DNA of 42,933 nt from a virus. The translations under genes and the position numbers were made by a program. The notes below the pieces were generated by a model that was not told the origin of the DNA, searched no databases, and worked only from the letters and a program-made list of their open reading frames with translations. Location of the stretch: positions 1 to 42,933 of IMG/VR virus record IMGVR_UViG_3300032397_000032; one strand, 5' to 3'. Position 1 is the first letter of the stretch, and each line of letters begins with the position of its first letter. Shown here one piece after another: positions 1 to 42,933 of the stretch.

Positions 1-127
1 CGATGAATGGAAAGCCGCCATGCGTGAAGCGGGCAAAGAGGCGCTTGCTGAAAACGCCGCCAACATCGTGCGCTCCGCCATGCAGAACATCACCAATGAC
101 GGCAGTATCTTCACCGGCACGCTGCGC
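1..127. repeat. terminal direct repeat, left copy
   Basis: Bases 1-127 are identical to 42807-42933. The repeat lies inside a coding gene (gp10-like), so it is an assembly or permutation overlap, not a functional terminal repeat. 127 is also a common largest k-mer of short-read assemblers, which suits a circular contig. It shows genome completeness and says nothing certain about packaging ends. Confidence 0.95.
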
Positions 128-619
128 CGTAGTATCGGCATGAACAAGGTTCACGACGAGGGCGGCGAGCAGGTGATTGACGTGGGCCTGCGTGGCGGCT
201 CTACCGAAAAGGTGATCTATGGGCTAGTGGTAGAGCACGGGCGCAAGGCTGGCAGCAAGCCGCCGCCAAGCAAGGAACTATTGCCGTGGGTCAAGCGCAA
301 GATTCAGCCAGGCCAAATGAGCATCGCCGGACACCGCGCAGCCAAGGGTGATCGAGTACATGATGGTAACAAGACTGGCCGTGCCTATCGGCAAATCAAG
401 CGCGGACGCCGACTCGAAAACGAATTGAAAGGACTCGCCTTCATCATCGCGTGCAGCATCGGCAAGAAGGGGACGCCCGCGCGCCCCTACATGCGACCCG
501 CGTTTGATATGCACCAAGCCAACACGCGCGAGATATTCAAACGCCACCTTGCCGAGAAGCTAAAAGCTATCCGCGATCCCAGCAGCTACGGCATTTCGCT
601 CAAGGGAAACACACCATGA
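2..619 (+). CDS. HK97 gp10-like neck/tail completion protein (3' part, split by window end)
   Basis: This is the main part of a 221-residue protein whose first codons lie at 42760-42806 at the other window end. An internal ATG at 20 could be taken as the start, but the frame is open further upstream and the GTG at 42760 overlaps the stop of the previous gene, which fits the tight packing. The layout resembles the HK97 gp10 family: an N-terminal helix, a central GTLRRSIG segment and a VEHGRKAG-type stretch near residue 95. Its position between the stopper and the tail-terminator-like gene supports a neck role. The stop overlaps the next ATG by four bases. Family by pattern recognition only. 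Confidence 0.7.
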   Translation, partial: DEWKAAMREAGKEALAENAANIVRSAMQNITNDGSIFTGTLRRSIGMNKVHDEGGEQVIDVGLRGGSTEKVIYGLVVEHGRKAGSKPPPSKELLPWVKRKIQPGQMSIAGHRAAKGDRVHDGNKTGRAYRQIKRGRRLENELKGLAFIIACSIGKKGTPARPYMRPAFDMHQANTREIFKRHLAEKLKAIRDPSSYGISLKGNTP

Positions 620-1014
620 GCGTTGATGTAGGCACAGCCTTAGTCGCGCACTGCCGCGCTGATACCGCGCTCTGCGGCATCGTTGCCGCCGCGCGCATCC
701 TGCCACAGCCCACGGCGGGCGGGCCGTATCCTGAGCTGAGCATCGTGCCGCTGGGTACAAGCGACGGGCGCGGTTCGCCGTATCACATGGTTCGCTTCAC
801 CGTGAAGGCCGTAACGCGCAGCGTGACGTTCGCAGCGCACGCGCGCCTGTTCGCGCTGTTCCACGACAAGGCGGGCTACTACGTCGCCACTGGCACGCCC
901 ACGCTGTATTGCGTACAGAGCATGCGAGCAGGTCTGACGGGGCCGGACAAATACGAAGATAACGGGCCGTGGGAAACGGTCGCTGAGTACGAGTTTCAGA
1001 TTCCAGGCGCGTAA
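616..1014 (+). CDS. tail terminator-like protein (DUF3168-type)
   Basis: A 132-residue protein beginning at an ATG that overlaps the previous stop. Small size, an alpha-beta pattern with a D...L.G.......I.P.......P.......G motif near the N-terminus and a C-terminal strand (VAEYEFQI) resemble tail-completion or terminator proteins (DUF3168, lambda gpU-like). The slot directly before the tube genes and after the gp10-like gene is the usual one. Such proteins cap the tube end and join it to the head. The assignment rests mostly on order and size. Confidence 0.55.
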   Translation: MSVDVGTALVAHCRADTALCGIVAAARILPQPTAGGPYPELSIVPLGTSDGRGSPYHMVRFTVKAVTRSVTFAAHARLFALFHDKAGYYVATGTPTLYCVQSMRAGLTGPDKYEDNGPWETVAEYEFQIPGA

Positions 1015-1032
1015 CGCGCAGAGGGTACACAC

Positions 1033-1497
1033 ATGGCTGCATTCCCAGCGGAAACGAACTTCAGCACAACTATGGGCGAGGGGCATTGCATCCTCAAGAT
1101 CGGCGGCACGCAGCCGGGCCGCGTGATCAGCGTCGGTGAGATCGATCACGAGGATAAGTACGAAGCCTACACGGGCTTCAGCAGCGCCAGCATTGAGCAG
1201 GTGGTCGGGTACATCAAGCGCGCTATCGGCCAGGGCAACTTCGGCGTCGTGATCGACAACATGGCGGACATTGGGACGTATACCGGCCTGGCGCTCGCCG
1301 TCACGTTGGAGCAACTGTACCCGAACAGCGCGAGCGCCGCCGTGGGCTGGATATTCAGCGCGACGACGTGTCTCGTGACGGCTAAGACCAGCATCAATCC
1401 GCGCGGCGGGCCGAGCACCATGACCTTCAGCATCAAGCCCTACAGCGCGGCGGGCGTTGCGCCCTTCTCGGTCATTGAGAATCAAGCCTACAGCTAG
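1033..1497 (+). CDS. major tail (tube) protein, copy A
   Basis: A 154-residue protein and the first of two tandem paralogs. It shares with copy B an almost identical N-terminus (MAAFPAET.FSTTM), the RVISVGEIDHEDKYE block near residues 30-45, SIEQVVGYIKRA near 53-64, the LEQLYPN segment and PRGG.STMTF near 125-135. Size, beta-strand richness and the position just before the chaperone and tape measure genes match siphovirus tube proteins. Copy A differs from B mainly around residues 46-52 and 90-118. Whether both are built into the tube, or one is a minor or initiator subunit, cannot be told from sequence. Confidence 0.75.
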   Translation: MAAFPAETNFSTTMGEGHCILKIGGTQPGRVISVGEIDHEDKYEAYTGFSSASIEQVVGYIKRAIGQGNFGVVIDNMADIGTYTGLALAVTLEQLYPNSASAAVGWIFSATTCLVTAKTSINPRGGPSTMTFSIKPYSAAGVAPFSVIENQAYS

Positions 1498-1511
1498 GCG
1501 GGAGTACACAC

Positions 1512-1982
1512 ATGGCAGCGTTTCCAGCAGAGACAGACTTTAGCACGACTATGGCGGAAGGCCATGTTATCGCCACGATTGGCAGCACGGTTGTAGGGCG
1601 CGTGATTTCAGTGGGTGAGATTGACCACGAGGATAAGTACGAGCCCTACTCGCTGCATGATACCAAGAGCATTGAGCAGGTCGTGGGATACATCAAGCGC
1701 GCCTACATGCAGGGCAACTTCGCCTTTGTCATTGACAGCATGGTAGACATTGCTACGAACACGGGCGCGAAGGCCGTGTACCTTGAGCAGTTGTACCCGA
1801 ACGATGCTGGCGTGAACCTGGGCTGGAAGCTCACCGCCGCTACGTCCATCGTGACGGCGAAAACAAATATCACGCCGCGCGGCGGAGCCAGCACCATGAC
1901 CTTCACCGTGCGCCCATACAACGCCACGCCGGGCAGCGCGGCAATCACCGTTGACGAAGCCACAGCATATGTAGCCGCATAG
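1512..1982 (+). CDS. major tail (tube) protein, copy B
   Basis: A 156-residue paralog of the preceding gene, roughly 60% identical by eye, with gaps only near the C-terminus. Both genes share a leader ending in tacacacATGGC. It ends nine bases before the chaperone gene. Of the pair it sits in the more usual position for the main tube subunit, directly before the chaperone, but relative expression cannot be judged. The similarity points to a tandem duplication followed by divergence. Confidence 0.75.
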   Translation: MAAFPAETDFSTTMAEGHVIATIGSTVVGRVISVGEIDHEDKYEPYSLHDTKSIEQVVGYIKRAYMQGNFAFVIDSMVDIATNTGAKAVYLEQLYPNDAGVNLGWKLTAATSIVTAKTNITPRGGASTMTFTVRPYNATPGSAAITVDEATAYVAA

Positions 1983-1990
1983 GAGCAGCA

Positions 1991-2548
1991 ATGCCGTTCG
2001 ATGTTGAACAATTCAAGCGCAACCGCGAGCGCGTAGTCAAGCTAGACGACGGCAATGAGGTCATCGTGCGCCGTCCCGCAAAGGACATGGCGCTGCTGAT
2101 GATGAACGCCATCGGCCATCGCCTCGACCCGCAGACGCTCAAGGCCATGCAGCAGTTTCAGGCGCAGGGTGAAGCGGCGGCAGCGAACATTGACGACGCC
2201 GAGTTTCTGCAAGCCAACGCAGCGGACGTGTGGCGCGTGCTGCTGGCATTCATCGCATACAGTCCGACTGAGCCTAAGTTCGTGCTGGATGAAACAGACG
2301 AACACGACGGCAAGGTGTGGGTCGAACGGCTAACGGCTGATGATGTTGTGGCGATTCTCGCGCCCGTCTTGGAGTTCTTAGGATTGACGCTACCCGACGT
2401 AGCGGTGAGCGCCCCGTTTCCTGAATCCAGTGGGCCTGAACAGACTGGCGGAGATATGGGAGATTCGCAGGCCGAGCAGCCTGCTACTGAACCTGCCAGC
2501 GCTGGCGATGGACATACGGCAACTGGAGTACCATTCGAAGTGGTCTAA
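1991..2548 (+). CDS. tail assembly chaperone (gpG-like, upstream frame)
   Basis: A 185-residue protein. Residues 1-140 are helical with a KLDDG.EVIVRRPAKDMALLMMNAI start, as in gpG-type chaperones that coat the tape measure protein. The last 45 residues are low-complexity (E, P, A, G rich), the usual linker where these genes shift frame. A second frame, open from 2409, encodes a helical domain ending at 2636, so a frameshifted gpGT-like fusion of about 214 residues is predicted. The gene sits between tube and tape measure genes, as expected. Confidence 0.65.
   Translation: MPFDVEQFKRNRERVVKLDDGNEVIVRRPAKDMALLMMNAIGHRLDPQTLKAMQQFQAQGEAAAANIDDAEFLQANAADVWRVLLAFIAYSPTEPKFVLDETDEHDGKVWVERLTADDVVAILAPVLEFLGLTLPDVAVSAPFPESSGPEQTGGDMGDSQAEQPATEPASAGDGHTATGVPFEVV
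2417..2420 (+). other. candidate +1 ribosomal frameshift site (TTTC)
   Basis: The upstream frame reads CCG TTT CCT GAA here. A +1 slip of the Phe tRNA from TTT to TTC would enter the downstream frame, which opens after a TGA at 2406-2408. Tail chaperones use -1, -2 or +1 shifts in different phages. Here only +1 (or -2) reaches the open frame. Other slip sites before 2548 are possible. Confidence 0.4.
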
Positions 2549-2636
2549 GTATTGCGCGGACGTTAGCGCGGGCGTGACGGCCCGCACTTTCCCCGCCTTC
2601 CTCAAGAACCTCAAAGCACAGTTACCCAATGAGTAA
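2421..2636 (+). CDS. tail assembly chaperone, downstream (gpT-like) frame
   Basis: An open frame overlapping the chaperone in +1. It encodes a helical domain (LAEIWEIRRPSSLL followed by LEYHSKWSKYCADV) like the T-domain that recruits tape measure and tube subunits. A GTG at 2430 could begin a separate 68-residue product but has no ribosome site, so expression by frameshift is preferred. The stop lies inside the start region of the tape measure gene. Start coordinate given as the first codon after the proposed slip. Confidence 0.5.
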   Translation: MNPVGLNRLAEIWEIRRPSSLLLNLPALAMDIRQLEYHSKWSKYCADVSAGVTARTFPAFLKNLKAQLPNE

Positions 2637-4059
2637 TTTCACTTCAGCATTCAGCGGCGCCGGCGCCGGGACTATCGCGCTTGGCATGGTCAAGCTGGCG
2701 ATTGACCACTCCTCTTTCGAGAGTGATCTAAAGAACGCCAAGACGACGTTCGAGCGCAACCTTGCCGAGATGGGGCAGGCGGGGCAGCGCGTGCGCAACG
2801 TTGGTTTCGCAATGGCGGGAATCGGCATCGGCATACTTACCTCGCTGGCGAACGCGGCGGCTGAAGAAGAATCGGCTTTCGCGCGCTTGCATACATCGCT
2901 CGCCGCCGCGAACCTTGACACGACTGAGTTCTTTGATCGCGTCAAGAAGTTCACCGGCGAGTTGGCCATCCAGGTTGGCGTCAGTGACGAAATGCTGGCC
3001 GATGGCTACGCCAAACTGCTGCGCGCCACGGGCGATAGCGAGATGTCGTTCAAGGCGCTGACGGCAGCGGCGCAGTTAAGCGTCACGACGGGCCGCGACA
3101 TGGAGACCGTAATTCGCAGCCTGATGCTCGGCTACATGGGCAGCACGCGCGCGCTGAAGCAAATGGGCATTGCCATTGACGACAGCAGCAAGGGCGCGCT
3201 CGTGTTCGATAAGGTGCTGAGTCTCACCGGCGGCAGCATTGCACGCTTTGGCAAGACCACGCACGGCGCATGGATGCAAAGCAAGGAGGCGATGGATCAG
3301 GCGAAAGAGTCGCTAGGCAAATCGCTGCTGCCAATAATGACGCACCTATTCACCGTGCTGGGTGATGTAACGAAGCGCATCGCGTCAATGGACGAAGCGC
3401 AACTCAGCGCCGCTACGAACGTTGTGCTGTTTGGTACGGGCATATTTACTTTAGTAGGCGTGCTGGGCCAGAGCGTCATGTGGACGACGCAGTTAGTCGG
3501 GGTAGTCAAGAATCTCAGCACTGCGTTCATCGCCGCGCGCGCGTCGGGCTTGGGCGTTGCTGGCGCGCTTGGGCAGATGGTTGGGCCGGGCGGCGTGGTT
3601 ACGCTGGCGGCTATCGAAGTGGGGCTGCTGGCTGCTGCTTGGTATAACGCCAAGCGAATGCAGGATGCGTATTACGGCTCATTCCGTTCTACTGGCAATA
3701 CGAAAATCAAGACTAGCACTGGCATAGGCCCGGACGGTAAACCAATTATTGAATACCTGACTGCCGGCGAACTATCGCGCCAAACCGACCTTGACGCATA
3801 CTCGCCATTCGGTAGATTTACGAAGCCGATGGTTGACGTAGCGCGAGGCGGCGGCGAGGCAATAGCGGGCTGGTTTGACTGGGAAACGCCGTATGCGCGC
3901 CGCAACCGCCAGCAAATAGAGCTGGGCGACGAAATCAGAGAGGCACAGGATAAGGTCGCGGCCAATCGCAAAGCCCGCGCTGCGGGCATGCCCGATCAGT
4001 ATTACTCCCAATCCCAGAACACAACGCTGCGCGAGCAGATGGTAGCGGGGACAGGCTAA
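2629..4059 (+). CDS. tape measure protein (short)
   Basis: A 476-residue protein of the length-setting tape measure class, which runs along the tube and can take part in DNA ejection. It has a helical N-terminal part with SSFESDLKNAKTTFERNL and GQRVRNVGFAMAGIGIG, the TMP-like stretch around residues 110-240 (sampling, MGIAIDDSSKGALVFDKVL), and hydrophobic segments near residues 265-290 and 323-345. By the usual rule of about 0.15 nm per residue the tail would be about 70 nm, short for a siphovirus. The start overlaps the chaperone T-frame stop. Confidence 0.8.
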   Translation: MSNFTSAFSGAGAGTIALGMVKLAIDHSSFESDLKNAKTTFERNLAEMGQAGQRVRNVGFAMAGIGIGILTSLANAAAEEESAFARLHTSLAAANLDTTEFFDRVKKFTGELAIQVGVSDEMLADGYAKLLRATGDSEMSFKALTAAAQLSVTTGRDMETVIRSLMLGYMGSTRALKQMGIAIDDSSKGALVFDKVLSLTGGSIARFGKTTHGAWMQSKEAMDQAKESLGKSLLPIMTHLFTVLGDVTKRIASMDEAQLSAATNVVLFGTGIFTLVGVLGQSVMWTTQLVGVVKNLSTAFIAARASGLGVAGALGQMVGPGGVVTLAAIEVGLLAAAWYNAKRMQDAYYGSFRSTGNTKIKTSTGIGPDGKPIIEYLTAGELSRQTDLDAYSPFGRFTKPMVDVARGGGEAIAGWFDWETPYARRNRQQIELGDEIREAQDKVAANRKARAAGMPDQYYSQSQNTTLREQMVAGTG

Positions 4060-4436
4060 TGGCAGGCGCGACATACCTCACACCGGCTACATTCAACAAC
4101 CAGGCTTTCGGCTTTTACGGCCCTGAGTCTGAGGGCGCGTCTACCCCATCCGGCGTGACGTGCGCGCTCGACGGCACGAAGCATTTCCACACCGCGAACT
4201 ACGTTGATGATGACTACGTGAGTTGGCCCTGCCAGATGGACGATCTGATATTCGCCACGCTCAAGGGCTATCAAAACAGCCAGACGGCGGCGAGCCTGGT
4301 CACATCGTACGGGACGTGCACTGCGGTGCTCGTGCAGTGCGACCGCGTGCCGACGCCCGGCGATCCTGTAGCATCCAGCGCCGTGCACCGGCTGCTCGTT
4401 AACGTCACATTCCAGCGCCGCACCGCTTGGAGCTAA
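4059..4436 (+). CDS. small tail protein, unknown
   Basis: A 125-residue protein; its ATG shares a base with the tape measure stop (TAATG). It is soluble, with aromatic residues and four Cys (CALDG, WPCQM, GTCTA, QCDR). It lies where distal-tail or minor tail proteins begin in siphoviruses. No family recognised. Codon use and packing match its neighbours. Confidence 0.6.
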   Translation: MAGATYLTPATFNNQAFGFYGPESEGASTPSGVTCALDGTKHFHTANYVDDDYVSWPCQMDDLIFATLKGYQNSQTAASLVTSYGTCTAVLVQCDRVPTPGDPVASSAVHRLLVNVTFQRRTAWS

Positions 4437-4437
4437 T

Positions 4438-5454
4438 ATGGCTTTCGCAAACCTACAGATATTCCTCACATCAGTTACCGCCGCGAATCAGCGCGATTAC
4501 CCGTGGGCACAGAATACCGTCGGCACGCTGATTAACTTCGGCGGCGGCAGTAGCGGCCTGCTGGCCTGGGCTGACGACGATAACCGCAAAAGCTGGGCGC
4601 GCATTGATGGCAGCAACTTTGCCTACTATGAGCTGGAAGTGCTGAACAGCACGCACATCCGCGTGTACCGCGTCACTGAGCTTGGCGAAGCGACTACCGA
4701 GGATGTGACAGTGGCGGCGGGCGCAACCGTGACAACGCTCGTGCACGGCGTCAGCATTACGCTCGCGGGCACACTGACGCCCGGCGATAAGGCGTCAGTG
4801 TGGCCTGCGATTTTCGCACTGAGCGGCAACAACTTCTACGTCATTCGCGGCGTGGCGGGCAGCAACGTCAAACTGGCGATATACAACCCCGGCGACGTGA
4901 GCCACTACCTCGCCGAGCTGCGCCTGGGTCGCGCGACGTGGTTCACGAACAGCGCCGCTGCGGGCCCGCTCGCGGGCGTGCGCGCAGTGCTGGACACCGT
5001 AGTGGCGGATGTGTATGCCGTCACGATTGAGGCAGGCACAAACAGCGGGCTCAAGTTCACCTTCACCGGCACATACAACACATACACCGCTGATGATGTG
5101 GCGACTGGCAGCACTGATAACCCGCTGGACGACAGCGCCACGACGGGAATCACGTTTGACGTGACGGCGCTCGGCAGCACGATCCAGACGGCGACGATCT
5201 ACGTCAGCGACCTTGCTGACGGGCTGGAACTGGCGCCGGATAACGCAGGCACGCCGGGCACGTGGGTTAGTTGGAATAACAGCACGGGCTTGCAAATCCC
5301 GCTGAACCGCGCGGGGTACAGCGACCAACTGATACCCGCCGCGCAGACGATCTATGCGTGGGTACGTTGGAATGGCGATGTGTCGCATCCGATGGGGCGC
5401 GGGCTCGCGCGCCTGTACATGCGCTCGCATGAAAGCGCCCTGATCACGACTTAG
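4438..5454 (+). CDS. tail structural protein, beta-rich
   Basis: A 338-residue protein rich in Gly, Thr, Ala and Val with alternating strand-like segments throughout, and no signal peptide or membrane segment. The second half (about 190-330) holds Ig-like or beta-sandwich-like stretches. It begins two bases after the previous stop. Position after the tape measure gene suggests a tail-tip or tail-decoration role. No catalytic motif seen; family not recognised. Confidence 0.6.
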   Translation: MAFANLQIFLTSVTAANQRDYPWAQNTVGTLINFGGGSSGLLAWADDDNRKSWARIDGSNFAYYELEVLNSTHIRVYRVTELGEATTEDVTVAAGATVTTLVHGVSITLAGTLTPGDKASVWPAIFALSGNNFYVIRGVAGSNVKLAIYNPGDVSHYLAELRLGRATWFTNSAAAGPLAGVRAVLDTVVADVYAVTIEAGTNSGLKFTFTGTYNTYTADDVATGSTDNPLDDSATTGITFDVTALGSTIQTATIYVSDLADGLELAPDNAGTPGTWVSWNNSTGLQIPLNRAGYSDQLIPAAQTIYAWVRWNGDVSHPMGRGLARLYMRSHESALITT

Positions 5455-5465
5455 AGGAATATCGA

Positions 5466-6623
5466 ATGGCACTGAGCGATAGGTATTTGCGCGGCGCTGG
5501 CACGCTGAAGCTGCCGGAGTTCAACTGGGATTATGTTGACGGCTTGCAGTTCACCGTGGCGGCGGCGGTCAGCAAGGCGACGGTTGACGGCGGCACGTGG
5601 GATTTGCAGACGACGGCCACGCTTGACGTGGCGGGCGTTGACGCGTGGCCTGCTGCTGGCTGTTTCTACATTAACGGCCGTATCTACACGTACGCCAGTA
5701 TCAGCGACGATTCATTCATCGGCTGCGAAGGGCCGTTCGGCGACTTGGCTAGCGCTGCGATTGCCGCAGGCGAGATCGGCCGTCAGGCCGCGCTGCCCGC
5801 AACCGTGGCAAACGCGATCCTCGGCACGCTCGGCGCGTTCATGCCACACGTTGCCAAGGATGATTCAGTCACACCGGGCCGTATGCACATCGCGGGCGGC
5901 AGCATCTGGGATAGCGCGGGCAATGTGAAGTTGAGCGGCGTGAGCGCAGTAGCGGACGGTGGCGGCACGACCACACTCTACTGGTGCGCATACAACCTGC
6001 TGGGTTCGCTGGAGATCGGCTACTCCAGCTCGTGGGCGTTCGCTGAGAAGTCGGCGGCGGAATCCGGCAGTTGCATGATTCCGATTGCCGAGGTCACGTA
6101 CGTTGATGACGAAGTGACGGCCATCGTTGACTGCCGCCCGCTGGTCATGCCGCAGACACCCGCATGGGTCACGCTGTATAAGGCGGTGGACACACCGCAG
6201 GCTTCCAACGACATACTGACGATGGATGCAGAGTTAGTCCCAAGCAATTTCATCGCCGGAGCCAGCTACGTATTCCGTGGCAGCGTGTATTTCGAGACTA
6301 CCGTCAACGCCGGGTTCAAATTCTCATTCAGCCCTAGTGACACGTTCACCCGATTCCGCGCGCACATCTCATATAGCTGCGGCACGTCGGGCGCGTTCGG
6401 CACGGACGCCGTTACCGAGGGCGTGGATATTGCATACGACGTTACGCACAGCATCGCCGCGCCGTCTCCGGGCACCGGCGGGCATGTGGAGTTCGACGGC
6501 ATATTCACCGTGGATGGCGGCGGGCTGGCTGATTTGTACTTCATGTGGGCGCAGGCCACGTCGCACACCGATGTGACGAAAGTACTGGCGGGCTCATACC
6601 TTGAGTTCAAGCGGGTGGCGTAA
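5466..6623 (+). CDS. tail tip or fibre protein with C-terminal beta-sandwich
   Basis: A 385-residue protein with an AGGAATATCGA-ATG ribosome site. Residues 1-190 look like a phage fibre shaft/collar region (ATVANAILGTLGAFMP, then a strand-rich part with YSSSWAFAEKSA). Residues about 235-385 form a second beta domain running from LYKAVDTPQ through FKFSFSPSDTFTRFRAHIS to a closing YLEFKRVA strand, a layout common in phage tail and capsid-fibre proteins. Likely virion surface component; receptor binding is possible but unproven. Confidence 0.6.
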   Translation: MALSDRYLRGAGTLKLPEFNWDYVDGLQFTVAAAVSKATVDGGTWDLQTTATLDVAGVDAWPAAGCFYINGRIYTYASISDDSFIGCEGPFGDLASAAIAAGEIGRQAALPATVANAILGTLGAFMPHVAKDDSVTPGRMHIAGGSIWDSAGNVKLSGVSAVADGGGTTTLYWCAYNLLGSLEIGYSSSWAFAEKSAAESGSCMIPIAEVTYVDDEVTAIVDCRPLVMPQTPAWVTLYKAVDTPQASNDILTMDAELVPSNFIAGASYVFRGSVYFETTVNAGFKFSFSPSDTFTRFRAHISYSCGTSGAFGTDAVTEGVDIAYDVTHSIAAPSPGTGGHVEFDGIFTVDGGGLADLYFMWAQATSHTDVTKVLAGSYLEFKRVA

Positions 6624-6625
6624 GC

Positions 6626-6904
6626 ATGATCCTCTGCGAGTGGCAATGCTGCGGCCCCGGCATGTCGCGCTGGGATAGCCCGCCGCCGCCGAATGGCGCG
6701 ATGCTGACAGCCATCGTGCTCGGCGCGGCCGTGGATAGCGCCGCCGCGCCGCTGACGGCCATCGTCACGACGCGCCACACCGGCGAGCCCGCCGCAATGA
6801 TCACCGCCGTAGTACAGGCGCGGCTCAAGTGGCTGCTGGACATACGCAACGCTGCCGCGCGCGGCACGCTGGGCAACGTCGTCACGCACAACAAGGGAAC
6901 GTAA
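6626..6904 (+). CDS. small unknown tail-region protein
   Basis: A 92-residue protein starting three bases after the previous stop. It has two loosely repeated stretches, AIVLGAAVDSAAAPL and AIVTTRHTGEPAAM, both beginning TAIV. No family recognised. Packed inside the tail operon, so probably expressed with it. Confidence 0.55.
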   Translation: MILCEWQCCGPGMSRWDSPPPPNGAMLTAIVLGAAVDSAAAPLTAIVTTRHTGEPAAMITAVVQARLKWLLDIRNAAARGTLGNVVTHNKGT

Positions 6905-6906
6905 CT

Positions 6907-7242
6907 ATGGCAACAGCACTGACAGCAGCTCGCAAGGGCGATACCGAGGCGCGGCCGTTCACGCTCAAGGCTGACGGCGTGGCAATCAGCCTGGGCAGCG
7001 CCGTCGTGAAGATGCGTTACCGCACGGGCGGCACGCGCACATGGAGCACGATCAGTACGGCGGATACGCCTAACCCGATGCTGGTAGTTACGAACGCAGC
7101 AAGCGGGATCGTGACGTTCACGCCCACGGCGACATTCTGGGTTGTGGGCGTATACGAGATTTACTTCAGCGTTGACGGCACGACTGACTACAACCTGCCG
7201 CGCAGCGAAATGTACACCGTGACAGTAGCGGAGGGCGCATGA
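6907..7242 (+). CDS. baseplate upper protein N-domain-like (BppU_N / Ig-like) protein
   Basis: A 111-residue protein starting at ATG 6907, three bases after the previous stop; a longer reading from 6829 would overlap the upstream gene. It begins RKGDTEARPFTLKADGVAI and continues SAVVKMRYR, matching the N-terminal Ig-like domain that opens many baseplate upper or tail-fibre proteins (KGDT.P...L...G..IdLtGatV). Here that domain is the whole protein. It ends with an ATGA overlap to the next gene. Likely an adaptor between the tail tip and fibres. Confidence 0.65.
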   Translation: MATALTAARKGDTEARPFTLKADGVAISLGSAVVKMRYRTGGTRTWSTISTADTPNPMLVVTNAASGIVTFTPTATFWVVGVYEIYFSVDGTTDYNLPRSEMYTVTVAEGA

Positions 7243-7769
7243 ACATCAAGGGATTTTTGGTAGCGAAAGCGACCACTGGTATTCGCGTATTTCACGCGGA
7301 CGGGACAATCGACGACCTCGGCATCGTATCTACGCAGCGCTTCCACGTCAGCATGCGTGACAGATTCTGCCGATTCATCCGCAGGCTGAGCGCGGGACTG
7401 CTGACGCGCGGCGGCTTCGCCTACTACACGATCTTCACTTCGGCAGGCGAGGCCGCGATGGTTGACGCGCTGGACGCCGCTGTTGCCACATGGATAGACA
7501 TGGGCACGGGCACTGGCGAAGCTGCGAAAGGTGATACGACCGTGACGACGTGGGGCGGCTCGCGCGGCAGTGCGACGCAGACGCAGCCCGCCGCCGATCA
7601 GTGGCGGCATGTGGCGACGCTGGCCGCTGGCGGCACGTTTGCCATTACTGAGGCGGGGCTGTTCGACAATGCCACGACGGGCAGCCTGTGGATTCGCAGC
7701 AACTTCGCGGCGGTAAACGTCGTCAGCGGTGACAGCATTGAGTTCACGATCACGCTAGAGGCGGCTTAG
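7239..7769 (+). CDS. tail fibre-type protein
   Basis: A 176-residue protein. The C-terminal 60 residues carry the pattern ITEAGLFDNATTGSLWIRSNF followed by a GDSIEFTITL end, seen in many phage fibre and baseplate subunits (glfd...g.l.ar..f..v.v..gD.i.vt). The N-terminal part has basic, helical DRFCRFIRRLSAG. It starts in an ATGA overlap with the BppU-like gene, consistent with joint assembly at the tail tip. Confidence 0.6.
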   Translation: MNIKGFLVAKATTGIRVFHADGTIDDLGIVSTQRFHVSMRDRFCRFIRRLSAGLLTRGGFAYYTIFTSAGEAAMVDALDAAVATWIDMGTGTGEAAKGDTTVTTWGGSRGSATQTQPAADQWRHVATLAAGGTFAITEAGLFDNATTGSLWIRSNFAAVNVVSGDSIEFTITLEAA

Positions 7770-7771
7770 CC

Positions 7772-7930
7772 ATGCAGAAGCAATCGCTTATCGAGATCGC
7801 AGAGGGCGCGGGCCTGGGCCTCATCCCTGGCGATACCGTCACGGTAATGCGAGGCGGCAAGGCGGCGGCGACCTTTCGCGCCGAGGCTGAATCTGTGCGC
7901 GTGAAGCTAGTCACGCTAGAGGCGGCGTAA
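7772..7930 (+). CDS. small tail-region protein (52 aa)
   Basis: A 52-residue ORF beginning two bases after the previous stop and ending directly before the next ATG. Sequence: helical start MQKQSLIEIAEGAG, then strand-like GDTVTVMRGGKAAATFRAEAE. Its last residues (VTLEAA) echo the end of the upstream gene (ITLEAA), as does the DNA (acgctagaggcggc in both), suggesting a small duplication at the gene ends. No family recognised. Confidence 0.6.
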   Translation: MQKQSLIEIAEGAGLGLIPGDTVTVMRGGKAAATFRAEAESVRVKLVTLEAA

Positions 7931-8302
7931 ATGGCGACGGGTAGCAAAATCCACGGCGACTACCGCGTGCAGATTGTGCACTCGCGCTGGACTGACGGGC
8001 GGCTTGTGCTCGTGGAGTTCACCATCGCCAAGGGCGCGGAGGTTGACGCGCGCGACGAGAAGGGCGACGCCGTGCGCGTGTGGCAGACGAGCAAGGCCGT
8101 CACTGCGGCAGAGGTGGAGGCGCAGATAGCGTGCAAGGCCGTGGAGTACCCCAGCGGCGGCAAGGCCGTGCAGCTCACCGGCAAGGAGCTAGGCGAGGAG
8201 CTGAAGGAGGGCGACGACGCGGCGCTCTATGAGGCAGTGAAGGCGCACCTGGATCGTGAGCAGTTCGCCAGCAAGATGGCTGCGGCAGAGGCGGTGAAGT
8301 AG
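7931..8302 (+). CDS. unknown protein, 123 aa
   Basis: A charged protein (many Lys, Glu, Asp) with an N-terminal strand region (YRVQIVHSRWTDGRLVLVEFTIAKG) and a helical C-terminal half (KELGEELKEGDDAALYEAVKAHLDRE). The start follows the previous stop directly; the stop shares a base with the next GTG. Inside the tail operon, so perhaps a fibre-associated or assembly factor. Family not recognised. Confidence 0.6.
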   Translation: MATGSKIHGDYRVQIVHSRWTDGRLVLVEFTIAKGAEVDARDEKGDAVRVWQTSKAVTAAEVEAQIACKAVEYPSGGKAVQLTGKELGEELKEGDDAALYEAVKAHLDREQFASKMAAAEAVK

Positions 8303-9555
8303 TGGCTACTACCGACTATTTCTACCCCGATCCGCATACCGAGAACACCAGCGTTGACGGCTATACTGCCAAGAATACAGCGCAGTTTTGGGCCGATCAT
8401 ATCGCGGCGGGTGGTGCTACCGCAAACGATACTTCTGCGGATACTTACTGTGTTCGCATGACATCATCATCAACTACCGACAAATGGCAGCGCCTGGGTA
8501 GGTCTCATTTTCTCTTTGATACTTCCGCGTTGGACAATGCTGCGGTAATTTCGTCGGCTGTGTTCAGTCTGATGGGCAGCGCGAAAGATGATAATATGTC
8601 TCAGTCAATCAGACTGACTTCGACGGCCCCTGCAAAGAATACAGAAATCGCCACAGGGGATCATGTAAATGTAGGCACAGCGGCTTATGCTCCCGATATA
8701 TCCCTTGCTGACTTTGACACTTCTCACTATAACAACTGGACGCTCAATGCCACCCCTGGTATAGCAGCCATTAGTCTCACCGGCATCACCAAACTGGGTA
8801 TCAAGTTATCTGGCGATGCTGACAACATTGAGCCGACATGGGCATCTAACGCCTCGGCCCAGGCGGAATGTCGCTTCGCCGACTACGCCCTCACCACCTC
8901 CGACCCGAAGCTCGCGGTGACGTATACGACAGGGGGCACGGTGTACTACCAAGTCTGCGCTGCCACGATGGCCTGCGTAGCAACGCGCGCCGTCACGGCG
9001 AAGCTCAGCCGCAGCGCCACCATGGCCTGCGTAGCAACGCGAGTCCGCAGCGCCATGACGTTCCACCGCAGCATGTCCGCCACCATGGCCTGTGTGGCTA
9101 CCAAAGCGCGCAAGGTGAGCGTAGCGCGGACTGCCACCACGGCCTGCGTTGCCACCATCGCCCGCAAGATCAGCGTAGTGCGCGCCAGGGCGATGGCCTG
9201 CGTTGCCACCATCGGCAAGGGCGTGAAGCTGACGCGCGCCGTGGCGACGGCCTGCGTGGCTACGGCGAGCGCCATCAACATGGGCGCGGGCGTGCTGTAC
9301 CACGTCACATGCAATGCGGTCATGGCGTGCGTGGCGACGGTGAGCCGCAAGATAAAGCTGAACCGCAGCGTGGCTACGTCCATCATTGCGACGATCAGCC
9401 GCCTGTGGAACCGCAAGGTGAGCGCATTCACTGTTAGCGAAACTGCCCTGCCCGTATACAGCGTCAGTGAATCGCTGCCGGTGTACTCAGTCAGCGAAAC
9501 TGCCCTGCCGGTGTACAGCGTCAGTGAAGTAGTCACGCGCTCAGAGCCCGCCTAA
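8302..9555 (+). CDS. repeat-bearing tail fibre/adhesin with ACVAT repeats
   Basis: A 417-residue protein with a GTG start. Residues 1-210 form a beta-rich jelly-roll-like domain resembling DNRLRE-type domains (WQRLGRSHFLFDTSAL, then SSAVFSLMGSA, closing KLAVTYT). Residues 216-372 are an array of about 18 residues per unit with the core ACVAT at 224, 242, 264, 281, 299, 317 and 342 and a worn copy SIIAT at 360; a basic stretch (RK or KL) follows most cores. Residues 376-409 hold three LPVYSVSE units. GC is clearly lower in the first 600 bases than in the repeats, so the gene looks mosaic. Likely a virion fibre; function inferred. Confidence 0.65.
   Translation: MATTDYFYPDPHTENTSVDGYTAKNTAQFWADHIAAGGATANDTSADTYCVRMTSSSTTDKWQRLGRSHFLFDTSALDNAAVISSAVFSLMGSAKDDNMSQSIRLTSTAPAKNTEIATGDHVNVGTAAYAPDISLADFDTSHYNNWTLNATPGIAAISLTGITKLGIKLSGDADNIEPTWASNASAQAECRFADYALTTSDPKLAVTYTTGGTVYYQVCAATMACVATRAVTAKLSRSATMACVATRVRSAMTFHRSMSATMACVATKARKVSVARTATTACVATIARKISVVRARAMACVATIGKGVKLTRAVATACVATASAINMGAGVLYHVTCNAVMACVATVSRKIKLNRSVATSIIATISRLWNRKVSAFTVSETALPVYSVSESLPVYSVSETALPVYSVSEVVTRSEPA
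8971..9392 (+). repeat. degenerate ~54-bp tandem repeats encoding ACVAT units
   Basis: Seven clear copies and one worn copy of gccTGCGTnGCnACn-type DNA, spaced mostly 51-54 bases with two longer spacings (about 66 and 75). DNA copies are diverged, often at third positions, so the array is old and kept at protein level. A second short array encoding LPVYSVSE lies at 9445-9528 and is nearly identical at DNA level, hence younger. Confidence 0.85.
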
Positions 9556-11819
9556 TGGCAACCATTACCGACATCCAGTCCGTTTACGATGATCAGTACA
9601 CCGGCTACGCGCGCGGCACTGACTGGACTGACGACGGCGACGGGACGTTCTCTGTAGTGGCAGGCAGCGCGCTGGAAACGGCCATTGCCAACGGGCGCAC
9701 CGCATACAGCCAGCGCAGCTCATACAGCAATACGAAGCCCACAGGGCCGTTTAACTGGCGCGTGGATGGTACTGCCAGCGGGCTGGTGAAGATCGCCACG
9801 CCGAGCACGGCATACGCCTCTGGCACGACGGTGAACATAGATCAGGCCAGCCTGCATATCAGCGAAGCGCTGGCGGGCATGCAGACGCGCATCCGCTTCC
9901 AGGCGTGGGCTGACGACGCGACCGCGCAGGGACTGAATAAAGGCGACTTCATCAGCCTGCGATTGGGTATCAGCGGCAGCGCGTCCGCGAGTTACGAGTG
10001 GCGTGGCGTCGTGGAGCAGCGCGACCCCATCACGGCAACGAACGGCAAGCGCCGCTTCGCATACATCATCATGGACTTCGGCACGCTGATCCGCGCCGCC
10101 GATACATCCGCCGTCCCGCTGACGGCGCAGGCCGCGCTCGTGACGCTGCCAAACGACGCTGCGTCCCCGCCACAGACCCTACTCGGCGGCGTGAGTATCT
10201 ACCGCCTGAGTGACCTTTTGGACGCCGTGCTGCCCGCCACGCTATCCTACGTGCTAAATGCAGAGGATGTGCTGATTGAGCGCCTGCCACAGCGCACTGA
10301 TGCGCTGGGCATGATCATGGGCGTGCTGCGCAGCGCGGGCCTGTATTGCTGGTGGGATTGCGCGGACAAAGCCTGCCTCGTTATCGAGCAGCACGAGCAC
10401 ACGCTGCAAACTGCCGGCCTCGTGCTGACGGCATCGCAGGTGTTCGAAGTGAGTCGGCAGATTCATCAGCCGAGCGCGACGCCGGGGCCGATTGAGCGCG
10501 TGGTGATCAAGCGCCCGCAGGATTACGGCGATAGCGCCACGTCCGCGCTGCCGCCGGATCGTAGCCAGTCGCCGCAGGGCGCTACGTCACGCGGACTGCC
10601 GATACCCAATGAGACCCAAGCCAGCGCCGTTGCCGTGACGCTGTATAGCGTTAACGAGACCTGGACGCCGCAGCAGGAATACACAGAGCTGCCGCCCGGC
10701 CCGGTCATGTTCGCCTTTGGCGACGTGCACTATAAGAACAACCTGTACCTCGCTCAGCAGATTCACGACCTGCTGACGAACGAAAGCGGCCAGTGCGAGA
10801 TCAGCCCGCCGATTAACTGGACGCTGGATAGGGTTCAGGGCTACAACGGCCTGGATTGGTATTTCCTCGTGCAGCCCGTGTATGTCAACGTGCGGAATGC
10901 GAACACGTACATTGACGGCTATGTGGTGGCGCGCGAAGGCTACTGGTCTGATACCGGCGCGGTGAACAAATTGCAGCGCCCCATCGCCAACGCCGTAGTG
11001 ACGCTGGTCGGCAAGGCCACCGACACGATCTATGAGGTAGTCACTGATTCCAACGGCTACTACCGCGTGGATAACGCCGTGCCTGATGACTACACGCCGA
11101 GCGTCTATGTGGCCGATGACAGCTACCTTGCCAACAAGCACGATGAATTCACCGACCCGCACCCGTACGACGACGACCCCTATAACGACGACCTGGGCCC
11201 GGACAACAGCGTGCAGCTTGGCGACGTGTACCAGCTTGCCGAGACGCACGTCAGCTTCGGCGTGACGTACACGCCCGGCCAGGATGACCGCAGCAGTACG
11301 AACGACGACTACAGCGCATTCATGGGCTATCGCGGACGCGGCGCGTTCGACTACGGCGACCCGACGGCGCAGCCCTTCGTGCTCGACGACCTCAGCGGAA
11401 TTGAGCAGGGGATCGACACCGCCAACGTCACGAACGAGTTACAGGCCGATCAGCTCAGCGAGCAGTTGATAGACCAGGCCGAAGCGGACGGCGATGTGTA
11501 TGTGGTGACTAAGCCATTCGGCGGCGCGCTGACGCGCTGCGGCGCCGTAGTGCACCTCAGCATCGCTACTGACGTGACGGTTGACGCCGATGTGCGCGTG
11601 CTCGCGCGCGAGATCGAGATTACATCCGACGGGCTGCCAAAGGAAGTGATCAGCAGTTCGCTTGATTACTTCGTGCCGCAGATTGAGCGGCAGTTCGCAC
11701 GCCAGGATCGTGTGAACACAGCGCAGCGCGTCATGCAGGATCGTATCCGCGATTTGTATAAGCGCATACAGGATGCCACGGGCACGCTCGCCAGCGCCGA
11801 CCTGAGCGGGGTATCGTAA
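9555..11819 (+). CDS. tail tip / baseplate hub-like protein with inserted carboxypeptidase-regulatory-like domain
   Basis: A 754-residue protein. The N-terminal 350 residues contain strand-rich modules and a long helix-strand segment (RTDALGMIMGVLRSAGLYCWWDC, then LVIEQHEHTL) like hub or late-control-D type proteins. Residues about 475-520 form a small Ig-like domain (NAVVTLVGKATDTIYEVVTD followed by NGYYRV), the carboxypeptidase-regulatory-like fold found in several phage tail-tip proteins. The C-terminus (REIEITSDGLPKEVISSSLDYFVPQ) and a final helix could mediate assembly. It overlaps the next ATG by one base. Likely central tail-tip protein; family not fixed. Confidence 0.55.
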   Translation: MATITDIQSVYDDQYTGYARGTDWTDDGDGTFSVVAGSALETAIANGRTAYSQRSSYSNTKPTGPFNWRVDGTASGLVKIATPSTAYASGTTVNIDQASLHISEALAGMQTRIRFQAWADDATAQGLNKGDFISLRLGISGSASASYEWRGVVEQRDPITATNGKRRFAYIIMDFGTLIRAADTSAVPLTAQAALVTLPNDAASPPQTLLGGVSIYRLSDLLDAVLPATLSYVLNAEDVLIERLPQRTDALGMIMGVLRSAGLYCWWDCADKACLVIEQHEHTLQTAGLVLTASQVFEVSRQIHQPSATPGPIERVVIKRPQDYGDSATSALPPDRSQSPQGATSRGLPIPNETQASAVAVTLYSVNETWTPQQEYTELPPGPVMFAFGDVHYKNNLYLAQQIHDLLTNESGQCEISPPINWTLDRVQGYNGLDWYFLVQPVYVNVRNANTYIDGYVVAREGYWSDTGAVNKLQRPIANAVVTLVGKATDTIYEVVTDSNGYYRVDNAVPDDYTPSVYVADDSYLANKHDEFTDPHPYDDDPYNDDLGPDNSVQLGDVYQLAETHVSFGVTYTPGQDDRSSTNDDYSAFMGYRGRGAFDYGDPTAQPFVLDDLSGIEQGIDTANVTNELQADQLSEQLIDQAEADGDVYVVTKPFGGALTRCGAVVHLSIATDVTVDADVRVLAREIEITSDGLPKEVISSSLDYFVPQIERQFARQDRVNTAQRVMQDRIRDLYKRIQDATGTLASADLSGVS

Positions 11820-14095
11820 TGGACGAGCGCGCCAATGTGACATACCTGCTGCCGACTGATACCACGTGGCTGATCCAGACGCCGCTGCCGCTGGCTAAGA
11901 ACCTGGGCGGCATCAGCGTCACATTGAAAATCGAACAAGACCCAGGGCGGCTGTTCAAGACCAGCAAGATGCTAACTGAATCTCAACTAACCTGGCTGGC
12001 CGCAGTGCGCGGCATTAACCGCAAGTACATTTACCCGCACCTGCTACAGGTTCGCGGGCTGTGGAACAAGGTGCCGGAAACCAGCGGCGTGACGGTATGC
12101 AGCGGCGAAGTAACCAGCGCCGATGCGCTGACGCTGATTGACAACACGGCCACATTCCTCACTGACGGCGTGTTGGCGGGCGATGTTGTAACCGTGACTG
12201 GCAAGGGCGCCACTGCGGTGAGCATCGTCAACAGCGAGACTGAGCTGACTGTCACCGCCGGGCTGGCGGGCGGCTTTGAAATAGGCGACGACTACACGAT
12301 CACCAGCACTGAGACGAAGTATCAGCCCTATCTCGGCGCTGGCCGCGTCTGGCGTGAATTCAGCGAGCCGACGCCGCGCGCCGCAGTGTATGGCGCTATC
12401 CAGATGAACTACAGACTTGCTACGGATTGGGCGCGCGGGCAACACACCGCCGCCGAGGGCGACGGCTCCTATATAACAAAGAACGATCTCTGGTACGCGA
12501 CGCGCGCCTTTCGCCCGTCGGTTGAAATCTATCACGACGAGCAGCTCGTGGATAGTTGCGTGCCGCGCACCGAGCCGTGCATTGTGCGCCACGGCGGCGA
12601 GTTGCATCCGCCAGGCTGGGCGGACATACCCGACCCGCTGATGAAGGCAATTTACGGCTATACGACTGAGTGCTATCCCGACCAGCGCCCCAGCGAATTG
12701 CTGCATGCGGCGGGCGATGAAGTACACGCCTTCCCCGACCTGCCCGAATATCACTACGCGCAGCAGGCGTGGAAGGATACGCGCGACGGCGTTGAATACA
12801 ATACGACGATTGACGGCTACGGGCGCATGACGGTGAACCTCACCGCCGATGGTCTCACCAAGCCGCTGTACTTCCGCTGCAACGTGGCACAGGATAAGGT
12901 GCTGTGTCCCGCTGACATCGGCATGATAAACGTCACAGCGGACTTTTACGACTACTTTCCAACGGCGGGAAAGACGTTCGATAAGGCGCTCAGCACGATA
13001 GACCGCATTGGCACAGTCAAGAACAATGGCGTGCGCGCCTACTACAACTTCGCCTCGCCGCAGAATCTCGCGCCCATCCAGCGCAGCGGCCCCGCATACA
13101 ACGCATGGTTCGGCCCCGCGACGGCGTACAGAAACAGCGACGTGCGCTACATGGCCGAGCCGCTGTGTCCGCTAAGCCGCAAGGCGCTGCGCGAAGCTGA
13201 GCGCGTGTGGCCGGGCGTCAGCGATTGGTTCTATGAGCTGTATGTGGGCATCCCCAGCACGTTCACGGATAAGACGCTGGTACAGATGCTCGGCTTTGGC
13301 GAGTGGTACCACCGCTTTGAGGACTTCAACAACTGGCACTTCGATCAGTGGAATTACTACGGCCTGCTGCGCAGCCTTGCGCTGTTCGGGCTGGATAAGA
13401 GCATCAGCATTGGCGGTGAAGACCCGCAGTACTACAACCCGCTGGCATGCGACCTCTCTATCGTGGATATAGTGACAGTTGACCCCGGTGCCGTTGACCC
13501 GCCGCCCGCGCCCGTCAAGCCTGATAACTTCGATAACCTGCTCGCTGCCATTGACCTGCGCCAGTACTTCGAAATACAGGATAGGCAGGTGCCGCGCGTC
13601 AAGGTGAGCATCAGTGCGACGTGGAACGATCAGGACGGCAACCCCGTCACGGTCAACAAGTTCTACTACTCGCCGATTCCGTTCAGTTGGTACAAGCAGG
13701 CCAAGGCATACGTGCTGACTGACTGGCTCACTAACACACCCGCATGGCAGGACGTCTGGACTGAGACGAACGGCGACGAATGGACAGTGCTGGCGCGCGC
13801 TACGCGGGATGCCTTCAGCTACGGCGAGATTGGCGCGGGCGATTTGGACTTTGAGATATTGATTAACGACGGCGGCATTGGACTGCGCCACGTTGGCGGC
13901 AGCCTCGGCCCGCTGATCGAAGGCCCGGACTCGTATAGCTGGTGCTGGGCGGATTTCAACGCGCGCGGTAGCTGGGTCGCGTTTGATGATGTTGATACAA
14001 AGAGCTGGACTACCTCGGCCAGCAAAGTATGGTACCGCTACTTTGTAGATCACCACGAGCACTACGGCATCCCCATTGAGCCTAACGGATTCTAA
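11819..14095 (+). CDS. large tail-tip protein, unknown family
   Basis: A 758-residue protein starting at a TAATG overlap. Very rich in Trp and Tyr, especially 440-680 (WYHRFEDFNNWHFDQWNYYG), which suggests a sugar-binding or host-contact surface. Residues about 95-160 form a beta insert with paired TLIDNTATFLTDGVLAGDVV-type strands, a unit common in phage structural proteins. No signal peptide or catalytic motif recognised. As the last large gene of the tail operon it is a candidate receptor-binding protein; this is inference from place and composition. Confidence 0.55.
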   Translation: MDERANVTYLLPTDTTWLIQTPLPLAKNLGGISVTLKIEQDPGRLFKTSKMLTESQLTWLAAVRGINRKYIYPHLLQVRGLWNKVPETSGVTVCSGEVTSADALTLIDNTATFLTDGVLAGDVVTVTGKGATAVSIVNSETELTVTAGLAGGFEIGDDYTITSTETKYQPYLGAGRVWREFSEPTPRAAVYGAIQMNYRLATDWARGQHTAAEGDGSYITKNDLWYATRAFRPSVEIYHDEQLVDSCVPRTEPCIVRHGGELHPPGWADIPDPLMKAIYGYTTECYPDQRPSELLHAAGDEVHAFPDLPEYHYAQQAWKDTRDGVEYNTTIDGYGRMTVNLTADGLTKPLYFRCNVAQDKVLCPADIGMINVTADFYDYFPTAGKTFDKALSTIDRIGTVKNNGVRAYYNFASPQNLAPIQRSGPAYNAWFGPATAYRNSDVRYMAEPLCPLSRKALREAERVWPGVSDWFYELYVGIPSTFTDKTLVQMLGFGEWYHRFEDFNNWHFDQWNYYGLLRSLALFGLDKSISIGGEDPQYYNPLACDLSIVDIVTVDPGAVDPPPAPVKPDNFDNLLAAIDLRQYFEIQDRQVPRVKVSISATWNDQDGNPVTVNKFYYSPIPFSWYKQAKAYVLTDWLTNTPAWQDVWTETNGDEWTVLARATRDAFSYGEIGAGDLDFEILINDGGIGLRHVGGSLGPLIEGPDSYSWCWADFNARGSWVAFDDVDTKSWTTSASKVWYRYFVDHHEHYGIPIEPNGF

Positions 14096-14509
14096 ATGCT
14101 GGACACACATCTCGAAATCTGGCAACTGCGCGCCGAGGGCTGGAAGCCGACGCGCAACACGCTGATGGTGTATGCGACCGGCGCGACGGCGAACGAGTAC
14201 ATTATCAAGCTGGCTAACCACCTTAACTATCCGCTGACTGACGCCGGTTGGACAGGCAAGATCAGCTTCGCCGTGGCCGACGCCTACTGGCAAGGCACGC
14301 GCCTACAGGCCAAGGAAGTGGCAAACGGCGATCCGCTTTCCTGCGGCATTGACGCCACGGTTGACGGCGACTACGCGAACCTGCATGGCTTCACCGTGGC
14401 GTCCATCCCGCCGGGCGGCTGGCGCATCGTGCTGGTGAAGATCGTCGGCACCGCTCTGACGTTCGCTGACGTGATTGAGCTGGTTACCCTTTCGTACCCC
14501 GTTGCTTAG
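14096..14509 (+). CDS. unknown protein at end of tail operon
   Basis: A 137-residue protein starting directly after the previous stop. It has mixed alpha-beta character, one Cys, a GGWRIVLVKIVGTALTFADVIEL C-terminal strand-helix pattern and no membrane segment. Followed after ten bases by the holin-like gene with its own AGGAG site. No family recognised; a tail-tip accessory role is likely from context. Confidence 0.55.
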   Translation: MLDTHLEIWQLRAEGWKPTRNTLMVYATGATANEYIIKLANHLNYPLTDAGWTGKISFAVADAYWQGTRLQAKEVANGDPLSCGIDATVDGDYANLHGFTVASIPPGGWRIVLVKIVGTALTFADVIELVTLSYPVA

Positions 14510-14519
14510 GAGCCCCGCC

Positions 14520-14888
14520 ATGCGCCACATCGTTTACGCACTTCCGCTGCTGTTCGCCCTGGTGTTGAACCTGGGCGCGGCTGTGGCGCAAACGGGACTG
14601 CCCGATAACCCCAGCGCCGCGCCCGAATGGGCTGGCATCTTTGTCAGCTACGGACTGGCTGGCGTAATGATCCTATGGTGGATTGCCAAGGGCTACCCCG
14701 CATGGCTGGCGCAATGGAGCGCCGATCTCACTAAGCAGCGCGAGGAGTTTCACAGTTGGAGGCGCGAGATTGCCGACGACATCCGCGGGATGCGCAGCAA
14801 CCTTGACACGCGCCCCTGTTTGCTGACAAACGACTCAATCATCTCGCGGCTGCTGGCGCTTGCCGATAAGGAACGCGACGCGAAGTGA
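14520..14888 (+). CDS. holin-like membrane protein
   Basis: A 122-residue protein starting at ATG 14520, behind AGGAG seven bases upstream; an in-frame start at 14475 lies inside the previous gene and is less likely. It has an N-terminal hydrophobic segment ending AVAQ (signal-like), a second hydrophobic segment near residues 38-56 (IFVSYGLAGVMILWWIAKG), then a charged helical tail (KQREEFHSWRREIADDIRGM). Two membrane segments with a charged tail next to peptidoglycan-hydrolase-like genes suggest a holin. Signal-anchor versus cleaved signal cannot be decided. Confidence 0.6.
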   Translation: MRHIVYALPLLFALVLNLGAAVAQTGLPDNPSAAPEWAGIFVSYGLAGVMILWWIAKGYPAWLAQWSADLTKQREEFHSWRREIADDIRGMRSNLDTRPCLLTNDSIISRLLALADKERDAK

Positions 14889-14937
14889 TCCGCTTCTACC
14901 GCTGGCTACACCGCCGCTTCATGCGCAGGATATGCCG

Positions 14938-15051
14938 ATGCTAACCATCCCGCCAAACGAACTGCAATGCGACTCCGCGCCCGTGCTGATCTGCTACGGC
15001 CTAATCCTGCTCGGACTCGGCGCACTACTACTGCTAAGGAGCATCAAATGA
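14938..15051 (+). CDS. small single-span membrane protein (37 aa)
   Basis: Starting at ATG 14938 (AGGA seven bases upstream) this frame encodes 37 residues with one membrane segment (PVLICYGLILLGLGALLLL) and a basic end RSIK. An ATG at 14932 in frame is too close to the AGGA. Its stop overlaps the next ATG by four bases. Placed in the lysis cassette, it could be a second holin, antiholin or spanin partner. Confidence 0.55.
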   Translation: MLTIPPNELQCDSAPVLICYGLILLGLGALLLLRSIK

Positions 15052-15269
15052 GCACACTGTCCAAATATGGCCGCAAGGTAAACAAGTGGCTGAACAAGCA
15101 ACTCGGCAGCGGCGGGCTCGCTGACATTCGCATCGGCGACATCGGCGAACTGCTGCATGACATCGTGGGCGTGATCCTGAATGCCGAGGCGCAAGTCAGC
15201 GTGACGAAAGAGGATGCTATCTCGCTGCTGAAAAAGATGATTAAGGATCGTCTGGGGCTGGATTTATGA
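15048..15269 (+). CDS. small basic protein, unknown, lysis region
   Basis: A 73-residue protein starting at ATG 15048 (AAGGA upstream, ATGA overlap). Basic N-terminus (KYGRKVNKWLNKQLG) and an amphipathic C-terminal helix (KEDAISLLKKMIKDRLGLDL). No membrane segment. It ends in a four-base overlap with the cysteine-peptidase-like gene. Possibly membrane-associated through its basic amphipathic helix. Family unknown. Confidence 0.6.
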   Translation: MSTLSKYGRKVNKWLNKQLGSGGLADIRIGDIGELLHDIVGVILNAEAQVSVTKEDAISLLKKMIKDRLGLDL

Positions 15270-15892
15270 GGCCCGGTACGCTTGTGCTCTTTGTGCGTCG
15301 CACGCTGCGCGATGTGCGCAGCTTCGCGGACTTCGGCGGCTGGCTATCCAACTGGATCATCGCGCTCACGCAGCGGTGTTTCAGCCGCTCAGCGATGGGC
15401 GATTACGACGGCCTGTGGGAATGCGTGCATGCAGCCTGCATCGTGCGCAGCGGCGGCGAGCTGATGCTGATGGAATCTACCGCGTCCGCCGGCGGCGTGC
15501 GCCTGTGCAATCCCGCAGAGCGCATCCGCTCATACCCCAGCGCGGTGATCGTGCTGCCGCTGAATGATGAATACGCGGAAAAGTGGGATGACGCGCGCGC
15601 GGGCGAATGGCTCACTGAGCACTGCATGGATAGCTATCGCTGGGGCGGGCTGCCGTTCGCACTGCTCGCGGCGGCGTTCGCGTGGAGCTGGCCGGGCGCG
15701 ATGTTTTGCAGCGAGGCCGTCATGTCACTGTACCAGCACTGTTACATCGTGCCTGAGCACCTGCCCGTGCTGCGCGGTCGGCGCGTCGTCATGGGCGAAC
15801 TCAAACCCCAGTGCTACTCGCCTGCTGAACTTGGGCAACTACCACAGCTTTCACGCGCACGCCTGTGCAACGCAAAGGAAAAGATACTATGA
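15266..15892 (+). CDS. permuted NlpC/P60-like (YiiX/YaeF-type) cysteine hydrolase
   Basis: A 208-residue protein. The order of candidate catalytic residues is His55 (in CVHAACIV), Glu70 (LMLMESTA) and Cys148 (MFCSEAVM), as in circularly permuted NlpC/P60 or papain-like enzymes, where the Cys sits late in a CSE.V motif and the His early before a G.R pattern (GGVRL). The residue 130-145 region is hydrophobic (LPFALLAAAFAW). Members cleave amide bonds, sometimes in cell-wall peptides or lipids. Being in the lysis cassette, it may act on peptidoglycan; substrate is unproven. Confidence 0.6.
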   Translation: MRPGTLVLFVRRTLRDVRSFADFGGWLSNWIIALTQRCFSRSAMGDYDGLWECVHAACIVRSGGELMLMESTASAGGVRLCNPAERIRSYPSAVIVLPLNDEYAEKWDDARAGEWLTEHCMDSYRWGGLPFALLAAAFAWSWPGAMFCSEAVMSLYQHCYIVPEHLPVLRGRRVVMGELKPQCYSPAELGQLPQLSRARLCNAKEKIL

Positions 15893-16140
15893 ACAACTGT
15901 GAACTAATCGAGACGTTGCGCGCCGAGATTGACCGGCTGCGCATTGAGGTAGAGGCGCTGCGCCTGGTGATTCAGGCTCAGCCAGTGCGCTACGTTCCCT
16001 ACACGCCCTACGTGCCCTACCCGTCGCCGACTTATCCGCCGTACCAATACCCCTGGTGGTATACGATTTATGGTGATACGCTCACGCAACCCCAAGAGAG
16101 CGGCGGGACGTGGTGCATCAATAGCGGGGTGACGGGATGA
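15889..16140 (+). CDS. coiled-coil protein with Tyr/Pro-rich segment
   Basis: An 83-residue protein starting at ATG 15889 (AAAGGAAA upstream), overlapping the previous stop. Residues 4-30 form a short coiled coil (LIETLRAEIDRLRIEVEALR). Residues 34-62 are strongly Tyr/Pro rich (RYVPYTPYVPYPSPTYPPYQ and on). The stop overlaps the next ATG. Reminiscent of small cell-wall-contacting or spanin-like proteins with a Pro-rich reach, but there is no signal peptide. Function unknown. Confidence 0.6.
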   Translation: MNNCELIETLRAEIDRLRIEVEALRLVIQAQPVRYVPYTPYVPYPSPTYPPYQYPWWYTIYGDTLTQPQESGGTWCINSGVTG

Positions 16141-16586
16141 GCACGCTCGGAAATGTGCTGAGTAAAATCAGGCCCGCCGCCAATCGCAAGCGCTACCGCG
16201 CGCAGGGCAAGGCGGCAGTGAAGCTCGCCACGGGCAGCACGTCCAATGCCTGCGCCGCCACGGCCAGCCAGCCGCTGCTCGCGCTGGGCATTATCCCGCA
16301 CGTCATTCTCGGCGCACAGTCGCTGGCCGATACGTTGGAAAACCACGGCTGGGTACGCGAGCACAATCGCGGCGCAGTGCAGCCAGGCTGGCTGATCGTG
16401 TGCGAGGATGCGAACCACAACAAGCGCAGCGATCACGTCTGGTTTGCGCTGAGCAACGTGCGCCGCGACGGCAAGGCGCTGTGCTTCGATAACCAGGGCG
16501 TGCAGGGCATCAGCCAGCCGTACTGGCGCAATCTGGGCACTGGCGCACGCACGCCGATGTGGTACGCGCTGCGCCCCAAGGACTAG
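16137..16586 (+). CDS. CHAP/NlpC-like cysteine peptidase, candidate endolysin
   Basis: A 149-residue protein with the pattern of CHAP or NlpC-type amidases: Cys39 in STSNACAATA, then QPGWLIVCE near 82-90 (the usual L.pGDi.. strand), His100 in SDHVWFAL and an acidic/amide residue in FDNQG (118-120). No signal peptide, so it needs a holin for export; one lies upstream. Size fits a single-domain endolysin without a cell-wall-binding domain. It is the better of the two candidates for the true endolysin. Catalytic residues inferred by pattern. Confidence 0.6.
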   Translation: MSTLGNVLSKIRPAANRKRYRAQGKAAVKLATGSTSNACAATASQPLLALGIIPHVILGAQSLADTLENHGWVREHNRGAVQPGWLIVCEDANHNKRSDHVWFALSNVRRDGKALCFDNQGVQGISQPYWRNLGTGARTPMWYALRPKD

Positions 16587-16587
16587 C

Positions 16588-17016
16588 ATGGGCGAAGATA
16601 CCGACTTTGAGGTATTCGGCGAGGTTGACGATAACGGCGACATACAGCCCACGCGCCCTGAGCTGATCTATCTCAGCGGGCCGTTCGGCCTGCCTAAGAC
16701 GAAACGCGAGCGCGAACAGTTGGAGGCGCGCGCCGCCTACGCCGCGCACGTTGAAGGGCTGATCGTCGCCGAGGGCTACTTAGTTCATAACCCCTACAGT
16801 TCGACATGCTGTGACAGCAATCACGACATACCCCTTGGGGTATGGTACGCCTACGGTGCGCGCTGGGTACAGCGCTGCGATGCAATCTGCATGCTGCCCG
16901 GCTGGGATGAAAGCACCGGCTGCGCGTTGGAGCTGACGCTCGCGCGCGCATGGGGCAAAGGCGTGTACTGCTGGCAGGATAGCGTCGGGATGGTGGAATA
17001 CCCACCGGGAGAGTAA
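16588..17016 (+). CDS. DUF4406 / nucleoside deoxyribosyltransferase-like protein
   Basis: A 142-residue Rossmann-like protein. It begins its fold with LIYLSGPFG (residues 26-34), has a YLVHNPYS stretch, an RCDAICMLPGWDESTGCALE motif (95-115) and LARAWGKGVY. This is the layout of DUF4406 and the wider nucleoside 2-deoxyribosyltransferase superfamily, with the Glu after GC.LE as candidate catalytic residue. Phage members are thought to act in nucleotide handling or sensing; activity is not shown. The stop shares a base with the next ATG. Confidence 0.7.
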   Translation: MGEDTDFEVFGEVDDNGDIQPTRPELIYLSGPFGLPKTKREREQLEARAAYAAHVEGLIVAEGYLVHNPYSSTCCDSNHDIPLGVWYAYGARWVQRCDAICMLPGWDESTGCALELTLARAWGKGVYCWQDSVGMVEYPPGE

Positions 17017-17840
17017 TGGAAGGTTTACTGTTCGATATTGCGCTGACTGTAAACGAACCCTGTAACCTAACCGTATATTCCGATCTTCACCTTGACGCCG
17101 CAGGCTGCGCGCACAACCTGCTCAAGGCGCACATGGACAAACGCGCCGCGCTGCCTAACGCCGTGTTCGTACTGATTGGCGACGCCGGTAACTGGGTCAT
17201 GCCGCGCGATGAAAAGCGCTTCATGCCCAGCGTGCCGCTCGCCGAGTTGGCCGCCCGCGATGACTACATTAACGAAGCGCTTGACTACCACGAGAGGAAA
17301 CTACGCGGCTACCCGTGGGCCTTTCTGGGCATCGGCAATCACGAGCACAGCGTCCATAAGTACCACCATTTTGATGTGGGCCGTGAACTTGCGAAGCGGC
17401 TGGATGTGCCTTGCGGCGGATACAGCGGCTTCGCCCGCTGGCGTCTGCACGATGCGACGTGCAAAGTCAGCGCCTTCACGCTGCTGTATCACCACGGCTT
17501 CAGCGCCGGGCAGGCGGCTGGCGTGCCGCCGCCCGCATTAGCGCGCTGGGCGGCAGGTCACGAAGGCTGGGATTTGTGCTGCTACGGGCATAACCACAAA
17601 CTCGGCTTCCAGGGCATCGGGCAATGCCGCATGACTGATCGCGGAGAGATCGTCAGCCGAGACAGGGGCTTCGTTAACACCGGTTCATTTATGAAGGCCG
17701 AGAAGCAAGGCGGCACGCCGGATTACAGCGAAGTGGCCGGACACCCGCCGGTAATGATTGGCGCACCACTGGTACGCTTCGGCTATAGGCGCAGCAAACC
17801 CGTGCGAACATTTTGGAGCGTGGAGGTCGGCAGTGAGTAG
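17016..17840 (+). CDS. metallophosphoesterase (calcineurin-like)
   Basis: A 274-residue protein with the metal-binding motifs of calcineurin-like phosphoesterases in order: DLH (Asp23, His25), GDAGN (Asp56), GNHE (Asn108, His109), YHHG (159-161) and GHNH (191-194). All appear intact. It could hydrolyse phosphomonoesters, cyclic nucleotides or nucleic acid ends; the substrate cannot be read from sequence. It lies between the DUF4406 and DUF3310 genes in a late accessory cassette. Confidence 0.85.
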   Translation: MEGLLFDIALTVNEPCNLTVYSDLHLDAAGCAHNLLKAHMDKRAALPNAVFVLIGDAGNWVMPRDEKRFMPSVPLAELAARDDYINEALDYHERKLRGYPWAFLGIGNHEHSVHKYHHFDVGRELAKRLDVPCGGYSGFARWRLHDATCKVSAFTLLYHHGFSAGQAAGVPPPALARWAAGHEGWDLCCYGHNHKLGFQGIGQCRMTDRGEIVSRDRGFVNTGSFMKAEKQGGTPDYSEVAGHPPVMIGAPLVRFGYRRSKPVRTFWSVEVGSE

Positions 17841-18048
17841 CGCACTCGCCGAGCAGGAAGGCGGCTCGCACTACAAGGACTGCGCCATTCAGCCCGTGCA
17901 ATTCATTCACGCGAACGGCATCGGGTACTGCGAAGGCAACGTGATTAAGTACGTCACGCGCTGGCGCCACAAGGGCGGCGTGGCGGATTTGCGCAAGGCG
18001 ATTCACTACCTGCAAATGCTGATCGAGTTGGAGGATCAAGGTGGATAG
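17833..18048 (+). CDS. DUF3310 protein
   Basis: A 71-residue protein starting at GTG 17833, overlapping the previous stop. It has the DUF3310 signature: HYKDCAIQPVQFIHANGIGY, then EGNVIKYVTRW, then HKGGVADLRKAIHYLQMLIE. This short family is widespread in phages, often near nucleotide-metabolism genes. Its function is uncertain. A longer in-frame reading exists but lies inside the phosphoesterase gene. Confidence 0.85.
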   Translation: MSSALAEQEGGSHYKDCAIQPVQFIHANGIGYCEGNVIKYVTRWRHKGGVADLRKAIHYLQMLIELEDQGG

Positions 18049-18169
18049 CGCCGTGCGCGTCTGCTATGAACGCGTGCTGGCATGCCTGTGCGAGCTGCGC
18101 GGCTACGGCCTGAGCCGCTGGCACATCGCGCGCACCGTGGCGCTGCTGCTGTGGAGGAAATGTAAATGA
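18041..18169 (+). CDS. small basic Cys-containing protein (42 aa)
   Basis: GTG at 18041 behind GGAGGATCAAGG, overlapping the DUF3310 stop; the stop overlaps the next ATG (ATGA). The 42 residues are basic with four Cys (VCYERVLACLCELRG, and WRKC at the end). The two-sided overlap supports a real gene. No family recognised. Confidence 0.5.
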   Translation: MDSAVRVCYERVLACLCELRGYGLSRWHIARTVALLLWRKCK

Positions 18170-18915
18170 GACGCATCCTGATCGTGCTGCTCCTGCTGCT
18201 GTGCGGCTGTAACGACGGCGGCGGCAACTCATTCCCGTGGAAATCGCAGCCGCACCTTGGCGCAATCCCGCCAGTGATCGGCAAATGGTTCACGCCTAGC
18301 GCCACGCTGGGCTTCGATACGCAGGTGTACCACGCCGCAGGCGATACTACATCCATCCCGCCGTTCGTCGCCGCGTTGGCAGCGCAGAGCGCGCAGCAGG
18401 CCATCGGCGAGGTTATCCCATACTGCAAGGCATTCGGGCTGAGCTTCACGCAGGCGGCGAATCCCACAGTCACGGTGCGTTTCTATTACGGCCCGTGGAA
18501 GGCGCGGACTGCGGCGAGCGCGTTCAGCCTGGCGCTGCCGCCGTTCGCAGACTCGTTGATCGTCAGCAGCAAAACGTCCAGTTCGTATGCCACGCCGCCG
18601 CCCGCCAGCAGCAACTACCTGGGCTGCGCATACGTCAGCGCGCAGGATAAGAATATTCACGGCGCGGTCGTGTGGATTAACGCCTATGTGTGGCAGGATT
18701 TGAAACAGCAGGCGGCGTCGCGTCCTGAGCTGCACATGGACTGGCAAGCCATCGCTGCGCAGTTCGAGAACAGCGTGACGTGGCACGAACTGTTTCACGT
18801 CGTCGGGTTGAACGACGATCCGCTAGGCACAGCGCCGGGGCTGATGGTGTATCGCGCCCGCACGCCGCGCCCGTCGCAAACTGAAGCCGACGTGTGCGCG
18901 TGGCTGTATAAATGA
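18166..18915 (+). CDS. lipoprotein metzincin-like zinc protease
   Basis: A 249-residue protein. Residues 1-15 form a lipoprotein signal with lipobox LCGC (Cys15 as lipidated residue). The motif HELFHVVGLND (His207, Glu208, His211, Gly214, Asp217) matches HExxHxxGxxD, the metzincin pattern in which Asp replaces the third His, as in snapalysin-type enzymes. A Met in GLMVYR (227) could form the Met-turn. A fairly regular strand-rich domain precedes it. A lipid-anchored protease is unusual in a phage: it could alter the host surface, aid superinfection exclusion or be virion-linked. Activity inferred. Confidence 0.7.
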   Translation: MRRILIVLLLLLCGCNDGGGNSFPWKSQPHLGAIPPVIGKWFTPSATLGFDTQVYHAAGDTTSIPPFVAALAAQSAQQAIGEVIPYCKAFGLSFTQAANPTVTVRFYYGPWKARTAASAFSLALPPFADSLIVSSKTSSSYATPPPASSNYLGCAYVSAQDKNIHGAVVWINAYVWQDLKQQAASRPELHMDWQAIAAQFENSVTWHELFHVVGLNDDPLGTAPGLMVYRARTPRPSQTEADVCAWLYK

Positions 18916-19088
18916 GACTCGCTGCCGACTACGAATGCCAAGCCTGCGGCCACGTGTGGGAAGTGGAGCGCGAAGTGTCTGCGCCGCCCGTGCCGCCGAT
19001 CTGCCCGCATTGCCACAGCACGGACGTGCTGCGCCGCTACGATGCGCCCGCTATCGTGTGGCGCGGCGGCAAGCCTAGCGACGGCTAG
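18912..19088 (+). CDS. FmdB-type zinc ribbon protein (58 aa)
   Basis: A 58-residue ORF overlapping the protease stop (ATGA). It has Y.C.ACGHVWEVER, then ICPHCHS, two CxxC pairs at about 9-12 and 31-34, the FmdB-like zinc ribbon layout. Such proteins are common small regulators of unclear role. Its stop codon overlaps the stop of the facing minus-strand gene and both lie in one arm of a hairpin (19073-19090). Confidence 0.65.
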   Translation: MRLAADYECQACGHVWEVEREVSAPPVPPICPHCHSTDVLRRYDAPAIVWRGGKPSDG

Positions 19089-19090
19089 GC
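19073..19090. terminator. hairpin at convergent gene ends (possible bidirectional terminator)
   Basis: A perfect 7-bp inverted repeat, GCCTAGC (19073-19079) and GCTAGGC (19084-19090) with loop GACG. It contains the overlapping stop codons of the rightward late operon and the leftward lysogeny operon. No U-run follows on either strand, so intrinsic termination would be weak; a role in separating the two operons is inferred. Confidence 0.4.
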
Positions 19091-19297
19091 GTCGGGCTCC
19101 GGCTTGTGCTTCCACTGTGCCTGCGCCGCCAGCAGCGTCCGTTCGTAGTATTCGCGGCTGCTGTCCGCCACGCGCGCTCCCGCCTCTAACAGCCGCACCC
19201 AGTTGTATGACTTGCCGCAGAGCGCGGCGGCGCTGGCCTGGGAGAGGCCGAGCGCCAGCCGCAGTTCGCGGAGTTGCTGCGCGGTGAGGTTAGGCAC
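19085..19297 (-). CDS. small XRE-type HTH protein
   Basis: A 70-residue protein with a GTG start at 19297 preceded by AAGGAG and AGGAGAG on the minus strand; an upstream in-frame start at 19348 has poorer support. Residues 5-45 form a helix-turn-helix: LTAQQLRELRLALGLSQASAAALCGKSYNWVRLLEAG reads as an XRE/Cro domain (given here only in outline by its LRELRLALGLSQ start and VRLLEAG end). It may control the lysogeny operon or excision. Last gene of the leftward operon. Confidence 0.7.
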   Translation of the reverse strand: MPNLTAQQLRELRLALGLSQASAAALCGKSYNWVRLLEAGARVADSSREYYERTLLAAQAQWKHKPEPDA

Positions 19298-19523
19298 GCG
19301 GGTCTCTCCTGATCTCCTTGCGCCGTGACTGCTCGGCGAGCACGTCAATCGAGTTCAGTTGCTCGGCGCACTCGGCTGCATCCTCACGGGCCTGGTCGCC
19401 AGCACCCGGCACTAAGGGATCGTATTCGAAGTGCTTGGCGATTGCGCCAGTGCCGGTATGCTCCACTATAAAGCACCCGTCCCGCCAGCGATTGCGGACG
19501 GCTATCCATTTCTCTACTGCCAC
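19290..19523 (-). CDS. small unknown protein of lysogeny operon
   Basis: A 77-residue protein with a GTG start behind GGAGGTGTGAA. Starts MAVEKWIAVRNRWRDGCFIVE, includes an acidic middle (GAGDQAREDAAECAEQL) and a basic end (SRRKEIRRDPRA). Its stop overlaps the next gene by eight bases. The start region is nearly identical to those of the genes at 19826 and 23169. No family recognised. Confidence 0.55.
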   Translation of the reverse strand: MAVEKWIAVRNRWRDGCFIVEHTGTGAIAKHFEYDPLVPGAGDQAREDAAECAEQLNSIDVLAEQSRRKEIRRDPRA

Positions 19524-19607
19524 TTCACACCTCCGCTCCGGCGCTTTGCCGCGCCCGCGAGCTATTCATCGCCGCGCACCGTGCCCGCGCGGCTGGGCTG
19601 TCTCGTG

Positions 19608-19826
19608 CTAGCTCTCAACGCAGGCCGCGTGTACAGACCGCCCGTCGGACTCAATGTAGAAGCGCGTCTCATAGCCGACGGGAAATCCGCAGACGTGACA
19701 CAGCGCCGCCGCCCGGGCCCGATTGAGGGCGCAGTCCGTATGGCCGCACTGCTCGTTCAAGCACGGCCCGATCTCCTCACCCCGGAAGTTTTTAGCCCCC
19801 GGACTCGGCATGGTTCCTGCTGCCAA
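19608..19826 (-). CDS. small zinc-binding protein
   Basis: A 72-residue protein. A TTG start at 19826 is chosen because a strong CGGAGGTG lies just upstream; the ATG at 19862 would place that site inside the gene. Cys/His residues are arranged CLNEQCGHTDC, then CHVCG, then HAAC near the end, giving enough ligands for one or two zinc sites. Lies behind an extended -10 promoter (19853-19858). Function unknown. Confidence 0.55.
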   Translation of the reverse strand: MAAGTMPSPGAKNFRGEEIGPCLNEQCGHTDCALNRARAAALCHVCGFPVGYETRFYIESDGRSVHAACVES

Positions 19827-19852
19827 ATTACACCTCCGTTTCAAGATGTTAA

Positions 19853-19876
19853 AGTATAACATAGCGTTAGCGCTAT
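19853..19876 (-). promoter_or_regulatory. extended -10 promoter with inverted-repeat operator
   Basis: On the minus strand TATGTTATACT contains an extended -10 (TGTTATACT, -10 at 19853-19858); no good -35 is present. Immediately upstream an inverted repeat, ATAGCG-TTAG-CGCTAT (19861-19876), would overlap the polymerase site and includes TTAGCGC, like the elements in the repressor/cro region. Suggests repressor or HTH control of the leftward small-gene operon. Confidence 0.45.
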
Positions 19877-19877
19877 T

Positions 19878-19921
19878 GGGTTAAGCGCGGGTTAAATCCG
19901 CGTTAAGCTCTGGTTAAACGT
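19878..19921. repeat. four 11-bp iterons (GTTAA core) at 3' end of integrase
   Basis: GTTAA occurs at 19880, 19891, 19902 and 19913, exactly 11 bp apart; units are GGGTTAAGCGC, GGGTTAAATCC, GCGTTAAGCTC and TGGTTAAACGT. The last units overlap the integrase stop codon and final codons. Spacing of one helical turn suits cooperative protein binding on one DNA face. Could be a binding array for an HTH protein or directionality factor, or part of the phage attachment site. Confidence 0.65.
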
Positions 19922-21423
19922 GGCATGTATTTAACACTCGCGTAGACTGGGATGTTATTTCCGCCGCTGCTCAGTACGTCGCGCAGCACGAGCCGCAGGC
20001 CGTCACGGCGCACGTCAACCTGCTTCAGCACTCCCGCTATCAGCGCCCGCAGCTCGCGCCGCCTGCCCTGCTCCCATGCTGCCGCAATCAGGTTCACGCG
20101 CTCGGCTGTAGACGATGTGTCTACGATTGTAGACTGCGCGTCCACAGCCGCCGCTTCCAACTCCGCTGCCAGCCGCTCCGCTTCGCGCCGTGCTGCGCCT
20201 GCTGCCGCGTCCAACGCTCTAATCGCCTCCCCCGCCTCACTGTCCAGCGCCTTCAGCAGCCGCGCTTGCGCGCGTTTGTGCGCAGCCTGCGCCCTGCTGT
20301 GCTGCTTGCGCAGCGCTGCCACGCGCGCCCGCGCCTGCGTGAGTAGCGCGTCCGCACCCGCCCGCGCGCGCACGTACAGCTCGCCGGACTGACACAATTC
20401 AATAAGTGTAGGTATTACTATCCCTTCCAACTCGGCGGCGTCCAGTGCGCGCGGCATGTCGCCTGGATCGTCAACCGCTTCAATGGTGTAGTAGGGATGC
20501 GTGCGTTCATCGTAGCGCCGGTACACGCCGCGCCCGCGTGACGACTGTCCCCTGTATGTCACGCTCTGGCCTGCTTTGCCCGGCGGCGCGGTATAGCGCC
20601 AGTGCGAACATACTACCAGCCCTTGCAGCAGGTGAATGTAGCCGCTCGGCCTGCCGCGCCCGCCGCTGCGCTGCGCCGCCTGCCACAGTTCAGCAGGTAC
20701 CATGCAGTCATGCTCGGCGTGCGCCACGGTTGCGCCTTCGTGCACGATCTCGCCGAGATACCAGCGGCAGCGCACGATGCTGCTGACGCTGCTTTGCCAC
20801 CAACAGCCGCCGTTGACCGTCGGCACGTTGCGCGCGCGCAGGCTGGCGGCGATGTGAACCAGCGGCTCACCGGCAGCGACGCGGCGAAATATCTCAAGCA
20901 GGATCGGGTACGTCTCAGGATCACGGCAGCGCCCGCCGTTGCCATCCGCCATGCTGCCGAACGGACGCCCGCTCACCTGTATGCCACGGCTGCGCTTCAG
21001 CCGGTTGGTGGCGCGCAGCTTTTCGCTGGATTGCTCGACGGTGTATTGGTAGCTGCTCAGCAGCACGCTCAGCAGAAAGCGCCCGCTGGCCGTGGTCGTA
21101 TCAAACCCGCCGTCAACGGTGCTGACGTCAGCGCCGCGCGCCTGTATTTCATCGCGCAGAAACTTGGTGAACTCCGTAGTGCGCGCGATACGATCCAGCG
21201 TCGCCGCCACGAGCACCTGCGCTGCGCCACCATGCAGCAACGCGACCGCCGCCTGAAAGCCAGCACGATCCAGCCGCGTGCCGCTCAGCGTATCAGTGTA
21301 CTCGGCGGCAACTTCCCAGCCCTTTGCGGCGCAGTACTGGCGGCAGCGCTCTAGCTGCGTCGGGATGGACGTGGCCTGCTCCTCGGACTCAGTGCTGACG
21401 CGCGCATACAGGACGGCGCGCAC
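19903..21423 (-). CDS. large serine recombinase (integrase)
   Basis: A 506-residue protein. The N-terminal resolvase domain has the nucleophile Ser10 in YARVST, Asp77-Arg78 and Arg81 in LDRIAR, and a GGFDTTTASGRFLLSVL stretch. The recombinase domain follows (from about 140), then a region where the zinc ribbon should be and a long coiled coil (about 345-440). The zinc-ribbon site is unusual: GLVVCSHW has one Cys where a CxxC pair is expected, with no clear second pair. GTG start overlaps the stop of the upstream gene by one base. It would catalyse integration at attP, likely nearby. Confidence 0.9.
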   Translation of the reverse strand: MRAVLYARVSTESEEQATSIPTQLERCRQYCAAKGWEVAAEYTDTLSGTRLDRAGFQAAVALLHGGAAQVLVAATLDRIARTTEFTKFLRDEIQARGADVSTVDGGFDTTTASGRFLLSVLLSSYQYTVEQSSEKLRATNRLKRSRGIQVSGRPFGSMADGNGGRCRDPETYPILLEIFRRVAAGEPLVHIAASLRARNVPTVNGGCWWQSSVSSIVRCRWYLGEIVHEGATVAHAEHDCMVPAELWQAAQRSGGRGRPSGYIHLLQGLVVCSHWRYTAPPGKAGQSVTYRGQSSRGRGVYRRYDERTHPYYTIEAVDDPGDMPRALDAAELEGIVIPTLIELCQSGELYVRARAGADALLTQARARVAALRKQHSRAQAAHKRAQARLLKALDSEAGEAIRALDAAAGAARREAERLAAELEAAAVDAQSTIVDTSSTAERVNLIAAAWEQGRRRELRALIAGVLKQVDVRRDGLRLVLRDVLSSGGNNIPVYASVKYMPRLTRA

Positions 21424-21773
21424 TATTGCACGTAGCCCCAGAGGTAGCCGATTTTATTCCACTCGTTAGCGGACATGACAATCGTCTTTTGAATCGCCGT
21501 CTGCCCCTGCTTGAGCTTGACGCTGCGGCGAACGTCAGTCCGCACAATATCACCATCCGAGCCAGTCATAAAGTCCATGCAGCAGTCTCGCTGTACTGAG
21601 TCAACGCCGGAAAACTTAGCCGTGACGATGTATCGCCAGGTTACGTTTAAGTACTGCACGTTATCCTGATATTCAGCGTCGCACACGACTTGCGAGACGA
21701 TGAAACTCGGCTGCGGCTTGGCGGATGGCGCGAGCATTAGCAGCGCCGCCAGCAGAATCACATACCTATACAT
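21423..21773 (-). CDS. secreted protein, possible lysogenic conversion factor
   Basis: A 116-residue protein with a Sec signal peptide (MYRYVILLAALLMLAPSA, likely cleavage after SA) and a strand-rich mature part with Cys at VVCD and RDCCMDF. It lies between repressor and integrase, so it is probably co-transcribed with the repressor and made by lysogens. Such genes often change the host surface or block superinfection. No family recognised. Confidence 0.6.
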   Translation of the reverse strand: MYRYVILLAALLMLAPSAKPQPSFIVSQVVCDAEYQDNVQYLNVTWRYIVTAKFSGVDSVQRDCCMDFMTGSDGDIVRTDVRRSVKLKQGQTAIQKTIVMSANEWNKIGYLWGYVQ

Positions 21774-21775
21774 CT

Positions 21776-22654
21776 TTACTGCTCCCCGCCGGTTTCACCC
21801 GGCGTCAGTTCAAATGCCTGCCGCCTGTCGGGGTTATCGCCCGTGGCGGCAACGTCATCATATACCAGCCCGCCGCGCTTGCGCACTGGCGCGGTGTCCT
21901 GTATGCCCAGGTAGTTCGCCGCCCAATGGCCGACTACTATACCTGTGTACCTTATCTGCTCGTGCGCGAAGATCAGCGGCGGGTAGTCGGGATTGATGCT
22001 GCGCAGCGTCACGGATTCGCCGAAGTCATCCCAGTACGCCAGCTTGAGGTAGTCAACGTAGTCCTGTGTTGTCACTACCACCGGCATGCCGGGCCGCAGC
22101 ACCTTGCGCATGGCGTCGTGACTGCCATACCAGACGATCACTGTGTCATGCTGCCGGTAGATTGGCTCCATGCTATCGCCCTTGACGCGCAGGCCGAGCA
22201 CGCGCCCGCCCCACCACAGCACGTATGCTTGCACTGGCGTCGTATCTCGCGGATTGACGGTCACCCCGACCTGCTCCTCGCCATGCCCCGCAGCTACATT
22301 CCCATAAACTCGCACTCGCTTCACCGGCATTTGCAGCGGCTGCTGTAATGCCCTGATGATTGCCTGATTCGCCTTGAGCCACGGCTTAGCAAGCAGTTCA
22401 TCCCTAACCTCTGTGCAAATGGCAGTCAATGGAGTTAGATCGTCACGCCCCGCGAGTCCGGCAGCGAGCGCCGCTTCGTCCAACCCCAGTGCTCTCATTG
22501 TCTTTGAGATTGTGTCCCAATTGAGACTTTCCCATTCGCCTCTAAAGACGGCTGTGACCTGTTTAGGCCCAATGCCCGCCTTGAGTCGCACCTGATCTTT
22601 GCTTAAATCCAGTACGACTCGACGTTGCTCTAGCAGTTGTGCTAAAAGTCGCAT
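21776..22654 (-). CDS. CI/LexA-like repressor (HTH plus S24 peptidase)
   Basis: A 292-residue protein from ATG 22654, which has AAGG seven bases upstream; a GTG at 22681 would add nine residues. The N-terminal 70 residues are a helix-turn-helix (LSKDQVRLKAGIGPKQVTAV). The C-terminal part is an S24 self-cleaving domain: cleavage site Ala122-Gly123 in GNVAAGHGE, Ser161 in VKGDSMEP and Lys204 in DYLKLAYWD. It would keep lysogeny and be inactivated through RecA after DNA damage. The divergent promoter region with repeated elements lies directly upstream. Confidence 0.85.
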   Translation of the reverse strand: MRLLAQLLEQRRVVLDLSKDQVRLKAGIGPKQVTAVFRGEWESLNWDTISKTMRALGLDEAALAAGLAGRDDLTPLTAICTEVRDELLAKPWLKANQAIIRALQQPLQMPVKRVRVYGNVAAGHGEEQVGVTVNPRDTTPVQAYVLWWGGRVLGLRVKGDSMEPIYRQHDTVIVWYGSHDAMRKVLRPGMPVVVTTQDYVDYLKLAYWDDFGESVTLRSINPDYPPLIFAHEQIRYTGIVVGHWAANYLGIQDTAPVRKRGGLVYDDVAATGDNPDRRQAFELTPGETGGEQ

Positions 22655-22681
22655 ATCCGCCTTCAGTAGAAATACTACCAC

Positions 22682-22687
22682 ATTCTA
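22682..22687 (-). promoter_or_regulatory. candidate repressor promoter -10 (TAGAAT)
   Basis: On the minus strand TAGAAT lies 27 bases before the repressor ATG. No convincing -35 at 16-18 bp. The site overlaps the first TCTAGCGC element, consistent with autoregulation. Weak call. Confidence 0.3.
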
Positions 22688-22736
22688 GCGCCAGATGCTT
22701 GACAACCTCTAGCGCAGGTGATAGAGTCTTTAGCGT
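22684..22736. promoter_or_regulatory. three repeated operator-like elements (TCTAGCGC type)
   Basis: TCTAGCGC at 22684-22691 and 22708-22715, and TTTAGCGT at 22729-22736; spacings 24 and 21 bp (about two helical turns). The first overlaps the proposed repressor -10, the second sits in the rightward promoter spacer and the third covers the start codon of the Cro-like gene. This mirrors a three-site operator switch. A fourth related core (TTAGCGC) lies at 19867-19873. Confidence 0.55.
22699..22727 (+). promoter_or_regulatory. rightward early promoter
   Basis: Consensus -35 TTGACA (22699-22704), 17-bp spacer and -10 TAGAGT (22722-22727). Transcription should begin near 22733-22735, at the GTG of the Cro-like gene, giving a leaderless transcript. 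Confidence 0.7.
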
Positions 22737-23010
22737 GAACGATAGAACCGCACTTATTCAGGCCCGCGAACAGCTAGGACTCAGCCAGGCCGAGGCCGCG
22801 CTGCTGATCGGCTGCCACGCCAACACGATCCGCAACTGGGAGCGCGGGCTCGGCGGCCAGATGGGGAGCGTCATCGGCGCGATGATCGCATACACGCACG
22901 CGCTGCATGCATACCGCGACGCGCACGGCCTGACGCACGTCACGGACGCGCAGCTCAGCTTCGCCGTGCTGTTTCCCGACGTGGTAGCGCGCGCGCGGGA
23001 GGTGGCCTAG
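22735..23010 (+). CDS. Cro-like HTH regulator (leaderless start)
   Basis: A 91-residue protein starting at GTG 22735. Residues 5-40 form a classical HTH (IQAREQLGLSQAEAALLIG followed by NTIRNWERG). No ribosome site precedes it and the promoter predicts transcription from the start codon itself. It is the first gene of the rightward early operon, divergent from the repressor, the usual Cro position. The C-terminal half is helical and could serve dimerisation. Confidence 0.75.
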   Translation: MNDRTALIQAREQLGLSQAEAALLIGCHANTIRNWERGLGGQMGSVIGAMIAYTHALHAYRDAHGLTHVTDAQLSFAVLFPDVVARAREVA

Positions 23011-23012
23011 CC

Positions 23013-23129
23013 ATGTTCGCGCTCGCCGCCCTGCCAGTGATCATCGAAGTAGTGCCTGCCACGGACGCCGAGGCCGCGCAGGCAACGCTCACCGCCGACC
23101 TGTTGGCGGCTGCGCTCGGCATCAGCTAG
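23013..23129 (+). CDS. small hydrophobic/acidic peptide (38 aa)
   Basis: ATG at 23013, two bases after the Cro-like stop and behind GGGAGG. Sequence begins MFALAALPVIIEVVPATDAEA and ends LLAAALGIS. The hydrophobic N-terminus is short for a membrane span. Real by spacing and ribosome site; function unknown. Confidence 0.45.
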   Translation: MFALAALPVIIEVVPATDAEAAQATLTADLLAAALGIS

Positions 23130-23168
23130 CGGACGGCTGCGTTTAGCCCGCATGCTAGGAGGTGTGAA

Positions 23169-23369
23169 GTGGATACAGACTACAGCAAGTTCACCGATGA
23201 TGAACTGGCGGAGCTGCTGGCGAAGGCCCAGAAAGACAGTGACGCGCTTTACGAAACTCAGCGCGCGGCAAACGCAGACTACTGGAATCACATGTGCAAG
23301 ACCATCGTTGCTCTGCGCAACGAAGTCATGGTGCGCGCGGCAATCAAAGCCCGCACGGTGGCAGCGTGA
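23169..23369 (+). CDS. small helical early protein (66 aa)
   Basis: GTG start behind a very strong AGGAGGTGTGAA. A charged helical protein (FTDDELAELLAKAQKDSDAL then RNEVMVRAAIKAR). The last codons overlap the next GTG. Its start region matches that of the minus-strand gene at 19523. Function unknown. Confidence 0.6.
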   Translation: MDTDYSKFTDDELAELLAKAQKDSDALYETQRAANADYWNHMCKTIVALRNEVMVRAAIKARTVAA

Positions 23370-24085
23370 AGCGCCGCGACTGCCCCGACTTCGCCCCGCT
23401 GCTCGGCTTAGCAATCCTAGCGCTCGGCGGCATCAGCGCATGGCGCAATCCACCCGATACCCTCATAGCACTGGCGGCGGCGGGAACTTCCCGGCCTCTC
23501 TCTTGCATTGAATTACGCGTGGGTGAACCTTCTGCTATACAGCCCGCCGCCGTCCCCCATTACGCTATCAAGCCCCTTCCTCTTTATTCTGCCGGGCGGG
23601 AAACCCCAACCCGCCCGGCCCTTCCTTCGGCCTTAAATTCCGCCGTGGCGACTGTCAACTATGCAGCGCAACAGGCAGCGGCGGCTGTGAACAATGCCCC
23701 AAGTAAGCAGGCGGGCAGCGATGCCCGCTTGCTTGACTTCATGCAGGCATACATCGCTGAAGTGAATGGCGCAGTAGACGCCGCCGCAGTCGTCGCGCTG
23801 CTGTACGAAGCAGGCACAGCGAACGGCGTTGACCCGCTGTTGCTGCTCGCGCTGGCGCGGTACGAAAGCCGCTTCAACATCGCTGACGTTGGCGGCGCAG
23901 GCGAGCGCGGCCTGTTGCAGATTCACCCCTGCCACAAGCGCAGCATGAAGCGCGCTGGCCTGGACTTCTACAGCGAGGCGGACAGGCTCACGTTCGCCTG
24001 CATGATGATGAAGCGCAGCGGGCTAAAGCCTTGGACGGTGCGCAGACGCGCCATGAAGCTGTACGAACAAATCAAGGGAGAATGA
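23366..24085 (+). CDS. membrane-anchored lytic transglycosylase-like protein
   Basis: A 239-residue protein from GTG 23366 (overlapping the previous stop). Residues 8-25 form one membrane segment, followed by a long low-complexity linker (30-115, Ala/Pro rich) and an SLT-type lysozyme-fold domain: ARYESRFN with candidate catalytic Glu167, then GERGLLQIHP (179-188). It would cut peptidoglycan glycan strands outside the inner membrane. Its place in the early operon, away from the lysis cassette and the virion genes, is odd. A 10-bp hairpin lies inside the linker DNA. Confidence 0.65.
   Translation: MKRRDCPDFAPLLGLAILALGGISAWRNPPDTLIALAAAGTSRPLSCIELRVGEPSAIQPAAVPHYAIKPLPLYSAGRETPTRPALPSALNSAVATVNYAAQQAAAAVNNAPSKQAGSDARLLDFMQAYIAEVNGAVDAAAVVALLYEAGTANGVDPLLLLALARYESRFNIADVGGAGERGLLQIHPCHKRSMKRAGLDFYSEADRLTFACMMMKRSGLKPWTVRRRAMKLYEQIKGE
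23591..23619. other. strong inverted repeat inside transglycosylase linker
   Basis: GCCGGGCGGG (23591-23600) pairs perfectly with CCCGCCCGGC (23610-23619), loop nine bases. No U-run follows on either strand, so it is not a typical terminator. It lies in a low-complexity coding stretch with codon use unlike its surroundings, perhaps an inserted element. Confidence 0.6.
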
Positions 24086-24086
24086 C

Positions 24087-24362
24087 GTGAACCTTTACCT
24101 ACTCTCTCAGAAAGTCAACAATGATTATGACACATTCGATTCCTGCGTAGTGGCAGCGGAAACCCCGACCTCCGCTAAGGACATTCACCCCGCAACATTG
24201 CGCTACAACATTAAGCCGGGGGACTATGACGAGAAAGCATGGGAATCTCACAATACTACATGGGCCAACAGTCCAGCCGATGTGAAATGCATATACATCG
24301 GAGTCGCATCAGCTTCAATTAAGAAGGAATGTGTAATTTGCACCAGCTTTAACGCTGGCTAA
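24087..24362 (+). CDS. small unknown early protein (91 aa)
   Basis: GTG start behind GGGAGAATGAC. GC is lower than its neighbours, suggesting later arrival. The protein starts MNLYLLSQKVNNDYDTFDS, has ATLRYNIKPG and a C-terminal KCIYIGVASAS, then KECVICTSF. The pattern resembles short phage proteins of unknown function. No motif for activity. Confidence 0.6.
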   Translation: MNLYLLSQKVNNDYDTFDSCVVAAETPTSAKDIHPATLRYNIKPGDYDEKAWESHNTTWANSPADVKCIYIGVASASIKKECVICTSFNAG

Positions 24363-24372
24363 GGAGCGTGAA

Positions 24373-24627
24373 ATGACTAACACGAAACGCGCACCTGCGC
24401 GCACAGCGGAGCAGCGCATCGCCGAGATTGATGCCATGCAGCGCAGGGTGCTGACGCGCAAGCTCGCGGCGGCGGAACGCAAAGAGGCTCGGCTAGATGA
24501 GGCGGCGACGAAGGCGTTGGGAGCCTCCAACATGATGCGAGCAAAGCTAAGTGATGCTGCTACAGAGCGCGCCCGCTACGCCGCGCAGCTCGCCGCGCTG
24601 GACGCAAAGGAGCGCGGCGATGGGTAA
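24373..24627 (+). CDS. coiled-coil early protein (84 aa)
   Basis: A helical, charged protein with heptad-like stretches (EQRIAEIDAMQRRVL, AAAERKEARLDEAATKAL, AAQLAALDAKE). Strong AAGGAG ribosome site (24362-24366). It overlaps the RecT-like gene by eight bases, so translation is probably coupled and a partner role in recombination is possible. Function unknown. Confidence 0.6.
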   Translation: MTNTKRAPARTAEQRIAEIDAMQRRVLTRKLAAAERKEARLDEAATKALGASNMMRAKLSDAATERARYAAQLAALDAKERGDG

Positions 24628-25492
24628 CGAGCTTGCCATCATCCCCGTGTCCGACATGCAGATCATGGCCCGCGCCGTTGTTACCAGCGGGCTATGGGGA
24701 ATCAAGACCGAAGCTCAGGCACTCGCGCTGATGCTGGTCGCGCAGGCCGAGGGGCTGCACCCTGCTACCGCCGCCCGTGACTACAACATCATTCAGGGCC
24801 GTCCCGCGCTGAAGGCGGACGCGATGCTGGCGCGCTTCCAGGCGGCGGGCGGCGTAGTGGAATGGCAGGAAATGACGGATAGCCGCGTCGCTGGCATGTT
24901 CTCCCATCCGCACAGTTGCCCCAAGCCAGTGCTGATTGACTGGGATATGCAGCGTGCGCGGCAGGCGCAGCTCGGCGGCAAAGAGATGTGGAGCAAATAC
25001 CCGCGCCAGATGCTACGCGCGCGGGTGATTAGCGAGGGAATCCGCGCGGTATACCCAGGCGCAGTCAGCGGGGTGTACACGCCGGAGGAAGTTGCCGACT
25101 TCACGGTTGAAGAACAGCCGCAGCCAGCCGCTACATACACGCTAGACCGGCCCAGCGAGCCCACCGGCGAGGTTTACGCCCCCGCGCCGGTACTCGTGCG
25201 CTGCCAGGTGAAGTCCGTTGTAGAACGCACATCACGCGCTGGCAACCCGTACCGCGATGTAACCATGACAACCGAACTCGGCGGCAGCGACCATTACCTG
25301 TACTTCAGCAAGACGATCAGCGCCGGATTCACCGGCCCGCTGGACTGCGAACTCGGCATGACGGACAAAGGCAAGCCGGTGATTCAACACGCACACCTGC
25401 CGAAGGTTGACGCGCCGCCCGCTGACGACGGCGACATGCAGCCGCCGCAAGACTACCTGCCACTGAGCGAAAGCCTCAGTAAGGGAGACTGA
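24620..25492 (+). CDS. RecT-like single-strand annealing protein
   Basis: A 290-residue protein from ATG 24620 (AAAGGAG upstream). Conserved stretches: ALALMLVAQAEGLHPATAAR near 30-50, YNIIQGRPALKADAMLARFQ near 52-71, KYPRQMLRARVISEGIRAVYP near 128-148 and GVYTPEEVADF. This is the pattern of the RecT-family annealing proteins. The C-terminal 110 residues are a separate acidic, Pro-rich part. No partner exonuclease gene was recognised nearby. It would anneal DNA for recombination-linked replication and concatemer formation. Confidence 0.75.
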   Translation: MGNELAIIPVSDMQIMARAVVTSGLWGIKTEAQALALMLVAQAEGLHPATAARDYNIIQGRPALKADAMLARFQAAGGVVEWQEMTDSRVAGMFSHPHSCPKPVLIDWDMQRARQAQLGGKEMWSKYPRQMLRARVISEGIRAVYPGAVSGVYTPEEVADFTVEEQPQPAATYTLDRPSEPTGEVYAPAPVLVRCQVKSVVERTSRAGNPYRDVTMTTELGGSDHYLYFSKTISAGFTGPLDCELGMTDKGKPVIQHAHLPKVDAPPADDGDMQPPQDYLPLSESLSKGD

Positions 25493-25493
25493 C

Positions 25494-25751
25494 ATGCTGA
25501 CCACCGACACCGCCGCTGCTGCGCTTGAAGCGCGTGCGGCAGAGGACGAAGCGATAACGCACGGTTGTCCTGAGTATGAGGCTCCGTTCGTAGGCACGAT
25601 GCGCCGCGCCCTTGCCCACGCGCTACGCAACGGCGGCGGGTGCTGCGACGGCCACGTTTACGGCCCCGCGCCGTGCTGCATCTGCCACGGCCGCGGGCTA
25701 GACCCCGAAGCGCTGCGCCTGCTGGCCGCGCTGGGGGTGCGGGATGAGTAG
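25494..25751 (+). CDS. small Cys-rich early protein (85 aa)
   Basis: Begins two bases after the RecT-like stop. A helical N-terminal half is followed by a Cys cluster GGGCCDGHVYGPAPCCICHGRG that looks like a DnaJ-type zinc knuckle (CxxCHGRG). C-terminus helical (EALRLLAALGVRDE). Possibly a nucleic-acid or protein-binding zinc module. Family unknown. Confidence 0.6.
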   Translation: MLTTDTAAAALEARAAEDEAITHGCPEYEAPFVGTMRRALAHALRNGGGCCDGHVYGPAPCCICHGRGLDPEALRLLAALGVRDE

Positions 25752-26109
25752 CAAGACCACCGACACCGCTGCACTGCACACCGCCGCGCTTGCCGCGCTG
25801 GATGCGGCACAGCGCATCGAAGCGGAGGATTGCCCCGGCTGCGAAGATCGTGACTGCACATACCGGGTTGCGTGGGCGCGCCAACGCGCCATGCTGCCCG
25901 CCCTGCTGTCCGGCCTGCGCGCGGACATCGAGCGCTATCACGCAGTATGGATAACCGCGCAGGATTACCAGCAGAGTTATATCCGCGAACAAAGTGCGCT
26001 GTCTCACCGCACGCACTGCGCCACGCTGCTCGCCGCGATAAGCAGCACGCCCGCGCTCGCCGCAGAGGCGGCTGCGCTGCGCACGGCGCTAGAGGTGCAA
26101 GGTGAGTAG
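25744..26109 (+). CDS. early helical protein with CxxC...C cluster
   Basis: A 121-residue protein whose ATG overlaps the previous stop by eight bases. N-terminal DTAALHTAALAALDAAQRIE resembles the start of the preceding protein (DTAAAALEA). Cys at DCPGCEDRDC (30-38) may bind zinc. The rest is helical. The similarity of N-termini suggests a shared origin with the gene at 25494. Function unknown. Confidence 0.6.
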   Translation: MSSKTTDTAALHTAALAALDAAQRIEAEDCPGCEDRDCTYRVAWARQRAMLPALLSGLRADIERYHAVWITAQDYQQSYIREQSALSHRTHCATLLAAISSTPALAAEAAALRTALEVQGE

Positions 26110-26299
26110 ACGCAAGTACCCGCGCTTTGTTGTGGATGTCGGCCACCTCTGGTCTGATGTTGAAATCATGGACGTTGACGGTGATAAATCATTCATCATC
26201 GGATATGCGGGCCGTGGAGCGAAAACAGTAGCCCGCGCGCTGGCCCGCGATCTCAACGCAGTGCTCGACAAGCACGAGGAGGCCCGCGATGGCAAGTAG
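26102..26299 (+). CDS. small early protein (65 aa)
   Basis: GTG start overlapping the previous gene by eight bases. Starts MSRRKYPRFVVDVGHLWSDV, then an Asp-rich turn and a helix (KTVARALARDLNAVLDKHEE). Small alpha-beta protein, no recognised family. The stop lies beyond the next start (11-base overlap). Confidence 0.55.
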   Translation: MSRRKYPRFVVDVGHLWSDVEIMDVDGDKSFIIGYAGRGAKTVARALARDLNAVLDKHEEARDGK

Positions 26300-26537
26300 C
26301 ATCGGCCCGCACGGCGTCTGTCCCTTCTGCAACGGCGGCAAGGGCAAGGCATATAACTGCCTTGACTGTCCAACTGGGTTCGTGCCGTGTGAACGCTGCC
26401 ACGGCACTGGCTACGCCTGCCCCGGCGGGCCGGTGCGCACCGCAGTCTACACAGACAACGGCGAGTTTCACGGCTTGCTGTACATCTGCGCCACCTGCCA
26501 CAGCATCGTACCCGACAGCGAGGTGAATCATGGATAG
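26289..26537 (+). CDS. DnaJ-type zinc-finger protein (82 aa)
   Basis: ATG behind GAGGAGG. Three or four zinc ligand pairs: GVCPFCNGGKGK, CLDCPTG, PCERCHGTGYACP and ICATCHS. The CxxCxGxG repeats mark the DnaJ-like cysteine-rich fold found in small phage and bacterial proteins. The exact function is unknown; protein or RNA binding is possible. Confidence 0.65.
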   Translation: MASSIGPHGVCPFCNGGKGKAYNCLDCPTGFVPCERCHGTGYACPGGPVRTAVYTDNGEFHGLLYICATCHSIVPDSEVNHG

Positions 26538-26739
26538 CGAGTACCACCGCTACACGACGTGGGAGCTACGCGACATGCCCGATACTTGCGTGCTGCAAGC
26601 CGTTGGATTGTGGGAGTACACTCCATTATACCGAGACAAACTCGGCGTTCGCACATGGACAGAGACTGTATCGTTTCGCAGCTACAGGTCTCGCCCGTCC
26701 TGTTACGTCGCGCGCCTGCTGCTGCGGAGGATCGCGTGA
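26530..26739 (+). CDS. small early protein (69 aa)
   Basis: ATG behind GCGAGGTGAATC, a start region repeated almost exactly before the gene at 32346. Protein is rich in Trp, Tyr, Arg (TTWELRDMPDTCVLQAVGLW, then VARLLLRRIA). No family recognised. The stop overlaps the next GTG. Confidence 0.5.
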   Translation: MDSEYHRYTTWELRDMPDTCVLQAVGLWEYTPLYRDKLGVRTWTETVSFRSYRSRPSCYVARLLLRRIA

Positions 26740-26933
26740 GCACCCGCTATCGCCCCTCCACGCCCACCGAATCTGTCGAGCTATACAGCATGGAGCTGGA
26801 GGATGCCGAGCGCGACCCCGATGTGCAATACAACCACTGCGCCGTGTGCCGCTGTGAGCTGGAATACGACGCCGACGATCAGGAATACTGCGCGGCCCAC
26901 AAGCCGCAGGAGGATGAAGATGAGCAAAGCTGA
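26736..26933 (+). CDS. small acidic Cys-pair protein (65 aa)
   Basis: GTG at 26736 in a GTGA overlap, behind GCGGAGG. Acidic protein with CAVCRCELE and YCAAHK giving a possible single zinc site, and a very acidic tail (QEDEDEQS). A longer in-frame reading lies inside the previous gene. Function unknown. Confidence 0.55.
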   Translation: MSTRYRPSTPTESVELYSMELEDAERDPDVQYNHCAVCRCELEYDADDQEYCAAHKPQEDEDEQS

Positions 26934-27693
26934 CAGGCGTCAGTTGATTGACCGGCTGACCTGGTGGGCGTTTTCGCAGGGGTTCGATCCGCTGCGCGAG
27001 TACCCGATCCCGCCCCCCGTAGCGGACATGTTCGCGGTGCCGCGATACCCCACGGCGCATTCCACAGTATTATCCCAAACCGCCGCTGAGGATAATAACG
27101 CCACGGCTGTTGCGCCGCAGGATAATAAGCCCTATGCATGGGCGGACGGCGTTGACATCACGGGCGGGCTGGTGGAGTGCTGCAACCCGGACGGCGACAT
27201 TCACGCGACGGGCATTGTCAGTGACTATCGGGTCGGTGACGATTCGCTGTGCATTTACAACGGCGGCGGCTGGGCGCTGTGGATGTGCCGCCCCGCGCCG
27301 CGCGACTTCGCCGTGGGCGACCGCGTGCGCGTCGTCAGCACGGCAGCGACGAATAATCGAGGATGCGGCGTGACTGGCAGCATGAAGGCTCTGCTTGGCA
27401 CGACGGCCACCATCACATTCACCGGGATCACTGGCGAACCCTGGGTTGCACTAGATCACGATATTCTGTACTGGCACCCCGACGACCTGCTCTACATCCC
27501 GCCCGCCACGCTCGATACCCCCGCCCCAACTTCGTCCGTTTCCGACGACGTTGCGCCCTACCCGTTGCGCGCCGAGTACGAGCGCCTGCGCGCTGATCTG
27601 GACAGAGCGAAGGAATTGCTACGGAAGGCGCGGGCCGCAATGATCGAATCGCGCGACCTACTGGACTCCCTTGCGGAGCCGCCCGATGCGTAA
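26920..27693 (+). CDS. unknown early protein with SH3-like barrel
   Basis: A 257-residue protein from ATG 26920 behind CAGGAGGATGAAG. Residues 1-50 are helical (RRQLIDRLTWWAFSQGFDPL). Residues 78-128 are strand-rich with two Cys (ECC). Residues 130-192 resemble an SH3-like or KOW-like barrel: AVGDRVRVVST, then MKALLGTTATITF and a closing YWHPDDLLYI. Residues 210-250 form a coiled coil. It could bind nucleic acid or protein. Family unknown. Confidence 0.55.
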   Translation: MSKADRRQLIDRLTWWAFSQGFDPLREYPIPPPVADMFAVPRYPTAHSTVLSQTAAEDNNATAVAPQDNKPYAWADGVDITGGLVECCNPDGDIHATGIVSDYRVGDDSLCIYNGGGWALWMCRPAPRDFAVGDRVRVVSTAATNNRGCGVTGSMKALLGTTATITFTGITGEPWVALDHDILYWHPDDLLYIPPATLDTPAPTSSVSDDVAPYPLRAEYERLRADLDRAKELLRKARAAMIESRDLLDSLAEPPDA

Positions 27694-27937
27694 CCTCGCC
27701 GCAACGCTGACGCTGCAAGCCTACGCGGCCATCATGTGCGGGGATGCGCGGGCCGGAGATGTTCGTTTTCGTGGTCTCACGAAAATGTATGGAAACGGCG
27801 GGCAGCTCGCGTTGCCGCTAAACGATACTGCGGGCGATACCCGCACAGGGCGGGCCGTCAATCCGCTACGGGCGGATCACGTCAAGGACGGCCTGCCCGC
27901 TAACTTCATCGACACCATAGGAGCGCCCCATGCCTAG
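27686..27937 (+). CDS. small early protein (83 aa)
   Basis: ATG 27686 overlaps the previous stop by eight bases. MRNLAATLTLQAYAAIMCGD at the start, then a Gly/Asp-rich, probably extended middle (GGQLALPLNDTAGDTRTG). No family recognised. Confidence 0.5.
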   Translation: MRNLAATLTLQAYAAIMCGDARAGDVRFRGLTKMYGNGGQLALPLNDTAGDTRTGRAVNPLRADHVKDGLPANFIDTIGAPHA

Positions 27938-28124
27938 CATCATCCACGACGCCGCGCGCGGGACTGCGCAGCAAATCCCCGCGCCCGAACTGCCGCTGAC
28001 ATACATCGAATCGTCAGACATCGCCGCCATCGCCGCCCTAGCGCGCGAGATCGTCAACGCGACGAAAGGCACTGTGCGCAGAAAGGCGATGAAGATCGTA
28101 GAACTATCGGAGGCGAAGCCATGA
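27930..28124 (+). CDS. small early protein (64 aa)
   Basis: ATG behind AGGAGCGCCCC, overlapping the previous stop by eight bases. The first bases CCCCATGCCTAGCA recur at the start of the gene at 31758. N-terminus extended, C-terminus helical and basic (AALAREIVNATKGTVRRKAMK). Function unknown. Confidence 0.5.
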   Translation: MPSIIHDAARGTAQQIPAPELPLTYIESSDIAAIAALAREIVNATKGTVRRKAMKIVELSEAKP

Positions 28125-28249
28125 CCACCCTCACCTGGAACGCCATCCTCTACGCCGACGCGACCGGCCTGCATGTCGCCGACACCGCGCCGTTGCGGCT
28201 CGCCTTGCAGCGCCACGACGCACTGCGTGCGTGGGCGGAGGCGCGCTAG
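28121..28249 (+). CDS. small early protein (42 aa)
   Basis: ATG in an ATGA overlap with the previous gene behind CGGAGGCGAAGCC; the stop shares a base with the next GTG. 42 residues: strand-like start (MTTLTWNAILYADATGLHVA) and helical end (RLALQRHDALRAWAEAR). Tight two-sided coupling supports it as a gene. No family recognised. Confidence 0.5.
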   Translation: MTTLTWNAILYADATGLHVADTAPLRLALQRHDALRAWAEAR

Positions 28250-29037
28250 TGGCACTGCGGCGGTACGTCAGGCTGGCACGCGACATCTGGGGATGCCCCA
28301 AGCTCCGCAAGCTGCCCCTGCTGGCACGCATCGTGTACGTCTACCTGCTGGACTTCCCCCACGAGACGCTGACGGGGATCGTGCTGTGGGACATGGACGA
28401 GTTTCACTACCACTTCCCCTACCCTGAGTGGAATGACGCCGCCGTGGAGAAGGCGCTGGCCGTGCTGGAACAGGCCGGTCACATCGCCAGAGACAACGGC
28501 TGCATCTGGCTAAAGCAGTACACCAGCGAGCAATGCTTTCGCGGAGACAACATCGCGCGCGGAATTTCGGCAGAATTAGAGAGAATGTCGCCTAAATGCG
28601 GGAGGCTAGTGCTGGCCTACTCTGAGGTATACCCCTTCAAGCAGCTTAAAGGGGCTTCTTACAGGAAAGGTACAGGTACAGGTACAGGGAAGGTTAAGAG
28701 TACGGATTCTAAGAAGAATCCGACGCCAAAGTCGAAACGACTTCGGCCTGCGCTCAAACCGCTGTCAGAACTGGAATCAGAGCTTAACCCCGACTGCGCG
28801 ATAGCCTGGCAGAACTTCAAGGCGATGGTTGCCAGCCACAACAGCACCGGCACCGTGGCGGATACCCGTCTCGCCGCCATGCTGGATCGCATGATCACCG
28901 CCGCCTGCGCCGAGCAACTATCCAACGAGCAGATGAACCACGGCCTGCACGCGGCAATCACCGCCAGCGGCGGGAAGGGCGCACCAAACACGAACTACGT
29001 CTTGGCCGCAGCGCGCGGCTATGAGGAACGGGCGTGA
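28249..29037 (+). CDS. replication initiator / replisome organiser-like protein
   Basis: A 262-residue protein starting at GTG 28249 (TAGTG overlap). Residues 1-90 form a winged-helix region of the phage replisome-organiser type (ARIVYVYLLDFPHETLTGIV, then EKALAVLEQAGHI). Residues 130-165 are a Lys/Thr/Ser-rich linker (GTGTGTGKVKSTDSKK) encoded by repeat- and hairpin-rich DNA. Residues 175-262 are a second helical domain (FKAMVASHNSTGTVAD, NYVLAAARGYEE). This two-domain plan with the origin inside the gene matches lambda O-type initiators. No helicase loader gene follows. Confidence 0.65.
   Translation: MALRRYVRLARDIWGCPKLRKLPLLARIVYVYLLDFPHETLTGIVLWDMDEFHYHFPYPEWNDAAVEKALAVLEQAGHIARDNGCIWLKQYTSEQCFRGDNIARGISAELERMSPKCGRLVLAYSEVYPFKQLKGASYRKGTGTGTGKVKSTDSKKNPTPKSKRLRPALKPLSELESELNPDCAIAWQNFKAMVASHNSTGTVADTRLAAMLDRMITAACAEQLSNEQMNHGLHAAITASGGKGAPNTNYVLAAARGYEERA
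28669..28743. other. candidate replication origin: direct repeats plus two hairpins
   Basis: Three tandem GGTACA units (28669-28686) are followed by an 8-bp stem CGGATTCT/AGAATCCG with loop AAGA (28703-28722) and a 6-bp stem AAGTCG/CGACTT with loop AAA (28729-28743). The stretch encodes the low-complexity linker of the initiator and is lower in GC than its surroundings. Origin role inferred by analogy to initiator genes that carry their own origin. Confidence 0.5.
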
Positions 29038-29540
29038 GACGCAAGGCAGGGAAGCTGATTCAGGGGAACTACTTATACCTGTCGCTGGTTTGCAGCGAGA
29101 CCGGCACGGTGTCATGGAAAGTTGGCGTTACATCAAACCTTAACGAACGAGCGTTTGCGCTGCACGCACTCGTTACATTCACGATCAAGTATTACGACAT
29201 TCAGGATTCATGGGCTGATGAGTCTTGGATACTTTGGAGATTGGCAGAGGACGGGATGAGACGTTACATTCCGGGTTTGGGCATTGAGTGCATTATAGAC
29301 GGCGCAGAACAGGCCGCTATGGAATTGTTCATAGAGGTTGCGGCTGATGGTTACGCCACCGGCAAGATCGACAGAATGAACAGATGGACAAAGGTTCTGC
29401 CGGAAACTTATGTTGGAATCTGCACGGAGGACGAGTACATCTTCAAGTGCCTTGAGGATGAACATCAACTGATCAACGAGCACATGCTAACGGATATGTT
29501 CTATGACTGGCAGGATCGACATGAACGAGTCATCAACTAG
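29034..29540 (+). CDS. GIY-YIG / T5orf172-like protein (putative)
   Basis: A 168-residue protein with GTG start overlapping the initiator stop. YLYLSLVCSETGTVSWKVGV, then TSNLNERAFAL resembles the opening of T5orf172/MUG113-type GIY-YIG domains (KvGiT.n...R...L). A Glu is present (ADESWILWRL), but the rest is poorly matched. GC is clearly lower than its neighbours, so the gene looks recently acquired. If functional, it could be a small nuclease. Moderate to low confidence in family. Confidence 0.45.
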   Translation: MRRKAGKLIQGNYLYLSLVCSETGTVSWKVGVTSNLNERAFALHALVTFTIKYYDIQDSWADESWILWRLAEDGMRRYIPGLGIECIIDGAEQAAMELFIEVAADGYATGKIDRMNRWTKVLPETYVGICTEDEYIFKCLEDEHQLINEHMLTDMFYDWQDRHERVIN

Positions 29541-29549
29541 GAGATTGAA

Positions 29550-29933
29550 TTGACCCACGGCAACCCCACGGCATACACCCCGGACGGCACGGCATACTTC
29601 TCCGATGGCGCAGTGTGCCGCGCCCGCGACTGGCTGGCCTATGAGCAGGGGCGCGACGACGAACCCTGCTACCACCTGCCGCGATTCACCCGCGAGCAGG
29701 CTGTGGCAATCATCAAGGCGTGGAACCCTGAAACCACCAAGCTCACGCCGATGTATGACCCGCCGCTGTGGATACCCGACGCCGAGGATTGGGCCTGCGG
29801 CGCGGCGCTGTTCGATCTCGCGCTGGATCACGTCAGACTCGCCGACGAGCAGGCCCAGGCGAAGGCGGCGGAATACAACCTGCCCGACAAGGCAAAGCGC
29901 GGCTTCGCCCGTCAGCGCGAGGTGGCGGAATGA
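29550..29933 (+). CDS. unknown early protein (127 aa)
   Basis: TTG start behind AGGAGATTGAA. An acidic protein with Trp/Tyr-rich N-terminal part (YEQGRDDEPCYHLPRFTREQ) and a long C-terminal helix (HVRLADEQAQAKAAEYNLPD). Stop overlaps the small ORF at 29930 (ATGA). No family recognised. Confidence 0.5.
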   Translation: MTHGNPTAYTPDGTAYFSDGAVCRARDWLAYEQGRDDEPCYHLPRFTREQAVAIIKAWNPETTKLTPMYDPPLWIPDAEDWACGAALFDLALDHVRLADEQAQAKAAEYNLPDKAKRGFARQREVAE

Positions 29934-30016
29934 GCCTGCCCGCTGCAACCCGCGCCCGCACAGCGCAGCGCGGCCTGTTCACCGCCACAACAAAGGAGCT
30001 ACACGATGGCGCGTAA
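29930..30016 (+). CDS. 28-aa peptide with QRGLFTAT motif, copy 1
   Basis: ATG in an ATGA overlap, stop inside the start of the next gene. Encodes TAQRGLFTATTKELHDGA after a short lead (Gln13, Leu16, Phe17). A close relative is encoded at 30898-30969, also before a gene start. QxxLF resembles the beta-clamp-binding pentapeptide. The repeat also carries the AAAGGAG ribosome site of the next gene, so the DNA, not the peptide, may be what is kept. Confidence 0.4.
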   Translation: MSLPAATRARTAQRGLFTATTKELHDGA

Positions 30017-30908
30017 CAGCGCGATTGAATGGACAGAGCACACTTGGAATCCCGTCACGGGCTGCACCAAGATCAGCGAGGGCTGCAAGCATTGCTACGC
30101 GGAGGCGATGACGCGGCGCTTCTGGCGGCAGTGGGGATGCGAGCCGCCGCCGGAGCACTTCAAGGTGAAGCTGCACCCGGAGCGGCTGCTGGAACCGCTG
30201 CACTGGCGCAAGCCCAGCCGCATCTTCGTCTGCTCGATGAGCGACCTGTTCCACGCGAAAGTTCCCAGCGACTTCATAGATCAGGTCTGGGCCGTCATGG
30301 GGGCATGTCCACAACACACGTTCCAGGTGCTAACGAAGCGTCCTAACCAGATGCTCGGCTATATAAACGGCCAGAGCAGCGGCCGATTAGTAGATGCGAT
30401 CTTTAGACTACGCGACCTGGGTGCCAACCCTAAACAACTGGCGACGTTCCATGACGCGGCCTGGCCGCTGCCGAACCTCTGGCTCGGCGTCACGGCGGAG
30501 AATCAGGCGCGCTTCGATGAACGCTGGGAGTACCTGCGCCAGACGCCCGCCGCCGTCTATTTCATCAGCAATGAGCCCGGCCTCGGCCCGCTGATCCTGC
30601 CCGCCGACTTCCTGGCACGCGGCAAGCGGGCACAGGTGATCGTCGGCGGCGAGACCGGCCCTGGCGCGCGCCCGATGCACCCCGCCTGGGTGCGTAGCCT
30701 GCGCGATCAGTGCCAGGCCGCCGGGGTGCCGTTCTTCTTCAAGGGCTGGGGCGACTGGGCGCCCGAGTACCCGCAGGGCATCAATCTCACCAACGTCGAG
30801 GAGCGTTTCATCGACGGCCAGCACTACTGGCGCGTCGGCAAGAAGCGCGCGGGCTGCCTGCTAGACGGCGTCGAGTACCACGAGTACCCAGGGGCCCATG
30901 ATGCTTGA
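30006..30908 (+). CDS. DUF5131 / phage Gp37-Gp68 family protein
   Basis: A 300-residue protein with the family signature TEHTWNPVTGCTKISEGCKH followed by CYAE, giving Cys20, Cys27 and Cys30 (CX6CX2C). Other conserved parts: FVCSMSDLFH, HTFQVLTKRP, LWLGVTAENQ, VIVGGETGPGARPM and FFFKGWGDW. The Cys set and barrel-like strand pattern suggest a relation to radical SAM enzymes, but function is not established. Frequent in phages as a single accessory gene. Starts behind the AAAGGAG inside the small ORF. Confidence 0.85.
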   Translation: MARNSAIEWTEHTWNPVTGCTKISEGCKHCYAEAMTRRFWRQWGCEPPPEHFKVKLHPERLLEPLHWRKPSRIFVCSMSDLFHAKVPSDFIDQVWAVMGACPQHTFQVLTKRPNQMLGYINGQSSGRLVDAIFRLRDLGANPKQLATFHDAAWPLPNLWLGVTAENQARFDERWEYLRQTPAAVYFISNEPGLGPLILPADFLARGKRAQVIVGGETGPGARPMHPAWVRSLRDQCQAAGVPFFFKGWGDWAPEYPQGINLTNVEERFIDGQHYWRVGKKRAGCLLDGVEYHEYPGAHDA

Positions 30909-30969
30909 CACAGCACAGCGCGGGCTGTTCACCGCCACAGAGGCAAAGGAGATGCACGATGAGCTATGA
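30898..30969 (+). CDS. 23-aa peptide with QRGLFTAT motif, copy 2
   Basis: ATG at 30898 overlaps the DUF5131 stop and the ORF ends eight bases into the next gene. Encodes MMLDTAQRGLFTATEAKEMH and three more residues. Matches copy 1 over about 15 residues, with QRGLFTAT identical. Same arrangement: overlaps the upstream stop and contains the AAAGGAG for the next gene. Confidence 0.4.
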   Translation: MMLDTAQRGLFTATEAKEMHDEL

Positions 30970-31207
30970 GTTTCGCCGCCAGTGCGAAGCGATACGCCGC
31001 CATGCGCGCCAGCAGGGGCACGTCCTTGGCCGATTCAAGAACATGCACGAGGCGTTGAACTGCGCCGAATGCGACGAGTGCGGCGAGGTGGTCTGCAAAC
31101 TCTGTGGCGCTAAAGCCAACGTGCGTTGCGCCCCAGGCGAAGAACCCCTACTGGCAATCTCACAACGATTCATGCAGAAATGCGAGGAGGCCCACGATGG
31201 ACGCTAA
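30959..31207 (+). CDS. small zinc-finger early protein (82 aa)
   Basis: ATG 30959 behind AAAGGAGATGCACG. Basic N-terminus (EFRRQCEAIRRHARQQ), then CAECDECGEVVCKLCGA giving two CxxC pairs. The C-terminal part is helical (LLAISQRFMQKCEEAH). Possibly DNA or RNA binding. Stop overlaps the next gene by 11 bases. Confidence 0.55.
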   Translation: MSYEFRRQCEAIRRHARQQGHVLGRFKNMHEALNCAECDECGEVVCKLCGAKANVRCAPGEEPLLAISQRFMQKCEEAHDGR

Positions 31208-31538
31208 CACGATGCTCGCCGCGATCACGGCGGCGCTACCACCCACAGGCCGCTATCACTACGAGAAGGCCAATCAGCACTTCTACCCTGATCTATGGGG
31301 CGTGTGGAATGAGTACCAGGAGGAGCTGATGTTCCTCGCGGACAGCGAGCCGCACGCCCGCCTGCTCGCCGCGATGCTGAACGCCGCAGGGCCGATGTGC
31401 GAGGCGGCGGCGGAAATGCACATCTGGGGCGAGGATGATCCCGTGTATACGCGCGGGTTGCGGGACGCCGTCGCCACCCTGCTCACGCCGCTGTACGACG
31501 CGCTGGTGGCGGCAGGCGCGATTGCGGAGGTGGCATGA
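31197..31538 (+). CDS. unknown early protein (113 aa)
   Basis: ATG behind GAGGAGGCCCACG, a start region matching the one at 26289. Acidic and helical, with a strand motif in the middle (FYPDLWGVWNEYQEELMFLA, ARLLAAMLNAAGPMCEAAAE). Reads like small phage Ead/Ea22-type proteins with DPHARLLAA patterns; this family call is weak. Stop overlaps the next ATG. Confidence 0.5.
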   Translation: MDANTMLAAITAALPPTGRYHYEKANQHFYPDLWGVWNEYQEELMFLADSEPHARLLAAMLNAAGPMCEAAAEMHIWGEDDPVYTRGLRDAVATLLTPLYDALVAAGAIAEVA

Positions 31539-31765
31539 TGGGCGAAGTGCGTAATTGCAAACGCTGCGGCCTGCGACTGGGCGATGGATCGGGCGACTAC
31601 TGCCCTAGCTGCGAACTGAGTTATTCGCTGGTAGCCGTCCCGCGTCGATGGGTGCGCCCGTGGGCATGGCGACTTTTCAAGTCCTGCACTTGCCGCCCCT
31701 TTCCGCTGTGGCGCATCGGCAGATGGATTCTAACTATACCAGTCACGGAGGCTCCCCATGCCTAG
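31535..31765 (+). CDS. small zinc-ribbon early protein (76 aa)
   Basis: Two adjacent ATGs (31535, 31538) behind GGAGG. N-terminal zinc ribbon (NCKRCGLRLGDGSGDYCPSC) followed by a basic, Trp-rich stretch (RRWVRPWAWRLF). Could interact with membrane or nucleic acid. Function unknown. Confidence 0.55.
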   Translation: MMGEVRNCKRCGLRLGDGSGDYCPSCELSYSLVAVPRRWVRPWAWRLFKSCTCRPFPLWRIGRWILTIPVTEAPHA

Positions 31766-31997
31766 CACCGCAGAGCGCGTCGCCGTCGCGCGGCGCTGGA
31801 TCGCAGAGCAGGTTCACGACGAGGAATCGCTGTTCGACCCCGACCTGCTGACCCGCGCCCTGCTGCTGATCGCGGACGACCATCTCGCCAAGACGGCGTT
31901 AGATCACAGCCTCAGCGCCAAGTTGAACTTGGATTACATCCTCTCCATCCTCGCGCCATACATCCCAGAACTGAAGGAGCACAGCGATGAGCGATGA
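31758..31997 (+). CDS. small helical early protein (79 aa)
   Basis: ATG behind GGAGGCTCCCC, overlapping the previous gene. Fully helical and acidic (ERVAVARRWIAEQVHDEESL, DLLTRALLLIADDHLAK). No family recognised. Start bases CCCCATGCCTAGCA are shared with 27930. Confidence 0.5.
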   Translation: MPSTAERVAVARRWIAEQVHDEESLFDPDLLTRALLLIADDHLAKTALDHSLSAKLNLDYILSILAPYIPELKEHSDER

Positions 31998-32148
31998 ACT
32001 GATCGAGTTTACCTGCACTGAGCGCTTGGTGTTGGCGAACTTCACGCCCGATTGGCTGCGGCGCGGAATCATCATGCCCGATCCCGACCTGCGCCGCCCC
32101 GACGGCCTGCATCTAACCCGCTACCACGAGGAGCACAGCGATGACTGA
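31987..32148 (+). CDS. small early protein (53 aa)
   Basis: ATG behind AGGAGCACAGCG, overlapping the previous gene by 11 bases; stop overlaps the next gene by eight. Sequence MSDELIEFTCTERLVLANFT leads into a basic centre and acidic end. The same 16-base start region is found at 32129-32144. Confidence 0.5.
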   Translation: MSDELIEFTCTERLVLANFTPDWLRRGIIMPDPDLRRPDGLHLTRYHEEHSDD

Positions 32149-32353
32149 CACAGCGACACTGGCCGAGCTGCTGGCGGCTATCAGCCCGCCGTTGCACTGG
32201 GAAGGAGACGAGTTGTGGGGCGAAAACGCCAAATGGTGTTTCAACGACAGCGAGGAACTAACCAATGCCCTGCAAACACTACTCGCCGCCATGCCCGCGC
32301 TGCTGTCCGACCTGGACGCACTGCGCGGCGACAGCGAGGTGAAACATGGCTAA
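32141..32353 (+). CDS. small early protein (70 aa)
   Basis: ATG behind AGGAGCACAGCG (repeat of the site at 31987). Acidic, helical, with a Trp/Asn-rich middle (LHWEGDELWGENAKWCFNDS). Overlaps the next ATG by eight bases. Function unknown. Confidence 0.5.
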   Translation: MTDTATLAELLAAISPPLHWEGDELWGENAKWCFNDSEELTNALQTLLAAMPALLSDLDALRGDSEVKHG

Positions 32354-32561
32354 GTACGCGCTGCAATGCGCCGACTGTCGCAACTGGACGCTGGTAGACG
32401 ACATTCAGCGCCGCACCTGCGACTACTGCTGCGACGTGCGCCAGGCCGAAGCCCGCCGCCGGTACAAGGATGCACAGCCCGGCACGCAGGCGCAGCGCTG
32501 CCGCGTCGCACTGGCCTATGCGCACGCCGTAGCGGCAGAGCTACGCAGGGGCGCGGCATGA
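32346..32561 (+). CDS. small zinc-finger early protein (71 aa)
   Basis: ATG behind GCGAGGTGAAAC. CADCRNWTLV and TCDYCCDVRQ supply two CxxC pairs, followed by a basic helix (AEARRRYKDA) and a long helix. Looks like a small nucleic-acid-binding module. Stop overlaps the next ATG (ATGA). Confidence 0.55.
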   Translation: MAKYALQCADCRNWTLVDDIQRRTCDYCCDVRQAEARRRYKDAQPGTQAQRCRVALAYAHAVAAELRRGAA

Positions 32562-32827
32562 CGGCAGCGCAGAGCGCAGAGGATCGCGCCGCCGCGTTCC
32601 GCGAGACGTACGAGCTGGCTATCTGCGTGCTGTTGCCGCCGAAGTGCGAGCTGCGCATTGAGCTTGCTACAGTCATGGCGTGGGCGGCGATGACCGGCAA
32701 CAATCAGCGGGCGATGATACGCGGCATGGGCCGCAGCCGTAAATGGATTGAAACGCGGATGAAGATGGCGCGTGAGCTAGTGAGGATGTTGAGGGATGAT
32801 GAAGTAGACGATTATCTGGGAGGGTGA
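32558..32827 (+). CDS. small HTH-like protein at end of early operon
   Basis: An 89-residue protein from ATG 32558 in an ATGA overlap. The C-terminal half (NQRAMIRGMGRSRKWIETRM then ARELVRMLRDDE) looks like a helix-turn-helix with a basic recognition helix. Near the end of the early operon and ahead of the late genes, it could be a late-gene activator or small packaging factor. Family unknown. Confidence 0.5.
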   Translation: MTAAQSAEDRAAAFRETYELAICVLLPPKCELRIELATVMAWAAMTGNNQRAMIRGMGRSRKWIETRMKMARELVRMLRDDEVDDYLGG

Positions 32828-32833
32828 GCCAAA

Positions 32834-33244
32834 GTGACGCGACATAACGCAGAATCCGCTTTTCACGGCTATAAGATAAGAGACGAACCCCGCTTCCCCG
32901 TGAAGATCGTGGGTATTTACCCGTCTCCCACCTGGTTCGGTACAACTTGGCTGACCTTCGCCTACTTCGACGGCCTGCATGAAACCACTTTCGAGTGCGT
33001 TCATGGCCTGCCCACATCGTACCCGCTTAACCGCAGCTTCAACGGTCTCACCGCTGACTACGTAGCTTGGGTATTGGTTCAATCCAGCGGCAAGCGTGCC
33101 GTCCGCGAGTACATGGCGATGATCAGCGAAAACGCGCCCGGCGCGGATGCCCAGCGTTACGTTGGATACGAGCGCCGGGTGCGTAGTATCCGCAGCATGG
33201 CGGCGGGCCTGCGCAACAGCAAGCGGCAGCGCCGCGCCGCCTAA
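32834..33244 (+). CDS. unknown protein, last early gene
   Basis: A 136-residue protein with a GTG start behind GGGAGGGTGAGCCAAA. N-terminal half strand-rich (FPVKIVGIYPSPTWFGTTWL), C-terminal half helical and basic (YERRVRSIRSMAAGLRNSKR). No family recognised. Followed by the longest non-coding gap in this part of the genome. Confidence 0.55.
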   Translation: MTRHNAESAFHGYKIRDEPRFPVKIVGIYPSPTWFGTTWLTFAYFDGLHETTFECVHGLPTSYPLNRSFNGLTADYVAWVLVQSSGKRAVREYMAMISENAPGADAQRYVGYERRVRSIRSMAAGLRNSKRQRRAA

Positions 33245-33336
33245 CTAGCCGATTCATTTCATACCTCCTTTCACTTGGTTTGGGCAACGCGGCCCGCCTA
33301 AGGCCCGTAACGGTATGACGGGCCGCGCCCTCCACC
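33245..33336. promoter_or_regulatory. 92-bp leader before packaging genes with competing hairpins
   Basis: CGGGCC at 33319-33324 can pair with GGCCCG at 33291-33296 (as the core of a 9-bp stem 33288-33296/33319-33327) or with GGCCCG at 33302-33307. The two folds are mutually exclusive. No U-run follows. ACCTCCTTT (33263-33271) is like the 16S rRNA 3' end. No clear promoter seen. Possible attenuation or late-control leader. Confidence 0.4.
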
Positions 33337-33537
33337 ATGACAGACGCAGAGATCATCGCCACGGCGAAAGGCAATCGCGGCAGCTACTGCATACTGCGCG
33401 TGCCCATCACCGCAGAGCAGCGCGCCACGCTGACGCTGTTCACCGTGATGGACGAAGCTCAGCTCACAGCAGTACAGAGACAGGCTAAGCCCTGCAAGGT
33501 TATCGGTGTCCACGTTAGAGAAAACAAGAGAAAGTGA
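33337..33537 (+). CDS. small protein before terminase genes (66 aa)
   Basis: ATG 33337 without a strong ribosome site (CCCTCCACC precedes it). Small alpha-beta protein (SYCILRVPITAEQRATLTLF, then a basic end HVRENKRK). Overlaps the terminase small subunit gene by 32 bases. Function unknown; may be a late regulator or HNH-like remnant, neither supported. Confidence 0.45.
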   Translation: MTDAEIIATAKGNRGSYCILRVPITAEQRATLTLFTVMDEAQLTAVQRQAKPCKVIGVHVRENKRK

Positions 33538-34015
33538 GAACGTACGCCATAAGACGGCGTATCAGTTCTGGCGCACGCACAAGCGCAGCGCGGTCGCAAC
33601 CGCTGAGGAATACAGCCGTGCGCAGGCCACGATTGCGAAGTGGCGGGATGAGGAATGCTGGGAGCGCGAGGCTGACGCTGCTGACGCGCAGGCTGCGCAG
33701 GGCATGGCTGACGCCGAGGCGCTGGCGCGCAGCACTGCTGCCGATGCAATCCAGCAGGCGCTGGCAAACGCGATTGCCATGCAGCGTGCGGTACGCGACG
33801 GGCTGCTGAGCGGGCAGACGGATGCGATGGACATCGGCGCTGCCGCCTCGCACTTGCGCGCAGCCGTAGCCGCCGCAGATACGGTGTACGGTTGGAGCAA
33901 ACTCAAGGTGGAGCACAGCGGCGAGGTTGCCGTTACAGACACAGCCGCGATTCAGCAGCGCCTGCTGCCGCGCCTGCCGGAGCTACTGCGTGAGCAGCCA
34001 ACAGCCAGCGCTTAG
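33506..34015 (+). CDS. terS: terminase small subunit
   Basis: A 169-residue protein with GTG start. N-terminal HTH-like region (KTAYQFWRTHKRSAVATAEE, then QATIAKWRDEECWEREA) resembles small terminase DNA-binding domains; a long Ala-rich helical middle and a C-terminal part (SKLKVEHSGEVAVTDTAAIQ) follow. The KV.H.GEV....... near the C-terminus is typical of several terS families. It overlaps the large subunit gene by 26 bases, supporting the assignment. Confidence 0.7.
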   Translation: MSTLEKTRESENVRHKTAYQFWRTHKRSAVATAEEYSRAQATIAKWRDEECWEREADAADAQAAQGMADAEALARSTAADAIQQALANAIAMQRAVRDGLLSGQTDAMDIGAAASHLRAAVAAADTVYGWSKLKVEHSGEVAVTDTAAIQQRLLPRLPELLREQPTASA

Positions 34016-35474
34016 CACGCAGGACTGGCTCGACCTTGACTACCTGGCCTGCGCGCGGGACTTTGCCTACTGGCTCGCGCACTACGCATGGATCAAGGAT
34101 GAACAGAGCGGCGAGCTGATAGGCCCAGGCGTTGCGCTGTGGGATGGGCAGCATGCGTACGTTGACAGGTATCTCGGCGGCGAATGGCTGATCGTTGGCA
34201 AGGCGCGGCAGCTTGGCTTAAGCTGGCTCGCTACGCTCGTTGACGTGTGGGAGCTGATGTTCAAGCCGCATACGGCCAATGCGGTGATTGCGCAGAGCGA
34301 CGAATGGGCGATGTTCCACCTGGAGCGCGCCCGCTGGGTATACGAGCAGCAGCCGCCGCACATCCGCCGCAGCAAGCCGCTGATCGGCAGTGATAACAAG
34401 CACGTCCTGGGCCTGAGCAACGGAAGCCGCTACCTGTGCTTCCCGCCAACGTTCAAGCAGGTGCGCGGACTGACAGCGCATCGCATCCGCCTTGAAGAGC
34501 TGGCATTCTGGGATAGCCCTGAGAAGTGCTACACCGCAATCCTGGGCGCGGTTGGTGATCACGGGCAGGTGGTGATTATCAGCACGGGCAACGGCGAAGG
34601 CGGCATGTTTAACGAAATGTACATCAAGGCGCAGGGCGGCAAGGTTGCCTTTGCGCCGATGTTCTTAAGTTGGCGTGTGCGCCCTGGACGTGACGATGCG
34701 TGGTACGCCGCCACGCTCGCCAAGAGCAACAGCCTGCCAGAGATGCAACAGGAATATCCCGATACGCCAGAGCAGATGTTCATGGCGTCGGGCAGTAAGT
34801 ACTTTGACTTGCCGCTGCTGACGATTCGCGCTGAGCGCCTGCTGTGCGCCCCGCTGCGCGTTGATATGAGCGGCTGTCTGTCAGTGTACAGCGAGTGCGT
34901 TAAAGGCACAGCGTACGTCATTGGCGCTGACGTAGCGGACGGTGGCGGCGACGCCTGCGCCGCGTCTGTGAAGCGCCTCGACACCGGCGAGACAGTAGCG
35001 ACGTACCTGAGCTACGAAAGCGGCGCGGATGAATACGGCGACACGCTGCATGCGCTAGGCAAGCGCTACAACTGGGCATACCTCGGCGTAGAGCGCAATA
35101 ACAACGGCGCGGCGACGCTGGCAATCCTGCTGCGCACGCAGTACCCGAACCTTTACTACCACCAGCACTACGATCCCGCAGCGGCGAAAGCGAGACCCCG
35201 CGCTGGCTGGCTCACGGATAGCAACAGCAGGCCCGTCATGCTCGGCGACTACCGCCGCGTCATGCTCGATCCCGGCGCGTGCGCAGTGCATGACGCCGAG
35301 ACGTATCGGCAGCAGCGCGCCTTTGGCTATTACGACGGCAAGTGGCAGGCGCCGAAAGGCGACCACGACGACTTGGTGATAGCGGAGTGCATCGCACAAG
35401 AGATGCGCCAGACGCTAGCGGGGCTGGGCACACAGGAGATCATCGTTTATCAAGACGGGCAACGAATCGCATGA
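33990..35474 (+). CDS. terL: terminase large subunit
   Basis: A 494-residue protein from GTG 33990. ATPase: Walker-A-like GKARQLGLSW (70-79), Walker B IRLEE (166-170), coupling motif ISTGN (197-201). Nuclease: Asp314 in GADVADGGGD, Glu368 in GVERNN and Asp458/460/461 in GDHDD. All expected motifs are present. It powers DNA packaging and cuts the concatemer. Whether packaging is headful or at cohesive ends cannot be settled from sequence. Confidence 0.95.
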   Translation: MSSQQPALSTQDWLDLDYLACARDFAYWLAHYAWIKDEQSGELIGPGVALWDGQHAYVDRYLGGEWLIVGKARQLGLSWLATLVDVWELMFKPHTANAVIAQSDEWAMFHLERARWVYEQQPPHIRRSKPLIGSDNKHVLGLSNGSRYLCFPPTFKQVRGLTAHRIRLEELAFWDSPEKCYTAILGAVGDHGQVVIISTGNGEGGMFNEMYIKAQGGKVAFAPMFLSWRVRPGRDDAWYAATLAKSNSLPEMQQEYPDTPEQMFMASGSKYFDLPLLTIRAERLLCAPLRVDMSGCLSVYSECVKGTAYVIGADVADGGGDACAASVKRLDTGETVATYLSYESGADEYGDTLHALGKRYNWAYLGVERNNNGAATLAILLRTQYPNLYYHQHYDPAAAKARPRAGWLTDSNSRPVMLGDYRRVMLDPGACAVHDAETYRQQRAFGYYDGKWQAPKGDHDDLVIAECIAQEMRQTLAGLGTQEIIVYQDGQRIA

Positions 35475-36826
35475 CTGAAACCCACACAGAGCAAATCGAA
35501 GTGATCGCGTACTACATGCGCGGCGAGCCCGGCCACTTCACCGAGCTTGTGCGCAGCGAAGCGCTGGCTCCACCCGCCGAGACGCGCGAACTGCGCGAGC
35601 GCTACTTCGATAACGGCATCGGCGGCTACGCGCTGCCGGGCCGCGTGCTGCCCGCTAACCGCTGGTGGGAATACTACCTGCACAGCGCAGTGCACAGCGC
35701 ATGCGTTGACGCCAAGGCGCGTGACGTAGTAGGCGGCGGATACAGCATGACGCTCGGCGAAGATGAGGAATCGCCCGTGCTGGATGCTGCCGCTGCGCTG
35801 ATTGAACGCAGCCTTGACGCGCTACAAGACGCATGCCGCGATTGGGAAACGACGGGATGGTGCGCGCTGGAATGCCTGCCGACCAGGGGCGGCGAACTGT
35901 ATGCGCTGAACCACCTTGACAGTTGGACAGTGTGGCCCGTGAAGGATAACGGCGGCTACATTCACACGCGCGACGGCGCATACATCTGGTACAGCAACCT
36001 CGGCGAGCGCGTGGGCGGCGCGTACCAGCTCGCCTATCTGAACAATAACCACTGGTACAAGAGCACGTACTACGGCGTGCCTGATGTAATGAGCGTGATC
36101 ACGCAGATTGAAACTGCGTATGAAGCGCTGAAGCACAATCAGGAGTTCTTTGCGCGGCGCGGCGGCTACCGCTGGCTGCTGCTGCTGAGCACGCCGCTGG
36201 GCACGCCGGACACAGGCGGCACGCCCAAGCTCGTACAGACGATTAATGAGTACGTGAAGAAGCTGGGCAAAGAGTCTACCAGCGACATGCTGATCATCCC
36301 GATTGGCAACGCGACCGCCACGTTGCAACGGCTGGACGCGGACTTTAAAGACCTGGATTTCCCGACGCTGCTCGATAAGTTCCGCAACGACATCCTGATG
36401 CGCCACGGCGTACCGCCGCTGCGCGCTGGGATTGTAGAGACGGGCGCGCTCGGCGGCAACGTCGGGCAGGAGCAGCTGCGCAGCTACAACGACAACGTAG
36501 TGCGCCCGAAGCAGCGCAGGTGGAATGCGTTTATCACGTCCATACTGCAAACGTGGTTCGACCCGCGCATTGAGTTCAGCTTCGATCCGTTGGAGATCAG
36601 CGAGCTGGCGCAGTTGGCGCAGCCCGTGACGGCGATGTTCGACGCGCTGCTCGTGAGCCGCAACGAGGCGCGGGCAATCGTCGGCCTGCCGCCCGCTGAG
36701 ATGGACGACGGCGCTGACGTGTTCGCCGACGAACTACAGCCTGAGCCGCAGCCTAACCCGTTCGCGCCGCCCATGCAGGGGCAACCGCCACAGCCGCCAC
36801 AGCCGCCGCCGGAGCCTGCCGCGTGA
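35471..36826 (+). CDS. portal protein
   Basis: A 451-residue protein from ATG 35471 (ATGA overlap). Portal features: N-terminal RWWEYYLHSAVHSACVDAKA, a central wing region, the helix LEAY-type stretch (IETAYEALKHNQEFFARRGG), KFRNDILMRHGVPPLRAG and a C-terminal Pro/Gln-rich tail (NPFAPPMQGQPPQPPQPPP). Sits between terminase and morphogenesis genes. It forms the dodecameric DNA channel. Confidence 0.9.
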   Translation: MTETHTEQIEVIAYYMRGEPGHFTELVRSEALAPPAETRELRERYFDNGIGGYALPGRVLPANRWWEYYLHSAVHSACVDAKARDVVGGGYSMTLGEDEESPVLDAAAALIERSLDALQDACRDWETTGWCALECLPTRGGELYALNHLDSWTVWPVKDNGGYIHTRDGAYIWYSNLGERVGGAYQLAYLNNNHWYKSTYYGVPDVMSVITQIETAYEALKHNQEFFARRGGYRWLLLLSTPLGTPDTGGTPKLVQTINEYVKKLGKESTSDMLIIPIGNATATLQRLDADFKDLDFPTLLDKFRNDILMRHGVPPLRAGIVETGALGGNVGQEQLRSYNDNVVRPKQRRWNAFITSILQTWFDPRIEFSFDPLEISELAQLAQPVTAMFDALLVSRNEARAIVGLPPAEMDDGADVFADELQPEPQPNPFAPPMQGQPPQPPQPPPEPAA

Positions 36827-37668
36827 AGCGCCTTAACCGCCGCGCGCGTTTCCCGCATCGCCCGTGGGAATTGAAATACCGCCGCGCCTTGCAGCCCAAG
36901 CTACAGGCGCGCGCGCGTCGCATCGTGAACCGCCTTGCGGACAGCGGCGTGATCCAGCGCTTCGCTGATTACCTGCGCATTACATACGAGCAGGGCATAG
37001 TGCGCAACGCGCGGCTGGCGTTCGATACCGCCGCTGACGCGAAGGTGTTGGAGCGCCTGTGCAAGACGGCCAGCACCGAGGCGTGGAGCGCGGACAAACT
37101 CGCTGAGGAAATAACAAAGGGCATCTGGACAGCCAGCAGCAAGCAGGCGTTCGCCAAGCTGGGCGCAAAGGCGAGCTGGAACCTCGCCAGTCCCGAAGTG
37201 CTGCGCAGCATTGACAGGCGGCAGAACCTCATCGCAGGCGTGGCTGATTCGCAGTTCGCCCGCGTGCGCGACGTGATCCGCACACGCTGCTATGAGCTGG
37301 GCACTTCGCCCGTGGATAGCAAGGTGATCAGCGAGATTCGCACGCTGGCTGTGAAGGACGCGGACTGGCAGGCTGAGCGCATCGCGCGCACTGAGGTTGC
37401 CGCCGTGCAAAGCGAAGCCTCATACACCGTGTACAGCGCTAACGGCATTGAGCAAAAGCAGTGGATGACGACGGGCGATGACGCCGTGCGTGACAGCCAC
37501 GCTGAGCTAGAGGGTGAGACCGTGGGCATGGACGAACCATTCAGCAACGGCTGCATGTACCCCGGCGATGAGAGCGGCGAGGCGGGCGAAGTAATAAATT
37601 GCCGTTGCGTGCTCGTGCCTGTAGTGAGCAGCAGCCTTGACCCCGACGACATGGACACAGGGGAGTAA
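36823..37668 (+). CDS. head morphogenesis protein (Mu gpF / SPP1 gp7 family)
   Basis: A 281-residue protein with GTG start overlapping the portal stop. C-terminal signature: RIARTEVAAVQSEA, then KQWMTTGDDAVRDSHAELEG, and the closing GEVINCRC motif with Cys-Arg-Cys, diagnostic of the Mu gpF-like family. The N-terminal 100 residues are basic and helical. Such proteins are minor head components linked to the portal. Confidence 0.9.
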   Translation: MKRLNRRARFPHRPWELKYRRALQPKLQARARRIVNRLADSGVIQRFADYLRITYEQGIVRNARLAFDTAADAKVLERLCKTASTEAWSADKLAEEITKGIWTASSKQAFAKLGAKASWNLASPEVLRSIDRRQNLIAGVADSQFARVRDVIRTRCYELGTSPVDSKVISEIRTLAVKDADWQAERIARTEVAAVQSEASYTVYSANGIEQKQWMTTGDDAVRDSHAELEGETVGMDEPFSNGCMYPGDESGEAGEVINCRCVLVPVVSSSLDPDDMDTGE

Positions 37669-37672
37669 ACAC

Positions 37673-38749
37673 ATGAAGCGTATCAGTGTAGAACAGAAAG
37701 CAGCGCTGGTCGCAAGCGCGCGCCGCGTCGCCGTGAAGCAAACGACGCAGTTTGCATCCGGCAAGGTGAACATCGAAAAGCGCCAAGTCACTACGAACGC
37801 GATGGTGCCCTTCAGCGCGAACCTCAACGGCTATCGCATCCTGCCCGATGAGATTGACGCCGCGATGGACTCATACATGGGGGACTACCAGCTTGTAGGG
37901 CGCAACCACACCGAGGTTACGAACAGCTACCCGATCCGCGCCTGGACTGACTTTGACGGCAGCGCGTGGGTAACGACGCAGGTCGAGGATGAACAGGACT
38001 GGATAGACATTGCCAACGGCGTGTTCAAGGGCACGTCCTGGGCAGGCACTGCGTATGCGGTAGACATCCCGCCGGAGCTGGCGGCGACGCTCGGCGTGCC
38101 TGACGGCACATGGCTGTTCGACATTAGCTGGATAGAGAACAGCTTCGTTACCGAGCCCGCTGTGCCTGAGGCGGTGTTCAACGCAGCCGACGGCATGCCC
38201 GATGAGCCGCAGAGCCTCGTGGCGGATGTGATAGCAGGCAAAGTCAAGCCGCGCGTCACATCGCGCAAGCCGCGCCGCAATGCGCTCCAACTGCTACAGG
38301 GTCTCATTAAGCAGACATTGCAATCACTGATTAGCACTGCCCCTAACGGCGGTGACATTGTACTTTCGGAGGATACCGAAATGGGTATGACCCCAGAGGA
38401 AATTGCGCGGTTCGATGAGCTTGCGCAGAAGTTGGACACCTTGACCGCTAGCGTGGGCGAGCTGGTTGAGGCGCGAGACGCCGCGCGTGCTGCACTCGAA
38501 AGCGCAACCGAGCTGGCGGAAGTCATGCCCACTGAGACGCCGGAGGTAGTGACGCTTGAGCAGATGAATGAAGGCATCGCCAGCGCGCTCAAGCCGCTGG
38601 CGGATGAACTCGCCGCGCTCAAGGCGCAGCCCGCCCCCAGCGCGAAGCTCGCCAGCGACGGCGGCGAAGCGAAGCCTAAGCCGCAAGGCCCGGCATACAG
38701 CAGCCTCGCGCCCGACGACCCAGAGCGCCAGGCGTGGCTGGCGAAGTAA
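37673..38749 (+). CDS. XkdF-like prohead protease fused to scaffold
   Basis: A 358-residue protein behind GGGGAG. Residues 45-160 match XkdF-type proteases: NLNGYRILPDEID, His79 in RNHTEV, WTDFDGSAW, then the serine motif FKGTSWAGTA with Ser122 as candidate nucleophile. From residue 237 a separate acidic coiled-coil scaffold domain begins (EEIARFDELAQKLDTLTASV). An internal start with its own ribosome site at 38381 would produce this scaffold alone. The protease would clear the scaffold during capsid maturation. Confidence 0.75.
   Translation: MKRISVEQKAALVASARRVAVKQTTQFASGKVNIEKRQVTTNAMVPFSANLNGYRILPDEIDAAMDSYMGDYQLVGRNHTEVTNSYPIRAWTDFDGSAWVTTQVEDEQDWIDIANGVFKGTSWAGTAYAVDIPPELAATLGVPDGTWLFDISWIENSFVTEPAVPEAVFNAADGMPDEPQSLVADVIAGKVKPRVTSRKPRRNALQLLQGLIKQTLQSLISTAPNGGDIVLSEDTEMGMTPEEIARFDELAQKLDTLTASVGELVEARDAARAALESATELAEVMPTETPEVVTLEQMNEGIASALKPLADELAALKAQPAPSAKLASDGGEAKPKPQGPAYSSLAPDDPERQAWLAK
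38381..38749 (+). CDS. nested scaffold protein (internal start of protease gene)
   Basis: ATG 38381, in frame with the protease, is preceded by CGGAGG nine bases upstream. It yields 122 residues: coiled coil (about 5-65), then Ala/Pro/Lys-rich end (KALADEL-like stretches, PSAKLASDGG). It begins exactly at the domain border. Equivalent to the C/Nu3 arrangement of lambda. Evidence is a clear ribosome site plus domain border; expression is inferred. Confidence 0.6.
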   Translation: MGMTPEEIARFDELAQKLDTLTASVGELVEARDAARAALESATELAEVMPTETPEVVTLEQMNEGIASALKPLADELAALKAQPAPSAKLASDGGEAKPKPQGPAYSSLAPDDPERQAWLAK

Positions 38750-38768
38750 CCCACCAAAGGAGCCTATC

Positions 38769-40169
38769 ATGGCAATCAGCAGAGAGAGATATTTTGAACT
38801 CAAGAACGCTCACGAGGCGCGTCTGGGCGGTGAGCGTCCGGACTGCACCAAGCAGAGCGGCAAGGACTTCCACAATGCGATGGACGAACTCTCCAGCGCC
38901 AAGGGCAAGTCCGACGCCGAGAAGCAGCACATCTTCAACACCGTGCTGGGCACGGGTGACTTCGGCGAGACCTACGACCTGGACATCAGCGTGCCCGGCG
39001 GCTACTGGGACAAGATCATCGCGCGCAGCGAATCGCTGGCGAACGTGCGCGCCATTCCCACGCAGAGCCACATCATCGCCAGCAATGAGCTGACGCTGGG
39101 CAGCGCGGGCGAGGATGTGTGGCGTCCCGGCGTGCAGGGCACTGACCTCACGGAGCCGACCACCATCGACACCGCGCAGCGCACCTTCATCCCTGAGGAA
39201 GTGCTGGCGATCTTCGGCGTCACTGACAACCTGCTCGAAGACAACCTTGAGCACGATTCGCTTCAGGCGCACATCGAGCGCATGATTGTTGACACCGCCG
39301 CGAACGAGTGGGCCAAGGCTTGCTATAACGGCGTGATGGTCGGCACGACCAACAGCGCGCGTGGAAGCATCACCGCCTGCTTCGATGGCTTTGAATACCA
39401 GATCAACGCGGGCGGCAACATCGTCTATGCGACCGACTACGAGGATCGTTACCTCAGCAGCATTCAGGAGAACGACAAGCTCCTGGCTGGCGCGAAGGCG
39501 TTCCCTGACAAGTACGGCACGAACGGCCTGACGTGGATTACCAGCCGCAGCCTGATGCTGGATTGGAACGCCGAACTCAGCCAGCGTCCCACCGCGCTCG
39601 GCGATAGCCGGATGCTGGGATGGATGAGCGGCCTCACCGCGCAGGGATTCCCGATGTTCAACGCCCCGGCAATCCGCACGAACCATCTCGTCAGGGGCAC
39701 CGGCACGATTCAGGGCACTACGCCCGCGGATACGTACATCACGGCGATTGCGAAGAGCCGCCAGTGCGAACTGGTGCTCGCTGCTGCTGACAACACGGGT
39801 AACGATGAGGAGTACGCCGTAGGATGCGATGCTGCCGGTACAAGTTTCTCACTGCACGCCGAGCATATCGTTGAGGTTGGTTCAATTTCTTCGGTCACGA
39901 TCACGATTGACCATCCCACCGCGCTGGTCTATGACCACGCCATCAATGAGATCGTAACCGAGTTCAGCACTGCGCCGACGCAGACTGGCACTACGGCGCT
40001 GTTGACGGACTGGGGCAACCTGGGAGTGTACTACCAGCGCGTGATGCGTATTGAGCCCTACCGCCTGCCGCGCCTGCGCAAGACAGACTTTGTAGTCTCG
40101 GCGCGCTTCGTTCCCATCGTGTTCAACCCCGACCGCGCCGTGATCGTGCGTGACCTGCTGGCACGGTAA
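38769..40169 (+). CDS. major capsid protein (HK97 fold)
   Basis: A 466-residue protein behind AAAGGAG. HK97-like features: an early charged helical part (residues 1-60), ETYDLDISVPGGYWDKIIAR, EDVWRPGVQGTD, FIPEEVLAIFGVTDNLLEDN, ANEWAKACYNG and the C-terminal RFVPIVFNPDRAVIVRDLL. Follows protease and scaffold as usual. A 130-residue insert (about 320-420) with beta character may be an extra surface domain. Confidence 0.85.
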   Translation: MAISRERYFELKNAHEARLGGERPDCTKQSGKDFHNAMDELSSAKGKSDAEKQHIFNTVLGTGDFGETYDLDISVPGGYWDKIIARSESLANVRAIPTQSHIIASNELTLGSAGEDVWRPGVQGTDLTEPTTIDTAQRTFIPEEVLAIFGVTDNLLEDNLEHDSLQAHIERMIVDTAANEWAKACYNGVMVGTTNSARGSITACFDGFEYQINAGGNIVYATDYEDRYLSSIQENDKLLAGAKAFPDKYGTNGLTWITSRSLMLDWNAELSQRPTALGDSRMLGWMSGLTAQGFPMFNAPAIRTNHLVRGTGTIQGTTPADTYITAIAKSRQCELVLAAADNTGNDEEYAVGCDAAGTSFSLHAEHIVEVGSISSVTITIDHPTALVYDHAINEIVTEFSTAPTQTGTTALLTDWGNLGVYYQRVMRIEPYRLPRLRKTDFVVSARFVPIVFNPDRAVIVRDLLAR

Positions 40170-40176
40170 CTGAGAC

Positions 40177-40488
40177 ATGGCATACAAGCAATATTTCTCA
40201 ACGGAGGCTAAACCCGTGAGTGAGACTGTGATAATCCGCAACACGCGTACCGTTGGTGCGCGCTACGTGCCGAACTGCTGCACTGCAAGCGGTGCGGGCG
40301 GCGGGCTGCTAAGTCCTGGCGAGCAAATGTCCGTACTGCAAAGCAAGCTCCGCAGCCTGCTGGGTGACGGCATTGTGGAGCTGGACGACGACGGCTCGCC
40401 AGTGGACATCGTCGGCATGAAGGCGCTCGCGCGCGCACAGGCAAAGACCGCCATGCGCGAATCCAAATCAACCAACGCGCATAAGTAG
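40177..40488 (+). CDS. small head-region protein (103 aa)
   Basis: ATG 40177 shortly after the capsid stop; an alternative GTG at 40216 has GGAGG 13-17 bases upstream. Begins MAYKQYFSTEAKPVSETVII and includes NCCTASGAGGG, LLGDGIVELDDDGSPVDIVG (a beta pattern) and a basic C-terminal end. The place between capsid and connector genes suggests a minor head or decoration protein. Family unknown. Confidence 0.55.
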   Translation: MAYKQYFSTEAKPVSETVIIRNTRTVGARYVPNCCTASGAGGGLLSPGEQMSVLQSKLRSLLGDGIVELDDDGSPVDIVGMKALARAQAKTAMRESKSTNAHK

Positions 40489-40505
40489 CGCAGAGGAGTA
40501 ACGCA

Positions 40506-41825
40506 ATGAAGATCACACGCATTCTGATGATCGCTGCGCTCGCGTTTGGCTTGATGCTGATGATGAGCGCAGAGGCCCGCGTAAAGGGAACGCCCGCGAG
40601 GTTCGAGGGCGCACTGAAAACGAAAGAGATCGCCGCGCCTGGCACATGCGCCAACGGCTACGGCTACATCTACTTCAACACCAGCGGCGTGGCGTGCAGC
40701 AAGAACGATGCTGGCACGGTGGCAACGCTGGGCACTACGGATACGCTCTGGGGTACGGGCGTTGTTACTACGAACATCGTGACTGCCGTGAGCGATCAGG
40801 ACATCTTGCTTTGCGACGGCGGCATACTGGCCTGGGGCGATGCAAACCCCGGCACGGTAGAGACCATACTGAGCGACATTAGCGCTGGCGTCCTGATGAT
40901 TGACGGCGGCGCTGCATACAGCGGCGAGTTGCTATTCCAAGAGGATACGAGCAACGGCACTAACTACATCGGTATTGCGCCGCCGCAGAGCGTGGCCGCT
41001 GACTACGTATTGATTCTGCCGCCTACTGCGCCTGCGGATAAGAGCATCTTTTACACGAGCGCGACCAGCACGATGGCAACCGACGCCACTAACTTCGCCT
41101 GGGACGATAGCTCGAACGCTAACCGGCTCGTGCTGGGAGCAGGCACGGGCGCTGGCACGATCACGCTGCTGGAAGGCAGCGGCGGCGGCACGGATAAGCT
41201 GAGTATCACCGCGCCCGCTACGTTGGCGGCTGATATTGAGTACACGTTCCCCAATGCCCTGCCGACTACGGCGGGCAACTTCCTGGCCGTCGGCACTACG
41301 GGCACGATTGCACAGCAGCCTGCCGAAGTGCTGCTCTATTCGCAACTCACGCCCGCGACCACGCTTGACGGTACTACCGCAGCGGCAACAACGCTCACGC
41401 CTGCCACGTCGGAGGGCACGGCCACTGTGCCGATTGCGCTTGAACTGGTAGGCGGCAAGCTGGATTGGGATGCTTCACTGACTGTCGGCTCCGATGCTGA
41501 CGGCGACGAGACGCTGACGCTGATCTTCTATCTCGGTGCGCAGGCCATCGGTACTAGCGGAGCCATCGCTACTGACGGTGCTAGCACATGGCGCTGCACG
41601 GGTAGCGTCAAGATCAAGTCCGCTGGCTCTGGCGGCACCGGCACGTATCAGGCGATGTTCGCCAACGGCGTGGTTATCCCAGTGACCAGCGGCGCGGTGT
41701 TTACATCGTTCGATTGCACGGCGACTCATGCGTTCACAGTCACGGCGGATTGGAGCGGCACTACCGACGCGCAGGATACCGTGATTCTCAACGACCTCAA
41801 CCTCAAGTACACCAACGTGGACTAA
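40506..41825 (+). CDS. signal-peptide-bearing beta-rich protein in head module
   Basis: A 439-residue protein behind AGAGGAG. Residues 1-25 form a clear Sec signal (KITRILMIAALAFGLMLMMS, cleavage near SAEA). Mature region is Gly/Thr/Ala-rich with fibre-like strand repeats, then a C-terminal beta-sandwich (about 290-439: LLYSQLTPATTLDG to LNDLNLKYTNVD). Virion proteins seldom have signals because assembly is cytoplasmic. It may be an exported surface or adhesion protein, or a capsid fibre whose N-terminus is used otherwise. Cys near 50 and 64 could form a bond. Confidence 0.6.
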   Translation: MKITRILMIAALAFGLMLMMSAEARVKGTPARFEGALKTKEIAAPGTCANGYGYIYFNTSGVACSKNDAGTVATLGTTDTLWGTGVVTTNIVTAVSDQDILLCDGGILAWGDANPGTVETILSDISAGVLMIDGGAAYSGELLFQEDTSNGTNYIGIAPPQSVAADYVLILPPTAPADKSIFYTSATSTMATDATNFAWDDSSNANRLVLGAGTGAGTITLLEGSGGGTDKLSITAPATLAADIEYTFPNALPTTAGNFLAVGTTGTIAQQPAEVLLYSQLTPATTLDGTTAAATTLTPATSEGTATVPIALELVGGKLDWDASLTVGSDADGDETLTLIFYLGAQAIGTSGAIATDGASTWRCTGSVKIKSAGSGGTGTYQAMFANGVVIPVTSGAVFTSFDCTATHAFTVTADWSGTTDAQDTVILNDLNLKYTNVD

Positions 41826-41828
41826 GCA

Positions 41829-42428
41829 ATGGCCGATACGACGTACGCAACGCTGGCTGATTTACGCACGCATGCGGGCATGCCCGCTGCCACTGAGGAT
41901 ACGCTGCTACAGGCGCTACTCAATGCAGCGGCCAGCATGGTTGACGGCTATTGCAACACGGCGTTTGTGGCAACCACGGTCACGTTAGAATTGCATGACG
42001 GGGATGGTGGCAGGTTCTTGCAACTGCGCCACCGCCCCGTCATTTCCGTTACCACAGTGGAGCTGGACGGCTCCACGCTTGACGACGACAGTTACGAGAT
42101 TGACACCGCACAGGGCTGGCTCGTGATTCCCGAATACGACGCCGAGACCGCCAACCCGCGCATCTGGCGTGGCGGCAGCGGCAGCGCATGGCCGCTGGGC
42201 ACGCGTAACATCGGCGTGACGTACATTTACGGATACAGCGCAGTACCTGCCGCCGTGAGCGCGGCAACGTGCATGATTGCGGCAGCGCTGTATCAGAGCG
42301 GGCAACGGCGCGGCATTAGCGCCAAGTCATTAGGCCCGCTGAGCTACACGTTCCGCGAGGATGCGCATTTCCCGCACGAGGCAAGTGCGCTGCTGGATCG
42401 TTACCGCGAATACGAGGTGGCGGGGTGA
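41829..42428 (+). CDS. head-tail connector (gp6/gp15-like)
   Basis: A 199-residue protein. The N-terminal helical part (YATLADLRTHAGMPAATEDT, LLQALLNAAASMVDGYCNTA) and a strand-rich middle (FLQLRHRPVISVTTVELDGS) fit the HK97 gp6 / SPP1 gp15 class that docks under the portal. The C-terminal helix holds ICAAALYQSGQ-like sequence. Follows head genes and precedes the stopper gene, its normal place. Confidence 0.75.
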   Translation: MADTTYATLADLRTHAGMPAATEDTLLQALLNAAASMVDGYCNTAFVATTVTLELHDGDGGRFLQLRHRPVISVTTVELDGSTLDDDSYEIDTAQGWLVIPEYDAETANPRIWRGGSGSAWPLGTRNIGVTYIYGYSAVPAAVSAATCMIAAALYQSGQRRGISAKSLGPLSYTFREDAHFPHEASALLDRYREYEVAG

Positions 42429-42763
42429 GCGATCTATTCCCTGGCAGTTGCACGATTGCCACGCGCACGGGCGCGACGTATGACGCCGATACTGGCGACA
42501 GCGGCGAGACATATGCCGTGGCGGTTGCCGTCGCGTGCCTGAAGGCCGCGCCGTCTGAGTCGTGGTCGCGCTCGTGGCCGAACGTAGACAAGCTCAAGCG
42601 CGCCACGTTCTATCTGCCAGCGGAGACCACGGTGGCGCAGCGGGCGAAACTCACGTATGGCGGCGACGTGTACTTAGTGTTGGACGTACAGGCGTATGAG
42701 GATTTACCGGAGCTGAACAGCATCGCCGCGCTGTGCGAGTGCATTGAGGGCGTGACGGCGTGA
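42425..42763 (+). CDS. head-tail stopper/adaptor
   Basis: A 112-residue beta-rich protein with GTG start (overlap with connector). The DLFPGSCTIATRTGATYDAD opening and a closing GDVYLVLDVQAYEDLP resemble head closure or stopper proteins of the SPP1 gp16/HK97 gp7-like class. Position between connector and gp10-like gene supports it. It would close the channel after packaging. Confidence 0.65.
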   Translation: MSDLFPGSCTIATRTGATYDADTGDSGETYAVAVAVACLKAAPSESWSRSWPNVDKLKRATFYLPAETTVAQRAKLTYGGDVYLVLDVQAYEDLPELNSIAALCECIEGVTA

Positions 42764-42933
42764 GCACGAAAACCGCAGGCGCGTACTTCACATCGCTGTG
42801 GTTTGGCGATGAATGGAAAGCCGCCATGCGTGAAGCGGGCAAAGAGGCGCTTGCTGAAAACGCCGCCAACATCGTGCGCTCCGCCATGCAGAACATCACC
42901 AATGACGGCAGTATCTTCACCGGCACGCTGCGC
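42760..42933 (+). CDS. HK97 gp10-like protein (5' part, continues at position 128 of the circle)
   Basis: GTG 42760 overlaps the stopper gene stop (GTGA). It gives 22 residues (STKTAGAYFTSLWFGDEWKA and so on) before the ATG equivalent to position 20. From 42807 it repeats the window start. Joined through the repeat, the gene encodes 221 residues ending at 619. Confidence 0.75.
   Translation, partial: MSTKTAGAYFTSLWFGDEWKAAMREAGKEALAENAANIVRSAMQNITNDGSIFTGTLR
42807..42933. repeat. terminal direct repeat, right copy
   Basis: Identical to 1-127. Shows that the two window ends are the same locus and that the molecule was assembled as a circle. Confidence 0.95.

Follow-up and report, generated by a model that had tools for sequence, protein, structure and literature searches.

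Start junctions re-used among unrelated small early genes of a little-known environmental phage

Introduction

It has long been asked how a phage can take up additional small genes and keep its translation intact. Start-associated sequences (SAS) were reportedly described in 2011 without known function. A regulatory role has been suggested for those of mycobacteriophages. In cluster K the SAS is a single 13-bp motif present in many copies and conserved between related phages, about half of the copies carrying upstream 17-bp inverted repeats to form ESAS (PMC3203893), and similar start motifs occur in Microbacterium cluster EF (PMC7302621).

The early region analysed here resembles both the cluster K start-associated sequences and the lambdoid boundary sequences. 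With the former (PMC3203893) it shares a short conserved stretch at the ribosome sites of unrelated non-structural genes, in one orientation and with no known function, although here there are several smaller sets that overlap the preceding gene. With the boundary-sequence model (PMC3029335, PMC3233612) it shares common letters at the boundaries of unrelated genes, the proposed recombination targets, but that model compares different phages, whereas these repeats are short and lie within one genome. In Island3, genes 67/68 compared with Brujita (cluster I) likewise reveal a repeat of ~50-60 bp that brackets a gene and ends at the junctions, an arrangement taken to reflect recombinational gain or loss (PMC3029335); the repeat there is the shared C-terminus of two larger genes, and here it is a mini-ORF. 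Close packing of small early genes, with stops overlapping starts, is also found in the lambda nin chain of interlinked genes, where the overlaps are ATGA (4 nt; Kroger and Hobom 1982, cited in PMC8022706), while 8- and 11-nt overlaps are the commonest here.

Results and Discussion

Repeated sequences at early gene starts

The window, meaning the whole stretch of DNA that was analysed, is IMG/VR record IMGVR_UViG_3300032397_000032 (42,933 nt), from a little-known environmental phage. The initial annotation listed near-identical sequence pairs at the starts of its small genes, and base-by-base verification found all of them where they had been placed. The early-region junctions are as follows.

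24607..24623, + strand: junction module RAGGAGNNNNRCGATGR at the recT start (24620); found by pattern search, absent from the initial list
26275..26292, + strand: junction module, start of gene 26289-26537; 17/18 identical to 31183-31200; upstream gene's tail EEARDGK-stop
26513..26533, + strand: junction sequence, start of gene 26530-26739; 20/21 identical to 32329-32349 (19/20 for 26514-26533 and 32330-32349 as first listed); upstream gene's tail DSEVNHG-stop
27926..27939, + strand: junction sequence, start of gene 27930-28124; 14/14 identical to 31754-31767; upstream gene's tail GAPHA-stop
31183..31200, + strand: junction module, start of gene 31197-31538; partner 26275-26292; upstream gene's tail EEAHDGR-stop
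31754..31767, + strand: junction sequence, start of gene 31758-31997; partner 27926-27939; upstream gene's tail EAPHA-stop
31974..31990, + strand: junction module, start of gene 31987-32148; 31975-31990 is 16/16 identical to 32129-32144
32128..32144, + strand: junction module, start of gene 32141-32353; base-by-base check and pattern search
32329..32349, + strand: junction sequence, start of gene 32346-32561; partner 26513-26533; upstream gene's tail DSEVKHG-stop

Identity drops to 7-11/30 outside each repeat, so that the repeats have sharp edges at the junctions, and their longest uninterrupted matches measure 11-16 bp. The initial annotation called the genes that follow the paired sequences unrelated, and BLASTP agrees, finding no relation within pairs except between two mini-ORFs; paralogy is ruled out on these grounds, and the shared boundaries flank different genes. 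Short internal segments are common to the genes at 25744, 31197 and 32141.

One further set, at 19.5, 19.8 and 23.2 kb, was included in the initial list.

19517..19535, - strand: extended Shine-Dalgarno GGAGGTGTGAAGTGG before the start of gene 19290-19523; ordinary
19820..19838, - strand: extended Shine-Dalgarno GGAGGTGTAATTTGG before a TTG start within ORF 19608-19862; ordinary
23159..23173, + strand: extended Shine-Dalgarno GAGGTGTGAAGTGG before GTG 23169; ordinary

The matches themselves are real (16/19 between the first two, with 23159-23173 as an opposite-strand match). They are three GGAGGTG extended Shine-Dalgarno sequences before GTG or TTG starts, and need no special explanation.

Excess over controls, and convergence as an alternative

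Comparison of start windows with shuffled controls, as the initial annotation had proposed, was done in start register (+1/-2 scoring, window -25..+15, threshold at least 14, 30 early starts). Four pairs reach the threshold, against 0.02 expected from column permutation, 0.28 from a position-specific order-1 Markov model and 0.01 from random ATG/GTG sites. Among control loci with at least 55 % GC (n=29) 1 of 5,006 pairs reaches 14, compared with 4 of 496 in the early region here; over all 92 control loci the figure is 19 of 16,347, spread over 10 loci. A lone 14/14 match would be unremarkable, many chance 14-15-mers being expected genome-wide, but not in register at starts. The re-use of boundaries at overlapping early starts is in excess of chance and of ordinary ribosome sites.

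We regard as unlikely, though deserving serious attention, the alternative that translational constraint has produced the same letters convergently, without copying, through Shine-Dalgarno spacing, 8- or 11-nt stop-start overlaps and biased codons. At 16 of 28 junctions the overlap is 8, 11 or 14 nt long. This imposes one fixed reading-frame relation and limits which codons can lie across the Shine-Dalgarno site; in the tails EEARDGK-stop, EEAHDGR-stop, KELHDGA-stop and KEHSDER-stop, AAGGAG or GAGGAG is read as KE or EE and GAT-G as D. The trio at 19.5, 19.8 and 23.2 kb is clearly a case of this sort, and as many pairs arise under position-specific order-2 resampling (P=0.25), although with 30 sequences that model largely copies the data. 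Codon constraint falls short of the observation, however: the codon-matched control also called for at the outset, a codon-block permutation, yields 0.33 pairs against 4 observed (P=0.0003), and two-codon blocks yield 0.5-0.7 against 4 (P=0.001). Also against convergence are the absence of the feature from GC-matched phages and a mini-ORF repeat, described below, that continues beyond the ribosome site for ~35 bp in the upstream direction.

The junction module RAGGAGNNNNRCGATGR (RAGGAG-N4-RCGATGR) occurs in seven copies, 7/7 at starts in the early operon, and is a conserved motif extending beyond a plain Shine-Dalgarno at the starts of unrelated genes, as in SAS-type elements. A pattern search of shuffled sequences gives an expectation of 0.02; under the position-specific Markov model 0.44 are expected, with P(>=7) = 0/3000, and 0/451 control starts fit, the consensus having been derived from the data post hoc. 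Members of a pair agree in the free N4 (GCCC twice, CACA twice). Convergence on a single optimum would explain this less well than copying.

Our preferred reading, to which we assign a probability of about 0.5, is that the repeats are start-associated junction modules that were gained or duplicated with genes and retained for translation. The modules would belong to an operon in which the small early genes are translationally coupled, each module joining a Shine-Dalgarno site, spacer and start codon to the last codons, in an overlapping frame, of the preceding gene. Genes gained or duplicated together with their junction would leave unrelated genes bearing the same one, and the copies would then be retained for their continued function in translation initiation and coupling. 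The low copy number, two to seven for each motif, counts against this reading. We infer that copying, not convergence, is the source of the similarity, and that translation is what keeps the copies.

The DUF5131 gene and its bracketing repeat

The strongest of the pairs consists of two copies of a ~50-bp mini-ORF, one on each side of a DUF5131 gene.

29930..30016, + strand: mini-ORF 1 (predicted), 28 aa, MSLPAATRARTAQRGLFTATTKELHDGA; from translation and junction table
29959..30009, + strand: upstream ~50-bp repeat copy; stops at the DUF5131 start codon; holds the junction module
30006..30908, + strand: DUF5131 (PF07505) gene; Pfam E 1.2e-90; repeat on both sides
30898..30969, + strand: mini-ORF 2 (predicted), 23 aa, MMLDTAQRGLFTATEAKEMHDEL; 11-nt overlap with the DUF5131 end and with the next start
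30909..30962, + strand: downstream repeat copy; starts 1 nt past the DUF5131 stop; holds the junction module

Mini-ORF 1 overlaps the preceding gene by 4 nt (coupled) and the DUF5131 start by 11 nt, and matches mini-ORF 2 by BLASTP (E 5e-5). The pair listed as 29960-30008 and 30910-30961 requires a 3-nt gap to align, the copies differing in length by 3 nt; its ungapped core, 29959-29989 and 30909-30939, is identical at 29 of 31 positions, both substitutions being synonymous. Direct repeats at both ends of a single gene, as in Island3, thus bracket DUF5131 exactly, with a score of 25; 29 other DUF5131 loci all score 12 or less, and none has bracketing repeats. DUF5131 is likely a gained gene, and its position between the two mini-ORF junctions would be the footprint of gain (or pending loss) through short-repeat recombination. 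Its GC3 of 0.83 is inside the range of its neighbours, so composition gives no support for a recent gain.

Relatives of the mini-ORF were not found in phages; of two degenerate DNA patterns built on it, one had no match and the shorter had two chance-like matches. QRGLF might conceivably be read as clamp-binding, a role that we do not claim for it. Megablast of 20000-42933 against phages gave no match, the terminase gave none in viral contigs and only ~25 % matches in phages, and the 758-aa gene at 11819-14095 gave none in phages. Pattern matches to the gene at 28249 and the capsid (viral contigs) and to the portal (genomes) led to no confirmed relative. Only recT, DUF5131 and the integrase, among the window genes, have clear counterparts in the comparison loci. 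Phage, viral-contig and genome searches thus provided no syntenic relative with the same early genes, and none of the kind that, for Island3 and Brujita, supplies a close single-copy comparison.

Recombination and regulation

24620..25492, + strand: RecT-like single-strand annealing protein gene, candidate recombinase (PHROG 561, E 6e-15; Pfam RecT, E 1.6e-5)

The initial annotation proposed that shared boundaries could let this protein swap small genes as cassettes. As regards the boundaries the proposal stands, since they are common beyond chance and codon constraint, have sharp edges and bracket DUF5131; the brevity of the exact runs tells against the rest. An active system in which genes are exchanged between phages through the action of the RecT-like protein at common boundaries seems improbable to us, even though recT lies in the same operon with a junction module at its own start and the repeat brackets DUF5131. 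The reported minimum pairing length for Red-beta is 23-27 bp, and a phi80 recombination region with a longest run of 11 bp recombined at a frequency below 1e-8 (PMC3945230); runs of 11-16 bp make efficient RecT annealing at the junctions doubtful, although the threshold is that of Red-beta and may not be that of this RecT.

Phages with a related RecT carry a different start-associated sequence, GGAGTCNGTGAC, with 22/22 sites at starts. It marks a hypervariable early slot between conserved anchors, the genes in the slot differing among relatives, and homology blocks end on these sequences in 18 of 72 cases against 6.6 expected, 13 of them on both sides. This favours boundary recombination, but block ends at a conserved motif follow partly from the conservation of the motif. 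In the phage studied here GGAGTCNGTGAC has no clear site, the nearest having 2 mismatches, and the motif is therefore not common to it. The junctions, moreover, also hold Shine-Dalgarno, spacer, start and the preceding gene's tail, so that conservation for the sake of translation and homology that serves recombination are confounded at these sites.

By analogy with the suggestion made for mycobacteriophages, the junctions might be putative mRNA or DNA binding sites of a phage or host factor controlling the early genes, which we consider very improbable. Their position and strand bias are like those in cluster K (PMC3203893) and Microbacterium cluster EF (PMC7302621), and one module is present in seven copies; but the module barely exceeds Shine-Dalgarno plus start and is missing from several early genes. 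No early start window, read by eye, matches the 13-bp SAS consensus GGGATAGGAGCCC (PMC3203893), and no ESAS-like inverted repeat is among the longest inverted repeats listed in a general rather than dedicated search.

Genes copied with their junctions remain the reading we prefer, and genes and their start signals have probably spread as units. The same boundary here comprises ribosome site, start, the preceding gene's tail and, for one gene, a putative scar of gain. A broader and rather speculative extension is that start-associated sequences are homology handles, the early genes of RecT phages moving as cassettes of ribosome site, start and gene with a lineage-specific handle; if so, such cassettes would join in frame with the preceding gene and the incoming gene would be translated at once. 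The phages with a related RecT offer a comparative system able to separate the recombination reading from the translation reading.

Genome and early operon

The ends of the window form a perfect 127-bp direct repeat (1-127 and 42807-42933), and the 42,933-base record is thus probably a complete, circularly assembled genome. Terminase and portal genes are encoded, together with a rightward early operon of approximately 28 small genes (24.0-33.2 kb), most of which lack family matches. Features with coordinates are:

19903-21423, minus strand, serine recombinase
24620-25492, RecT-like protein
29930-30016, mini-ORF 1
30006-30908, plus strand, DUF5131 gene (PF07505)
30898-30969, mini-ORF 2

The gene at 29034-29540 has 49% GC (GC3 0.60) amid 62% GC surroundings and no Pfam match. 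Three small genes (25744-26109, 31197-31538 and 32141-32353) have short internal segments in common (LLAAI/LLAAM, PALLxxLxAL), and DNA at 25895-25917 and 32292-32314 is identical at 21/23 positions. Elsewhere, 18166-18915 encodes a predicted secreted protein or lipoprotein with a metalloprotease-like zinc motif, HELFHVVGLNDD, recognized by eye and here in a phage genome, and the gene at 8302-9555 contains degenerate tandem repeats (MACVAT units), with a 36-bp near-perfect repeat at 9436/9493.

Shared sequences at gene starts

The near-identical pairs listed in the initial annotation at the starts of small early genes are all present as described. An ungapped repeat search of the whole window ranks 29959/30909, 26513/32329, 31975/32129 and 26275/31183 highly; paralogous late genes and internal tandem repeats take places between these pairs as well as above them. 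Chance matches of 14-15-mers are frequent in the window, and the significance test was therefore confined to starts. When 30 early starts were compared in register from -25 to +15, four pairs scored at least 14 (18, 16, 15 and 14), with 0.02 expected from column permutation, 0.28 from a position-specific order-1 Markov model and 0.01 from random ATG/GTG positions within the early region. The main reservation about this excess is that a position-specific order-2 model reaches the observed count (P=0.25), although it was fitted on only 30 sequences, which it mostly re-issues. With a single automatic gene caller run on all compared loci, pairs at this threshold number 1/5,006 in GC-rich controls versus 4/496 in the early region; since ten of 92 loci of all compositions carry them, such pairs are uncommon but not unique.

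A consensus picked after inspection of the data, RAGGAGNNNNRCGATGR, fits seven starts (24607, 26276, 29993, 30946, 31184, 31974 and 32128) and occurs nowhere else in the window, compared with 0.02 expected in shuffles and 0.44 under a position-specific Markov model, in which 0/3,000 runs reach seven; none of 451 control starts fits. The seven include the recT start, missing from the initial list. The four free letters are the same within two pairs (GCCC and CACA), which suggests that the junctions arose by copying. The junctions might alternatively be a regulatory site.

At 16 of 28 junctions the genes overlap by 8, 11 or 14 nt in one relative frame, which is unusual. In this frame the Shine-Dalgarno letters read KE or EE and the start reads D-G or D-E, hence the tails of the upstream proteins (EEARDGK, EEAHDGR, KELHDGA, KEMHDEL, KEHSDER, EEHSDD, DSEVNHG and DSEVKHG among them). 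As a test of this frame constraint as the cause of the matches, shuffling whole codons among genes, position by position, gave 0.33 expected pairs versus 4 observed (P=0.0003), and permuting two-codon blocks gave 0.5-0.7 (P=0.001). Pure convergence may still be the source of the shared junctions.

A repeat-bracketed DUF5131 gene

The strongest pair is formed by the two mini-ORFs, each of which overlaps both the preceding and the following gene. They share TAQRGLFTAT-(T/EA)-KE-(L/M)-HD; both differences in the ten-codon core are synonymous and the lengths differ by one codon, thin evidence that would be compatible with a translated peptide. The approximately 50-bp repeat that they hold brackets the DUF5131 gene, the upstream copy reaching the gene start and the downstream copy starting one base past the stop. 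No comparable bracket was found among 29 related DUF5131 loci, and the gene's composition carries no foreign mark. In the literature the nearest parallel is Island3 gene 68, likewise bracketed by a repeat (approximately 50-60 bp) and missing in Brujita (PMC3029335). The DUF5131 protein matches the PADLOC candidate-defence models PDC-M41B (E 4e-80) and PDC-M30B (E 3e-77).

Phages with related RecT proteins

Searches of viral contigs, phages and bacterial genomes turned up no relative that shares the early genes. In the RecT alignment set (80 viral and 7 bacterial loci), seven viral contigs contain 22 copies of GGAGTCNGTGAC, all adjoining a start on the recT strand. Carriers of the start sequences among the fetched loci are:

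GGAGTCNGTGAC-(N)-ATG, uncultivated phages: L077, L084, L086, L096, L115, L108, L059
CAAGGAGAAGAAC, a second common start sequence, ahead of ATG or GTG, other RecT phages: L087, L100, L101, L070, L111, L122, L132

In five of these contigs, where conserved anchors flank the region, the GGAGTCNGTGAC-bearing genes occupy a hypervariable slot to the left of recT; the L096 region has no DNA match in the phage collection. DNA homology blocks shared by these phages start or stop at GGAGTCNGTGAC in 18/72 cases versus 6.6 expected (13 on both sides), an excess owed in part to the motif's own conservation, since alignments run through it. The window has no clear GGAGTCNGTGAC site, and start-associated repeats thus recur in phages with related RecT under another sequence.

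Origin of the junctions

The nearest kind of published element is the start-associated sequences of cluster K (PMC3203893), and also those of Microbacterium cluster EF (PMC7302621), whose function is unknown. The window's set behaves like a start-associated sequence, but we do not count it as a member of that family, because it departs from the cluster K consensus and no relative was found that would show its conservation. Boundary sequences belong to a classical recombination model (PMC3029335, PMC3233612), and the RecT-driven swapping of small ORFs proposed initially is possible, although the exact runs of 11-16 bp fall short of the reported Red-beta minimum of 23-27 bp (PMC3945230). The pairs, their sharp edges and the bracket are best accounted for if junctions were copied along with genes and would then have been upheld through translation.
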